IMG/VR virus record: IMGVR_UViG_3300017917_000239
Span: 1 to 51,259 of that record
Source of the DNA: a virus
Length of the DNA stretch: 51,259 bases
Reading direction: 5' to 3' (one strand)
Shown: one piece after another, positions 1-51,259 of the stretch
How the letters are laid out: every line of letters starts with the position of its first letter
How positions within the stretch are numbered: the stretch's first letter is position 1
Made by a program: the position numbers and the translations under genes
Notes under the pieces: generated by a model
The model's input: the letters and a program-made list of their open reading frames with translations, nothing else
Told to the model about the DNA's origin: nothing
Databases searched by the model: none

Positions 1-1
1 A

Positions 2-109
2 GAAAACGGTATTCTTATTGAAGTAGAGTTAGCTATATCACCCTTCAACCAAGCACAATTTCTAAACGTGTTCTTTAGCAGTCAAACAAATACTGCATCT
101 GTGCAATAA
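2..109 (+). CDS. C-terminal end of an upstream structural gene (possibly gp25-like baseplate wedge)
   Basis: An open frame enters from the left edge and ends at TAA 107-109, giving 35 residues that begin ENGILIEVELAI and end NTASVQ. No start is in the window. The alternating hydrophobic pattern followed by a short polar tail would fit the last strands of a gp25-like baseplate wedge protein, and in many T4-like marine phages gene 25 lies directly before gene 6. That assignment rests on position more than on sequence, because the fragment is too short to recognise on its own. Confidence 0.45.
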   Translation, partial: ENGILIEVELAISPFNQAQFLNVFFSSQTNTASVQ

Positions 110-164
110 CCCTTAAAAACCGGTGTTTTCAGGTATGATAAATACTTAAAAGAGAACACTACCC
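110..164 (+). promoter_or_regulatory. Intergenic leader with T4-late-promoter-like motif before gp6
   Basis: The short gap holds GATAAATA at 137-144, one base from the T4 late-promoter core TATAAATA, about 20 bases before the gp6 ATG. Just upstream, AAAAC (116-120) and GTTTT (125-129) can form a weak 5-bp hairpin with a CGGT loop. The same GATAAATA octamer recurs at 22634 and 23420, again next to the start of a structural gene. Late-promoter function is inferred from T4-like phages; no transcription data are available. Confidence 0.45.
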
Positions 165-3100
165 ATGGCTACAAGTTCAAGACAATCAGCATTATTCGGC
201 ATTAATGACTGGAAAGCGATTTATCAGACTTTCCGTGAAGCCGATTTTAGAAGCTACGATTATGAAACCCTACGTAAAAGTTTCATAGATTACCTTCGTG
301 TATATTACCCGGAAACTTTCAACGACTTCACAGAGTCTAGCGAATTTATTGCTTTACTTGATGTTATTGCATTCATGGGTCAAGGACTTGCATTCAGAAA
401 CGACCTAAACACACGTGAAAACTTCATTGATACCGCAGAACGCCGCGACTCCGTAGTCAAGTTAGCTAACTTAGTTTCTTATACTCCCAAACGAAATCTA
501 GCGGCTCAGGGTTACTTGAAAGTAGTAAGCTTAAGTACAACTCAAAACGTAATTGATGTTAACGGTTTGAACTTGAGCAACATCACTGTTCTTTGGAATG
601 ACCCTGCAAACCCTAATTGGTTAGAACAATTCAACACTATTATCAATGCAGCATTGATTGACTCTCAACGTATTGGTCGCCCAGGAAATTCTGCACAAAT
701 TTTAGGTGTTAAGACCGACGAATATGCACTTAGCATACCACAAAACAGTTTACCTATCATACCATTAACCTCGTCAGTTGACGGTATCAATATGAATTTT
801 GAACTTTGTAGCGTAACAAGTGTTGATGAGGATTATGTTTATGAGATTCCTCCTGCTCCTAGCGGCAAGTTTAACATGTTATATCGTAACGACAAATTAG
901 GTTACGGTAGCCCAAACACAGGTTTTTTCTTCTACTTTAAGCAAGGTTCATTGCAGAACTTTGACTTTAACCTACAACAGCAAATCAGCAATCAAGTTGT
1001 AGACATTGACATTCAGGGTATCAACAACACTGATACTTGGTTATATCAATTAAGTGCTTCAAATGGTACTCCGGGTCTATGGAAACAAGTGGAAAATATT
1101 TACGCAGATGCTTATCTGCAAACTGAATCAAGCACACGTAGAATTTTTAGCGTATCTTCTAGATTCAACGACCAAGTATCATACGTATTTGGTGACGGTG
1201 TGTTTAGTGAAATTCCAGTAGGAACATTCAGAGCTTATGTTCGTGCCGGTAATGCACTAACATACACAATTGAACCCTCAGAAATGCAGGGCATTACAGT
1301 TGCATTCTCATACGTTAACCGAGTAGGTAGAATAGAGACATTGACTGTTGGATTAGCATTACAAGTTCCTGTGTCAAATGCACAAGCACGTGAAAGTTTA
1401 GCACAAATTAAACAACGTGCTCCTACAAGATATTACACACAGAATCGTATGGTTAACGGTGAAGATTATAACAACTTCCCATATACATTGTACAGTTCTA
1501 TTATCAAGTCAAAAGCAATTAACCGTAGTAGTGTCGGTGTATCTAAAAACTTAGATATGTTAGATCCTACTGGAAAATATTCTAGTACAAATAGTTTTGC
1601 TAGTGACGGTGCATTATATCAAGATACTGTAAATGGCTTCTTAGCATTAACTATTACTACAACTGGTAGTATTATAACGTTCCTTACAGATTCGTTATCT
1701 GCGGTATTGGCAGCTAACAAAGCAAAACAATATTACACTCAGTATTATTCACGTTATCCAGTAAACAGTAGTTCAGGTGATGGTACAGTATATTGGAAGA
1801 CAATGACAGTTGATGCAAATAGCGAAACTGGTTATTTCTATAATCTTGACAATTCAAGACAAGTACCTATACCAGTTGGAACATACTCAACTAATAACGT
1901 AAAGTATATCACTAAGGGTGCATTGATTCAATTCTCTGCACCAACTGGATATTATTTTGATGCTAACAATAGATTGGTAGCAGGTGTTCCAGGCCCATCT
2001 GATCCTACTGTATTATGGACTACTGTACTTAATGTAATAGGTGATGGATATAATAACGGCGAAGGTGGATTCAGTAATGGTACTGGTCCTATCGTATTGA
2101 ATGGTTATGTACCTGCAGGCGCAATATTAACTACTATATTACCTACATTTGACAATACATTGTCAGCAGAGATAATACAGGAATGTATTATTAGAATGGA
2201 ACTACAACAAGATTTTTCTTTAGTGTTCAATAATTCATTGACTGTTAATCAAGAGCGTTGGTCTATCAGACCTTATAATGACGCAAATTGGTTCGTTAAT
2301 TTCCAAAGTCAATCTGCAAACAAATATATCATTACATACCGCTCATTAGCATACTATTTCGGAAGTGTAGCAGACACTAGATTTACATTTGATGGTAACA
2401 AGTTAGTATACGATCCATTTACTGGTAAAATTTTACAAGACTTTGTAAATGTTTTGAGCAGTAATACACAACCCGGATCCAATTATCCATTAAACAAAGA
2501 TGTTAAGGTAAGTGTAATCGGTCAAACAGTTGAATCAGATGGTTATATCAATGACTTTGAAGTTGAAGTGGCAAGTATTGATGTTAATGATAGAACTATT
2601 ATCAATAACCCTGACTTCTTTACGCAAGTTACTGGTTATGTAACCGGGAATACAAACATCGGTATATATGTTTTCTTTGAATTAATTGAAAACGATGTGA
2701 CCTTGAACACATACCAAATTGTTCCTAGCACATCGGTAGTATATCAATATGCTACCAAGACACAAATTGAAGTTGCAAAATATGAGTATCCAGAGGGACA
2801 GTTGTTCTATGCATACTCTGATAATATCTTCTATATCACAAAGCAAGATGATGCTATTACAACACCATTTTACTTATTGATTGAACAGCCTCAGTATTCT
2901 GTCAAGCCTGGCAGACAAGGTCTATCATATCAGTACCGTCATAACAGCAACAATACTACACGTATTGATCCGGCAACTACAAACATTATTGATTTGTATG
3001 TAGTTACACAAGCATACTATACTCAGTATCAGAATTGGATTCAAGATACTACAAACACAGTGCCTATGCCAGACAAGCCAACCATCAATGAGTTGAGTCA

Positions 3101-3536
3101 GGAATACAGCAAAGTACAAGACTATAAAATGTTAAGTGACAGCGTAGTATTGAACAGTGTCGTATTCAAACCATTATTTGGTCCTAAAGCAGCACCTGCA
3201 TTAAGAGCCACGATTAAAGTAATTAAGGCTTCTAATACCAACGCAAGCGATAGCGAAATTCGTAGCGCCACATTGACCACTATGAATAATTATTTCAATA
3301 TCAACAGTTGGGGATTTGGTGATACATTCTATTTCTCAGAATTAAGTGCATATATTCATGCAGAGATAGGAGAACTTGTTAGCTCAGTGGTGTTAGTGCC
3401 TAATGACCCCACAATGCATTTTGGAGATTTATATGAAATTAAATGTGCGCCATACGAAATATTTGTGAACGCAGCGACTGCTAGCGATGTAGTAGTAATT
3501 TCCGCTCTAACTTCAGCCGAATTACAAATAAGATAA
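165..3536 (+). CDS. 6: Baseplate wedge protein, T4 gp6-like
   Basis: 1,123 residues. The N-terminal 200 residues have the arrangement typical of T4 gp6 and marine relatives: an acidic start, then YYPETFNDF, a stretch around ALLDVIAFMGQGL, and RNDLNTRENFIDTAERRDSV. In T4, gp6 is 660 residues and forms the core of the hexagonal baseplate with gp7, gp25 and gp53, so this copy is much longer. The extra length is beta-rich and low in cysteine, probably inserted decoration domains. The ATG at 165 follows a weak AGAGAA ribosome site and a late-promoter-like octamer. The gene ends 24 bases before the gp7-like gene, as expected for a wedge operon. Confidence 0.85.
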   Translation: MATSSRQSALFGINDWKAIYQTFREADFRSYDYETLRKSFIDYLRVYYPETFNDFTESSEFIALLDVIAFMGQGLAFRNDLNTRENFIDTAERRDSVVKLANLVSYTPKRNLAAQGYLKVVSLSTTQNVIDVNGLNLSNITVLWNDPANPNWLEQFNTIINAALIDSQRIGRPGNSAQILGVKTDEYALSIPQNSLPIIPLTSSVDGINMNFELCSVTSVDEDYVYEIPPAPSGKFNMLYRNDKLGYGSPNTGFFFYFKQGSLQNFDFNLQQQISNQVVDIDIQGINNTDTWLYQLSASNGTPGLWKQVENIYADAYLQTESSTRRIFSVSSRFNDQVSYVFGDGVFSEIPVGTFRAYVRAGNALTYTIEPSEMQGITVAFSYVNRVGRIETLTVGLALQVPVSNAQARESLAQIKQRAPTRYYTQNRMVNGEDYNNFPYTLYSSIIKSKAINRSSVGVSKNLDMLDPTGKYSSTNSFASDGALYQDTVNGFLALTITTTGSIITFLTDSLSAVLAANKAKQYYTQYYSRYPVNSSSGDGTVYWKTMTVDANSETGYFYNLDNSRQVPIPVGTYSTNNVKYITKGALIQFSAPTGYYFDANNRLVAGVPGPSDPTVLWTTVLNVIGDGYNNGEGGFSNGTGPIVLNGYVPAGAILTTILPTFDNTLSAEIIQECIIRMELQQDFSLVFNNSLTVNQERWSIRPYNDANWFVNFQSQSANKYIITYRSLAYYFGSVADTRFTFDGNKLVYDPFTGKILQDFVNVLSSNTQPGSNYPLNKDVKVSVIGQTVESDGYINDFEVEVASIDVNDRTIINNPDFFTQVTGYVTGNTNIGIYVFFELIENDVTLNTYQIVPSTSVVYQYATKTQIEVAKYEYPEGQLFYAYSDNIFYITKQDDAITTPFYLLIEQPQYSVKPGRQGLSYQYRHNSNNTTRIDPATTNIIDLYVVTQAYYTQYQNWIQDTTNTVPMPDKPTINELSQEYSKVQDYKMLSDSVVLNSVVFKPLFGPKAAPALRATIKVIKASNTNASDSEIRSATLTTMNNYFNINSWGFGDTFYFSELSAYIHAEIGELVSSVVLVPNDPTMHFGDLYEIKCAPYEIFVNAATASDVVVISALTSAELQIR

Positions 3537-3560
3537 GTAATATAGTAATTGAGATAAACA

Positions 3561-6500
3561 ATGGCAACAACACGCATTAGAACATTAAACTTTTTACCAG
3601 ACATTTTCAAAACCCCAACTAACGCTCAGTTTTTACGAGCAACGTTGGATCAGATTGTAGATCAACCTAATACACAACGTATTGAGGGTTATATAGGTAG
3701 TAAGTTTGGTTACGGTATTAATCCTAAAGATTACTATGTCACTGAACCAACTAAAACTAGAACAGATTATCAACTAGAGCCCGGTGTTGTTTTCACAAAA
3801 GAAAATGATACTACTGCACAAGATTTCATTTCTTATCCTGGTATTATTGACGCACTTAAATTAGAAGGTGCGTTGACTGACAACAACAATCGTTTGTTCT
3901 CTGAGCAGTTCTATTCATGGGATTCATTTACTAATTTAGATAAGATTATCAACTTCAACCAATACTATTGGTTACCTAACGGTCCTGAACAAGTTATCGT
4001 TTCAGCAGATACCGTTTTTATTTCAACTGATTACATCGTTAATGATGCTATCACTGGTTATAGCATTTCAACTGCAAACTCCGGTGCAGGATCTATCAAT
4101 CCAACATTAACACTATTACGTGGTGGTACATATACATTTGCCGTAAATCAAACATCACAGTTCTGGATTCAAGGCGAGCCTGGATTAACTGGATATAGTG
4201 TAGCACAGCCCAACATACAAACTAGAGATGTATTGGGTGTAACTAATAACGGCACGACTAGTGGTATTGTTACATTTACAGTTCCTAGCAAAAATGCACA
4301 GGATGAGTACAACTTCCCGGGTAATAATCAAATCGGTGTAGTAAGCACATTACCTTTTGTTCAAGTTAACGGTGCAAGAGTTAATGATATCGGCGGCATA
4401 GACGGAATCACTTCTTTAGAAGGATTGACCGTCATGTTCTACAACACGGGTGTAGTAAATGAAAGCGGATTCATTTCTAATTTCTTTGACGTTACCCCAT
4501 ACGACACTAACAACAATTTGGTTCCTGCTGCATCTGTAGCAGTTACTGCAACTAGTTCTTCTGGAAACTTGATAACATGTGACACTACTGCTGACATGAC
4601 AGTAGGATCAACTATCACTTTCACTGGATTACCATTTGGTGGTTTAGCAAGTTATAGCGAAACATTACCTAACACCCTTTACTATGTAGAATCTATAGTA
4701 AGCAACACCCAGTTCACTGTCTCTTTGTCTATCGGTGGCCCTGCAGTAACATTAACATCTGCTACAGGTACAATGACTGGTAATATCAATCAAGGTCTTT
4801 ACGAAGAAGGTTTCTACACACCAGTAAACAATACGTTCTACACTATTACTTACGTAGGAGATTTGTCTAATCCAATCATTAGATTAGTACCGGCAGGCCC
4901 TATTCCAGTAGAACAGAAGATTATTCCTCAGTACGGAACGGAATGGATCAACAGAACATTCTACAAAGACATTAACGGAAACATTTCTCTAGTTCCATAT
5001 CTAAGTTCATTACTAGATACTTTATATTATCAAGATGGCACTACTGCAAGTAAAGTGGGTGTTATCAAGTTGATTGATAGTAACGTAACTAATAGAATTG
5101 ATGTTGATGCTGACATTGTAGGCAAACCTACTTATACAGCTTCTAATGGCGTGGTATTTACTAACGGTCTTAAAGTAGTATTCCAAGGAGACATTTATCC
5201 TGCTTCTTACAAGACAGGTCAATATTATGTTGAAGGCGTGGGTACTGCTATCCAGCTTATCCCTGTGGGTGACTTAATAGCTCCAGAATCATTTACTGTA
5301 AGCACATATATTCCATATGATACTACTCCATATGACATTAGCAACTACGACAGCGACTTATACATCCCCGTAGTTCCAGATTATATTACTATTGCTAGAA
5401 ACAGTATCAACAAAAACGCATGGTCTAGAAGTAATCGCTGGTTCCATATTGATGTTATCAATGCTTCTGCAACATACAACAACAATCCAAATTTAGTAAC
5501 AGTTTATGCTACTAATGAGAACAAAGCTAAACGTCCTATTATTGAATTCTATCCTAACTTAGCATTGTTTAACTCTGGTGCTATCGGTAAAGCTCCTGTT
5601 GATTTTATTGACATGAGAGCCACTGATGCATTTACACAAGTGGCCGGTCAAGAAAACTACTATCCTGATGTAGCTGCATATACTACTCCAAGCGCATCTT
5701 TTACTGGAACTTTATTACAAGCAGGTCAGTTTGTAGTCGGTCAACAATATAAAATTGAATCCGTTGGAACCACGAACTTTATGGCCATTGGTGCTGCATC
5801 CAATACAGTTGGTGTAACATTCACTGCATCTGGTGTAGGGTCTGGTACTGGAACAGCATCTCGCTATATTACACAAACTATTAGTGCTACTAGCGGATAC
5901 CCTGCAAATACGTTGACATGCTCATCTACTAGCAGCTTCAACGTTAATGACAAAATTGTATTCACTGGTACAGTGTTTGGTGGCATAACATCAGGCGCAG
6001 TATACTATATTAAAGATATTTTAAGTTCTACTTCTTTCACCATCTCGTTAGCACAAGACGGTGACATATTCCCAGTCAGCACTGCAACCGGTAGCATGAC
6101 CGCTACAGTAACTACATTGACAGCTACTATAACAGTTGCTAATACGAACCTTTTTGGTAGTATACAAGTAGGTCAATACATAGCAGATTCAACTAACTTG
6201 TTGCCTACAAACTCATTGATTTCTGAGATTGACCAAACTAACACTACAACTACTATTACTATTGTTTGGTCCAATGACACCTTGTTTAGGTCTACTACAG
6301 TTGCATCATTGATAACCACTGATACGACAGTTGATAACTATGCATTGTTTGAAGGTAGCCGTGTTATATTTGCAGTTGATGAAGATCCTGAAGTAAGAAA
6401 CAAAATTTATGTTGCACACTTCTCAACAGTCAACTCTAGCTCAACACCAGTACTAACACTAACTGTAGCATCAGATGGTTTAGTATTGCCTAACGAACAA

Positions 6501-9500
6501 ACAGTTGCATTCAGAGGATATAACAATTCAGGTAAAGATTTTTACTACAACGGCATTGAGTGGATTAGCTCTCAACAAAAAGTAAACGCAAATCAACCTC
6601 CGTTGTTTGATGTTTACGACAGTAACGGCATCAGCTTTGGTGATCGTTCAGTATACGTGGGTAGCTCATTTGCAGGTACAAAATTATTTGCGTATGGCGT
6701 AGCATCTGCAGGATTAGATGACACTGTGTTGGGCTTCCCTATTCGTTATAGTTCTGTTGACAACGTAGGTGATATCAGCTTTGACGTATCATTTAACTCT
6801 GATACTTTTGACTATGTTAGCGGAACAACTCCTATAACACAAAATGTAAACACAGGTTATGTATATAACTATACTGCTATTGATACGTTTGAAAGACAGT
6901 TGGGTTGGCAGACTGCGGTTGCACCTAGCGTACAATATCAAGTATTCCAATATACATATGGTCCTACAACTATAAACACATTCTTCTTAGATGTCGCTGT
7001 CTTACCAGAATCTGAATCAGCATGGCCTGTATTACAAGTTTATGCAAACAATATTCTATTAGATTCTACTGCATACTCATATACCACTACTGCTGACACT
7101 ACTACTATTGTAATGAATACTACACCACTTGAAGATCAATTTATTCAAGTGTTGCTATTGAGTAATCAAGTAAGCAAAACTGCATACTATACAATACCAA
7201 TTAACTTAAACAACAACCCGTTGAACCAAGATTTGACCGTAGCGAACATCGGTGACATTCGCGGTCAGTATCAAAGTATCTTCTATAACAACCCAAATAC
7301 AACAGGTGAAGTATTTGGTGCTAACAACTACAGAGACTTGGGTAACGTTGTACCTTGGGGTAACAAGATCATTCAAAACAGTGCAGCAATGGTATTGCCT
7401 GGTGTCTTCTTACGCAAACAAAACCACAACTTGTTCAATGCGTTGATGTACAACAGCAGACAGTATATCGCTTTCAAGACATTATTGATAGACACTGTTA
7501 ACAAGACTGCATATTCCAGACTACAGACTCCTGCAGAAATGTTGGATAATGCATTAGACCAAATGGCTGCGTCCAAAACAGATAGTGAGCCGTTCTTCTG
7601 GTCTGATATGTTGCCCTCTAAAGCAGCATACGTAACTAACACATATTCTTTTGCAAACTCTTTAGATGTTAGTATCTATCCGTTGACAAGAGTGTATGAT
7701 TTTGCAACAGCTAACTACTATGGTGTTTTAGTCTACTTAGTTAGAGCAACTAATGGATTAGTACAAACTACACAACTTATTAGAAACGTTGACTATACTG
7801 TAAGTGAAACTGCACCGTCATTGACTGTTACATTAGATTTGTTACCTAATGACCAGATTATCATTAAAGAGTATAATCAGACTTATGGATCATATGCACC
7901 GAATACTCCTACAAAGTTAGGATTGTATCCATCTTTCATACCCGGAGTAGTTTTAGATTCTTCATATACTATTCCTACATATTTCATTAAAGGTCACGAC
8001 GGATCCTATAATAAGTTATACGGCGAGTATGATTCTGTAACTGGTACATTGGTTGACTTCAGAGACCAAGCTTTACTAGAATACGAAACCCGTGTTTACA
8101 ATAACTTAAAGTTGAGCAACGTTATTCCTATACAAGAATATGAAGTATTACCTGGCTTCTTCAGAGAAACAGAGTACACCAATGATGAAATCTTACAGAT
8201 TTATTCTGAAACATTCTTGAACTGGGTTGGTCAGAATAGAGTCAACTATAAGAGACAGATATACAACAAACAGGACCAATATTCTTGGAACTATTACCAA
8301 AGTGGTAACAAGATTGATAAAGCATCTATCCAACAAGGTAACTGGAGAGGTGTATATCAGTATTTCTATGATACCACCAATCCTGATACAGCTCCTTGGG
8401 AAATGTTAGGTTACAAGAATCAACCTACATGGTGGACTGACCGTTATGGTCCTGCACCGTATACAAGTGAAAACTTAGTTTTGTGGGGTGATTTGGCTGC
8501 AGGTATTGACTGGAACAATGGCAATCCTGTAGTAATTGAACAAGCTATTCGTCCGCAATTATTAGACGTTCTACCAGTTGATAGTGAAGGTAATCTAGTA
8601 TCACCGTTCATATCATTGGTTGGTAACTACAATAGTAATATCTTCCAACGTGATTGGAAAGTAGGTGACGCTGGTCCTACAGAATTCTCATATCGCAGAA
8701 GCAGTTCATATCCGTTTGACTTAATGCGAATATTGGCATTGACAAAACCTGCAAAGTTCTTCAACTTAGGTGTTGATGTTGACCACTATAAGTATAGCCC
8801 AGAGTTCAATCAATACCTAGTTAACAACAGAAGCCACTTGAAACTAAGTGACATTGATGTATACGGTGACGGTACTGCTGTTACCAGCTATATCAACTGG
8901 ATCGTTGACTATGAAAAACAAGTAGGTGTTGCTGCTACACAAAATATTTCTAACTTACTAAAGAACTTAGATGTTCGTTTAGTATACAGAGTTGCAGGCT
9001 TTACTGACAAGAACTTGTTAAAGTTCTACGTAGAAAAGGGAACACCTAACTCACGCAATGCATCATTGTTGATACCTGATGAAAGCTATTCTGTATTATT
9101 ATATGATAACCAACCGTTTGATAGAATCATATACAGCGGTGTAATCATACAGCTTTCTAAGAACGGTTATACTGTATTCGGTAACTCACAAACAGAAGCA
9201 TACTTCACTATTCAAGATCCTGTCATTAATGGAAACTACACTACAGTAGAAGTAGACAACCTATCAGTGAAGATTGCAAACGATTATTCTAAATCTGTTT
9301 CCTACGTACCTTACAATACTGAATTCTATACTATTCAAGAAGTCTCACAATTCATTGAGAGTTATGGTAAGTACCTAGAATCACAGGGCATGATATTTGA
9401 ACAAACTGAAAATGGCATACCTGTTACATGGAGACAAATGATCGCTGAATTATTGTACTGGTCACAGACTGGTTGGGAAACAGGAAGCATTGTTACAATG

Positions 9501-12500
9501 AACCCTGCAGCGACACTGTTAGCTATTGATAGAGAAAATAGTATCGTTCAACCATTAACATTGCGTCAGCAGAACTTTATTCTTAACCAGAACTTGTATC
9601 CTATTCAAGCGCAAGACATGTCTGTATTGCGTGATGGAACTGCGTTCACTGTTCAACCATTAAGCCAAGGTGATACTGTTGCTTATGGTCAATTTAACAT
9701 GAGCAACTTTGAACACGGTATCGTTTTTGATAACGTAACTTTATTCAATGACGTTATCTATAACACTATTACCGGCTTGCGTCAAACTAGAATATTGACT
9801 AAAGGAACTAAAACCGCAGAATGGAACGGTACAGTTGATGCACAAGGTTTCATCCTTAACCAAGACAATATTCAAGAATGGAATAAAGAGACAAAATATA
9901 CAACTGGTTCTATTGTAAAATACAAGAACAAGTATTGGATTGCTATCAAAGTCATCCAGGCAAAAGAAGTATTTGATGAACTAGATTGGAAACAAACAGA
10001 CTATAATGAAATTCAAAAAGGCTTGTTACCTAACAGTTCAACACGCTCATATGAATCTACATTGTACTATGATGTAAACAAAGCTAACCTAGAAAACGAT
10101 GCTGATTTACTAAGCTTCAGCTTGATCGGATATCGCCCACGTGATTACATGGCTTTAGCTGACTTAACTGATATTACTCAAGTCAACGTGTACAAAAACC
10201 TTATTAAGGACAAAGGTACTCGTAATGCTATTAATGCATTTAAGGGCGCCAACTTACCTCAAGGCGGGATTGACTATGAAGTCTATGAAAATTGGGCAAT
10301 ACTATCAGGTGAGTTCGGTGGTGTACTAAACAATAATTTCGTTGAATTCAAAATCAATGAGCAATATTTGACAGGTAACCCATCTATTGTTGGTTTGACT
10401 AACGGTGCCCCTGATGAAGGTGTTCAACAAGAAATACCTGTTTACTCATTGTTTAACTATGGTAGACCCATATCAGATGCTAACATATTAGCAACATTAC
10501 CTCCGGATACTCCGTCAACTGTTTATCCTACAGCAGGTTATGTAAACTTCAACGATGTAAAGATGGTGTCATATTTCTATAATAATATGGCAACTGCGGT
10601 TAACCAAAACGGAACACCTATATCATTGAACGATTTCTACGTTCGTGACTATGTTTGGTTAGCAGACTATTTGGGCACATGGCAAGTCTACACCCCTACT
10701 TCAATGGGTCAAATACTAGCAGCTAAGAATAACTTAAACGGTACAGTAACAATTACATTTGCGACTCCGCACAATTTGTCAAAGTATGAAGCGTTTGCTA
10801 TCGCAAACTTTGACCTAAATGTTAACGGCTACTATATCGCTACTTTGGTCATAGATCCATATAGAGTTATCATTAACTTAAACTTGAACCCAAACATTGT
10901 AAACGTAACAGGTCAAGGTGTTGGGTTGAAGTTCCAATCTCAGCGAGTTGAAACTCCTGCAGGCATTATCAATCTACCTTTATTGGATAGTGAATTCGTA
11001 AAGAACAAAGTATGGGTAGACACTAACGATGACGGTGCTTGGGCAGTATATCGCAAAGGAATAAACTACCAGTACGAATCTGAAATTACAAAAGAAAATT
11101 CAGTAACGTTCGGTAGTGCAGTTGCATACACTTCTATATTGGGATACTTAATCACTGACGAAGGTGACGGAAAAGCATATCGTTATACATTTAACGACTT
11201 GACTAATGATTACGATTTAGTTCAGACTATCAGCCATGGATCATCATTTGGTACAAGTGTTGCATATTCTGATGAAATTTTTGCTATCTCTGAACCAACA
11301 GGTACCGCTCAAGTTCATATCTATGAACTACAGAATACTACATTAGTTGATGACCTAGTTGTATATCAGTCTCCAATCGCTGCACGTGATAGCTCTACTA
11401 ATTGGGGCAGTGCATTAGCGATATCCGGTGATAAGAATTGGTTGTATATCTCTGCTACTGATTTGAACAGAGTGTACGTATATAGATTGTCACGACTAAC
11501 CAACGAGTATGAATACATTACCTATATAACTGTTGCTGGCTTAGCATCAAGTGATCTATTTGGTTATAGTATAGCTACTGATTACTACGGTGACACTGTA
11601 GTAATTTCTGCGCCAAACAAAGATTACAGTGTAAACATAGACAACTGGGGATACACTTATGTATTTGACAGGTCAGTTCAAAACATAGATGCGTTGTACA
11701 CAACACCTGAGTTAAGTTCACAGACCTTTACATTAGCATGGACTCCTACAACTATTACTACTGCAGCCACTGCTACTTCCAGCGGTACAAACAGAATCAC
11801 ATGTACTAGCACTGCGGGCTTTGTTACTGGACAACCAGTAATATTCTCTGGTAGCGTGTTAGGTAATAGTAACATAGATCCTAATACAGTTTACTACATT
11901 TTGAGTGTAGTAGATGGCACCCACTTTACTATTTCAACTACTAGAGGCGGCTCTGCATTTACTCTTGCTACTGACACCGGCTCTATGGTAGTTAACGTAC
12001 AAAGCACACCGTTATACGTCAGCGTCAACGGCACATTATTGGAAGACAACGGCTATGCGGTTGTTGGTAGCAGCATTGTAATTGTTGAGCCAATCAATGC
12101 TGGCGATATTGTAAATGTAAGTGGCAACAGCTTCACTCAGATCCAAGTATTGACGACACAAGAAACACCTAGAGTTGGTGTTCATTTTGGTCAAAGCGTT
12201 GACACAACTACATACGCTAGTGAAATTATTGTAGGTGCACCGTTCGCCCTAAGCAGTGAAAACCAAGAAGGTGCAGTATATCGTTATACTAACGGTGGCG
12301 GCAAGTACGGTGTAATTATTGGTACTTCTGACTGTAATTTAACTACTACAAGAAATGTATTATTGAACGGTTACTTTATTGCTATTCCTGCAGGTAATGC
12401 AGAAGCGGTATCTAACTATATTAACAGTTCTAAAATTACTAACATTCAGGCTAGCGCATTTAATGGTAAGCTAGTTATTAGCTTGATTGATAATAACTTG

Positions 12501-15500
12501 GCAACACCTAATGAAAAATTAATTTTAACTGTTACAGATGCAACTACACTATCTGAGTTGGGTATATCAGTATTCACTCAAACACAAGTTGTACTTTGCC
12601 CTCATAAAACAGGACCAACACAATTTGGTAACGTAGTAAAATTCAACGAAGCAGGATCTTTCATTGCTAGTGCACCAACTGGTACTAGATATGTTGCTAC
12701 AACATTTGATTTCACAGACGATGAAAATCAAGATGATGATACTATATTTGACAACAACACTACTCAGTGGGTAGACACATTTGCATATGCTGGCGCAGTG
12801 TACATGTTTGACTACTTGGCAGTAAACAATGAGTCTTTGCTAACACCGGGTAACTTTGTCTATGCTCAAAGTGTTAATGCACTAGATCAAGAATATGGCT
12901 CACAGCCTATGTATGGTCATGCAATAGATTTTTCTAGCTTCCATGTAATTGTAGGCACACCTAACTTCACCTCAGGTAGCAGCAATGGTCAAGTAATTAC
13001 TTACATTAATAATCTTGGTGAACAAGATTGGTCTGTATATAGAAGATCATCTGCTATTGTAGATGTAGACAAAATTCAAAACGTTCAGTTGTTCAGTGCT
13101 GAAACAAACAATACACTTGACAACTTGGATTACATGGATCCGTTACAGGGTAAACTATTAGGTGCAGTAAGAGAAAATATTGATTACGTATCTAACGTAG
13201 ATCCTGCAGGATACAACATTACTCCTGTAGCAGAATCAACACAGCGCCCATTAGCATGGAAAGCTGACAAAGTAGGACAAATTTGGTTCAACACTTCTGC
13301 TGTAAGATTTGTAAATTATCATCAAAACGATAATACTTACAACAGTAAGTACTGGGGAGCATTATTCCCGGGAAGTAACGTTGCGGTATACACATGGATA
13401 TCTAGTAACGTACCTCCTATCAGCTACGCTGGTCCTGGAACACCGTTTGATATTGAGTCCTACTCAATAGATTACATATCAAATCCTTCAGGTGCATTAT
13501 CTCCTGTATACTTCTTCTGGGTACGTAATACAAATATTGTATTTGAGAATATCGGCAAAACTTTAGCGGACTCTGTAATTCAGGCTTACATACTAGCTCC
13601 TAAGAGTTCAGGCATTGCTTACTTTGCACCATTGTTACCAAATGTGTTTGCATTATACAACTGTGCAGAATACATCAACGCAAATGACAGCGTATTACAC
13701 ATTGGTTTCTCTACTGGAACCAATGACGATGTATCACATTCACGTTATTCATTGATCCGTGCGAACTATGCTGATGACTTCTTGCCTGGATTACCTGCAC
13801 TAACATCAACCGACAGCCCGCAAAATCTATACGATAGAATGTTAGATAGCTTGTGTGGTGTAGACGAGACTGGTGCAGTTGTACCTAACCCGTACTTACC
13901 TAAAGCTGTGCAGATAGGTGTTTTAGCAAGACCAAGACAGAGTTTCTTCTTGAATAGATTCTTGGCTTTAGAAAACTATCTAACTTATGCAAATGAAGTT
14001 CTAGCATTGTATCCAATTGCAGAAACAAGACAAAGTGCTTTCTTGAATAAAACTGGTGAGTTCTACAATACTAGCGACTATTGGAGCTATGTAAATTGGT
14101 GGTCACCGGGCTATAACGATAACACTAAGTCTGCTGTACAAGTTCCTATATACGCTGACCTAGCTGCATTAGAAGTTGATACCGGTACAATCGCAAGAGT
14201 GGCTGCTAACGGTGATGGTAAAGCAGAAACATATATTAAAAATGCCGATGGTACATGGACTCGTATTGGTCTAAATGACGGTACTATTAAATTTGACAGT
14301 GCGTTATGGGATTACGCCGCTGCGAGATTGGGGTTTGGCGATAATTTCTACGATACTGATTTATACGACCAGTATCCATCTGAACAAACTAGATATATTG
14401 TAAGAGCATTGAATGAACAAATCTATACTAATGACTTGTTAATCTATCGTAACAAGAGTTTGATATTGTTGTTTGAATACATCCAATCCGAAACAATTGA
14501 ATCTCAGAACTACTTGCCTTGGTTAAACAAGACATCTTTTGTAGATGTAGCACATACTATCAGAGAATTAGTGCCCTTAGAAGTATTCCAATCTGATAAC
14601 CAAGATTTCTTATCAGGGTATATCAATGAAGTAAAACCTTATCACGTAGTTGTTAAGGAATTCTTGTTCAAGTATACCAAAACAGAAGTATATGAAGGTG
14701 ACATTACTGACTTTGACTTGCCTGCGAAATACAATACTAGTGTTGAAAAATTCATAACTCCTGAGTTAGTGTACAGCAACCCTAGTTCTGATAATCAGTA
14801 CTTGCCTACTAGCGAGATATGGAATGACCCTGCATACACTCAGTGGTTCAACAATTTTGGCGTAAGTATTACTGGTCAACCTGACTACCCGTTATCAGTT
14901 CTTGAGTCATACATTGCTCTTAATACTAGCTCATTTGCAGTGGACAATGCATATGGATTCCCAATCAACGGCGTAATTAAAATAGGTAACGAATTGATAG
15001 GTTATTCAAACGTTGACAGAAATCTAAACGTTATCAGTGGATTAACCCGTGGAGTAAACGGAACTGACATTACTGCTCACTTGCCAGGTGAAACCATACG
15101 TATGGATCTGCCTGCAGTATTAGTATTGAACAGTGGTCGCGGATATACCGAACCTCCTAAGGTTACTGCTTATATTGACACAACTATCTATCCTGAACCC
15201 GATGAAGTGGCTCAGTTAGTAGCAGTGATGAACTTAGACAAAGTTTTAAGTGTTGAAGTTATAAATCCTGGTAAGGGATATGTAGTGCTGCCAGAAATCA
15301 TCATTGATAGCGCAGTTAACGTTACATTTGATTCAAGCGCAGTCAGCACACTAACAAACACAATACAACTATATGCTCCGTTACTAGTAACAGGTGACTT
15401 AGTTAAGTACAATGTTGATTCAGGTACAACCCCTATTCAAGGATTGGCAGTTGGTCAATGGTATTATGTCAATGTACTAGAAACAATACCTACAGTTACT

Positions 15501-18500
15501 GTAGCATTGTATGCTAGCTACAACGATGCAGTTAATGATAGTAATAGAGTACCGTTATATTCTACTGGTACTGGTCCTGGTCATGTATTTGCTGAAGGTG
15601 CAAGAGCATCATGTGTTAGCTCTGCAAGTCCTGTACGTGAAAACAACATCACACTGCGATTTGATAGAACCACTTACGACTCTCAAGTCATTGATTGGTT
15701 AGCCGGAAGATTCTATGGATCGTATTATGCTGGCACATATAACAACAGTCAATCTGTATCTAGCTCTGCAATAACATTGGAAACAACACAACCTCCAATT
15801 GATTCTATATTGGCTAGTGCTCAGGGTGTATCTTTTGAAATTGTAGATGTAGAGAACGATCAAGTAGTAACATGGTCTTCTTTCATTCGTTCTGTAAAGA
15901 GTACTGAATCTACTAACGACAGTATCCGTCTATCTCCACTGGACGGTAATAATCCTGACTTATCAGAACTAGAACCAAATGCATCTGGTACAACTATTGG
16001 TTTCTACGTAGGGATGCCAGTTAAATTCAAAGGTGCAGCAGGTGCTAGCGGCATTATAAACGATACTGTTTACTATGTAAAGCAAGTTCTAAATGAACTA
16101 GACTTTACAATTTCTACTACAGTAGGCGGCTCTGTACTTGCATTGGGTAACCAAACAATTAGCGCAGCTGGTCTAGAATGTTATGTAGGTGAAGTTACAA
16201 ATACTGCTGTTATGACAGTAAACTATCCTGGCATCAGAACAGTAACAAATACTCAGAAAACATTGAACTTAATTACAGCACCGTTGAACCCAACAGGCAC
16301 CGGCGGCACATTAGGATTCTATGTTAACTTGCCGTTGTTTTTTACTGGCAATGTATTTGGTGGGGTCATTGAAAACTTGACATACTACGTAACTACGGTT
16401 ATTGATTCACAGACATTCACTATGTCTGAAAACAAAGATCCAGTGGTTGTCACTATATACTCTGCTAATGCTACTACAGACATCCTAGTCGGAGACTCTA
16501 CATTAGAATTGTCTGTCAATGATCCTGTGATATTCAATACCATGGTTATTGCAGGTTCAACCGCTACTAGCTTTGGTGGCATTGTTGCGGGCACTACTTA
16601 TTACATAAGCTCTATCATTAACCCTACACAGTTTACGATTTCTTCTGTAGTAAACGGCGGTACTTTTGATATTACAAGCACTGTAGTTGCAGCTTCTAAT
16701 ACTTCTGCCTTGATGACAAGTCAAGCAGATACTGTTACATTGAGCACTGCATCCGGTGAAATGACAATGAACGTTTCATTGCCAGTAAGTCCAGGACAAG
16801 TAAACGGTCAGCAATTTACATTGTATACTACTTCAGGTGAGTATGTTGGTCGTACCGGAACTAATAGTGCATTGATTCATAGAACTATCCAAAAGACACT
16901 AACCGGAGTCAATAGAATCGCTATAACTGCTGCTAGTGGTGGTTTGACAAACGTATACAATAACATGCCTATTCGTATAGAATCAGCAATTGGTGGCTTG
17001 TCAACCGGTACAACATATTATGTCATAGAGAATGATATAATTGAAGTAGAAGTAACTAGCACATCTTCAACTGGTAATGTATTGAATTGTTCAAGTACTG
17101 CATCATTGTATGTAGATATGCCAATTATCTTCAGTGGTACTGGTTTAGGTACTATTGACTTGGCAGTTGAGTACTACGTTAAATCTATACCATCATCTAC
17201 TACATTTACTGTTACTAACACCCCTGGCGGATTAGAAATAGCAATGACCAATGACAATGGATCAATGACTGGTTCTGGATCACCTTATGTTAAGGTTTCA
17301 ACATCATTGGGCGGTTCAGCAGTAGCACTATCTACTGCAACTGGTCCAGTGACATTGACACAGTATCCATTAGGAACACCATCATTTGATGTAAGCTACA
17401 TCTTAGGTGGATATAGAGTTATCATTGCAGACGGATCTTCCGGATTTGCAGTAGACAACACTATTACTATTTCTGGATCAAATTTGGGCGGCGTTGATAC
17501 AACAAATGATTTGACAATAACAGTTGATACTGTAAGCAGTACAGGTGCTATAACATCAGTTATTTGTTCCGGCACCCCTGAAGGATCTAACGATCATTAT
17601 TACTTGAAGGTAATATCAGCTAATCAGTTTGAAGTATACTCTAACTCATTGATGACTATCCCAGTAAGTGGTATTGACTTCCCGTATCACGGTATCGTAT
17701 CTACTACAGTAACAGCAGCTACCGCGTCAAACGACAGATTTACTGTAGGAGATTCCTCAGTGTTTGCAGTGAATGACCCGGTAGTGTTCACCGGTGCGGT
17801 GTTTGGTGGTGTAACAGTTGGTGCAACATATTATATCAAGACTATACCATCGTCTACTACAGTGACAATATCTACTGAAATAGGTGGCACAACGTTTAAT
17901 ATTTCTGCAAATGATACCGGTACTATGACAATGGCCAAGTTTGGTGACTTTGCGTTGTTACCAGAACCGTTCTCATTCAATCAGAGTGTGGTTAAGTATA
18001 ACAACAGAGTATATCGTTGTATCATCAGTAATAACGACACTGAATTTATTTTCGGTAAGTGGGAGTTATTAGATAGCGGTAACCGTTACTTGAACGCATT
18101 AGACAGAATTATTGGTTACTATCAACCAACTGCAAACATGCCTGGTCTAGATTTGACTCAGTTAGTTGAAGGAATCACTTATCCAAATAGCACATATTTA
18201 GGTAATGCATTCGCACCAGAGCAACAGTTTGAACTTGATACAATCTTACAAGATCAGCCGTTCTACCCAACTGAAGTTGATAACATATCAATTACATGGG
18301 ACGGAGAAAAGTACTTAGGAGCGTCAAACACTCCTGACTACTCTGCTATTATAGCAAGCTTAACAGGTGATGAATGGAACATTACAAAATTAGCAAACAC
18401 CTCATTAAATGTAACTGACATGATATATGCAGGTGGCTACTATGTAATCACAACACGTAACGCTGCTACTCCTATCTATAGAAGTAACAACGGTACAGAT

Positions 18501-21500
18501 TGGACATCAAACGGTCAATACACACCTTATGGTTCTACACCATATGACGATTTCCCATACGATATTACTGCACTGGATGTTGCTTCAATCTCATTGAACA
18601 GCGTTAACTATTCAGATACACTTGCTCTTTGGGTAGCAGTAGGTGAAAACATTGTAACTAGTACAGATACATACATTTGGAGAGAGACATTCACATTTGC
18701 TGATAACTTAGTTCACCAATTCAATGGTGTAGACGGTGTTGCAGTAACTAGCTTTGTTGGGTTCGTTGCAGTTGGTAAGGGTCAAGAGTATGATTACTCT
18801 ACTGGAGTAACACAGACGGTAGACAGTAACATGTTGATGACTAGCACTAACGGCTATCAGTGGACAAAGATTAACTCTTTGACTACAAAAGGATTCAACG
18901 GTGTTACAGACAACGGTAGTTTAATTATCGTTGTTGGTGAGAATGGCGTAATTTACTCAAGCGTCAACGGATCACTATGGTTGGGTGTATCAGAATCTCT
19001 AGTATACGGTACTTTTGCTACATCTAACCAAGTAAGTGTTCAAAGTACTTTGGGATTTGCCGTTAATGATAAGATCAGATTTACAAGCTCGTTCGGTTCA
19101 ATCAGTTCTTCAACAGACTATTGGATTAAAACAATAGAGTCATCCTCTGCTGTTACGATTTCTACATCATTGGGTGGCAGTACATTGACATTGAACACAA
19201 GCCAACCGTCAACTAGAACTCAAATGTATCATTACCCAGAAACAGATACATTGAATGATGTACATTTTGCTAACAACTTGTTTGTTGCAGTAGGTGATAA
19301 TGGTATTATCAGAACATCTAGTGATGGTTATGCTTGGACTACACGTACTTCAGGTACTTCTGAGAAATTAAACAGTGTTATCTTTAACACAGACGATTCT
19401 GCATGGATCGTAGTAGGTGACAACAATGTCATTTTAAAGAGTACTAATACTATTACATGGGAAAGCATCTCACTATTCACAGTAGATCCAACTATCTATG
19501 ATGTTCAGGGTAATGAATTTATGTATGGTTACGGTCCTGAAGAATTGGTACCGGGCCTAGTTACTGACAACATTATGATGACTGTTGCAACACGTCCTGG
19601 CACAGATTGGCCGGCCGAAGTATATGCTCATGTTGGATATAACGTTGTTTCTAGAGAGTACACACCAGTGTCAACTACGCAGACTGTCTATAGCTTTGCA
19701 GAAATAGTTCAGACTCCTGCACAATTGACAGTGTTCAGAATTAACGGAACTACGGGTCTAAGCACAACATTATATGGTCCTAACAACTACAACGTAACTC
19801 CTGATTACACCGTAGATTGGGTATCATCAACTGTGACACTAAACGCACCATTAACCGGAACACCATCTGACAGACTACGCATAGATGTGTATGAAACAGG
19901 TAACGGCGACCAGTTAGTAAAAGCTGACACAAAAACAGATCCTATTCGTTTGAACACTACAACGGGTTGGAATGAAATTTATGTCAACTGTAATTATACA
20001 GGCTCTATATTCACTGGTTCAGGTGTAATTCAGCCGGGCAGCGGTGAAAAGAATGCTACTGCTATAGCAACTGATTCTATCAGTGATACTATCTTGTTCA
20101 CTAGTGTTCGTGACTTTAACGTAAACGATCCAATAACATTCCAAGGTGCTGTCTTTGGTGGCATAGAGGAAGATACAGTTTACTACGTAAAAACAGTAAG
20201 CACGGTGTCTAACAGAATCACAGTATCATTGACATATAATCTTTCTACTGGTACACCCGGTCCAACATTCAACTTGACGACTGGTACAGGCGAAATGGTT
20301 GCTATTATAAATGTTGGTTCAGGCGCAACATATACTGATCCATTAGTATATCACAATGGTTCTAAGTTAATCCATGGCGCGACAAGTACTGTTACAAAGA
20401 CAAACGGTAATAGAAATACTATCGTATGTAACACAACAGGTACAATGATTGTAGGAACGAAGATTGTGTTTAGCGACACTATGTTTGGTAATGTAATACA
20501 ACCACAAACTGTCTATTATATTGATAGCATCTATGATGCTAACGAGTTCACTATATCTGAGACTTTAGGTGGTCCTACATTAGAATTGACTACTGCAACA
20601 GGTGGTGCATCGTTCATAACTAGTGACTATGCATTTGGTATTGCCGATAACGGTGTGTCCGCAAAAATCATGTTTGCAAGCCAATACAACTCGCAAGATG
20701 ATTTTATAACTTACACATTGTTTGGACAAACTACACCTGAACAATATGGTTATACTATACCTGAAGTTCAGTACTTCACTGGTGATGGGTCTACAACGGT
20801 ATTCACATTATTGAATAACGATGATTTAGATAACGTAACTAGCGCCGTTGTAGAAATAGATGGATTAAGAGTAACTAGTTCTGAGTACACAATTGATGCG
20901 TTTGCAGATACTATAACTTTTGGGACAGCACCTAGCAACGGGGCAATTATATCAGTTACAACATACAACATTACATTGCGTCAGTATCTAAACACACAGT
21001 ACGGTATTACTGGTAAGAAAGTATCTGCAATCAGCGCAGTATCCAATGCGATTACTCCTGCTATCGCTACTACTAATGTAACTAATGTAGCTGGTTCTAC
21101 AATTACGTGTGTAAGTACTACTGGATTTATTGCAAATCAAACTATAATCTTCAAGGGAACATCGTTTGGTGGAATTAATACTTCTGGATTAGTCTACTAT
21201 GTACGCTCAGGATTTACCGGAACAACATTTACTGTATCATTGACACCGGGCGGTTCAGCAGTGACCTTTGCAGGTGGCTCAGGTCTAGTAGTTGCATACG
21301 TAGGTGGTCAACCTGCAGTTCGTGTTACTACAGCCACTGCACATGGATATACTGACAATGATATCGTTATGATTGACGGTACTTCAGGATCAACTCAATT
21401 GAACAATGAGATATTCTACGCAAAAGTAATCAACTCTGTTCAGTTTGACTTATATGCTCAAGCATATGATCCTGCTTATGCAGCAGTCAATGATCCAATT

Positions 21501-22631
21501 ACTGAAATCTCTGCGTATACCGGTGGAGGCTACACATGGATACAAAATATCTATCCGCTAATAACTGCGGAAGCTACTGGTACAACAGTTATTGTTGACA
21601 GCAATAGAATATTAGGTGATACTACAGCATTGATTGTTGGAACACCTATACTATTCTCATTGTTTGGAACACAGATAGGTGATGTATTGAATTGTGGAAT
21701 CGTAGTAGGAACTACATATTACGTTAAGGAAATATTTAACGTAGGTGAATTCTCTATTTCTGCAACTCGCGGTGGCGCTGAGTTTGAATTGATTGCTGAT
21801 GCACAGAACTTCAACTTCACGCAGTGGGAGCAAGATAATGTTGACAGACTATGGGTTACTGTAAATGGGTATAGAGTTCCTTCTAGCTCATTGAGAATCA
21901 ATCCTAATAACCAAGTCAGCATTTTAACATCTATCACTACAAGTGATGAAGTGATTATTACTAGCATGATTCCTAGCGCAACACCAAACGAAGAAGTGTA
22001 TTTGTTGAATGTAAACCAAGCAAATCAACCTTCTGTATACAGAGCGAACACTAACACCAGAACATGGTTAACTGCTCCTCTATACAACACTTCTAGCTCT
22101 ATACAAGTGGATGATGTTACTAGAATAACTGATACTATCATTCAGGAAGTAACAGCTCCTGCAGCAGTTGATGGTATTACTAGTGTTGGAATAACAGCGG
22201 ATAAGAACATAATTTCTTCTATCACTGTTTACAACCAAACTACTAGCTCATTAGTAACAGACTACGTACTTAACATTGTAGAATTAGCTCCTATTCTAGA
22301 GATATCTTCAGGTGTAAGTACAGGAGATTCGTTAGTAATTACTATTCTTGAGGGCAATCTAATCTATATCAACGGCGAACAGATAAAGTTCACATCTGTA
22401 AACTTAGCAACAAATACGTTGTCCGGTCTACAGAGAGGTACAAATGGTACTGGGGAACAAGCTGTAATTCCATTGTATAGTGAAGTTTTCGGATTATTGT
22501 CCGGAAATAGAATGTCTGATGTAGATTACAACATGGTTTGGAATTCATATAACTACAACACTGTTGACGGAGATCCATTGCAGATTAGCGATACTGATCC
22601 GGCAAGATTCTTAAATACGGATGTTACGTAA
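3561..22631 (+). CDS. Giant gp7-like baseplate wedge / structural protein
   Basis: One uninterrupted frame of 6,356 residues. The start (MATTRIRTLNFLPDIF, then a segment ending KTRTDYQLEPGVVF) matches the protein that follows gp6 in T4-like marine phages and sits in the gp7 position. T4 gp7 is 1,032 residues, so most of this protein is expansion. Visible parts include: a phage tail motif rich in TNFMAIGAASNTVGVTF near residues 740-765; a CBM5/12-like segment near 2107-2150; FG-GAP-like propeller repeats near 2510-3150; a conserved EVKPYHVVVKEF motif near 3690; a second CBM5/12-like segment near 4804-4840; and BNR-like propeller repeats near 4910-5300. A GLTRGVNGT-type motif near 3820 recurs as GLQRGTNGT near 6290. 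About 14 copies of a 70-100-residue module are scattered through it. It probably sits at the baseplate periphery, with the extra modules as adhesive surface. The N-terminal assignment is fairly sure; the roles of the insertions are inferred. Confidence 0.8.
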   Translation: MATTRIRTLNFLPDIFKTPTNAQFLRATLDQIVDQPNTQRIEGYIGSKFGYGINPKDYYVTEPTKTRTDYQLEPGVVFTKENDTTAQDFISYPGIIDALKLEGALTDNNNRLFSEQFYSWDSFTNLDKIINFNQYYWLPNGPEQVIVSADTVFISTDYIVNDAITGYSISTANSGAGSINPTLTLLRGGTYTFAVNQTSQFWIQGEPGLTGYSVAQPNIQTRDVLGVTNNGTTSGIVTFTVPSKNAQDEYNFPGNNQIGVVSTLPFVQVNGARVNDIGGIDGITSLEGLTVMFYNTGVVNESGFISNFFDVTPYDTNNNLVPAASVAVTATSSSGNLITCDTTADMTVGSTITFTGLPFGGLASYSETLPNTLYYVESIVSNTQFTVSLSIGGPAVTLTSATGTMTGNINQGLYEEGFYTPVNNTFYTITYVGDLSNPIIRLVPAGPIPVEQKIIPQYGTEWINRTFYKDINGNISLVPYLSSLLDTLYYQDGTTASKVGVIKLIDSNVTNRIDVDADIVGKPTYTASNGVVFTNGLKVVFQGDIYPASYKTGQYYVEGVGTAIQLIPVGDLIAPESFTVSTYIPYDTTPYDISNYDSDLYIPVVPDYITIARNSINKNAWSRSNRWFHIDVINASATYNNNPNLVTVYATNENKAKRPIIEFYPNLALFNSGAIGKAPVDFIDMRATDAFTQVAGQENYYPDVAAYTTPSASFTGTLLQAGQFVVGQQYKIESVGTTNFMAIGAASNTVGVTFTASGVGSGTGTASRYITQTISATSGYPANTLTCSSTSSFNVNDKIVFTGTVFGGITSGAVYYIKDILSSTSFTISLAQDGDIFPVSTATGSMTATVTTLTATITVANTNLFGSIQVGQYIADSTNLLPTNSLISEIDQTNTTTTITIVWSNDTLFRSTTVASLITTDTTVDNYALFEGSRVIFAVDEDPEVRNKIYVAHFSTVNSSSTPVLTLTVASDGLVLPNEQTVAFRGYNNSGKDFYYNGIEWISSQQKVNANQPPLFDVYDSNGISFGDRSVYVGSSFAGTKLFAYGVASAGLDDTVLGFPIRYSSVDNVGDISFDVSFNSDTFDYVSGTTPITQNVNTGYVYNYTAIDTFERQLGWQTAVAPSVQYQVFQYTYGPTTINTFFLDVAVLPESESAWPVLQVYANNILLDSTAYSYTTTADTTTIVMNTTPLEDQFIQVLLLSNQVSKTAYYTIPINLNNNPLNQDLTVANIGDIRGQYQSIFYNNPNTTGEVFGANNYRDLGNVVPWGNKIIQNSAAMVLPGVFLRKQNHNLFNALMYNSRQYIAFKTLLIDTVNKTAYSRLQTPAEMLDNALDQMAASKTDSEPFFWSDMLPSKAAYVTNTYSFANSLDVSIYPLTRVYDFATANYYGVLVYLVRATNGLVQTTQLIRNVDYTVSETAPSLTVTLDLLPNDQIIIKEYNQTYGSYAPNTPTKLGLYPSFIPGVVLDSSYTIPTYFIKGHDGSYNKLYGEYDSVTGTLVDFRDQALLEYETRVYNNLKLSNVIPIQEYEVLPGFFRETEYTNDEILQIYSETFLNWVGQNRVNYKRQIYNKQDQYSWNYYQSGNKIDKASIQQGNWRGVYQYFYDTTNPDTAPWEMLGYKNQPTWWTDRYGPAPYTSENLVLWGDLAAGIDWNNGNPVVIEQAIRPQLLDVLPVDSEGNLVSPFISLVGNYNSNIFQRDWKVGDAGPTEFSYRRSSSYPFDLMRILALTKPAKFFNLGVDVDHYKYSPEFNQYLVNNRSHLKLSDIDVYGDGTAVTSYINWIVDYEKQVGVAATQNISNLLKNLDVRLVYRVAGFTDKNLLKFYVEKGTPNSRNASLLIPDESYSVLLYDNQPFDRIIYSGVIIQLSKNGYTVFGNSQTEAYFTIQDPVINGNYTTVEVDNLSVKIANDYSKSVSYVPYNTEFYTIQEVSQFIESYGKYLESQGMIFEQTENGIPVTWRQMIAELLYWSQTGWETGSIVTMNPAATLLAIDRENSIVQPLTLRQQNFILNQNLYPIQAQDMSVLRDGTAFTVQPLSQGDTVAYGQFNMSNFEHGIVFDNVTLFNDVIYNTITGLRQTRILTKGTKTAEWNGTVDAQGFILNQDNIQEWNKETKYTTGSIVKYKNKYWIAIKVIQAKEVFDELDWKQTDYNEIQKGLLPNSSTRSYESTLYYDVNKANLENDADLLSFSLIGYRPRDYMALADLTDITQVNVYKNLIKDKGTRNAINAFKGANLPQGGIDYEVYENWAILSGEFGGVLNNNFVEFKINEQYLTGNPSIVGLTNGAPDEGVQQEIPVYSLFNYGRPISDANILATLPPDTPSTVYPTAGYVNFNDVKMVSYFYNNMATAVNQNGTPISLNDFYVRDYVWLADYLGTWQVYTPTSMGQILAAKNNLNGTVTITFATPHNLSKYEAFAIANFDLNVNGYYIATLVIDPYRVIINLNLNPNIVNVTGQGVGLKFQSQRVETPAGIINLPLLDSEFVKNKVWVDTNDDGAWAVYRKGINYQYESEITKENSVTFGSAVAYTSILGYLITDEGDGKAYRYTFNDLTNDYDLVQTISHGSSFGTSVAYSDEIFAISEPTGTAQVHIYELQNTTLVDDLVVYQSPIAARDSSTNWGSALAISGDKNWLYISATDLNRVYVYRLSRLTNEYEYITYITVAGLASSDLFGYSIATDYYGDTVVISAPNKDYSVNIDNWGYTYVFDRSVQNIDALYTTPELSSQTFTLAWTPTTITTAATATSSGTNRITCTSTAGFVTGQPVIFSGSVLGNSNIDPNTVYYILSVVDGTHFTISTTRGGSAFTLATDTGSMVVNVQSTPLYVSVNGTLLEDNGYAVVGSSIVIVEPINAGDIVNVSGNSFTQIQVLTTQETPRVGVHFGQSVDTTTYASEIIVGAPFALSSENQEGAVYRYTNGGGKYGVIIGTSDCNLTTTRNVLLNGYFIAIPAGNAEAVSNYINSSKITNIQASAFNGKLVISLIDNNLATPNEKLILTVTDATTLSELGISVFTQTQVVLCPHKTGPTQFGNVVKFNEAGSFIASAPTGTRYVATTFDFTDDENQDDDTIFDNNTTQWVDTFAYAGAVYMFDYLAVNNESLLTPGNFVYAQSVNALDQEYGSQPMYGHAIDFSSFHVIVGTPNFTSGSSNGQVITYINNLGEQDWSVYRRSSAIVDVDKIQNVQLFSAETNNTLDNLDYMDPLQGKLLGAVRENIDYVSNVDPAGYNITPVAESTQRPLAWKADKVGQIWFNTSAVRFVNYHQNDNTYNSKYWGALFPGSNVAVYTWISSNVPPISYAGPGTPFDIESYSIDYISNPSGALSPVYFFWVRNTNIVFENIGKTLADSVIQAYILAPKSSGIAYFAPLLPNVFALYNCAEYINANDSVLHIGFSTGTNDDVSHSRYSLIRANYADDFLPGLPALTSTDSPQNLYDRMLDSLCGVDETGAVVPNPYLPKAVQIGVLARPRQSFFLNRFLALENYLTYANEVLALYPIAETRQSAFLNKTGEFYNTSDYWSYVNWWSPGYNDNTKSAVQVPIYADLAALEVDTGTIARVAANGDGKAETYIKNADGTWTRIGLNDGTIKFDSALWDYAAARLGFGDNFYDTDLYDQYPSEQTRYIVRALNEQIYTNDLLIYRNKSLILLFEYIQSETIESQNYLPWLNKTSFVDVAHTIRELVPLEVFQSDNQDFLSGYINEVKPYHVVVKEFLFKYTKTEVYEGDITDFDLPAKYNTSVEKFITPELVYSNPSSDNQYLPTSEIWNDPAYTQWFNNFGVSITGQPDYPLSVLESYIALNTSSFAVDNAYGFPINGVIKIGNELIGYSNVDRNLNVISGLTRGVNGTDITAHLPGETIRMDLPAVLVLNSGRGYTEPPKVTAYIDTTIYPEPDEVAQLVAVMNLDKVLSVEVINPGKGYVVLPEIIIDSAVNVTFDSSAVSTLTNTIQLYAPLLVTGDLVKYNVDSGTTPIQGLAVGQWYYVNVLETIPTVTVALYASYNDAVNDSNRVPLYSTGTGPGHVFAEGARASCVSSASPVRENNITLRFDRTTYDSQVIDWLAGRFYGSYYAGTYNNSQSVSSSAITLETTQPPIDSILASAQGVSFEIVDVENDQVVTWSSFIRSVKSTESTNDSIRLSPLDGNNPDLSELEPNASGTTIGFYVGMPVKFKGAAGASGIINDTVYYVKQVLNELDFTISTTVGGSVLALGNQTISAAGLECYVGEVTNTAVMTVNYPGIRTVTNTQKTLNLITAPLNPTGTGGTLGFYVNLPLFFTGNVFGGVIENLTYYVTTVIDSQTFTMSENKDPVVVTIYSANATTDILVGDSTLELSVNDPVIFNTMVIAGSTATSFGGIVAGTTYYISSIINPTQFTISSVVNGGTFDITSTVVAASNTSALMTSQADTVTLSTASGEMTMNVSLPVSPGQVNGQQFTLYTTSGEYVGRTGTNSALIHRTIQKTLTGVNRIAITAASGGLTNVYNNMPIRIESAIGGLSTGTTYYVIENDIIEVEVTSTSSTGNVLNCSSTASLYVDMPIIFSGTGLGTIDLAVEYYVKSIPSSTTFTVTNTPGGLEIAMTNDNGSMTGSGSPYVKVSTSLGGSAVALSTATGPVTLTQYPLGTPSFDVSYILGGYRVIIADGSSGFAVDNTITISGSNLGGVDTTNDLTITVDTVSSTGAITSVICSGTPEGSNDHYYLKVISANQFEVYSNSLMTIPVSGIDFPYHGIVSTTVTAATASNDRFTVGDSSVFAVNDPVVFTGAVFGGVTVGATYYIKTIPSSTTVTISTEIGGTTFNISANDTGTMTMAKFGDFALLPEPFSFNQSVVKYNNRVYRCIISNNDTEFIFGKWELLDSGNRYLNALDRIIGYYQPTANMPGLDLTQLVEGITYPNSTYLGNAFAPEQQFELDTILQDQPFYPTEVDNISITWDGEKYLGASNTPDYSAIIASLTGDEWNITKLANTSLNVTDMIYAGGYYVITTRNAATPIYRSNNGTDWTSNGQYTPYGSTPYDDFPYDITALDVASISLNSVNYSDTLALWVAVGENIVTSTDTYIWRETFTFADNLVHQFNGVDGVAVTSFVGFVAVGKGQEYDYSTGVTQTVDSNMLMTSTNGYQWTKINSLTTKGFNGVTDNGSLIIVVGENGVIYSSVNGSLWLGVSESLVYGTFATSNQVSVQSTLGFAVNDKIRFTSSFGSISSSTDYWIKTIESSSAVTISTSLGGSTLTLNTSQPSTRTQMYHYPETDTLNDVHFANNLFVAVGDNGIIRTSSDGYAWTTRTSGTSEKLNSVIFNTDDSAWIVVGDNNVILKSTNTITWESISLFTVDPTIYDVQGNEFMYGYGPEELVPGLVTDNIMMTVATRPGTDWPAEVYAHVGYNVVSREYTPVSTTQTVYSFAEIVQTPAQLTVFRINGTTGLSTTLYGPNNYNVTPDYTVDWVSSTVTLNAPLTGTPSDRLRIDVYETGNGDQLVKADTKTDPIRLNTTTGWNEIYVNCNYTGSIFTGSGVIQPGSGEKNATAIATDSISDTILFTSVRDFNVNDPITFQGAVFGGIEEDTVYYVKTVSTVSNRITVSLTYNLSTGTPGPTFNLTTGTGEMVAIINVGSGATYTDPLVYHNGSKLIHGATSTVTKTNGNRNTIVCNTTGTMIVGTKIVFSDTMFGNVIQPQTVYYIDSIYDANEFTISETLGGPTLELTTATGGASFITSDYAFGIADNGVSAKIMFASQYNSQDDFITYTLFGQTTPEQYGYTIPEVQYFTGDGSTTVFTLLNNDDLDNVTSAVVEIDGLRVTSSEYTIDAFADTITFGTAPSNGAIISVTTYNITLRQYLNTQYGITGKKVSAISAVSNAITPAIATTNVTNVAGSTITCVSTTGFIANQTIIFKGTSFGGINTSGLVYYVRSGFTGTTFTVSLTPGGSAVTFAGGSGLVVAYVGGQPAVRVTTATAHGYTDNDIVMIDGTSGSTQLNNEIFYAKVINSVQFDLYAQAYDPAYAAVNDPITEISAYTGGGYTWIQNIYPLITAEATGTTVIVDSNRILGDTTALIVGTPILFSLFGTQIGDVLNCGIVVGTTYYVKEIFNVGEFSISATRGGAEFELIADAQNFNFTQWEQDNVDRLWVTVNGYRVPSSSLRINPNNQVSILTSITTSDEVIITSMIPSATPNEEVYLLNVNQANQPSVYRANTNTRTWLTAPLYNTSSSIQVDDVTRITDTIIQEVTAPAAVDGITSVGITADKNIISSITVYNQTTSSLVTDYVLNIVELAPILEISSGVSTGDSLVITILEGNLIYINGEQIKFTSVNLATNTLSGLQRGTNGTGEQAVIPLYSEVFGLLSGNRMSDVDYNMVWNSYNYNTVDGDPLQISDTDPARFLNTDVT
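4549..21810 (+). repeat. Dispersed 70-100-residue beta-module repeat family inside the giant protein
   Basis: A recurring protein module has the pattern: short Thr/Ser lead, xITCxST, F/V-N-D-PIxF-xG-xxFGGI, then TxYYIKxI, then TxFTISxxxGGxxFxL, then TGSMT. Approximate copies: 4549-4785, 5880-6105, 11766-11996, 15980-16170, 16255-16460, 16462-16775, 16900-17030, 17045-17345, 17700-17935, 19015-19200, 20055-20305, 20380-20610, 21070-21300 and 21570-21810. The copies differ strongly in DNA, so they are old or fast-diverging, and they cluster in the C-terminal half. The repeated YY and FTIS strands suggest a small beta-sandwich or Ig-like fold; this is inference, and I do not recognise a named domain. 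Boundaries were judged by eye. Confidence 0.7.
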
Positions 22632-22799
22632 ATGATAAATAAATATATGAATAATAATGAGGGAAAAGCTAAGGTAGAAACCCCCGAAAAACCCGGTCCT
22701 AAACCCAACGAAACCGGGGGTTTTTACTTTTCTTCACATCTAAAGATATCAGATCCGAACACTAAAGAAATATTGGTCCAAATGCGAGGCGATAACTAA
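22632..22799 (+). CDS. Small 55-residue structural-operon protein
   Basis: A short frame between the giant gene and the 206-residue gene. ATG at 22632 follows directly on the giant gene's TAA; a second in-frame ATG at 22647 would give 50 residues. The stop TAA (22797-22799) overlaps the next ATG at 22799, so translational coupling on both sides is likely. The protein is a Pro/Lys/Glu-rich linker (TPEKPGPKPNET) followed by HLKISDPNTKEILVQMRGDN. That last part resembles the start of the next protein (FLKIYDPNNGEVFVDKK). Its codons contain a strong terminator-like hairpin. Function unknown; the coupling and motif make it a likely real virion or assembly protein. Confidence 0.65.
   Translation: MINKYMNNNEGKAKVETPEKPGPKPNETGGFYFSSHLKISDPNTKEILVQMRGDN
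22634..22641 (+). promoter_or_regulatory. T4-late-promoter-like octamer GATAAATA
   Basis: GATAAATA lies immediately after the giant gene and overlaps the first codons of the 55-residue ORF. If used as a T4-type late promoter (core near -10), transcription would start close to the second ATG at 22647, giving an almost leaderless message. It matches the octamers at 137 and 23420. Function is inferred from sequence alone. Confidence 0.4.
22678..22728 (+). terminator. Terminator-like hairpin inside the 55-residue ORF
   Basis: AAACCCCC (22678-22685) is complementary to GGGGGTTT (22716-22723), followed by more T and a T-rich stretch. An alternative inner pairing, CCCGGT with ACCGGG, competes with it. 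This has the form of a rho-independent terminator after the 19-kb gene, yet it is fully translated as part of the 55-residue ORF. Ribosomes reading the ORF would melt it, so it could act as attenuation between the wedge gene and the fibre genes. Confidence 0.6.
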
Positions 22800-23419
22800 T
22801 GTCAGTAATAACACTATCATATAAAATTGAGGGTTTTCTAAAGATTTACGACCCTAACAACGGGGAAGTTTTTGTAGATAAGAAGAATGCCATCAACTAC
22901 GAAAATATGTCGGAAGCTATTGCTGACACGTTAAGCAGCCGCGGATACGGAGAAATCTATGAAATGGCGTTCGGTAACGGTGGTGCCAGCGTAGATGAAA
23001 CAGGCGTTATCACATATTTGCCCCCAAACACGACGGGTCAGAATGCAGCTTTGTACAATCAGACTTACGCTAAAATCGTTGACGATACCAGCGTTTTCAA
23101 CTTGGACCCAACTCGCAACAAAATGACAGTTTCCCATACAACGGGTAAAGTTTACACTGACATTTTGGTACAATGTTTGCTGGACTACGGTGAACCCGCA
23201 GGCCAGGCAGCGTTTGACAACAGCACACAAACAGATTCCTCATACATTTTTGACGAATTAGGACTTTTAGCTAACTATGGAAATGACAATGACGGTAACG
23301 TAATCACCCGATTATTAACTCATGTTATCTTTCACCCTGTTCAAAAGTCACTGAACAGACAAATTCAGATAGATTATACGGTTAGAATTCAAAGCTTGAC
23401 TAACTTAGTGACAATTTAA
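22799..23419 (+). CDS. Virion structural protein, 206 residues
   Basis: 206 residues starting MSVITLSYKIEGFLKIYDPN, a start I associate with conserved structural proteins of marine T4-like phages encoded after the gp7-like wedge gene. The first 45 residues carry LKIYDPN, then NAINYENMSEAIA. The rest is mixed alpha/beta with no signal peptide or membrane segment and ends in a strand-rich tail (QIQIDYTVRIQSL). Its ATG overlaps the stop of the 55-residue ORF (TAATG), so it is translationally coupled. It has no clear T4 equivalent; baseplate, neck or fibre-adaptor roles are all possible. The structural assignment is by context. Confidence 0.6.
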   Translation: MSVITLSYKIEGFLKIYDPNNGEVFVDKKNAINYENMSEAIADTLSSRGYGEIYEMAFGNGGASVDETGVITYLPPNTTGQNAALYNQTYAKIVDDTSVFNLDPTRNKMTVSHTTGKVYTDILVQCLLDYGEPAGQAAFDNSTQTDSSYIFDELGLLANYGNDNDGNVITRLLTHVIFHPVQKSLNRQIQIDYTVRIQSLTNLVTI

Positions 23420-23427
23420 GATAAATA
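23420..23427 (+). promoter_or_regulatory. T4-late-promoter-like octamer before the fibre gene
   Basis: GATAAATA starts at the last base of the preceding stop region and lies 25 bases before the ATG of the fibre-like gene at 23452. A GGAG ribosome site (23438-23441) lies between. It is the third identical octamer in the structural region. Confidence 0.4.
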
Positions 23428-23451
23428 ACAGAATATCGGAGTGATTTTAAT

Positions 23452-24660
23452 ATGGCATATACAATTGTAAAAAGTGATGGTACAGTCTTAACTACTATTG
23501 CAGACGGAACCATCAATACAACAAGTACTTCACAGGGACTACCCGGAAGAAACTATGCTGGCTACGGACAAACACTAGACACCAATTTCGTACACCAATT
23601 AGAAAATTTTGCAGACGTAAATCCCCCTGCAAACCCCCTAAGAGGCCAGTTATGGTATAATACAAACACACAAACATTGTTAGTTTGTCCAACAGACGGT
23701 GAAACTAACCCTGCAAACTGGTTTGCATTGACTTCTACTGCATCAGGTGGTGCTACAACATTCGGATCTGTCACTGTAACAGGAAACTTACAAGCAAATA
23801 ACGTAATTGCAACAAACACTGTTCAAGGTGCAAATGGTGTCTTTACAAATATTTCTGTAAGTGCTAACGCTAACATTGCTGTAGGTAACATCACTTCTGC
23901 GATTTTAGGAACTGCTAATACAACTGCTATTACTACAGGTGCAAACACTACTGCAGGTAGTTTAACAGGTACATGGACTGCTAACGGTGGCGCATCAGGA
24001 AACTCATTCGTCATTACAAACGGTAACTTGTTCATCGCAAATACAGCAAGCGCAGGTATTAAATCAGACTTCTACTACTATTCAAATGGTAGCCCAATCT
24101 CTTTTGCAGGTACATATTCTAACGCTAACGTAGCATCATATCTACCTACATACAACGGCGTAATATTAACTACTACAACTCAAGCTACTACACTGACAAC
24201 AGGAGCAAACACTACTGCGGGTACTGTAACAGGTAACTGGACATTGTCAACTGGTTCACGTTTGAATGCTACATACGCTGACTTGGCCGAGCGTTTTGAA
24301 GCAGACAATTACTATGATGCTGGTACTGTTGTAGAATTAGGTGGTGAGAAAGAAATTACTGCGGTGCAGTATGAACTTTCAGAAGATGTATTTGGTGTCG
24401 TATCAGATACAGCGGCATACTTAATGAACGCAGGCGCCGGTCCAGACACAACACACCCTCCGATTGCTGTGTCAGGTCGTGTACAAGTAAAAGTAAAAGG
24501 TAAAGTAGCTAAAGGTCAGCGATTAGTAAGTGCAGGTAAAGGTATTGCCCGTGCTGCAAAAGAAGGCGAAGCTACTGCGTTTAATGTCATAGGTAGATCA
24601 TTAGAGCATAAAACAGACGATGGCATAGGAACAGTCCTAGCAATGGTAACGGTCAAGTAA
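23452..24660 (+). CDS. Tail-fibre-like protein with conserved C-terminal domain
   Basis: 402 residues. The N-terminus has the marine-phage fibre attachment pattern (LPGRNYAGYGQTLDTNFV, then PLRGQLWYNT). The middle is Asn/Thr/Ala-rich, low-complexity and beta-helix-like, with a repeated TTGANTTAGxxTGxW motif near residues 161-176 and 248-264. The C-terminal 130 residues begin at YADLAERFEADNYYDAGTVV, a domain seen at the end of many marine phage fibres and probably a capping or trimerisation head. GGAG lies 10 bases before the ATG. It probably forms a trimeric fibre at the baseplate; the receptor is unknown. Confidence 0.75.
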   Translation: MAYTIVKSDGTVLTTIADGTINTTSTSQGLPGRNYAGYGQTLDTNFVHQLENFADVNPPANPLRGQLWYNTNTQTLLVCPTDGETNPANWFALTSTASGGATTFGSVTVTGNLQANNVIATNTVQGANGVFTNISVSANANIAVGNITSAILGTANTTAITTGANTTAGSLTGTWTANGGASGNSFVITNGNLFIANTASAGIKSDFYYYSNGSPISFAGTYSNANVASYLPTYNGVILTTTTQATTLTTGANTTAGTVTGNWTLSTGSRLNATYADLAERFEADNYYDAGTVVELGGEKEITAVQYELSEDVFGVVSDTAAYLMNAGAGPDTTHPPIAVSGRVQVKVKGKVAKGQRLVSAGKGIARAAKEGEATAFNVIGRSLEHKTDDGIGTVLAMVTVK

Positions 24661-24670
24661 GGAATAAACA

Positions 24671-25621
24671 ATGGCATTCGCACAATTTGGATCAATCGCA
24701 GCATCGGACTATAATACTTTGGTAGGGGGTAACCCTGTCACTAGTAGCGGTACGTTGAATGCAGTTTGGGCTACTGGTGGTACTACTGCTGGTTATGGTC
24801 AGACTGCGGCTGCAAACGTAAGCGTGGGCGGAACAGTTACTGCTAGTAACTGGGCAGCGTTAGTTTCTAATACAGCAAGCGCAGCCGCACACCAAGGCAC
24901 ATCAATCACATCAGTTAGCGCACCTGTTTCAGGTGGTGTTGTCACATATCTATCTGCTATCCCGTCAAACTTAACTACTATCTACAATAGTCGTTTAAAT
25001 GCAGCTACACAGGGAAGCACAACATCAAACACAGTGACTATCGGTACAACATGGTCACAGTTAGCAACATTTACCCATACTGTAACATTTGCAAACGGTG
25101 ATGCTGCTAGATATTTCTTCAACTCAGGTGGACAATTAGCGATTACATGCGCTCAGTCTGGAACAACCGGTATCAACTTATTGTTTAACAATTTGTGTTC
25201 TAACATCGGTACAGTAGTTATGTCAGCACCTAGTTCTGGTTCTGTAACAATCGCCGGTACATCATATAATGGTATCACTAAGATTGGTGGCGGTGGTAAC
25301 GCACCTACAATCAGTTCTGGTTCAGGCTACTATGCAATGACAACAAGTAATGCTACATGTTTCACACAAACAGCATCTACAGGTCCTTCTGGTTATCTAG
25401 CAACATTCATTCGTATTCTCGCTAGATCCAACGGAACTCAGGGTTCTAACGGTGACACTGGTTCTGTAATCACTATTCACACAATTTGGGACGAAGTACC
25501 AGATGGTCTAGTAGTAGCATCAGGTGGCACAACAACATTAACTGTACGCCCACCCGAAACAGTAAACTTAGCTAATAGCTGGGGAACTGTTTCTGTTACT
25601 GGTTCTGTAACAGTAGTATAA
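24671..25621 (+). CDS. Second fibre / receptor-binding-like structural protein
   Basis: 316 residues, rich in Ser/Thr/Gly/Asn, almost entirely beta-predicted by composition, with no signal peptide. It begins MAFAQFGSIAASDYNTLVG and ends in a strand-rich TVSVTGSVTVV. A ribosome site AAGGA (24659-24663) lies 7 bases before the ATG and overlaps the preceding gene's stop, so it is co-expressed with the fibre. Composition, position and length suggest a fibre tip, adhesin or short tail fibre; I cannot identify a specific T4 homologue. It is the last clear structural gene before the accessory island. Confidence 0.6.
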   Translation: MAFAQFGSIAASDYNTLVGGNPVTSSGTLNAVWATGGTTAGYGQTAAANVSVGGTVTASNWAALVSNTASAAAHQGTSITSVSAPVSGGVVTYLSAIPSNLTTIYNSRLNAATQGSTTSNTVTIGTTWSQLATFTHTVTFANGDAARYFFNSGGQLAITCAQSGTTGINLLFNNLCSNIGTVVMSAPSSGSVTIAGTSYNGITKIGGGGNAPTISSGSGYYAMTTSNATCFTQTASTGPSGYLATFIRILARSNGTQGSNGDTGSVITIHTIWDEVPDGLVVASGGTTTLTVRPPETVNLANSWGTVSVTGSVTVV

Positions 25622-25641
25622 TTTTCTATAGTCTTTGTGTC

Positions 25642-25651
25642 TATCTAAATA
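25642..25651 (+). promoter_or_regulatory. TATCTAAATA promoter-like decamer at the start of the accessory island
   Basis: TATCTAAATA lies in the 45-base gap after the structural genes, 16 bases before the ATG at 25667. The same decamer occurs at 40802-40811, the only other gap of note in the island. It resembles the T4 late core with a CT in place of the first TA. It probably starts the long accessory transcript. Confidence 0.4.
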
Positions 25652-25666
25652 CTCGTAGGAGTGTTT

Positions 25667-25972
25667 ATGGATACAAAGACATTAATTAATGAAGCGAAGG
25701 CTCGCTTCAACCACAATTCAACCAAAGCATATCTCAAAGACAAGTACGACAGTAAGCTAATTGTAGCTGAACAAGGCGGTCTTTGGAAAGCTAACTTAGA
25801 AACAATCAATTTCCTCAATTCTAGTAGTAAAGAAAAAGTCGTCCTGATTGACACTTTTAACAATCCTGTTCGGGTTGACAGAAAAGAACTACTAGACGTA
25901 CTTCAAAGTACATACGAATCCGTCATGGATGAGTGGTATGCAGAATGGGCTGATTTAGAGAAAAAGCGATGA
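25667..25972 (+). CDS. Small conserved phage protein (possible fibre-assembly factor)
   Basis: 101 residues from ATG 25667. A GTG six bases upstream is in frame, but AGGAG at 25657-25661 sits 5 bases before the ATG, which favours it. The sequence is charged, mainly helical at both ends (LINEAKARFNHNSTKAYLK at the start, YESVMDEWYAEWADLEKKR at the end), with a central ETINFLN segment. Proteins of this kind often follow fibre genes in marine T4-like phages, so a chaperone or assembly role is a guess from context. The stop overlaps the next start (ATGA). Confidence 0.6.
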   Translation: MDTKTLINEAKARFNHNSTKAYLKDKYDSKLIVAEQGGLWKANLETINFLNSSSKEKVVLIDTFNNPVRVDRKELLDVLQSTYESVMDEWYAEWADLEKKR

Positions 25973-26775
25973 CTAGAGGCGCATTACTTTTTGCATTTAA
26001 CTCCCCGAAGTATGATTACTTTGCCATGGCAATAGCTACGGCTAAAAGAATAAATCATTTTTTGGGTATACCTGTATCAGTGGTTACAGACGAAGATTCC
26101 ATTGGTTCTAACAATGTAGAATGTTTTGATAAAGTAATCATTGCTACTGCCGACAAATCTAACGTAAGAGATAAAATACTTTGGCTAAACAAGGGTAGAT
26201 ATCGTGCATATGAATTAAGCCCGTACGATGAAACTCTGTTATTAGACACTGACTATGTTGTCAACTCAGACAAACTATTAAAAACATTTGACATAGGTGT
26301 AGATTTTTGCTGCCATGATGCTACTAGCTTTATGATGCATCCCGGTGCTCCCCAAGAAGTATTAAGTGCGTACAGCTTCACAACATTGTGGGCTACAGTC
26401 ATCATGTTTAGAAAAACACCCCGAGCTAAACACATATTTGAATGTTTAGAAATGGTTCAGAAAAACTATGGGCACTATGCAAATATACATAACTTTATTG
26501 CCGGTGTGTTTAGAAATGATTATGCATTGACATTGGCACTACGTATTGCAAATGGACATAGCACTGATCCTACAGATATTATACCGTGGAACTTACTGCA
26601 CATTGGTAAGAACACTAGCGTGTATAAAAACAATGAAGATGAATTCAACACTGAATACACAGTAATGTTTGACAATTGGCAGCGTGGTAAGATTCGTAAA
26701 GAGTACACGATTATCAAAGATTGCGACTTTCACGTAATGAATAAAGATAATTTTATGGAGCTTATCAATGGATAA
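25969..26775 (+). CDS. GT-A-type glycosyltransferase-like protein
   Basis: 268 residues. It has the layout of a small GT-A fold: an N-terminal strand-helix nucleotide-sugar region (ALLFAFNSPKYDYFAMAIATA), then strand LLLDTDYVV with a DTD at residues 93-95, the usual metal-binding DxD position. After it come a candidate acceptor region (FCCHDATS) and a late HVMNK segment that may supply the C-terminal His ligand. No membrane segment, so it acts in the cytoplasm. It overlaps both neighbours by a few bases. The donor sugar is unknown. It shares its general plan with the next gene, suggesting an old duplication. Confidence 0.65.
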   Translation: MTRGALLFAFNSPKYDYFAMAIATAKRINHFLGIPVSVVTDEDSIGSNNVECFDKVIIATADKSNVRDKILWLNKGRYRAYELSPYDETLLLDTDYVVNSDKLLKTFDIGVDFCCHDATSFMMHPGAPQEVLSAYSFTTLWATVIMFRKTPRAKHIFECLEMVQKNYGHYANIHNFIAGVFRNDYALTLALRIANGHSTDPTDIIPWNLLHIGKNTSVYKNNEDEFNTEYTVMFDNWQRGKIRKEYTIIKDCDFHVMNKDNFMELING

Positions 26776-27520
26776 AGGATTCGTGATTTTAGCATCCAAC
26801 ACAGGTACAGTTGATTACGTAGCATGTGCTGAAGCATTGGAACGAAGTATCAAGCATGTGATGCCAAATGCAAATGTAACGATAATCAAAACAGAAGACT
26901 TGCCCCACGGCGATTTAGCTCCTAACAGTGACTGGAAATTGATTAACGATTGGCAAGTCTATGACGCTAGCCCATATGAGTATACTATTAAGTTAGAAGC
27001 TGATATGGTTATTCCTAGAAACATAGAACACTGGTGGGATATATTAGCATCAAGAGATATTGTAGTATCTAGCACTATACGCAACTACAAAGGTGAAATA
27101 TCAAACGTTAAGGCATATCGTAGATTTATATACGACAACAACTTACCTGATACTTACAATGCCATAACATATTTTAAAAAATCAGATACTGCTAAACAGT
27201 TCTTTGATATTGTAAGAGATGTGTTTGAGAATTGGGAACAGTACAAGCAAATACTAGAGTGTAACAACGAAGAACCTGTTACTACTGACTGGGCTTATGC
27301 AATAGCAGCACATATTGTAGGTGTTGAAAAAACACTACTACCAAGTTTTACTGAAATGGGCATGATACACATGAAGCAGTTTGTCAATGATTTCCCCACT
27401 GAAACTTGGACAGACACAATGTTATATGAAGTGACCCCGGAAGTCATAAGAGTAAATACATATCCACAAACGTATCCATTTCACTATCATGTAAAGTCGT
27501 TTGCGAAAAAACTGTTATAA
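26768..27520 (+). CDS. Second GT-A-type glycosyltransferase-like protein
   Basis: 250 residues with the same plan as the upstream protein: strand start KGFVILASNTGTVDYVACAEAL, then YTIKLEADMVIPRN, where EAD at 77-79 takes the place of the DxD motif. C-terminal His residues (HMK, then PFHYHVK) could be metal or acceptor ligands. The first acidic residue is Glu rather than Asp, which occurs in GT-A families but lowers certainty. The start overlaps the preceding gene by 8 bases. It is probably a sugar transferase of the same pathway; the donor is unknown. Confidence 0.6.
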   Translation: MDKGFVILASNTGTVDYVACAEALERSIKHVMPNANVTIIKTEDLPHGDLAPNSDWKLINDWQVYDASPYEYTIKLEADMVIPRNIEHWWDILASRDIVVSSTIRNYKGEISNVKAYRRFIYDNNLPDTYNAITYFKKSDTAKQFFDIVRDVFENWEQYKQILECNNEEPVTTDWAYAIAAHIVGVEKTLLPSFTEMGMIHMKQFVNDFPTETWTDTMLYEVTPEVIRVNTYPQTYPFHYHVKSFAKKLL

Positions 27521-27529
27521 GGAATAATA

Positions 27530-27868
27530 ATGGAAGAACAAATAGTTATTTGGGAAGCTCCTAAAATAATTCCTCCCGAATTTAGACTGTATTATGATGA
27601 CACAGGTCGTGTAGTATGTTATACTTGTGAGAAGCTTGAAGGAAATTACATAGTCATTGATGCGTTGACTTTCGCACAAGGCAGACCCGACGTTAGGGTA
27701 ATAGATGGTAAGATTTCAACAGTATCATCTAATTTCGTAGTTTCAAAGCTGATACCAGATACAGATGGTATCACGTGTGCAGAGGATGATATAAGCATAG
27801 TTATAACAGATCCAGAGTACACGGGCAAAACACAACAATGGAAATTACATACATATGAACTCAGATGA
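27530..27868 (+). CDS. Small hypothetical protein
   Basis: 112 residues, AAGGA just upstream of the ATG. It is beta-rich (FRLYYDDTGRVVCYTCEKLEGNYIVID) with two nearby cysteines (CYTC) and no membrane segment. It overlaps the next gene by 14 bases. I do not recognise a family. Its place between two glycosyltransferase-like genes suggests an accessory or binding role. It could also be considered as a peptide substrate for the downstream radical-SAM enzymes, but it has no leader/core organisation that I can see. Confidence 0.5.
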   Translation: MEEQIVIWEAPKIIPPEFRLYYDDTGRVVCYTCEKLEGNYIVIDALTFAQGRPDVRVIDGKISTVSSNFVVSKLIPDTDGITCAEDDISIVITDPEYTGKTQQWKLHTYELR

Positions 27869-28808
27869 TATCATTGACGTAGCTGATTTAGATTGCATCT
27901 ATCTCAGTTACGATGAACCACAGAAGGAAGAATTCTGGTTAAAGATTAAGAACATGGTGCCTTGGGCTAAACGTGTTGACGGGGTCAAAGGTTCAGACGC
28001 TGCACACAAAGCCGCAGCAAAAGCTAGCGACACTGAAAGATTCATATTGATTGACGGTGACAACATGCCAGAGGAGAAATTCTTTGACATGCAACTTGAC
28101 TTTAGAGACAAAGATCCTATCTATAAGAAAGCACAGTTTCGTTGGAAAGCTATTAATAATATCAATGGATTGCGCTACGGTAACGGTGGAATGAGTTCAT
28201 GGACTAAAGACTATGTTATGAACATGAAAACACACGAAAATCAAACTGACGGCGACATTGCACGTATTGCTGATTTTTGTATGGATAGTAAAGATAACAT
28301 TTATTGGGCTATGTATGACTGTTACAGCACAACATATCCCAACATGACACCATTTCAAGCATGGCGCGCCGGATTCCGTGAAGGAGTCAAGATGTGCTTA
28401 GTTGGTGGCGCAAAGCCTACGGTAGAAGAATTCAAGCTTAATGTAGCTAGTCGCAACTTGAACAACTTGACTATTTGGCATAACGTGGGTAGTGATGTTG
28501 AGAACGGTGAATGGGCTATATATGGCGCTAGACTAGGCACGTATATGACAGTGTTATCAGAGTGGGACCACACAAACGTTCAATGGTTTGATAACTATAT
28601 ACAGATGTGGGAAGAACAAGAAAATAGAAATCCTTTGCGTGAAGCAGAACACATTGGCGAAGTATTGAATGATAAATTAGGATTGCCCATGTGTACTCTT
28701 AATAAAGAACAAAGCAAGTTTTTCAAGCGTCATTACGCGGCAAACTTCCACAACAAAGGTCCGTTGATTACTGAAATGGAAGTTATCCGCGAGATTGAAG
28801 GTTGGTAA
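27855..28808 (+). CDS. Phage-type glycosyltransferase-like protein, related to the C-terminus of the 1,444-residue protein
   Basis: 317 residues. Strand DCIYLSYDEP, the motif RVDGVKG near 40-46, an Ala/Lys-rich helix (AAHKAAAKAS) and strand FILIDGDN with DGD at 67-69 form a plausible GT-A core. A WRAGFREGVKM motif follows near 170. The same succession (strand, RVDGVNGR, AYHAAAEAS, NGLxYG, WRTAFREVVKL) is seen at the end of the 1,444-residue protein at 45449-49783, where the DGD is not kept, so the two are homologous. Role: cytoplasmic sugar transfer, inferred from the fold-like pattern; the biochemistry is unknown. Confidence 0.6.
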   Translation: MNSDDIIDVADLDCIYLSYDEPQKEEFWLKIKNMVPWAKRVDGVKGSDAAHKAAAKASDTERFILIDGDNMPEEKFFDMQLDFRDKDPIYKKAQFRWKAINNINGLRYGNGGMSSWTKDYVMNMKTHENQTDGDIARIADFCMDSKDNIYWAMYDCYSTTYPNMTPFQAWRAGFREGVKMCLVGGAKPTVEEFKLNVASRNLNNLTIWHNVGSDVENGEWAIYGARLGTYMTVLSEWDHTNVQWFDNYIQMWEEQENRNPLREAEHIGEVLNDKLGLPMCTLNKEQSKFFKRHYAANFHNKGPLITEMEVIREIEGW

Positions 28809-30205
28809 TGTCAGAACAAGACAGAATTAAACAGATACGAATTAAAATAGAGAACGAGGCTACGCCTACGTTCTGCCTTGCCAAGTGGCACCACGTAACA
28901 ATGTACTTGCAATCGGGCGAGACACATAGTTGCTATCATCCCCGCCCGCATAAGATTCCGTTAAGCGAATTAGCTGATAATCCTTCAGCATTGCACAACA
29001 CTTACGAAAAGAAATTAGAACGTAAGATGATGTTAGATGGTGGAAAGCCCGAAGGTTGTCAATACTGCTGGAACATTGAAGCAATGGGTCCAGACTATAT
29101 CAGCGATAGACATATTAGAAATAGCAGCATTTTTACAGAGGAGCGTTATGAGCAAACTCTTAAAGGTCCGTGGGATCAAAACATCAACCCTGAATATTTG
29201 GAAATCAACTTCGGGAATGAATGTAATTTTAAATGTGGATACTGTCACCCCAAGTATAGCACCAGATTCTACAACGAGATTAAAGATCACGGTCCTGTCA
29301 CTACAGTAAAGAATCATCGGTGTGACATTGATTGGATGAAATTATATCAGCGTGAGGAAGAAAACCCATACGTTGATGCATTCTGGGAATGGTGGCCTGA
29401 ACTACGCAAGACATTGAACATCATGCGTGTAACAGGAGGCGAACCTACAATGCACAAGAGTACATGGACATTGTTAGACAAGATTAAAGAAGATCCAATG
29501 CCCTGGTTAGAATTGAATATCAATAGCAACTTGGGAACTAAGACTGTATTGATTGAGAAACTAAGCAATAACGTGAAATCATTGTGTGACGAAGGTAAGA
29601 TTCGTAGCTTTAAACTATTCACTAGCCTAGACACGTGGGGCCCACGTGCTGAATATATTCGCACAGGTCTAGATTTAGAGTTATGGGAAAAGAATTTCCA
29701 CACATATCTACAGAACACAAACAGCCCAATTACATTTATGATTACGTTTAACATTTTCAGTGTTACTACGTTCAAAGAGTATTTGGCTAAGTTCTTAGAA
29801 TGGCGTAAGCAGTATGGCTGGTATGACGATAAGCCAACAGACAAGCATAGAGTTAGATTTGATACTCCTTATCTACGTGAACCCTTGCAGTATGATATGA
29901 ATATTCTTCCCAAAGAAGAATTCATGCCCTACATGCATGACGCATTGAAGTTTATGGAAGAACATGTAGACGACAATAAACCAGATGCATTTACTACAGT
30001 TGAGTATGAAAAATTCAAGCGTGTAGTTGACTACATGGCTGAAACTGTTTATCCTGAATCTAAGTTGATTGAGGGCCGCAGAGATTTCTACAATTGGTTT
30101 AATGAGTTGGATGAGCGTAGAGAGACAGATATGCTAGCTGTGTTCCCTGAGTATATGGGGTTCTACAGACTATGCCAAGAAGTTAACCAATTGAATCCAA
30201 AATGA
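28808..30205 (+). CDS. Radical-SAM protein with N-terminal cysteine (twitch-like) region, copy 1
   Basis: 465 residues from ATG 28808, which overlaps the previous TAA as TAATG; a TTG six bases upstream is a less likely start. The radical-SAM motif CNFKCGYC (Cys 139, 143, 146) binds the catalytic 4Fe-4S cluster, followed by TGGEPT for SAM. Four further cysteines (23, 42, 84, 87) come before the core and resemble a SPASM/twitch auxiliary-cluster region placed N-terminally. Such enzymes start radical chemistry with a 5'-deoxyadenosyl radical; the substrate is unknown. First of five consecutive radical-SAM genes. Strong reading-frame overlap suggests coordinated synthesis. Confidence 0.85.
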   Translation: MSEQDRIKQIRIKIENEATPTFCLAKWHHVTMYLQSGETHSCYHPRPHKIPLSELADNPSALHNTYEKKLERKMMLDGGKPEGCQYCWNIEAMGPDYISDRHIRNSSIFTEERYEQTLKGPWDQNINPEYLEINFGNECNFKCGYCHPKYSTRFYNEIKDHGPVTTVKNHRCDIDWMKLYQREEENPYVDAFWEWWPELRKTLNIMRVTGGEPTMHKSTWTLLDKIKEDPMPWLELNINSNLGTKTVLIEKLSNNVKSLCDEGKIRSFKLFTSLDTWGPRAEYIRTGLDLELWEKNFHTYLQNTNSPITFMITFNIFSVTTFKEYLAKFLEWRKQYGWYDDKPTDKHRVRFDTPYLREPLQYDMNILPKEEFMPYMHDALKFMEEHVDDNKPDAFTTVEYEKFKRVVDYMAETVYPESKLIEGRRDFYNWFNELDERRETDMLAVFPEYMGFYRLCQEVNQLNPK

Positions 30206-31497
30206 CAAAAAAAGCAAAAAAGCTTTCTAAAAAAGCTACCCCATCTAAAGACATACTGACTAACAGTAAGTCTTTCTGTATTATTCCGTGGATTCATTTG
30301 CACACTACCCCCAGCGGCGTAGCAGCACCATGCTGTATATCAGAGTCTTGTGCAACAGATGAGGGTGCAGGAAACTCTAGAACACAATCATTAATTGAGA
30401 TTGTTAACTCTGACAAAATGAAACAATTAAGATTAGACATGTTAGCAGATGTTAAGAATCCTGAATGCGTTAAGTGTCACAGTCACGAAGATCAGGGTGT
30501 AATGAGTTTTCGCAAACATGCAAACAGAGATTACGAAAGCTTTTTTGATGAAGCAATGTCATTGACCAATAATGATGGGTCATTGAGTGAATTTAAAATG
30601 CGCTACTTTGACATTAGATTCAGCAACATTTGCAATTTCAAATGCAGAACATGTGGGTCAGGATTTAGTAGTCAATGGGAACAAGAAGATTTAAAGAACA
30701 AAATATGGTATGCCAAATCAATACCAAAGAATGACAACAAAGAATTCTTAGCCGAAGTTGTAGACCAAATTGATAATATTGAAACTGCATACTTTGCGGG
30801 CGGAGAGCCCTTGATTACAGAAGAACATTATGTTATGCTTGAAGAAATGATTCGTAAGGGCAGAACAGATATCCAATTAAGCTACAACACCAACTTAAGT
30901 AATCTAAAATTCAAAGACAAAGATTTGTTGTCACTGTGGAGTAAGTTCTCTAAACACATTATGATTTACGCTAGCGTAGATCATTATGGTGATCGTGCAG
31001 AATATATTCGTTCAGGTACAGATTGGGGCTTGGTAGAAAATAACTTTTTGACAGCTAAAAAGACACCCTATATTCATTTGCAAATGAATACAGTGTTCAG
31101 TGTTTTTAATTGCTTGACTATTCACGAATTCTATGACTATCTTGTAAAGAAAGAATTGTACAAACCATCTGATAACGTTTATAGCTTATACAGCATGTCT
31201 ACGCCTGACCACTTGTCCTGTCATATATTGCCCATGCACTTAAAAGATAGAGGTAAATATAGCCTTGAGAAAAGTATTGAAATGTTTACTGAAAATAAAT
31301 TCCCCAATACTGCCGCCCATCAATTAAGAAAGAATATAAATTGGATCTACGCTAAAGACACATGGGCTGAACAAAAGATGATGTTCCAACAAGAAGTGAC
31401 AAGACTAGACAAAATAAGGGGAGAAAGCTTTGAGAAAACATTCCCTGAACTGGTAGAACTACTACCATTTAACAGAAAAAGATTATTCCCAGTATGA
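30202..31497 (+). CDS. Radical-SAM protein with N-terminal twitch-like region, copy 2
   Basis: 431 residues after a basic Lys-rich start. N-terminal auxiliary region: Cys 26 in FCIIPWIHL, PCC at 43-45, then CVKC at 89-92. Core motif CNFKCRTC at 144-151, then YFAGGEPLIT for SAM binding. It shares long stretches with the next protein (RYFDIRFSNICNFKCRTCGS; EEHYxMLEEMIRKGRTDI), so the two arose by tandem duplication. ATGA overlap with both neighbours. The auxiliary cysteines suggest one extra Fe-S cluster used in substrate binding or electron transfer, by analogy with SPASM/twitch enzymes. Confidence 0.85.
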   Translation: MTKKAKKLSKKATPSKDILTNSKSFCIIPWIHLHTTPSGVAAPCCISESCATDEGAGNSRTQSLIEIVNSDKMKQLRLDMLADVKNPECVKCHSHEDQGVMSFRKHANRDYESFFDEAMSLTNNDGSLSEFKMRYFDIRFSNICNFKCRTCGSGFSSQWEQEDLKNKIWYAKSIPKNDNKEFLAEVVDQIDNIETAYFAGGEPLITEEHYVMLEEMIRKGRTDIQLSYNTNLSNLKFKDKDLLSLWSKFSKHIMIYASVDHYGDRAEYIRSGTDWGLVENNFLTAKKTPYIHLQMNTVFSVFNCLTIHEFYDYLVKKELYKPSDNVYSLYSMSTPDHLSCHILPMHLKDRGKYSLEKSIEMFTENKFPNTAAHQLRKNINWIYAKDTWAEQKMMFQQEVTRLDKIRGESFEKTFPELVELLPFNRKRLFPV

Positions 31498-32732
31498 CAA
31501 TCAATATAAACAAAGAACATTTGCTAAATGAAAGTAAAGTGTTTTGCATGTTCCCCTGGATGCATTTGAATGTAACACCTAAGGGTGACATTTATCCCTG
31601 CTGTAGTAATGACTATACAAAGCCCTACGGCAACACTAAAGAAATGTCATTGAAAGAAGCGTTCAATAGTCCTAAGATGAAAGAATTGCGTTTGGATATG
31701 TTAAATGACAGACCAAATTCAATGTGTGATTTCTGTTACAAGCATGAAGATTCAGGTCCTCATTCATTTAGAAACTACAGTAAAGAACAATTCAGCAAAC
31801 ACTTTGACGAAATCGTTCCCACAACACAAGATGATGGAACTGTTCCTGAATTCAAAATGCACTATTTTGATATTCGTTTTAGCAACATTTGCAATTTCAA
31901 ATGTCGTACCTGCGGAAGTGAATTCTCTAGCCAATGGGGAGCAGAAATGCGAGCCAATCACGATCCTAAGCATCCCATTGTAATTCATGCTGATTCAAAG
32001 GGCAACTTGTTGAATGAAGTACTAGAACACGTAGAACATATTGACTTAGCTTATTTCGCAGGCGGGGAACCTACATTAACCGAAGAGCACTATATTATGC
32101 TTGAGGAAATGATTCGCAAAGGCCGCACTGACATTACATTACGATACAATACCAACGCTAGTAATATCAAGTTCAAAGACTATGACTTACTAGACATGTG
32201 GAAACACTTTAAGCGAATTGAATTGAGTTGTAGTATTGACCACTATGGTGAACGTGCAGAATGGCTACGTAGCGGAACTGATTGGGGAGTTGTTGAATCT
32301 AATTTATTGAAGTTCAGAGAATTAGAATACGTTAGTTTCCAAATGAACACTGTGTTCAGCATCTTCAATTACAGTACAATCGCAGAATTCTATCAGTATT
32401 TGAAAGACAAGGGAATTGTTCGTAGAGAAGATTGGTATCATAGTCTATACCTAGCAGTACATCCTAGCTATTATTGTGCGAAATCATTGCCCAAATCATT
32501 GAAAGTAGAAGCTGCAACTAAAGCAATGAATTGGGCAAATAACAATACACAAGATGGAACAAGCTTGTCCAGACTAATTACAGATGCAGTTAACTTTGCA
32601 TCTAGTGACGATACATGGAGTGCTAACAAAGACATTTTCATGCAACATACAAATTCTATAGACAGAATCAGAAATGAAAGTTTATGGAAAACATTCCCCG
32701 AATTAAATAGCTTGAGAGACTTAACAGAATAA
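31494..32732 (+). CDS. Radical-SAM protein with N-terminal twitch-like region, copy 3
   Basis: 412 residues, closest to copy 2. N-terminal cysteines at 18, 36, 37, 78 and 81 in the same spacing (FCMFPWMHL, PCC, CDFC), core CNFKCRTC at 133-140, then YFAGGEPTLT. The start overlaps the previous stop (ATGA). The parallel keeping of the auxiliary cysteines in three paralogues argues that all are active and that they act on different but related substrates or positions; this is inference. Confidence 0.85.
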   Translation: MTININKEHLLNESKVFCMFPWMHLNVTPKGDIYPCCSNDYTKPYGNTKEMSLKEAFNSPKMKELRLDMLNDRPNSMCDFCYKHEDSGPHSFRNYSKEQFSKHFDEIVPTTQDDGTVPEFKMHYFDIRFSNICNFKCRTCGSEFSSQWGAEMRANHDPKHPIVIHADSKGNLLNEVLEHVEHIDLAYFAGGEPTLTEEHYIMLEEMIRKGRTDITLRYNTNASNIKFKDYDLLDMWKHFKRIELSCSIDHYGERAEWLRSGTDWGVVESNLLKFRELEYVSFQMNTVFSIFNYSTIAEFYQYLKDKGIVRREDWYHSLYLAVHPSYYCAKSLPKSLKVEAATKAMNWANNNTQDGTSLSRLITDAVNFASSDDTWSANKDIFMQHTNSIDRIRNESLWKTFPELNSLRDLTE

Positions 32733-32733
32733 T

Positions 32734-34005
32734 ATGCAAGATCCTATCGTAGTAGAAAACTTAGTAAAGCATGGTAAACACTTTTGTGTATTGCCCTGGG
32801 TACATTTTCATTCATGGCCTGATGGTCGTGTAATGCCCTGCTGTATTGCTGACAGTAACAAACCTGTTGCTGATATCAACAATAACGAATCCATTATTCA
32901 AATGATGAATAGTGAAGATTACAAAAAGATGCGTACCGCGATGCTTAACGATGAACCCGTTGAAGCATGTAAACGTTGCTATGACTTAGAGTTAATGGGC
33001 ACATGGACAATGCGCCAAAGTCATAACAAGCGTAGAGGATTAGAATACGTTAAAGACATTAGCGAAACTACAAAAGATGACGGTGAAATCACTGAATTCA
33101 AAATGAAATACATGGACTTGCGTTTCAGTAGCATTTGTAACATGAAATGTCGTAGTTGCGGGCCTGGTTGCTCTAGTCTATGGGCACAAGAATTTGTAGA
33201 TCGTATGGGTGTTGACGAGTATGAAAAGTACTTTGGCACTAAAAAGATTGTGATTAACGCCGCAGAAGAAATGGGCTTTATGAACAAACTAAAGCCATAT
33301 CTAAAAGACGTATTAGAAGTATACTTTGCGGGTGGTGAAATCATCATTACTCCTGAGCATTATGAGTGTCTAGATTATTGGATTGAAAACGGGTTGAACG
33401 AACAGATTGAATTAACATACACAACCAATTTCAGTAGCTTGAAGTTCAAAGACAAAGATTTGATTGGCTATTGGAAGCAGTTCCCTAAACTCAAAATTTG
33501 GGCTAGCTTAGATGCAGAGGGTGAAGTTGCTGAAGTCATTCGCAAAGGAACTGATTGGGAACGAATCGTGAAAAACATACGCACTTTAAAAGAACAAGTG
33601 CCTCACGCTGAGTTCCAAATCACTCCTACTATTAGTATATGGAATGTCTTTGACTTCCCTGACTTCTTTGATTACATGTTAGATGAAGGCTTTATTGATA
33701 CTAAGAGTAGCCCAAGATTCAATCTAGCAACGAATCCATGGTATGCAAATATTATGATTCTTCCTAAGCATGTTAAGCGTAGATTGACTGAATTGTATCG
33801 CATCTATCAGGATCGTTACAAAGACAATCCTGACATTCACAATGGATTCAAGATGATTATCTACAATTTGAACGTGGGTGACGAAAACAAAGGCGGCATC
33901 TTAGAATTCAAAAAGTTCAATGACGAATTGAATCAGTTTAGAAAAGAAAAGATTGAAGATATTATCCCAGAACTAAAAGAGGTATATGAATGGGCAGAAA
34001 GCTAA
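32734..34005 (+). CDS. Radical-SAM protein with N-terminal twitch-like region, copy 4 (variant GGE motif)
   Basis: 423 residues. N-terminal cysteines 18, 36, 37, 79 and 82 (FCVLPWVHF, PCC, CKRC), core CNMKCRSC at 135-142. The SAM-binding GGEP motif of the other copies reads GGEIIIT here, with Ile in place of Pro. It also has an extra Cys soon after the core (CGPGC). It is more diverged than copies 2 and 3 are from each other. One base separates it from the previous gene, and it overlaps the next by 16 bases. It is probably still a radical-SAM enzyme, since GGE itself is kept. Confidence 0.8.
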   Translation: MQDPIVVENLVKHGKHFCVLPWVHFHSWPDGRVMPCCIADSNKPVADINNNESIIQMMNSEDYKKMRTAMLNDEPVEACKRCYDLELMGTWTMRQSHNKRRGLEYVKDISETTKDDGEITEFKMKYMDLRFSSICNMKCRSCGPGCSSLWAQEFVDRMGVDEYEKYFGTKKIVINAAEEMGFMNKLKPYLKDVLEVYFAGGEIIITPEHYECLDYWIENGLNEQIELTYTTNFSSLKFKDKDLIGYWKQFPKLKIWASLDAEGEVAEVIRKGTDWERIVKNIRTLKEQVPHAEFQITPTISIWNVFDFPDFFDYMLDEGFIDTKSSPRFNLATNPWYANIMILPKHVKRRLTELYRIYQDRYKDNPDIHNGFKMIIYNLNVGDENKGGILEFKKFNDELNQFRKEKIEDIIPELKEVYEWAES

Positions 34006-34958
34006 TTGCAATTGAAGCCCCTGAACCGTATATCGCAGTAACATGGCAAGTTAACAATTATTGTAATTTCAAATGTAGCTATTGCAATCCGGGTAATTGG
34101 GGAGGTGAGAATCCTAATGATGGTAACTTAGAAAAGTACATAGAAAACTTGGGAGTTATCATCAACCGCTATAAAGAAGTAGGCTACAAAAACTTTAAAT
34201 TCTTCTTTAGCGGTGGCGAACCTACAGCATGGAGAAACTTCATTCCCATTTGTGAATGGTTAAAGCAAGAGATTCCTGATTGTACATTAGCAGTTAATAC
34301 TAATCTAAGTCGCCCATTAGCTTGGTGGCAGAAACATTATCATTTGTTTGATGATATTGTTGCAAGCTTTCACGTTGAATTCAGTAACAAAGAAAAGTAC
34401 AAAGAGAATAACATTTTCCTATGTGACAAAGTAAATTACCTTTGCACAAAGATGCTAATGCACGAAGAAAGATTCTGGGAGATTGTAGAATACGGTGAGC
34501 ATTTGAAAACAGTAATGCCTAATTACGTATTAGAATGGACTCCGTTGTACGATGAATTAAGTGTTAACGCAGGTCCTTGGAAGTATAAAGATCCTGAGAA
34601 AGAAAAGTTTCTCAATGAACACAATACTGAAATGAACTTTACGGTTCCAAAACCATATAATCCTAGCAAATGCGTAAGCTATAACAGATATGAAGATGAT
34701 TATGTCTGCCCTACAAACAGTAACGAAATCATTGTAGACAGACAGAATTTCTTTAGTGGATGGCAGTGTAACGTGGGTGATAGCATTTTCATTAACCCAA
34801 CGGGTATGGTTAGCTTTGCAAGTTGCGGTATGGGCGGAACAGTAGGTCATATCTTAGAAGATATTAGCAATATCGGTCCAAAGAAAATCATTTGCAGAAA
34901 AGAACATTGTATTTGTGGAACTGATATTATCATACCAAAGATTCTGAGAAATAAATAA
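33990..34958 (+). CDS. Radical-SAM protein with C-terminal cysteine region
   Basis: 322 residues. Core motif CNFKCSYC at 25-32, close to the N-terminus, then FSGGEPT at 74-79. Unlike the four upstream copies, the extra cysteines lie at the C-terminus: near 228, 240, 260, 277 and a final CRKEHCICG, which is the usual SPASM position. An AGAGG ribosome site lies within the end of the previous gene, and the frames overlap by 16 bases. It lacks the N-terminal twitch region, so it comes from a different branch and probably does a separate step. Confidence 0.8.
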   Translation: MGRKLIAIEAPEPYIAVTWQVNNYCNFKCSYCNPGNWGGENPNDGNLEKYIENLGVIINRYKEVGYKNFKFFFSGGEPTAWRNFIPICEWLKQEIPDCTLAVNTNLSRPLAWWQKHYHLFDDIVASFHVEFSNKEKYKENNIFLCDKVNYLCTKMLMHEERFWEIVEYGEHLKTVMPNYVLEWTPLYDELSVNAGPWKYKDPEKEKFLNEHNTEMNFTVPKPYNPSKCVSYNRYEDDYVCPTNSNEIIVDRQNFFSGWQCNVGDSIFINPTGMVSFASCGMGGTVGHILEDISNIGPKKIICRKEHCICGTDIIIPKILRNK

Positions 34959-34961
34959 GCG

Positions 34962-36272
34962 ATGCCTGATAAAATAAAAGTAGTTTATAGTTGGATAGGG
35001 CCTCGCGGACCTATGATGAATACAGAGTTGCCTAACATACTAAGTATGGCAGCAGTTGCCACTGGTGCAAATACATCAAGCCATAATTTTTGGGCTGATA
35101 ATATCTGGCATGTTATATTCAATAACAAAGAAGAAGATTATACATTAAGCCCTACCATGATGATTGACGATAGGGATACGTATATATTCCCATTTACGTT
35201 AACATGGCGAATTCCTTTTGAAGCGTATTTCTTGCCTAATTCGGGCATTATGGAATTCTCTCACTGCCCTCAGCATATCATTCATCATGTTAGAAATAGC
35301 AAAGGTTATTTCTTATTAGACATGAGTGCAGAAACATATGTTAAGGATCAGCAATTAGATTTGATGCATTCTTATTTCAGATACCATAACGGTATTCCTA
35401 TGAACAAAATCATATATCTAACAGGATGTATGAATGCTCAAGAATTGTATAATGATTATTGCAATAGACGAGGTATTAGTCAAGATGAAAGAATGATACT
35501 AATATCTTTCCCTATATCACAGGATGCGTTAGCAATACATTTAGCGTCTAATCCTCCTATACCTGAATATGATGTTAATAAAGTTCCTGAAAAATTGTTC
35601 TTAACATGGAATAGACGCTTTAGACCACATCGCACAATGTTAACATTGGGACTAGAAAAGTTAAATCTAGTTGATAGATCCTATGTCAGTATGTGCGATT
35701 ATGATCCTGAGAATAGGTCTATTAGTTTTAGAAGTACAGTGCGTCCTGACATAATGACATATCTTGATTTGTCAGAAGAAATAGTAAACAGATTCACTTC
35801 TAAACTGCCATTGGTATTGGACGGTGAAAAGAATGTCAATCAAATGTGTCAGGATTTTAATAATGCTGCACGTAACTTCTATCAAAATAGCTTAGTAAGT
35901 ATAATCACTGAAACTAATTTTGACTTGCCTGAATTAAGTTTGACTGAAAAATCATTCAAGCCATTCAAAGAAAAGCACCCGTTTCTTGTTATGGGAGTTC
36001 CTGGATGCTTGAAAGCACTACGAGATTTTGGCTTTAAGACATTCAATGAGTTCTGGGACGAGGGCTATGATGAAATAGGAGATCCCTTTATTAGAATGAA
36101 TGCTATTCTTAGAATCTGCGAAGATATCAGTAGATGGGATGAACATAAGATTCGTGACTTCAGAAGTAAAGTAAAACCAATATTAGATCATAACTATGAA
36201 GCTTTGAAAGTAAAATCTAGTTGGATTGTAGCCAAGAGAATTAAAAATATAATCAATGAGAGGTATCCATGA
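34962..36272 (+). CDS. Candidate GT-B-like glycosyltransferase (unassigned)
   Basis: 436 residues with no membrane segment. The C-terminal half has features of nucleotide-sugar transferases: FLTWNRRFRPHR near 215-227, and near 328-370 a SIITETNFD... LTEKSFKPFKEKHPFLVMG stretch followed by FGFKTFNEFWDEGYDEI. The ITET/TEKSFKP pattern recalls the donor-binding region of GT-B enzymes such as GT10 fucosyltransferases, where an xTEKxF motif is typical. The N-terminal half is not recognised. It lies just before the epimerase gene, which makes a GDP-sugar transferase plausible. This is inference from short motifs, not a firm family assignment. Confidence 0.5.
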   Translation: MPDKIKVVYSWIGPRGPMMNTELPNILSMAAVATGANTSSHNFWADNIWHVIFNNKEEDYTLSPTMMIDDRDTYIFPFTLTWRIPFEAYFLPNSGIMEFSHCPQHIIHHVRNSKGYFLLDMSAETYVKDQQLDLMHSYFRYHNGIPMNKIIYLTGCMNAQELYNDYCNRRGISQDERMILISFPISQDALAIHLASNPPIPEYDVNKVPEKLFLTWNRRFRPHRTMLTLGLEKLNLVDRSYVSMCDYDPENRSISFRSTVRPDIMTYLDLSEEIVNRFTSKLPLVLDGEKNVNQMCQDFNNAARNFYQNSLVSIITETNFDLPELSLTEKSFKPFKEKHPFLVMGVPGCLKALRDFGFKTFNEFWDEGYDEIGDPFIRMNAILRICEDISRWDEHKIRDFRSKVKPILDHNYEALKVKSSWIVAKRIKNIINERYP

Positions 36273-37246
36273 AAAAGATTTTAGTATGCGGTGGCGGCGG
36301 ATTCATCGGTACACATTTAGTAGAGAAACTAAAAGAGCAGGGTCATTATGTAATCGCTGCCGACCTACATCACCCTTTGTATAGCGAAACAGCCGCAGAT
36401 GAATTCTATGTAATGGATTTGCGTGAACAAGAGACTGTTCGCAAATTGATTACAAATGATATTGACGAAATTTATCAATTAGCCGCAGACATGGGCGGTG
36501 CAGGGTATATCTTTACAGGTGAACACGATGCTGACATTATGCACAATAGCTGTCAGATTAATTTGAATGTGTTAGATGCAATGGTAAAAGCCGGTGTTAA
36601 ACGAGTATTCTATAGTTCAAGCGCATGTATGTATCCAAGTCATAATCAGGAAGATCCTGATAACCCCTTGTTAGCAGAAGATAGCGCATATCCTGCTAGC
36701 CCAGACAGTGAGTATGGATGGGAGAAACTATTCAGTGAACGCTTGTATATGACATACGCAAAGAACTATGGAATCACAGCACGTATCGCACGTTTTCATA
36801 ATATCTTTGGACCCCGTGGTTCATGGAACAATGGTAAAGAAAAAGCACCTGCTGCATTATGTCGCAAAGTAGCAATGTGTGAAGAAAATGGCGTGATTGA
36901 TGTATGGGGACCCGGCAATCAAACTCGTAGCTTCTTATTTATTGATGAATGTGTTGAGGGTATGCAAAGAATCATGTCTAGTGACTATGATAAACCCTTG
37001 AATCTAGGTAGCACACGTATGATTAGTATCAATCAGCTTGTGTTCTTGATCGGCAAAGTTGTGGGCAAGAATATATCTATTCGTAATGTTGACGGTCCTA
37101 GGGGTGTAATGGGACGCAACAGTGACAACAAATTAATCAAAGAGACAATCAATTGGTCTCCTGATGAGAATTTAGAAGCAGGCATTGTAAAGACATATGC
37201 TTGGATTGAAGAACAAATAAAACTCAACAAACAGGACGTTGAATGA
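36269..37246 (+). CDS. GDP-mannose 3,5-epimerase-like short-chain dehydrogenase
   Basis: 325 residues, extended SDR fold. GGGGFIG at 8-14 binds NAD; catalytic Y149 and K153 form YxxxK. The sequence follows plant GDP-mannose 3,5-epimerase closely: LAADMGGAGYI, SSSACMYP with Cys120, EKAPAALCRK with Lys192, RFHNIFGP, NQTRSF and FIDECVEG. Cys145, Tyr174, Lys178 and Lys217 of the Arabidopsis enzyme correspond to residues 120, 149, 153 and 192 at a constant offset. The expected reaction is GDP-D-mannose to GDP-L-galactose (or GDP-L-gulose). It would supply an L-hexose donor to nearby glycosyltransferases. ATGA overlaps on both sides place it in the operon. Confidence 0.85.
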   Translation: MKKILVCGGGGFIGTHLVEKLKEQGHYVIAADLHHPLYSETAADEFYVMDLREQETVRKLITNDIDEIYQLAADMGGAGYIFTGEHDADIMHNSCQINLNVLDAMVKAGVKRVFYSSSACMYPSHNQEDPDNPLLAEDSAYPASPDSEYGWEKLFSERLYMTYAKNYGITARIARFHNIFGPRGSWNNGKEKAPAALCRKVAMCEENGVIDVWGPGNQTRSFLFIDECVEGMQRIMSSDYDKPLNLGSTRMISINQLVFLIGKVVGKNISIRNVDGPRGVMGRNSDNKLIKETINWSPDENLEAGIVKTYAWIEEQIKLNKQDVE

Positions 37247-38112
37247 AAAAATATATAGTTGGTATAGGGTGCTCATGGACTCAAGGTGAAGGTGGATATA
37301 CTGATGAAGTCTGGAAAGAACACGGTGGTAGAGTACAAGTAAGAGGTCGCAGTGACCACTATTTGCGACAGATGGAACACGAAAACAGTTGGGTGAATGT
37401 ACTGTGCAGAGACCATTTCCCAGATCACACTCCTATGAATTTGGGTGTCAGAGGTATTGGCAACAGAGCCGCAGTTGGTCAGTTATATTTTGCAGATAAG
37501 ATTGACTGGAACAATAGTACCGGCGTCATTGTACTAATGTTAAGTGGGTTTGAAAGATTTGATGTACTTCAGCAACATCCATACAGTGATGACGAAGAAG
37601 ATGATTACTATTCTGACAATAAGTTCCGTCATTACAAGTGGCGTACTGCATGGCCCTTCCCCTCTCAAGACGGTGATAGATTTTGGGATTGCTATGGTAG
37701 AGAACTATGGAGTGAACAATTTGTAGCAGGGCACCAAATGTTAGCTTTGTTAGAATTGCAGACTTTTGCCAAAGCACATAACTATAAAGTTGTGGTAGCT
37801 AATGCATTCAATCAGCGTACTACTTCTATTCAAGACTATCTTAAAGAGCATACAGGCTCTTTGTGTGATAAATTTGACTGGTCAAATTATGTACACAATA
37901 CTACCCCCTACGTAGCGTTTGTTCAAAAGCTAGTTGAGCTTGATGGACTAATCAAGCCCGAAGATTGGGGTTCATTTCACGGGTTCTATCACAAGAGGGA
38001 TTATCCAGCTAAATATCTTACTAACTGCGAAGGGGCACACCCTACACTTGAAGGTTATAAAGTAATCGGAGAAGAGTTAGCTAAGTTTATTAAGTTGCGC
38101 GGATATGCCTAA
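37243..38112 (+). CDS. SGNH-hydrolase-like protein 1
   Basis: 289 residues. Block I is IGCSWTQGEGG with Ser at residue 11, a Gly/Asn block reads LGVRGIGNRA, and a late GAHPTLEGYKVIGEELA carries the expected His near the C-terminus, so the SGNH pattern is complete by eye. Such enzymes cleave or transfer ester groups, commonly acetyl, on sugars. No signal peptide, hence cytoplasmic. It overlaps the epimerase (ATGA) and the next gene (8 bases). Esterase versus transferase cannot be decided. Confidence 0.65.
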   Translation: MKKYIVGIGCSWTQGEGGYTDEVWKEHGGRVQVRGRSDHYLRQMEHENSWVNVLCRDHFPDHTPMNLGVRGIGNRAAVGQLYFADKIDWNNSTGVIVLMLSGFERFDVLQQHPYSDDEEDDYYSDNKFRHYKWRTAWPFPSQDGDRFWDCYGRELWSEQFVAGHQMLALLELQTFAKAHNYKVVVANAFNQRTTSIQDYLKEHTGSLCDKFDWSNYVHNTTPYVAFVQKLVELDGLIKPEDWGSFHGFYHKRDYPAKYLTNCEGAHPTLEGYKVIGEELAKFIKLRGYA

Positions 38113-40027
38113 AAAAATAGTAAGTTTCGTCAATCCAAATTTTCAGCAGGGCCCAAAAGAGTTTAATGCATATTATCTCCCATACAGCCCTGCTGTGTTG
38201 TGGGCATATGTAGCACAATTTGAGAACATTACTGACGAATATGAGTTGGGCGAATTCATATGGCGCAGAGACTTAATTGAAGAAGCAGTAGCAAGATTAA
38301 AAGATCATGCTATTGTAGGTTTCAGTACATACATTTGGAATCGTAGCTACAACAGTGTATTAGCACGTGAGTTAAAGAAAGCAAACCCTGACATTCTTAT
38401 TCTTGCAGGTGGCCCTGAGTACCCCATTGAGAAGCCAAACTTCTTTAAGAACTACCCATACATTGATATTTGTGCTAAATTAGAAGGCGAAAAATCATTC
38501 AAGCAGATCCTTGAACACTTCTTATCAGATAAAGACTATACATCTATTCCCGGCTTGTTAGTAAACGACAACGGTAATACGATTGATACGGGCGATGCTG
38601 TACGTATTGACGATTTAGACACAATCCCTAGTCCCTACTTAACTGACGTATTCAAACCTCTCATGGAGAAACATCCTGAGATACGTTGGAATGCCACACT
38701 AGAAACAAACAGAGGATGTCCATATGCCTGTACCTTCTGTGACTGGGGTAGTTTAACATATAACAAGGTTAAGAAGTTTAACCTTGAACGTGTGTATGAA
38801 GAACTAGAGTGGATAGGCAAGAACAAATGTGACTTTGTTAGTTTGACTGATGCTAACTTTGGCATCTTTCCTGAACGTGATAGCTTGATTGCTGATAAAC
38901 TAATTGCTGTACAGAAAGAGTATGACAATCCCAAAGCATATACAATTGCATGGGCAAAGAATCAAAAGCGTGAAGTTGTAGAGATTGTACGCAAATTGAT
39001 TTACGAGGGCGGATCTAAAATGGGTCTTAACTTGAGTGTACAAAGTATGGATGATGATGTATTAGAGATTATCAAGCGCAAGAATCTTGAAATGAACAAG
39101 ATTCAGGAAGTGTTTGAACTATGTGAAGAATTCAACATCCCGTTATATACAGAATTGATTCTAGGATTACCGGGCGAGACATTAGAATCTTGGAAGCAGA
39201 ATTTCTATAAGCTGTTCAAAGCAGGTAATCACACGGGTATTACTGTATATCAAGCACAATTGCTTGAGAATGCAGAGATGAACTTATTACAGCGTAAATT
39301 GTATCGTTTGGAGGGCCGTATTGTATATGACTACCTAGTTGGTACGTACAACGAACACGAACTTAAAGAGGGAATAGAAGTTATTGTATCTACAAAAGAT
39401 ATGCCCAGAGACGATATGGTTGAAGCGCAAGTATTCAGTTGGTTTATGAATACGTTCCATATCAACGGTATAACTAACTTTATTAGCAGATACTTGTACA
39501 AGCAAGGCATTGAATATGAAACGTTCTATGGGAAGTTGTTAGAGCATGTACAACTTGATCCATGGTTTAACTCAGAGATTGAACGAATCAAAGAACATTA
39601 TAGACGCTGGACTGATAAAGGATTGATTGACCACGACCCTATTCAGGGTATGGAAATACATGGGTGGAACCTAATACATTCTACAATGATTAACTTACAC
39701 GGTCAAGGTAAACACGGACATGTGTTTGAAGTAGTAGAAGAATTCATGCGTGATAACTTTGAACTAGACGAATCTATTCTGCAAGAATTACTAACTATAC
39801 AAAAGACGTTTGTAGTTAACCATACTAGAATCAGTGAGTACCCCTTAACTGTAGAATCTAACTATGACATATTGGGGTACATACAGCACGACAGTGACGT
39901 TAATACTCCTAGTAAATATGAGTTTGACTTCCCCGAAGATAAGACTATGGGCTTGCAAAGATTCTGCGAACAAATATTCTTTGCACGTAGACGTAACTTT
40001 GGCAAAGCTTGGATAACTAAACAATGA
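38105..40027 (+). CDS. B12-binding-type radical-SAM protein 1
   Basis: 640 residues. The N-terminal third is a Rossmann-like cobalamin-binding-type domain (IVGFSTYIWN, ILAGGPEYP) but lacks the DxHxxG ligand motif, as in many relatives. The radical-SAM motif is RGCPYACTFCDWG (Cys 205, 209, 212). A LSVQSMDDDVLEIIKRKN stretch and ELILGLPGET follow, as in class B-like enzymes. The C-terminal 200 residues are family-specific. Possible chemistry: C-methylation or ring rearrangement on a sugar or other substrate; unresolved. Starts 8 bases before the end of the SGNH gene. Confidence 0.85.
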   Translation: MPKKIVSFVNPNFQQGPKEFNAYYLPYSPAVLWAYVAQFENITDEYELGEFIWRRDLIEEAVARLKDHAIVGFSTYIWNRSYNSVLARELKKANPDILILAGGPEYPIEKPNFFKNYPYIDICAKLEGEKSFKQILEHFLSDKDYTSIPGLLVNDNGNTIDTGDAVRIDDLDTIPSPYLTDVFKPLMEKHPEIRWNATLETNRGCPYACTFCDWGSLTYNKVKKFNLERVYEELEWIGKNKCDFVSLTDANFGIFPERDSLIADKLIAVQKEYDNPKAYTIAWAKNQKREVVEIVRKLIYEGGSKMGLNLSVQSMDDDVLEIIKRKNLEMNKIQEVFELCEEFNIPLYTELILGLPGETLESWKQNFYKLFKAGNHTGITVYQAQLLENAEMNLLQRKLYRLEGRIVYDYLVGTYNEHELKEGIEVIVSTKDMPRDDMVEAQVFSWFMNTFHINGITNFISRYLYKQGIEYETFYGKLLEHVQLDPWFNSEIERIKEHYRRWTDKGLIDHDPIQGMEIHGWNLIHSTMINLHGQGKHGHVFEVVEEFMRDNFELDESILQELLTIQKTFVVNHTRISEYPLTVESNYDILGYIQHDSDVNTPSKYEFDFPEDKTMGLQRFCEQIFFARRRNFGKAWITKQ

Positions 40028-40794
40028 ATATAGATTTTTCAAAATACAAACGATTCTTTGCATTCGGGTGTAGTTTCACTAGCTATATTTGGCCAACATG
40101 GGCTGACATTGTAAGTAAAGAAATGCCTAATGCAGAGTTCTATAATTTTGGAAAGACTGGCTCAGGTAACTTGGCAATTTCTGCTAGAGTAGCAGAAGCT
40201 AACAACCGATTCAAGTTCACTGATACAGATTTAGTTATGGTTATGTTCTCTACATATTGCAGAGAAGATAGATGGGTAGAATATGAATGGATGACTAAAG
40301 GTGATGTGTTCATTAATAACGTCTATTCAAAAGAATGGCTTATGAAGTTTGCTGACGAACGTGGATATATGATACGTGATGCTGCATTGATTGACCTTAC
40401 CGTGAGATATCTAGATGCATTGCCATCAACTACCTATGCAATGTTGAGTGTACCTTTTGTTACAGGCTCTGACTCCCCGAATTCAGATAGTAGCGTCCCT
40501 AACGATATCAAAGATGTATACATTGATACTTTTAATAAGTTCAAGCCATCTATGTTTGAGTTAGAACTACATGGTTGGGACACTGACTATAAGAAGTTTC
40601 GTGATGGTCACCCATCTCCTATAAAATACTATAACTATATGGAAAAGATAGGGTTTATGTTTTCGGACAAGACTAAACAGTATGCATTGGACTCAACTAA
40701 AATATTAATGGAAGAAGAATCAAGGGCATTGGTTCAAGCAAGATTTCCAGAACAAGATGCCAATTCAACCAAATCGCAAGATTTATTGTTCTAA
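40024..40794 (+). CDS. SGNH-hydrolase-like protein 2
   Basis: 256 residues. FAFGCSFTSY carries the nucleophile Ser, a NFGKTGSGNLAIS segment matches the Gly/Asn block, and DGHPSPIKYYNYMEKI supplies the C-terminal Asp/His. The polar Gln/Ser-rich tail after residue 230 is not part of the fold. ATGA overlap with the upstream radical-SAM gene. Last gene before the only real internal gap in the island. Confidence 0.6.
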   Translation: MNIDFSKYKRFFAFGCSFTSYIWPTWADIVSKEMPNAEFYNFGKTGSGNLAISARVAEANNRFKFTDTDLVMVMFSTYCREDRWVEYEWMTKGDVFINNVYSKEWLMKFADERGYMIRDAALIDLTVRYLDALPSTTYAMLSVPFVTGSDSPNSDSSVPNDIKDVYIDTFNKFKPSMFELELHGWDTDYKKFRDGHPSPIKYYNYMEKIGFMFSDKTKQYALDSTKILMEEESRALVQARFPEQDANSTKSQDLLF

Positions 40795-40801
40795 TCGGAT
40801 A

Positions 40802-40811
40802 TATCTAAATA
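40802..40811 (+). promoter_or_regulatory. TATCTAAATA promoter-like decamer
   Basis: Exact copy of the decamer at 25642-25651, in the 78-base gap between the SGNH and radical-SAM genes. It is probably a late-type promoter variant. It lies upstream of a sigma70-like promoter, so the gap may serve two phases of infection. Confidence 0.4.
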
Positions 40812-40819
40812 TTAGACTG

Positions 40820-40848
40820 TTGCGTTACTCACTTAAATAACGTATAAT
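40820..40848 (+). promoter_or_regulatory. Sigma70-type promoter (TTGCGT-17-TATAAT)
   Basis: TTGCGT at 40820-40825, a 17-base spacer and a perfect TATAAT at 40843-40848, 25 bases before the TTG start at 40873. It is the only well-formed host-type promoter that I see, and it sits in the largest gap inside the accessory island. It would allow host-polymerase transcription of the downstream half of the island before late proteins are made. Confidence 0.6.
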
Positions 40849-40872
40849 ACTATAAAGTTAAGGAGTGTATTT

Positions 40873-43119
40873 TTGGATTTCAATTTAAAGTCGTTGGCTG
40901 CTGATAAAGCGGCTCCTAAAGAAAGACCCACTGAAGATGTAGCAGATGCACGCCATCGCAGTATGATGGAAGCCATTGCTCCTTATGCCAAAAAGACAAT
41001 TCAAAAGAATCTTACTCCGGTTTATGTAGATTACAAGACCCGTAAGACTAAGCTTGCATTAGTTTTGTGCCCTGAATGGAGTCCATATATGCCGCCCTTT
41101 AGTCTTGCAAGACTAAGCGGTGTTGCTAAGAGTGCGGGCTATGAAACACACATTATGGATTTGAATGTCAAGGCATACAATACATATCGTGATGATTGGC
41201 AACCTAATAACAAACTACCTTTTAGACTATGGGATCCTAGTTCTAGTTGGCATTGGCTAGGTGAAACATATCTTAACGACATTCATCCTGTACTAGAGCC
41301 TATCTTAACAGAAGCTATAGACAAGTTAGTTGAAATGAAGCCTGATGTTATTGGTTTCAGTGTCTATTATATCAGCGAAGAACCAACTAAGTGGATGTGT
41401 CGTGAACTAAAGCGTAGAATGCCTGATGTAAAAATCGCAGTAGGCGGCCCTAACGTACACAAAAGTTGGTTCAAGATTGAGCCTTACTATGATTATGTGG
41501 TAGTGGGTGAGGGTGAACAGAACTTGTTAGTGTTACTTGATGATGTTGAGCAAGGTAACAAGCGTGATATCCCGTTGATTTTAAATCAACCTGAAGATGA
41601 ACGTATCAACATCAATGGATTACCGATGCCAGACTATGAATCCATTGACTTCAATCAGTACGAACTACCTAATGGCGTCAACAGTGAAATTAGCAGAGGC
41701 TGTACAGCTAAATGCACATTCTGTGAAGAAACACACTTTTGGAAGTATCGTCAACGTCAAGCAGTTGACTTGATTACAGAAGTTGAATGGCTTTACTACA
41801 ACAAAGGCACTGATGTTATCTGGTTCATTGACAGTCTTATCAACGGTAACCCTAAAGAACTACGTGCATTTGCAGTAGCACTAAAAGAAAAAGATTTGAA
41901 AGTACGTTGGACTGGTTACGCACGTTGCGATGGTCGTATGGATCTAGAGTATCTACAAGATTTAGCTGACGGTGGCTGTATCATGTTCAACTTTGGTTGT
42001 GAGTCCGGAAGTCAAAAAGTATTAGATGACATGGCTAAGGGCGTTACAATCAAAGAGATGGAACAGAACTTTATTGATTGTAAGAAAGTAGGCATATGGT
42101 GTGCGACTAACTGGATCGTAGGGTTTCCCACAGAAGACTTCCAAGACTATTCTGACACAATGACATTCATTTGGCGTATGCGTAACAACAATATGAACAA
42201 TGCAGGTCTAGGTGTAGGATATGGTCTAGGTCCTGAAACAATTGTTGGTCAGAATCCGCACAAGTTTAACATCAGTTGGCACAAATATATGAATCATTGG
42301 ATCTCTAATGATTTTACTAAGGGTGGCACACACGTTATGATTCGTGTGAAGACATTCCATATGTTCTTAGACTTCTTCAAAGGATGTACAGAAGTACCGG
42401 TTGGATACCCTGTACGTTTCGCACTAGAAAAAGAACACTACAAGATTACACTTGATAACCCTGATACGGTTAGAGAGATTGAATATGAAAAGTTTGACTA
42501 TAACATTATTAAACTAAACATCAATCCATTTGCAAACACACTTGTCAATGAAATGTGGCCTTTCTTTAGAATGTTGTGGAAAACTCGCGGTGGATATGAA
42601 GCAGAAGTTCTATACAATCCTGAAATAGACTTGAAAGAGTTTGGTAGTCAATTTGGTCCCGGCATGTTCAACGCTGTGTACAAGTTTAAGATTACTGATG
42701 ATGGTAAATGGACTGCTGACTTTGATATGAAGTTTAATCAGAATGTAGAGAACCCATATGATGACCGTGAACCTCCTCCAGCAGGTCGTAAAGGTCCGTT
42801 CTATGCACAAGACTATTCTCGTCTACAATCTAACACAAGCAAACGTGCTAGAAAACTAGCTAAACCAAATTGGGACGAAGAAGAAGGACGTAGTGGTCAA
42901 GACTTTACTGATTTGTTAAACGAAGAAGCACACTTGAATGCAAATATTGATTTCTCTTTTGAATACCATTATGTAGGGGAAGGTGATTGGGGCAACGTAA
43001 GTGACTATACTGTAGAAGTTTCAAATACAACCAATGTTGCACTACCAGAAAAAGAAACTATGCAGTTCAATGTTCCGTTGACTACGATTAAAAGAAAACG
43101 TCCTGCATTCCCTATATAA
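40873..43119 (+). CDS. B12-binding-type radical-SAM protein 2 (TTG start)
   Basis: 748 residues. TTG start at 40873 with AAGGAG (40860-40865) 7 bases upstream; the nearby GTG at 40865 is out of frame and soon reaches a stop. A cobalamin-binding-type domain at about 60-230 (IGFSVYYIS, AVGGPN, VVVGEGE), then RGCTAKCTFCEE (Cys 277, 281, 284), then FNFGCESGSQKVLD and NWIVGFPTED, as in the family. It lacks DxHxxG in the N-terminal part. The C-terminal 250 residues are charged, with a Pro-rich/basic linker near 645-675 and a beta-rich end, perhaps a substrate-binding module. First gene of the downstream sub-operon. Confidence 0.85.
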   Translation: MDFNLKSLAADKAAPKERPTEDVADARHRSMMEAIAPYAKKTIQKNLTPVYVDYKTRKTKLALVLCPEWSPYMPPFSLARLSGVAKSAGYETHIMDLNVKAYNTYRDDWQPNNKLPFRLWDPSSSWHWLGETYLNDIHPVLEPILTEAIDKLVEMKPDVIGFSVYYISEEPTKWMCRELKRRMPDVKIAVGGPNVHKSWFKIEPYYDYVVVGEGEQNLLVLLDDVEQGNKRDIPLILNQPEDERININGLPMPDYESIDFNQYELPNGVNSEISRGCTAKCTFCEETHFWKYRQRQAVDLITEVEWLYYNKGTDVIWFIDSLINGNPKELRAFAVALKEKDLKVRWTGYARCDGRMDLEYLQDLADGGCIMFNFGCESGSQKVLDDMAKGVTIKEMEQNFIDCKKVGIWCATNWIVGFPTEDFQDYSDTMTFIWRMRNNNMNNAGLGVGYGLGPETIVGQNPHKFNISWHKYMNHWISNDFTKGGTHVMIRVKTFHMFLDFFKGCTEVPVGYPVRFALEKEHYKITLDNPDTVREIEYEKFDYNIIKLNINPFANTLVNEMWPFFRMLWKTRGGYEAEVLYNPEIDLKEFGSQFGPGMFNAVYKFKITDDGKWTADFDMKFNQNVENPYDDREPPPAGRKGPFYAQDYSRLQSNTSKRARKLAKPNWDEEEGRSGQDFTDLLNEEAHLNANIDFSFEYHYVGEGDWGNVSDYTVEVSNTTNVALPEKETMQFNVPLTTIKRKRPAFPI

Positions 43120-43129
43120 GAAAGTAAGT

Positions 43130-43876
43130 ATGAAAAAGATAATGTTAATTGCAGGTTGCAGCCACACAGCAGGATCAGAGATTAATGGCACTGAAGATAG
43201 TAAGTATAATCGCCAACACTCGTATGGAAATCAACTTGCATATAAGTTAGGATACGAACCTATTAATTTTGCTGAGCCTGGCTCAACTAACCCTACTATT
43301 GCTAGAAGTGTACTAGAATGGTTCAAGACCAATTACAAACCAGAAGAAATGAAGGTCTTTGTTCTTATTGGTTGGACTGAATCTACACGAATGGAAGTAC
43401 CGTTTCATAGAACATCATGGTATGATTTCCATAACTCATCGCATGACTGGTTTTCTGAATCGGGCAGAGACTATCTACGAATCAATATGGGTTGGGAAGG
43501 AATTGACCCTGAAGAAAGAGAGCTAATTCCCTCTTACCATAGATTTATGGCAAACAACACTCAGTATTTGGAGATAGTCAGTGCCAATGCAGTATTGCAG
43601 TTGCAGTATTTTTTGAAGATGCACCAAGTAGACTATACCATGTGTAACGCTATGCACATGTTCACATCTGACAAACACTTGGATTTCTATACTAGCTTAA
43701 TAGATACCACTAAATATATGCACATGGACGACAATGACCTATCCTTCTATACTAGGTATAAGAATGAAGGGTACACAAATCCTAAAGCTAAGTACTGGCA
43801 TCACGATGAAGTTCCTCATCGCTTGTACGCCGAAGAGTTGTTCAAGTTCATAGGAGAAAACAAATGTTTATCGTGA
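43130..43876 (+). CDS. SGNH-hydrolase-like protein 3
   Basis: 248 residues. Starts KKIMLIAGCSHTAGSE, the block I position with Ser; FAEPGSTNPTIAR is the Gly/Asn block; the HHDEVPHRLYAEEL region near the C-terminus offers the catalytic His. A short acidic segment (GTEDSKY) follows block I. It begins 10 bases after the radical-SAM gene and overlaps the 32-residue ORF at its end. Probable sugar O-acyl esterase or transferase. Confidence 0.6.
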   Translation: MKKIMLIAGCSHTAGSEINGTEDSKYNRQHSYGNQLAYKLGYEPINFAEPGSTNPTIARSVLEWFKTNYKPEEMKVFVLIGWTESTRMEVPFHRTSWYDFHNSSHDWFSESGRDYLRINMGWEGIDPEERELIPSYHRFMANNTQYLEIVSANAVLQLQYFLKMHQVDYTMCNAMHMFTSDKHLDFYTSLIDTTKYMHMDDNDLSFYTRYKNEGYTNPKAKYWHHDEVPHRLYAEELFKFIGENKCLS

Positions 43877-43962
43877 GATTTTTCAAATATCTAGTACGTG
43901 AATACAAGTACCGTAAGCGCATTAAAGAACTACGTAAAAGAGATCCGTTTATTTACAAATGA
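43864..43962 (+). CDS. 32-residue basic micro-ORF
   Basis: A short frame beginning inside the end of the SGNH gene (13-base overlap) and ending in an ATGA overlap with the carbamoyltransferase start. The product starts MFIVRFFKYLVREYKYRKR and continues with basic helix-forming residues, ending DPFIYK. The hydrophobic start followed by a strongly basic helix suggests membrane-surface or nucleic-acid binding. The exact spacing between two genes argues for real translation, perhaps mainly as a coupling device. No family recognised. Confidence 0.5.
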   Translation: MFIVRFFKYLVREYKYRKRIKELRKRDPFIYK

Positions 43963-45440
43963 ATTATATCGGTATAAGTGCAGGCTTCCATGATGCAGCA
44001 GTGTCAGTAATTGACACGGATGGTAATATAGTCTTTGCTGGTCACAGTGAACGTTATAGTAAGATAAAGCACGACAAGAATCTGTGCCCTGAAATCATAA
44101 AAGATGCGTTAACACACATTCCATATTACGGTGACTTTGAAGTTCACTACTATGAACGTCCTTGGTTGAAAACACTACGTCAACTACGCACAGGTGAACC
44201 TCGTACTAGTATGTTTGTTAAGGACGTTATAGGTAAAGACATTCATAAATTACTACTTAACAAGAAAATACATACACACAACCATCACTTGAGTCATGTA
44301 GCCGCAGGCTTTCAAACAAGCCCCTACAATGATGCTACTGTAGTAGTTATTGACGCTATCGGAGAGTTTGATACTATCAGTATTTGGCATGCAGAGTATG
44401 ATAAAAACGGCAAAGCAAAGTATAAGAAACTATGGGGTAGAAAATATCCTGATAGTATTGGATTGTTCTATTCAGCTATGACTGAAAGAGTAGGATTGCG
44501 CCCACTGGACGAAGAATACATATTGATGGGCATGGCTGCATATGGAGAACCTAAGCACGTTAAAGAAATGCTATCATTGATTAACGATGCAGTCAACATT
44601 GACTTTAAAGAAAATCTTCATATCGGAGTAGATAAAGATTTCATTTCTGATGGCAATGAAATGGACATCGCTAGTTCAGCACAACATATAGCTGAATGGT
44701 TAATTAAAATGGTCATGGCTAAAGCAAGAGAAGTCGGATCAAGCAAGAACCTTGTATACGGCGGTGGCGTTGCACTTAATTGTTTAGCAAACAGACTCTT
44801 AGGAGACTATTATGAGAATATTTGGATTATGCCTAATCCTGGCGATGCTGGTTCTAGCTTGGGCGCTGCCTGTCTCGGCTATGGTAAACGTGTTAACTGG
44901 GATAATAGCTTTATTGGTCATTGTATTGAAGGCAGCTATCCCACTAATGTTATTCTTGACCATTTGCTTAGTGATAGGATTGTTGGGGTTGCTAGCGGTA
45001 AAGCTGAGTTCGGCCCAAGAGCCCTTGGAAACAGAAGCCTACTCGCCGACCCAAGAGGACCAGAAATAAAGGATAAAGTAAATGACATTAAACGCAGACA
45101 GAAATTTAGACCCTTTGCTCCTGTCATTTTGGAGGAGCATGTTGATGACTATTTTGATATGCCTCGTGGCTTCAGTAACAGTAGGTATATGCAAGTCATC
45201 GCTCGTTGCAGGCATCCTGACTTATTTCCTGCTATCGTTCATCATGACGGGACTAGTCGTGTTCAGACAGTTCCGAAAGATGGATCAGGAATCAGAGAAC
45301 TCCTTGAAAAGTGGTACGTATTAACCGGCTGTCCTATGCTATTGAATACATCACTGAATATACGAGGTGAACCTATGGTCAATGACCGAGGTGATGCTGA
45401 CAGATTTGAAAAACTTTACAATGTAAAAGTCATTTCATAA
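43959..45440 (+). CDS. Carbamoyltransferase of the NodU/TobZ/CmcH type
   Basis: 493 residues. GISAGFHDAAVSVI at the start and HNHHLSHVAAGF (His 109, 110, 113) form the metal-binding/adenylation part of the N-terminal Kae1-like domain; GGVALNCLANRLL and PGDAGSSLGAA complete it. The C-terminal YrdC-like part carries FGPRALGNRSLLADPR near 350 and NTSLNIRGEPMV near 470. Enzymes of this family use carbamoyl phosphate and ATP to carbamoylate hydroxyls on sugars and antibiotics. In this operon a glycan hydroxyl is the likely target. The second half of the gene carries two overlapping +1-frame ORFs and shows unusual codons there. Confidence 0.85.
   Translation: MNYIGISAGFHDAAVSVIDTDGNIVFAGHSERYSKIKHDKNLCPEIIKDALTHIPYYGDFEVHYYERPWLKTLRQLRTGEPRTSMFVKDVIGKDIHKLLLNKKIHTHNHHLSHVAAGFQTSPYNDATVVVIDAIGEFDTISIWHAEYDKNGKAKYKKLWGRKYPDSIGLFYSAMTERVGLRPLDEEYILMGMAAYGEPKHVKEMLSLINDAVNIDFKENLHIGVDKDFISDGNEMDIASSAQHIAEWLIKMVMAKAREVGSSKNLVYGGGVALNCLANRLLGDYYENIWIMPNPGDAGSSLGAACLGYGKRVNWDNSFIGHCIEGSYPTNVILDHLLSDRIVGVASGKAEFGPRALGNRSLLADPRGPEIKDKVNDIKRRQKFRPFAPVILEEHVDDYFDMPRGFSNSRYMQVIARCRHPDLFPAIVHHDGTSRVQTVPKDGSGIRELLEKWYVLTGCPMLLNTSLNIRGEPMVNDRGDADRFEKLYNVKVIS
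44812..45069 (+). CDS. Overprinted membrane-protein ORF A, inside the carbamoyltransferase gene (+1 frame)
   Basis: 85 residues in the +1 frame. AGGAG at 44801-44805 sits 6 bases before the ATG. The product starts MRIFGLCLILAMLVLAWALPVSA, a signal-peptide-like hydrophobic stretch with a possible signal-peptidase AxA-like site (VSA), followed by two more hydrophobic segments (about 27-47 and 48-65) and an acidic polar tail ending TQEDQK. Size and topology are like small holins. The host gene is a conserved domain here, so chance is possible, but the host frame uses rare CTC, CTT and AGG codons in this stretch, as expected for dual coding. Reported as a candidate. Confidence 0.4.
   Translation: MRIFGLCLILAMLVLAWALPVSAMVNVLTGIIALLVIVLKAAIPLMLFLTICLVIGLLGLLAVKLSSAQEPLETEAYSPTQEDQK
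45082..45324 (+). CDS. Overprinted membrane-protein ORF B, inside the carbamoyltransferase gene (+1 frame)
   Basis: 80 residues, same frame as ORF A and 12 bases after its stop. AAAGGA (45068-45073) lies 8 bases before the ATG. Polar N-terminus (NADRNLDP), two hydrophobic segments at about 18-37 and 41-61, then a charged C-terminal tail (RQFRKMDQESENS). This is a two-segment topology typical of class II holins or small antiholins. Together with ORF A it could form a lysis pair. The evidence is open frame, ribosome site, topology and pairing only; no homologue is recognised. Confidence 0.35.
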   Translation: MTLNADRNLDPLLLSFWRSMLMTILICLVASVTVGICKSSLVAGILTYFLLSFIMTGLVVFRQFRKMDQESENSLKSGTY

Positions 45441-45448
45441 GTAGATGT

Positions 45449-48400
45449 ATGTTAAGAGATGTATTTTACTACGGACAAAAACCCAACGCCCACCCAAGAG
45501 AGAAATTTGCACAAGATTTAGATGACGCAAGAAGACAATCCACTACTGAACATTTTTGGATTATAAACGAATTCTGCGACTACATCAAATTTGACTGGGA
45601 TTTTGATTTTGAATTCTTGCACGATGATGATGTGTGGGCAGAGAATCACAACAACGTTTGGCCTAGTAAGTATCAAAAAGATTCTGGCACATGGTTATGT
45701 GCTAAAGAATTCAGTGCAATAATAATCTATCGCAATGACGTAGATCCTGTTCCTAGAAAAACAGTATCACATAAGCATTGGCAAATACTATCTCCCATTG
45801 ATGAAACTAAATTTGACTTTGGATGGCATCCCGATCCAACGGATCCTCCCTACATATATGTGTGGGGCAATCAATGGTATCCCGGCACAATAATGCCTAC
45901 AGTAGAGTACCACGTTGATGGCGCGACACAAAGAAAATACGTTGAATCTAGTTTAGCTATCTTAGTAGAGCAGCCGAACAACTTTGAAGTGTTTGAAGAT
46001 ATTGAACATTTTGACTATAGTTGGGTTCCTAATCCAACTAGCCCTCCGTATATCTATGCGTGGGGCAACCAATGGAATGATCCCGAAGATAAAATCTCTG
46101 TTCAGTATGTAGTAGAAAGTGCGACTGAATATAAGTTCATGCACAATAATACAATGCGTAAGCCATGCATGGACAACTGGGAAGTTCCTACTGACGTTGA
46201 TGTTAGTAATTTTGACTTTAGTTGGGAGCCTAGTCCTGCAGAGCCACCATTCATATATCAGTTCGGCACACAATGGCAAAAGACAGGCGGACCTCGTTAT
46301 CTAGTTGAAGGTGCAACTGAAATCAAGTATATTGATGTGTTAAAGGCTAAAGCATTACCTTCTACTGAGAATTGGACGTTACCTTCTAACATTGACTTAG
46401 ATAACTTTGACTTTAGTTGGCATCCAGACGCTACTAGTCCGCCGTATATCTATTATTTTGCAACTCAATGGGCATTGAGTGGTGGCCCGGTGTATACAGT
46501 TCCGGGAGCAACTGAAGTAAAGTATGTAGAAGATATACAAGCAAAGGCGTTGCCGGACAAGACAAACTGGGAAGTTCCTGCATTCATTGATAGTGATAGT
46601 TTTGACTTTAGTTGGCATCCATATGTAGAAGACGAACCGTACATATATCAATTTGGTACACAACATCAAAAGACAGGTGGACCAAAGTATATTACGCCAG
46701 GCTGTCATAAAAATAGTCCTGTTAAGTACATTGACACACGTATCTTAAAGGCAAAACGTCTTCCTTCTAAGCAAGGCTTTACACATGTAAATGGCTTAAC
46801 CATTGAAGATTTTGATTATTCATGGCACCCTGATACAACAGAAGAACCTTATATCTACAAGTTCGGTAGTCAATGGTATCCTGCAGAGATACTTCCTGCA
46901 ATTGAATATGCAGTACCGGGCGCAACACAAATAAAGTATGTAACAGATATTATTGCTACATTAGCACCTAGTAAGGAAAATTGGGAAGTCCCTGAAAATA
47001 TTGCACAGTATGAATTTGATTTTAGTTGGGTGCCTAACCCACATGATCCTCCATTCATCTATCAGTTTGCCACTCAGTGGCAAAAGACAGGTGGCCCTCG
47101 CTACATTGTAGCGGGAGCAACGGATGTAAAGTACATGGACAACATTAAGGCTCGTAGGTTGCCTTCCGATCAGTATTGGGAAATGCCTGCCAAAGTTAAC
47201 ATAGCAAAGTTTGATACTAGCTGGCACCCTGATGCTACTGAAAGTGCGTATATCTATCAGTTCGGTACACAGTGGGTGTTAACTGGCGGTCCAAGATACG
47301 TAGTGCCCGGCGCGACAGAAGTTAAATTTGTTGAGGAAAATCTTGCGATAGCAGGTCCTGATATGACTCATTGGGTCACGCCTTCTGATATAGATAGTAA
47401 ATCATTTGACTATTCTTGGCACCCGCACCCCGATGACCCTCCTTTCGTCTATCAGTTTGCTACTCAGTGGCAAAAGACAGGTGGACCAAAGTATATTGCA
47501 GATGGTGCCACTGAAGGTGTTACTGCTGTAAAATACATTGACGGTCGTATTTTAAAATCTAAGCGTATGCCTAGCAGGAACAATTGGGTTATTGACAATG
47601 AAATTGATGTTAGTAACTTTGACTTTAGTTGGCATCCTGATGCAAACAGTCCTCCCTACATCTATCAGTTCGGTACGTTGAGTAACGATAAAGACGGTCC
47701 TCGTTACGAAACACCTGATAACAACGGAGAGATAGTTTACTTAGAAAGAACAAAATTAAAAGATGATGAAATTGTGTTGCCTCACTATTTCATTGAAACT
47801 ACATTAGAAGCACTAGCTGAGAAACACCCTAACGAAGTATTCTGGGCGTTAAACCCTGACATTGATTATTCTGCTTTTGACTTTAACTGGCGCCCGCATA
47901 TTGAACAAGCTAAGTATGTTCATGCATTCGGATCAGAAGAAAACATCAACACACAAACTTACTTTGTGTCGGGTCCCATGTGGCATCAAGGCAACAGAGA
48001 AATTAACTATGTTGAAAAGAAAGTAGACTTCAAATATGTGATTGACATGTTCTTTGTGGACAGGGGCAACAATGAATCTACTAAGAGATTTGAAAGATTA
48101 AAACAACAGTTTGGTAACAGGATTCAAAAAACTCGCTATCTAAACAGTTGGGTTGATACGATTAATCGCTGTATCAATCGCTCTTCCTCAAATCTATGCT
48201 GGATACTGAACAGTGAGTTAGACTATTCTAATTTCAACTTTGATTATTACCCCAATCCATGGCAGATGAAGATGGTTCATGTGTTCGGCACACAATGGAG
48301 TCATTGGGGAACTACGTTCATGGTCAATCGTGAAACATTCTCTACTGATACCAAATACGTAAAGATTATTGAACATCTTCCTAATCTAAACTTTGTAAAG

Positions 48401-49783
48401 GACAGAACTGCAATTGCTACAAACTGTTTATATGATGTTCATCTAGTAGATCATGGTAATAGAAGTGTTACTAAGGTCCTTAGAACAATTCAAAGTCGTG
48501 TAGGAGATAAGCCGGTTACACTAGTCAAGTATCAAGACAGCTACTTTGAAACATTCAAAGAATTATTAAACATACTTCCTGAAAAGAAAGAACATTACAT
48601 TTGGATATGTTCTAGTGTTTGTGACTACAATCAATTTGATTTTAGTTATATCTGCGATCCTTATGCTAAGGAACAGTTACATGTATTCCCTAGCGATAGA
48701 CAGAAGTTCGGTGACACATTCTTAGTTAACGTTAACAAGTTGCGTGAACTAATCACGGACATGTCTAAACTAGAAGAATACACTAAGATAAATTACAATC
48801 AACATCAACGTGTTGCTAGACTACCTGCTCCTTCTATTATCACTGAAGGAGATACTCATGTGTCTAGTATCAATACTGACTTTGACTTCCCGTATGCAAT
48901 CTTTACAGCAAACGACAACACTAACAACGGTGTGATTGATACAGAACCAATGTCATTGTGGTCAACAGAACACAAAAACATTATTGTTACTACTGCGGGT
49001 GCAACTAGAATTATTGTACCAAAAGAAGCTAAACAACATATCAAGCGTGAACTGTATGATTATCCATATATCAAGACTAATAGTAAGTTGGGCAAGTCTA
49101 CACCAATGGACATCGTGTTTTTGAGTAATGGCGAAACAGGAGCTGATGCAAATTATGAACATTTGCTTAGAGTTACACATGGCTTGCCAAATCGTGTTGT
49201 AAGAGTTGACGGTGTAAACGGTCGTGTGCAGGCATATCACGCTGCTGCGGAAGCAAGTAACACTCCTTGGATGTTCACAGTGTTTGCTAAGTTGAAAGTC
49301 AGTAACAAGTTTGATTGGAACTGGCAACCTGATAGAATGCAATTGCCTAAGCATTATGTATTCCACGCTAAGAATCCTGTAAATGGCTTAGTATATGGTC
49401 ACCAGGCTATGATTGCGTACAACAAGAAGATCACACTAAAGAACAATGGTAAGGGTCTTGACTTTACTATGGATGACGAACATGAGATTGTTCCTATACT
49501 TTCAGGTGTTGCAAACTTCAATACTGATATTTGGTCAACATGGCGTACAGCATTCCGTGAAGTTGTTAAGTTAAAATCTGACACAACTGACGAAAGCAAA
49601 GAACGTTTAGAAGCATGGATGACAAAAGCTACAGGTGATTACAGTGAATGGTGCTTACGAGGCGCACAGGACGCAAGTGAATACTTTGACAGTGTAGGTG
49701 GAGACTTCTTTGAATTGCGTGACAGTTATGAATGGGCTTGGTTAAGGAATCGCTTTGATACATTATATCCGGATAACAAATGA
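45449..49783 (+). CDS. 1,444-residue repeat protein with C-terminal glycosyltransferase-like domain
   Basis: 1,444 residues in three parts. Residues about 1-780 are roughly ten tandem copies of a 65-residue unit with core FDFSWHPDxxxPPYIYQFGTQWQKTGGP and ending GATEVKYV. Residues about 790-1110 hold longer, less worn copies preceded by a strand such as DMFFVDRGN or DVHLVDHGN, so each complete unit looks like a glycosyltransferase-type alpha/beta domain whose first half is missing in the tandem units. Residues about 1219-1444 are a related domain (DIVFLSNGETGADANYEHLL, RVDGVNGR, HAAAEAS, WRTAFREVVKL), homologous to the 317-residue protein at 27855. No signal peptide. Probable role: sugar transfer or glycan binding with many acceptor-binding units. 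Function not proven. Confidence 0.65.
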   Translation: MLRDVFYYGQKPNAHPREKFAQDLDDARRQSTTEHFWIINEFCDYIKFDWDFDFEFLHDDDVWAENHNNVWPSKYQKDSGTWLCAKEFSAIIIYRNDVDPVPRKTVSHKHWQILSPIDETKFDFGWHPDPTDPPYIYVWGNQWYPGTIMPTVEYHVDGATQRKYVESSLAILVEQPNNFEVFEDIEHFDYSWVPNPTSPPYIYAWGNQWNDPEDKISVQYVVESATEYKFMHNNTMRKPCMDNWEVPTDVDVSNFDFSWEPSPAEPPFIYQFGTQWQKTGGPRYLVEGATEIKYIDVLKAKALPSTENWTLPSNIDLDNFDFSWHPDATSPPYIYYFATQWALSGGPVYTVPGATEVKYVEDIQAKALPDKTNWEVPAFIDSDSFDFSWHPYVEDEPYIYQFGTQHQKTGGPKYITPGCHKNSPVKYIDTRILKAKRLPSKQGFTHVNGLTIEDFDYSWHPDTTEEPYIYKFGSQWYPAEILPAIEYAVPGATQIKYVTDIIATLAPSKENWEVPENIAQYEFDFSWVPNPHDPPFIYQFATQWQKTGGPRYIVAGATDVKYMDNIKARRLPSDQYWEMPAKVNIAKFDTSWHPDATESAYIYQFGTQWVLTGGPRYVVPGATEVKFVEENLAIAGPDMTHWVTPSDIDSKSFDYSWHPHPDDPPFVYQFATQWQKTGGPKYIADGATEGVTAVKYIDGRILKSKRMPSRNNWVIDNEIDVSNFDFSWHPDANSPPYIYQFGTLSNDKDGPRYETPDNNGEIVYLERTKLKDDEIVLPHYFIETTLEALAEKHPNEVFWALNPDIDYSAFDFNWRPHIEQAKYVHAFGSEENINTQTYFVSGPMWHQGNREINYVEKKVDFKYVIDMFFVDRGNNESTKRFERLKQQFGNRIQKTRYLNSWVDTINRCINRSSSNLCWILNSELDYSNFNFDYYPNPWQMKMVHVFGTQWSHWGTTFMVNRETFSTDTKYVKIIEHLPNLNFVKDRTAIATNCLYDVHLVDHGNRSVTKVLRTIQSRVGDKPVTLVKYQDSYFETFKELLNILPEKKEHYIWICSSVCDYNQFDFSYICDPYAKEQLHVFPSDRQKFGDTFLVNVNKLRELITDMSKLEEYTKINYNQHQRVARLPAPSIITEGDTHVSSINTDFDFPYAIFTANDNTNNGVIDTEPMSLWSTEHKNIIVTTAGATRIIVPKEAKQHIKRELYDYPYIKTNSKLGKSTPMDIVFLSNGETGADANYEHLLRVTHGLPNRVVRVDGVNGRVQAYHAAAEASNTPWMFTVFAKLKVSNKFDWNWQPDRMQLPKHYVFHAKNPVNGLVYGHQAMIAYNKKITLKNNGKGLDFTMDDEHEIVPILSGVANFNTDIWSTWRTAFREVVKLKSDTTDESKERLEAWMTKATGDYSEWCLRGAQDASEYFDSVGGDFFELRDSYEWAWLRNRFDTLYPDNK
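45779..48730 (+). repeat. Tandem 65-residue W/H/Y-rich protein repeat array
   Basis: Approximate copies: 45779-45960, 45970-46160, 46171-46350, 46369-46555, 46561-46770, 46771-46970, 46975-47170, 47171-47365, 47366-47575, 47578-47760, then degenerate longer copies at 47840-48010, 48197-48360 and 48595-48730. Each starts near W-x-V-P-x-x-I-D, passes FDFSWHP and PPYIYQFGTQW, and ends at the GATEVKY stretch. The middle copies are also alike at DNA level (for example recurring GACTTTAGTTGG), so they expanded recently; the outer ones are older. Confidence 0.75.
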
Positions 49784-50466
49784 GTGTAGATGCATATATT
49801 TGTGGTTGTAGTTTTTCTACTGGATATTATAGCACAAAAACAAAACCATGGCAATATACATTCAATGATCCGTATGTTGAAATACATTGTAGACGAAACA
49901 ATTTAACGTATACTAATTTAGCTTTTTTAGGAGCTTCTAATTATGCTATAATTAAACAGGTGATGTATGCTATATCTCAAAAGCCTAAGGTTATATATGT
50001 AAACTTGACGACTATATTCAGGTTTGACTTTACTAAACCAGAAGATAGATTAACATCTAGGCCTACACTAGCTGATATAATTTATACGCACGGGATGAAA
50101 CACCCTATTTCCTCCGAGAGGCAACCTAAGATTTTGTCAATGCCTTTTTTCACAATAGAGGCTATGTTAAAGGACCGTGTTTTCAACGAATATGTAATTA
50201 CATATGTAGATCCATATGTACAAGCTGATTATAACAGGTTGATGCTGTTGGGAATGTTTTCAATTCTAGAAAGATCAGGGATTCCCCACTATATCGTAAA
50301 TTTTAGTCCCGACTTCACAGTAGGGTTTTCTAAAGCTATGCTTCATCACGATTGGAATGATATGGTTGAAAAGTTTCCAATAGAGACAGATCCCAACCAT
50401 TTTAATCAAGATGGGCATAACGTTTTGGCTGGCATATTGGATAGACATGTTTCCAATATGCGATGA
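49780..50466 (+). CDS. SGNH-hydrolase-like protein 4
   Basis: 228 residues. ICGCSFSTGYYS is the block I position with the nucleophile Ser near 12; LAFLGASNYAI matches the Gly/Asn block; DPNHFNQDGHNVLAGIL carries the C-terminal Asp/His. ATGA overlap with the repeat protein and with the next gene. The sequence departs from the other three copies, so it is probably an independent acquisition or an old paralogue. Probably a glycan O-acyl esterase or transferase. Confidence 0.6.
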   Translation: MSVDAYICGCSFSTGYYSTKTKPWQYTFNDPYVEIHCRRNNLTYTNLAFLGASNYAIIKQVMYAISQKPKVIYVNLTTIFRFDFTKPEDRLTSRPTLADIIYTHGMKHPISSERQPKILSMPFFTIEAMLKDRVFNEYVITYVDPYVQADYNRLMLLGMFSILERSGIPHYIVNFSPDFTVGFSKAMLHHDWNDMVEKFPIETDPNHFNQDGHNVLAGILDRHVSNMR

Positions 50467-51044
50467 ATAAATACTGTATGCGAATCAACGACCTAACAGA
50501 ATCCAGCGGCTATAGCCTCAGAGGTAGCTTTACTAGTGACTTACTAACTAGTAAAGTTTGGCTATTAGATGAACTATCAAAGATATCAGATACTTTTAGC
50601 ACTATCTATGTGTTGGGTTCTTGGTATGGAAACACTGCTATATTGATAGAATTATTAAACAATATCCACTACGATACACTTATTAATGTAGAAGCAGACA
50701 AGAAGTTTTTAAGTGGTAGCAAAAAGATATTAGATAGATTGGGTGCTGATAATGTTCAGTATATGTTAGCAGATGCCAATACATTAGATTATCGTCAGTT
50801 GGGTGACAATGGTGTTGTTATAAACACAAGTCTAACTGACATGAAGGGTACAGATTGGTTTGAGAACATACCCAATGGTACATTAGTAGTTATGCAAGCA
50901 AGAGACAATGATCCGGGCGAGAAGTTTACTAGCCCAAAAGATATTGTCAAGAAATTCCCCGTTCGTGTATTATATCAAGGGTCAAAGCATTTACAAGATC
51001 CTGAGACCAAGTATAACAGATTTATGGTGATAGGAGTCAAATAA
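50463..51044 (+). CDS. SAM-dependent methyltransferase-like protein
   Basis: 193 residues. STIYVLGSWYGNTAILIE near 46-63 has the strand-loop-helix form of class I methyltransferase motif I; LINVEADKKFL near 74-84 fits motif II with an acidic residue for the SAM ribose; VQYMLADANTLDY near 98-110 fits motif III. NTSLTDMKGTDWF may be the motif IV region. The motifs are degenerate and no catalytic proof is possible. The gene overlaps its neighbours by ATGA and TAATG. Probable O- or N-methylation of a sugar or another island product. Confidence 0.5.
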   Translation: MNKYCMRINDLTESSGYSLRGSFTSDLLTSKVWLLDELSKISDTFSTIYVLGSWYGNTAILIELLNNIHYDTLINVEADKKFLSGSKKILDRLGADNVQYMLADANTLDYRQLGDNGVVINTSLTDMKGTDWFENIPNGTLVVMQARDNDPGEKFTSPKDIVKKFPVRVLYQGSKHLQDPETKYNRFMVIGVK

Positions 51045-51130
51045 TGTACGACCCGAATGATGACAACATGATACATTTTGCCGTGGGAATGGTAATCTGT
51101 GCTCTTGTGTTTGCACTGGTATTGATGTAA
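51044..51130 (+). CDS. 28-residue single-span micro-ORF
   Basis: Starts in a TAATG overlap with the methyltransferase stop. The product begins MYDPNDDNMIHFAVGMV and continues with a single hydrophobic segment to its end (LVFALVLM), with an acidic N-terminus, consistent with a tiny membrane peptide. Coupled position supports translation. No family recognised. Confidence 0.45.
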   Translation: MYDPNDDNMIHFAVGMVICALVFALVLM

Positions 51131-51141
51131 AATATAAGTTA

Positions 51142-51157
51142 TTGCTGTATGAAGCAA
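51142..51157 (+). other. Perfect short hairpin near the right edge
   Basis: TTGCT (51142-51146) and AGCAA (51153-51157) are perfectly complementary around a GTATGA loop. There is no T run, so it is not a classical terminator. It lies just upstream of the tmRNA-like segment and could be part of the same RNA. Confidence 0.4.
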
Positions 51158-51259
51158 AGAGAAAAGTGTTCTGGACGCGGGTTCGACTAAGCCTGTTTTA
51201 CCATGAAACCACCATGTGTCTTATTGCCTCGCAATGACGCATTGGCAAAAGCGTTAGCA
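51142..51259 (+). ncRNA. tmRNA 3'-domain-like segment, incomplete or interrupted
   Basis: The 21 bases at 51168-51188 (TTCTGGACGCGGGTTCGACT with one more base 5') look like the end of a bacterial tmRNA up to the T loop, preceded by CTGTATGAAGC, similar to the conserved segment before it. The matching CCCGC arm and CCACCA end do not follow: AAGCCTG comes instead. Near the edge, CTCGCAATGACG then GCGTTAGCA recalls a tag region. No full tmRNA body fits upstream, because the methyltransferase gene is there. It may be a permuted or intron-split tmRNA running past the window, a decayed relic, or chance. Confidence 0.28.

Follow-up and report, generated by a model that had tools for sequence, protein, structure and literature searches.

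Two consecutive open reading frames, ORF1 and ORF2, nested in frame +1 within a carbamoyltransferase gene, are very probably both protein-coding overprinted genes for membrane proteins that are kept by selection, as judged from the window (the whole 51,259-nt stretch of DNA that was analyzed) and from homologues of the gene. The first-pass annotation of this DNA had proposed such a pair, and the proposal is strongly supported: the +1 frames are open in most homologues, and synonymous variation is reduced. The placement, frame, and lengths that it gave for the two ORFs proved correct, as did the ribosome sites, AGGAG before ORF1 and an AAAGGA-type sequence before ORF2; both ORFs start with ATG (Table 1).

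Table 1. Features of the overprinted locus, in window coordinates
Feature	Position	Strand	Evidence
Host frame, Nol-like carbamoyltransferase, 493 aa	43959..45440	+	PF02543 E 2.7e-36, PF16861 E 1.4e-47, phrog_1601 E 5.8e-95
ORF1, probable overprinted gene in +1 frame, 85 aa, ATG start	44812..45069	+	0 +1 stops in 88/153 homologues, 4-7 expected each
ORF2, probable overprinted gene in +1 frame, 80 aa, ATG start	45082..45324	+	0 +1 stops in 110/153 homologues; stop ratio 0.25
ORF1 ribosome site region (TTAGGAGA)	44798..44805	+	Read from sequence; AGGAG precedes ORF1
ORF2 ribosome site region (AAAGGA-type)	45066..45078	+	Carbamoyltransferase codons 370-373
+1-frame TAA stop abutting ORF2 ATG	45079..45081	+	From GTA at V374

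Probably a fragment, the 51 kb virus record that makes up the window carries a baseplate wedge gene at one of its ends. It also holds several radical SAM genes, a nucleotide-sugar epimerase gene, and one giant phage protein, a 6356-aa open reading frame at 3561-22631. The host gene of the two ORFs encodes a phage Nol-like carbamoyltransferase in which both the PF02543 and the PF16861 domains were found. The gap between an SGNH-like gene and the carbamoyltransferase gene is spanned by a short ORF at 43864-43962 (MFIVRFFKYLVREYKYRKRIKELRKRDPFIYK, 32 aa), which overlaps the carbamoyltransferase ATG as ATGA and whose product appears to be small, basic, and amphipathic. On the other side, 45449-49783 encodes a 1444-aa protein with many repeat copies like FDFSWHPDATSPPYIYQFGTQW...GGPRYIVPGATEVKYV, and no Pfam or PHROG matches were found for it.

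Within the single gene of the window, the evidence for overprinting is suggestive only. The first-pass annotation had pointed to an unusual codon choice in the overlap, and this was borne out. For instance, CTC made up 3 of the 13 Leu codons there compared to 8 of 1114 elsewhere in the window, AGG 3 of 14 Arg codons compared to 19 of 537, and GAG 4 of 8 Glu codons compared to 186 of 841. Codons ending in A were scarce (GTA, 2/12 in the overlap versus 522/1142 elsewhere in the window; ATA, 1/12 versus 253/1080), and the frequency of A at the third position was 0.16-0.21 in the overlap zone compared to 0.29-0.37 in the rest of the gene. Three or fewer +1 stops over codons 285-455 were obtained in only 2 of 5000 synonymous resamplings that followed the codon usage of the window (mean near 11), in 45 of 5000 when codons were shuffled within the gene, and in about 20% when they were shuffled inside the overlap only. 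What sets the zone apart is therefore which codons it uses rather than how they are ordered. The length of the ORFs is by itself unremarkable, because the window holds two further +1 ORFs of 90-92 codons.

The comparison was then extended to homologues of the gene. An initial scan with the carbamoyltransferase yielded 47 loci. In the ORF1 zone, about half of these had normal numbers of +1 stops and the other half almost none; codons 1-284 were normal for +1 stops in nearly all of them. When ORF1, ORF2, and an alignment of carbamoyltransferases were also used as queries, the number rose to 269 loci in addition to that of the window; all of them had the carbamoyltransferase gene, and the non-redundant set (under 95% identity) comprised 153 genes. 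In this set, 314 +1 stops were seen in the ORF1 zone against 740 expected, and 99 against 390 in the ORF2 zone. Since ORF-based scans favor carriers, a separate analysis was made of the 91 genes that carbamoyltransferase queries had reached. These gave 268/450 (0.60) for the ORF1 zone and 72/240 (0.30) for the ORF2 zone, with 37 genes free of +1 stops in the former and 59 in the latter. A profile of five frames placed strong +1 stop depletion only at codons 286-356 and 376-435, which are the two ORFs; outside them, the +1 ratio was roughly 0.75-1.1. Thus, the alternative frame is open across homologues beyond what chance would give. The ORF1 zone was also bimodal, with no stops in 66 of 74 genes of high +1 hydropathy compared to 4 of 47 genes of low hydropathy.

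The start signals followed the same division. The ribosome sites and start codons overlie conserved carbamoyltransferase peptides, LLGDYYE and KDKVND, so on their own they prove little, and the informative part is the codon choice across homologues. The ORF1 start site was ATG or TTG in 82 of 88 genes carrying ORF1 versus 18 of 56 lacking it, and AGGA or GGAG was found upstream in 61/88 versus 14/56. Counting against ORF1, 54 of the 88 copies start with TTG, and 27 have no AGGA/GGAG site. The signals of ORF2 were more uniform: 107 of 110 carriers start with ATG, AAGGA was present in 97/110 carriers versus 7/29 noncarriers, and K371 was encoded by AAG in 98/110 versus 9/29 (background near 40%). 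In 98 of the 110 carriers, V374 was encoded by GTA (background near 37%), which creates the TAA right before the ORF2 ATG. This TAA was retained with or without ORF1; it therefore isolates ORF2 and is alone no proof of coupling to ORF1.

Another indication came from the codon context. When genes were selected by their +1 hydropathy, scored without stop codons, Leu, Ile, and Val codons ending in TA accounted for 1.9% in front of A and 2.2% in front of G, positions at which a +1 TAA or TAG would form, compared to 48% in front of C. Similarly, codons ending in TG occurred 0 times out of 155 before A (+1 TGA) compared to 36% before G. Because this avoidance hinges on the next base, it is not explicable by a simple avoidance of codons ending in A, and selection against +1 stops was the only explanation we could find. 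The hydrophobicity of ORF1 also exceeded what its host sequence would give. Over codons 285-328, the mean +1 Kyte-Doolittle value was 1.84 in ORF1 carriers versus 0.61 in their synonymous resamplings (mean z, +3.2), compared to 0.68 versus 0.56 in genes lacking ORF1 (mean z, +0.3). At four-fold sites of the same codons in the first homologue set, the group with ORF1 had 59% T and 11% A, and the group without it had 39% T and 28% A. For ORF2, the hydropathy z was +1.3 in carriers and +0.85 in noncarriers, meaning that most of its hydrophobicity would come from the carbamoyltransferase sequence anyway; the case for ORF2 therefore depends on stops, synonymous rate, and start codons.

Synonymous variation was lower in the overlap, and in ORF1 the reduction was absent from pairs that lack the ORF. 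Among 22 independent close pairs in which both genes carry ORF1, synonymous codon differences were 0.200 over codons 285-328 versus 0.349 over codons 1-284, compared to 0.321 versus 0.343 in 14 pairs without ORF1. Exchanges between A and T made up 6 of 83 four-fold-site differences in codons 285-328 of carriers versus 21 of 85 in noncarriers. The corresponding values for ORF2 were 0.214-0.226 versus 0.368 (27 pairs), with just three pairs lacking ORF2, too few for a contrast. Taken across many divergent phages, these gene comparisons show that selection holds the +1 frame open, keeps it hydrophobic in ORF1, and retains the start signals.

Could an open, hydrophobic +1 frame simply be a chance result of the carbamoyltransferase sequence and its codon usage? 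In the +1 frame, the third base of the host codons, usually rich in T, becomes the second base and so favors hydrophobic residues; the ribosome sites and ATGs coincide with conserved peptides; and the window has its other long +1 ORFs. However, the depletion of stops among homologues far exceeds the codon-usage expectation, the avoidance is specific to the formation of +1 stops, and values are normal in relatives that lack the ORFs as well as in distant cellular and marine carbamoyltransferases (43-52% identity), in which observed +1 stops were near expectation. The window's other long +1 ORFs, both inside radical SAM genes, fail the same test: against their own homologue sets, the one at 31705-31983 (92 codons) had a ratio of 0.87 and the one at 29037-29309 (90 codons) a ratio of 0.77, and both are probably due to chance. 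In about 500 tests (60-codon windows, five frames, three neighboring genes), the ratio never fell below 0.61, and in the +1 frame it never fell below 0.69. A by-product of this kind is thus very improbable.

A constraint on the DNA or RNA, such as a regulatory element or structure, or a gene on the antisense strand might also deplete stops, and over codons 286-315 the codon-aligned antisense frame is nearly as depleted as the +1 frame (0.35 versus 0.33). But the open antisense frame is short (54 aa), the ORF2 zone is not depleted in antisense (1.01 versus 0.24 for +1 at codons 406-435), and no antisense or RNA model predicts that codons would be avoided according to whether the following base completes a +1 stop. 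On these three grounds an antisense gene or RNA element was rejected and seems highly unlikely. ORF1 might also be read after a +1 frameshift of the ribosome and form the hydrophobic tail of a truncated carbamoyltransferase; its overlap with the carbamoyltransferase frame along its entire length would fit this. Against this, in 57 of 88 ORF1 carriers codon 281 has TA as its last two bases and is followed by a Gly codon, which creates a +1 stop four codons ahead of the start (in the window, a TAG contained in the ORF1 ribosome site region), and the start codon is at 285 in 82 of the 88. For ORF2, a TAA stands directly before the ATG in most carriers. The frameshift fusion was rejected on the upstream stop and the start codon at 285, and we give it hardly any credence.

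With two overprinted genes as the preferred reading, ORF1 and ORF2 would have originated as +1-frame overprints of the phage carbamoyltransferase gene. Ribosomes would start internally on the carbamoyltransferase message, each ORF having its own start and Shine-Dalgarno site, and would make two small, very hydrophobic proteins located in the inner membrane. ORF1 is hydrophobic over residues from about 2 to 62 and has a polar acidic tail; AlphaFold2 predicted one long helix (residues 2-69; mean pLDDT, 81), which probably represents two spans. ORF2 was predicted as a two-helix membrane hairpin (residues 11-36 and 40-76; mean pLDDT, 72), with net positive charge before the first helix and after the second and a charged C-terminal tail. 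All 77 ORF1 and 107 ORF2 proteins examined contain a span of 19 residues whose Kyte-Doolittle value exceeds 1.6. By hydropathy and predicted helices, both are therefore small proteins with one or more transmembrane spans, as holins are.

Searches for relatives returned little. Neither ORF had a match of any kind in Pfam or PHROG, holin families included, no relatives were found in 50,697 phage records, and there were no fold matches in BFVD or, for ORF2, in PDB. Among 37 related records, the carbamoyltransferase locus was the only strong match per record, with no stand-alone copies, and one related record had a single marginal ORF2 match, with stops. The T4 holin PF11031 was not found in 40 related records. 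The first-pass annotation knew of no such arrangement, and neither the papers nor the records searched contained one: no nested ORFs are annotated wholly inside the nearest annotated phage carbamoyltransferase, and the literature search on overlapping genes in phage carbamoyltransferases found nothing relevant.

On a gene tree built without the overlap region, ORF1 and ORF2 each underwent about 16 state changes, a rough count given the modest branch support. Both ORFs were present in 69 genes, ORF2 only in 34, ORF1 only in 11, and neither in 16. The two are separable, as each can be lost without the other, and the simplest reading of the distribution would be a gain within the phage group followed by repeated separate losses. 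Independent-pair tests on the tree went in the right direction but were underpowered. The number of changes suggests that both ORFs are real but dispensable. In five loci (L158, L168, L174, L178, and L194), ORF1 is open and the ORF2 zone has 4-6 stops, a natural contrast for the loss of ORF2.

As to function, the first-pass annotation had suggested nested lysis genes of the holin/antiholin or spanin type. Of these, a spanin pair is unlikely and was rejected: a two-component spanin has a periplasmic coiled coil and an outer-membrane lipoprotein, whereas both proteins here consist largely of long hydrophobic helix and have short tails, and reading the sequences by eye revealed no lipobox, no lipoprotein look, and no long periplasmic domain or coil. 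A holin-like role is plausible only. It fits because ORF2 is predicted to form a hairpin and because lysis genes have a known habit of arising by overprinting. However, the repeated separate loss of both ORFs points to non-essential functions and argues against an essential holin, so that a role in lysis or its timing at the membrane is put forward tentatively. The proteins may instead serve superinfection exclusion or counter membrane-linked defenses of the host, for example, in the manner of T4 Imm, which with Spackle confers superinfection exclusion (PMC7677548). The many separate losses, about 16 changes each, are typical of accessory functions, but searches by sequence and by fold matched no protein of this kind, and this reading is as tentative as the one for lysis. 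Lysis timing, superinfection exclusion, and anti-defense thus appear about equally open to ORF1 and ORF2, and another membrane role would account for the rest. That this separable, de novo-born pair in a glycan-modification gene might be the lysis-control (holin/antiholin-type) system of a diverse large myovirus group is more doubtful.

To our knowledge, few long same-strand overprinted genes of large DNA phages have been proven, and such genes tend to be left out of genome annotations. Here, a metabolic, sugar-modifying gene common to more than 100 divergent tailed phages would conceal two protein families without a relative in the phage records searched. Their presence, absence, and repeated loss offer a natural experiment on the birth, retention, and loss of overprinted genes, and the codon-context test for +1 stops is applicable across phage genomes. 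Should either protein act in lysis or exclusion, it would also close a functional gap for these phages.

Several known systems share some of these features. As in Rz/Rz1, a gene is nested out of frame in another and the products are membrane proteins, but the host gene of ORF1 and ORF2 is no spanin, and the two ORFs do not overlap each other. With about 70-80 aa, a predicted two-helix hairpin, and net positive charge on both flanks, ORF2 resembles class II (two-span) holins of the S21 type. Unlike these, it has no Pfam or PHROG holin match, no lysis cassette was recognized beside it, and it was lost repeatedly. T4 Imm is a small two-span inner-membrane protein, and by this description ORF1 and ORF2 are similarly small, hydrophobic, and accessory; however, they matched nothing in family searches, and the T4 imm gene is not overprinted. 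The closest functional precedent would be the embedded lysis genes of RNA phages. The sgl genes of single-stranded RNA phages are often wholly embedded and were repeatedly born de novo, their products are small with a transmembrane span, and more than half of the functional ones are contained entirely within rep, in its +1 frame (PMC7693330). Like the products of sgl genes such as MS2 L, ORF1 and ORF2 are small membrane-span proteins embedded in the +1 frame of another gene. Unlike them, they occur in large DNA phages, as a tandem pair, conserved across a deep group, in a metabolic carbamoyltransferase gene, and their role in lysis is putative.
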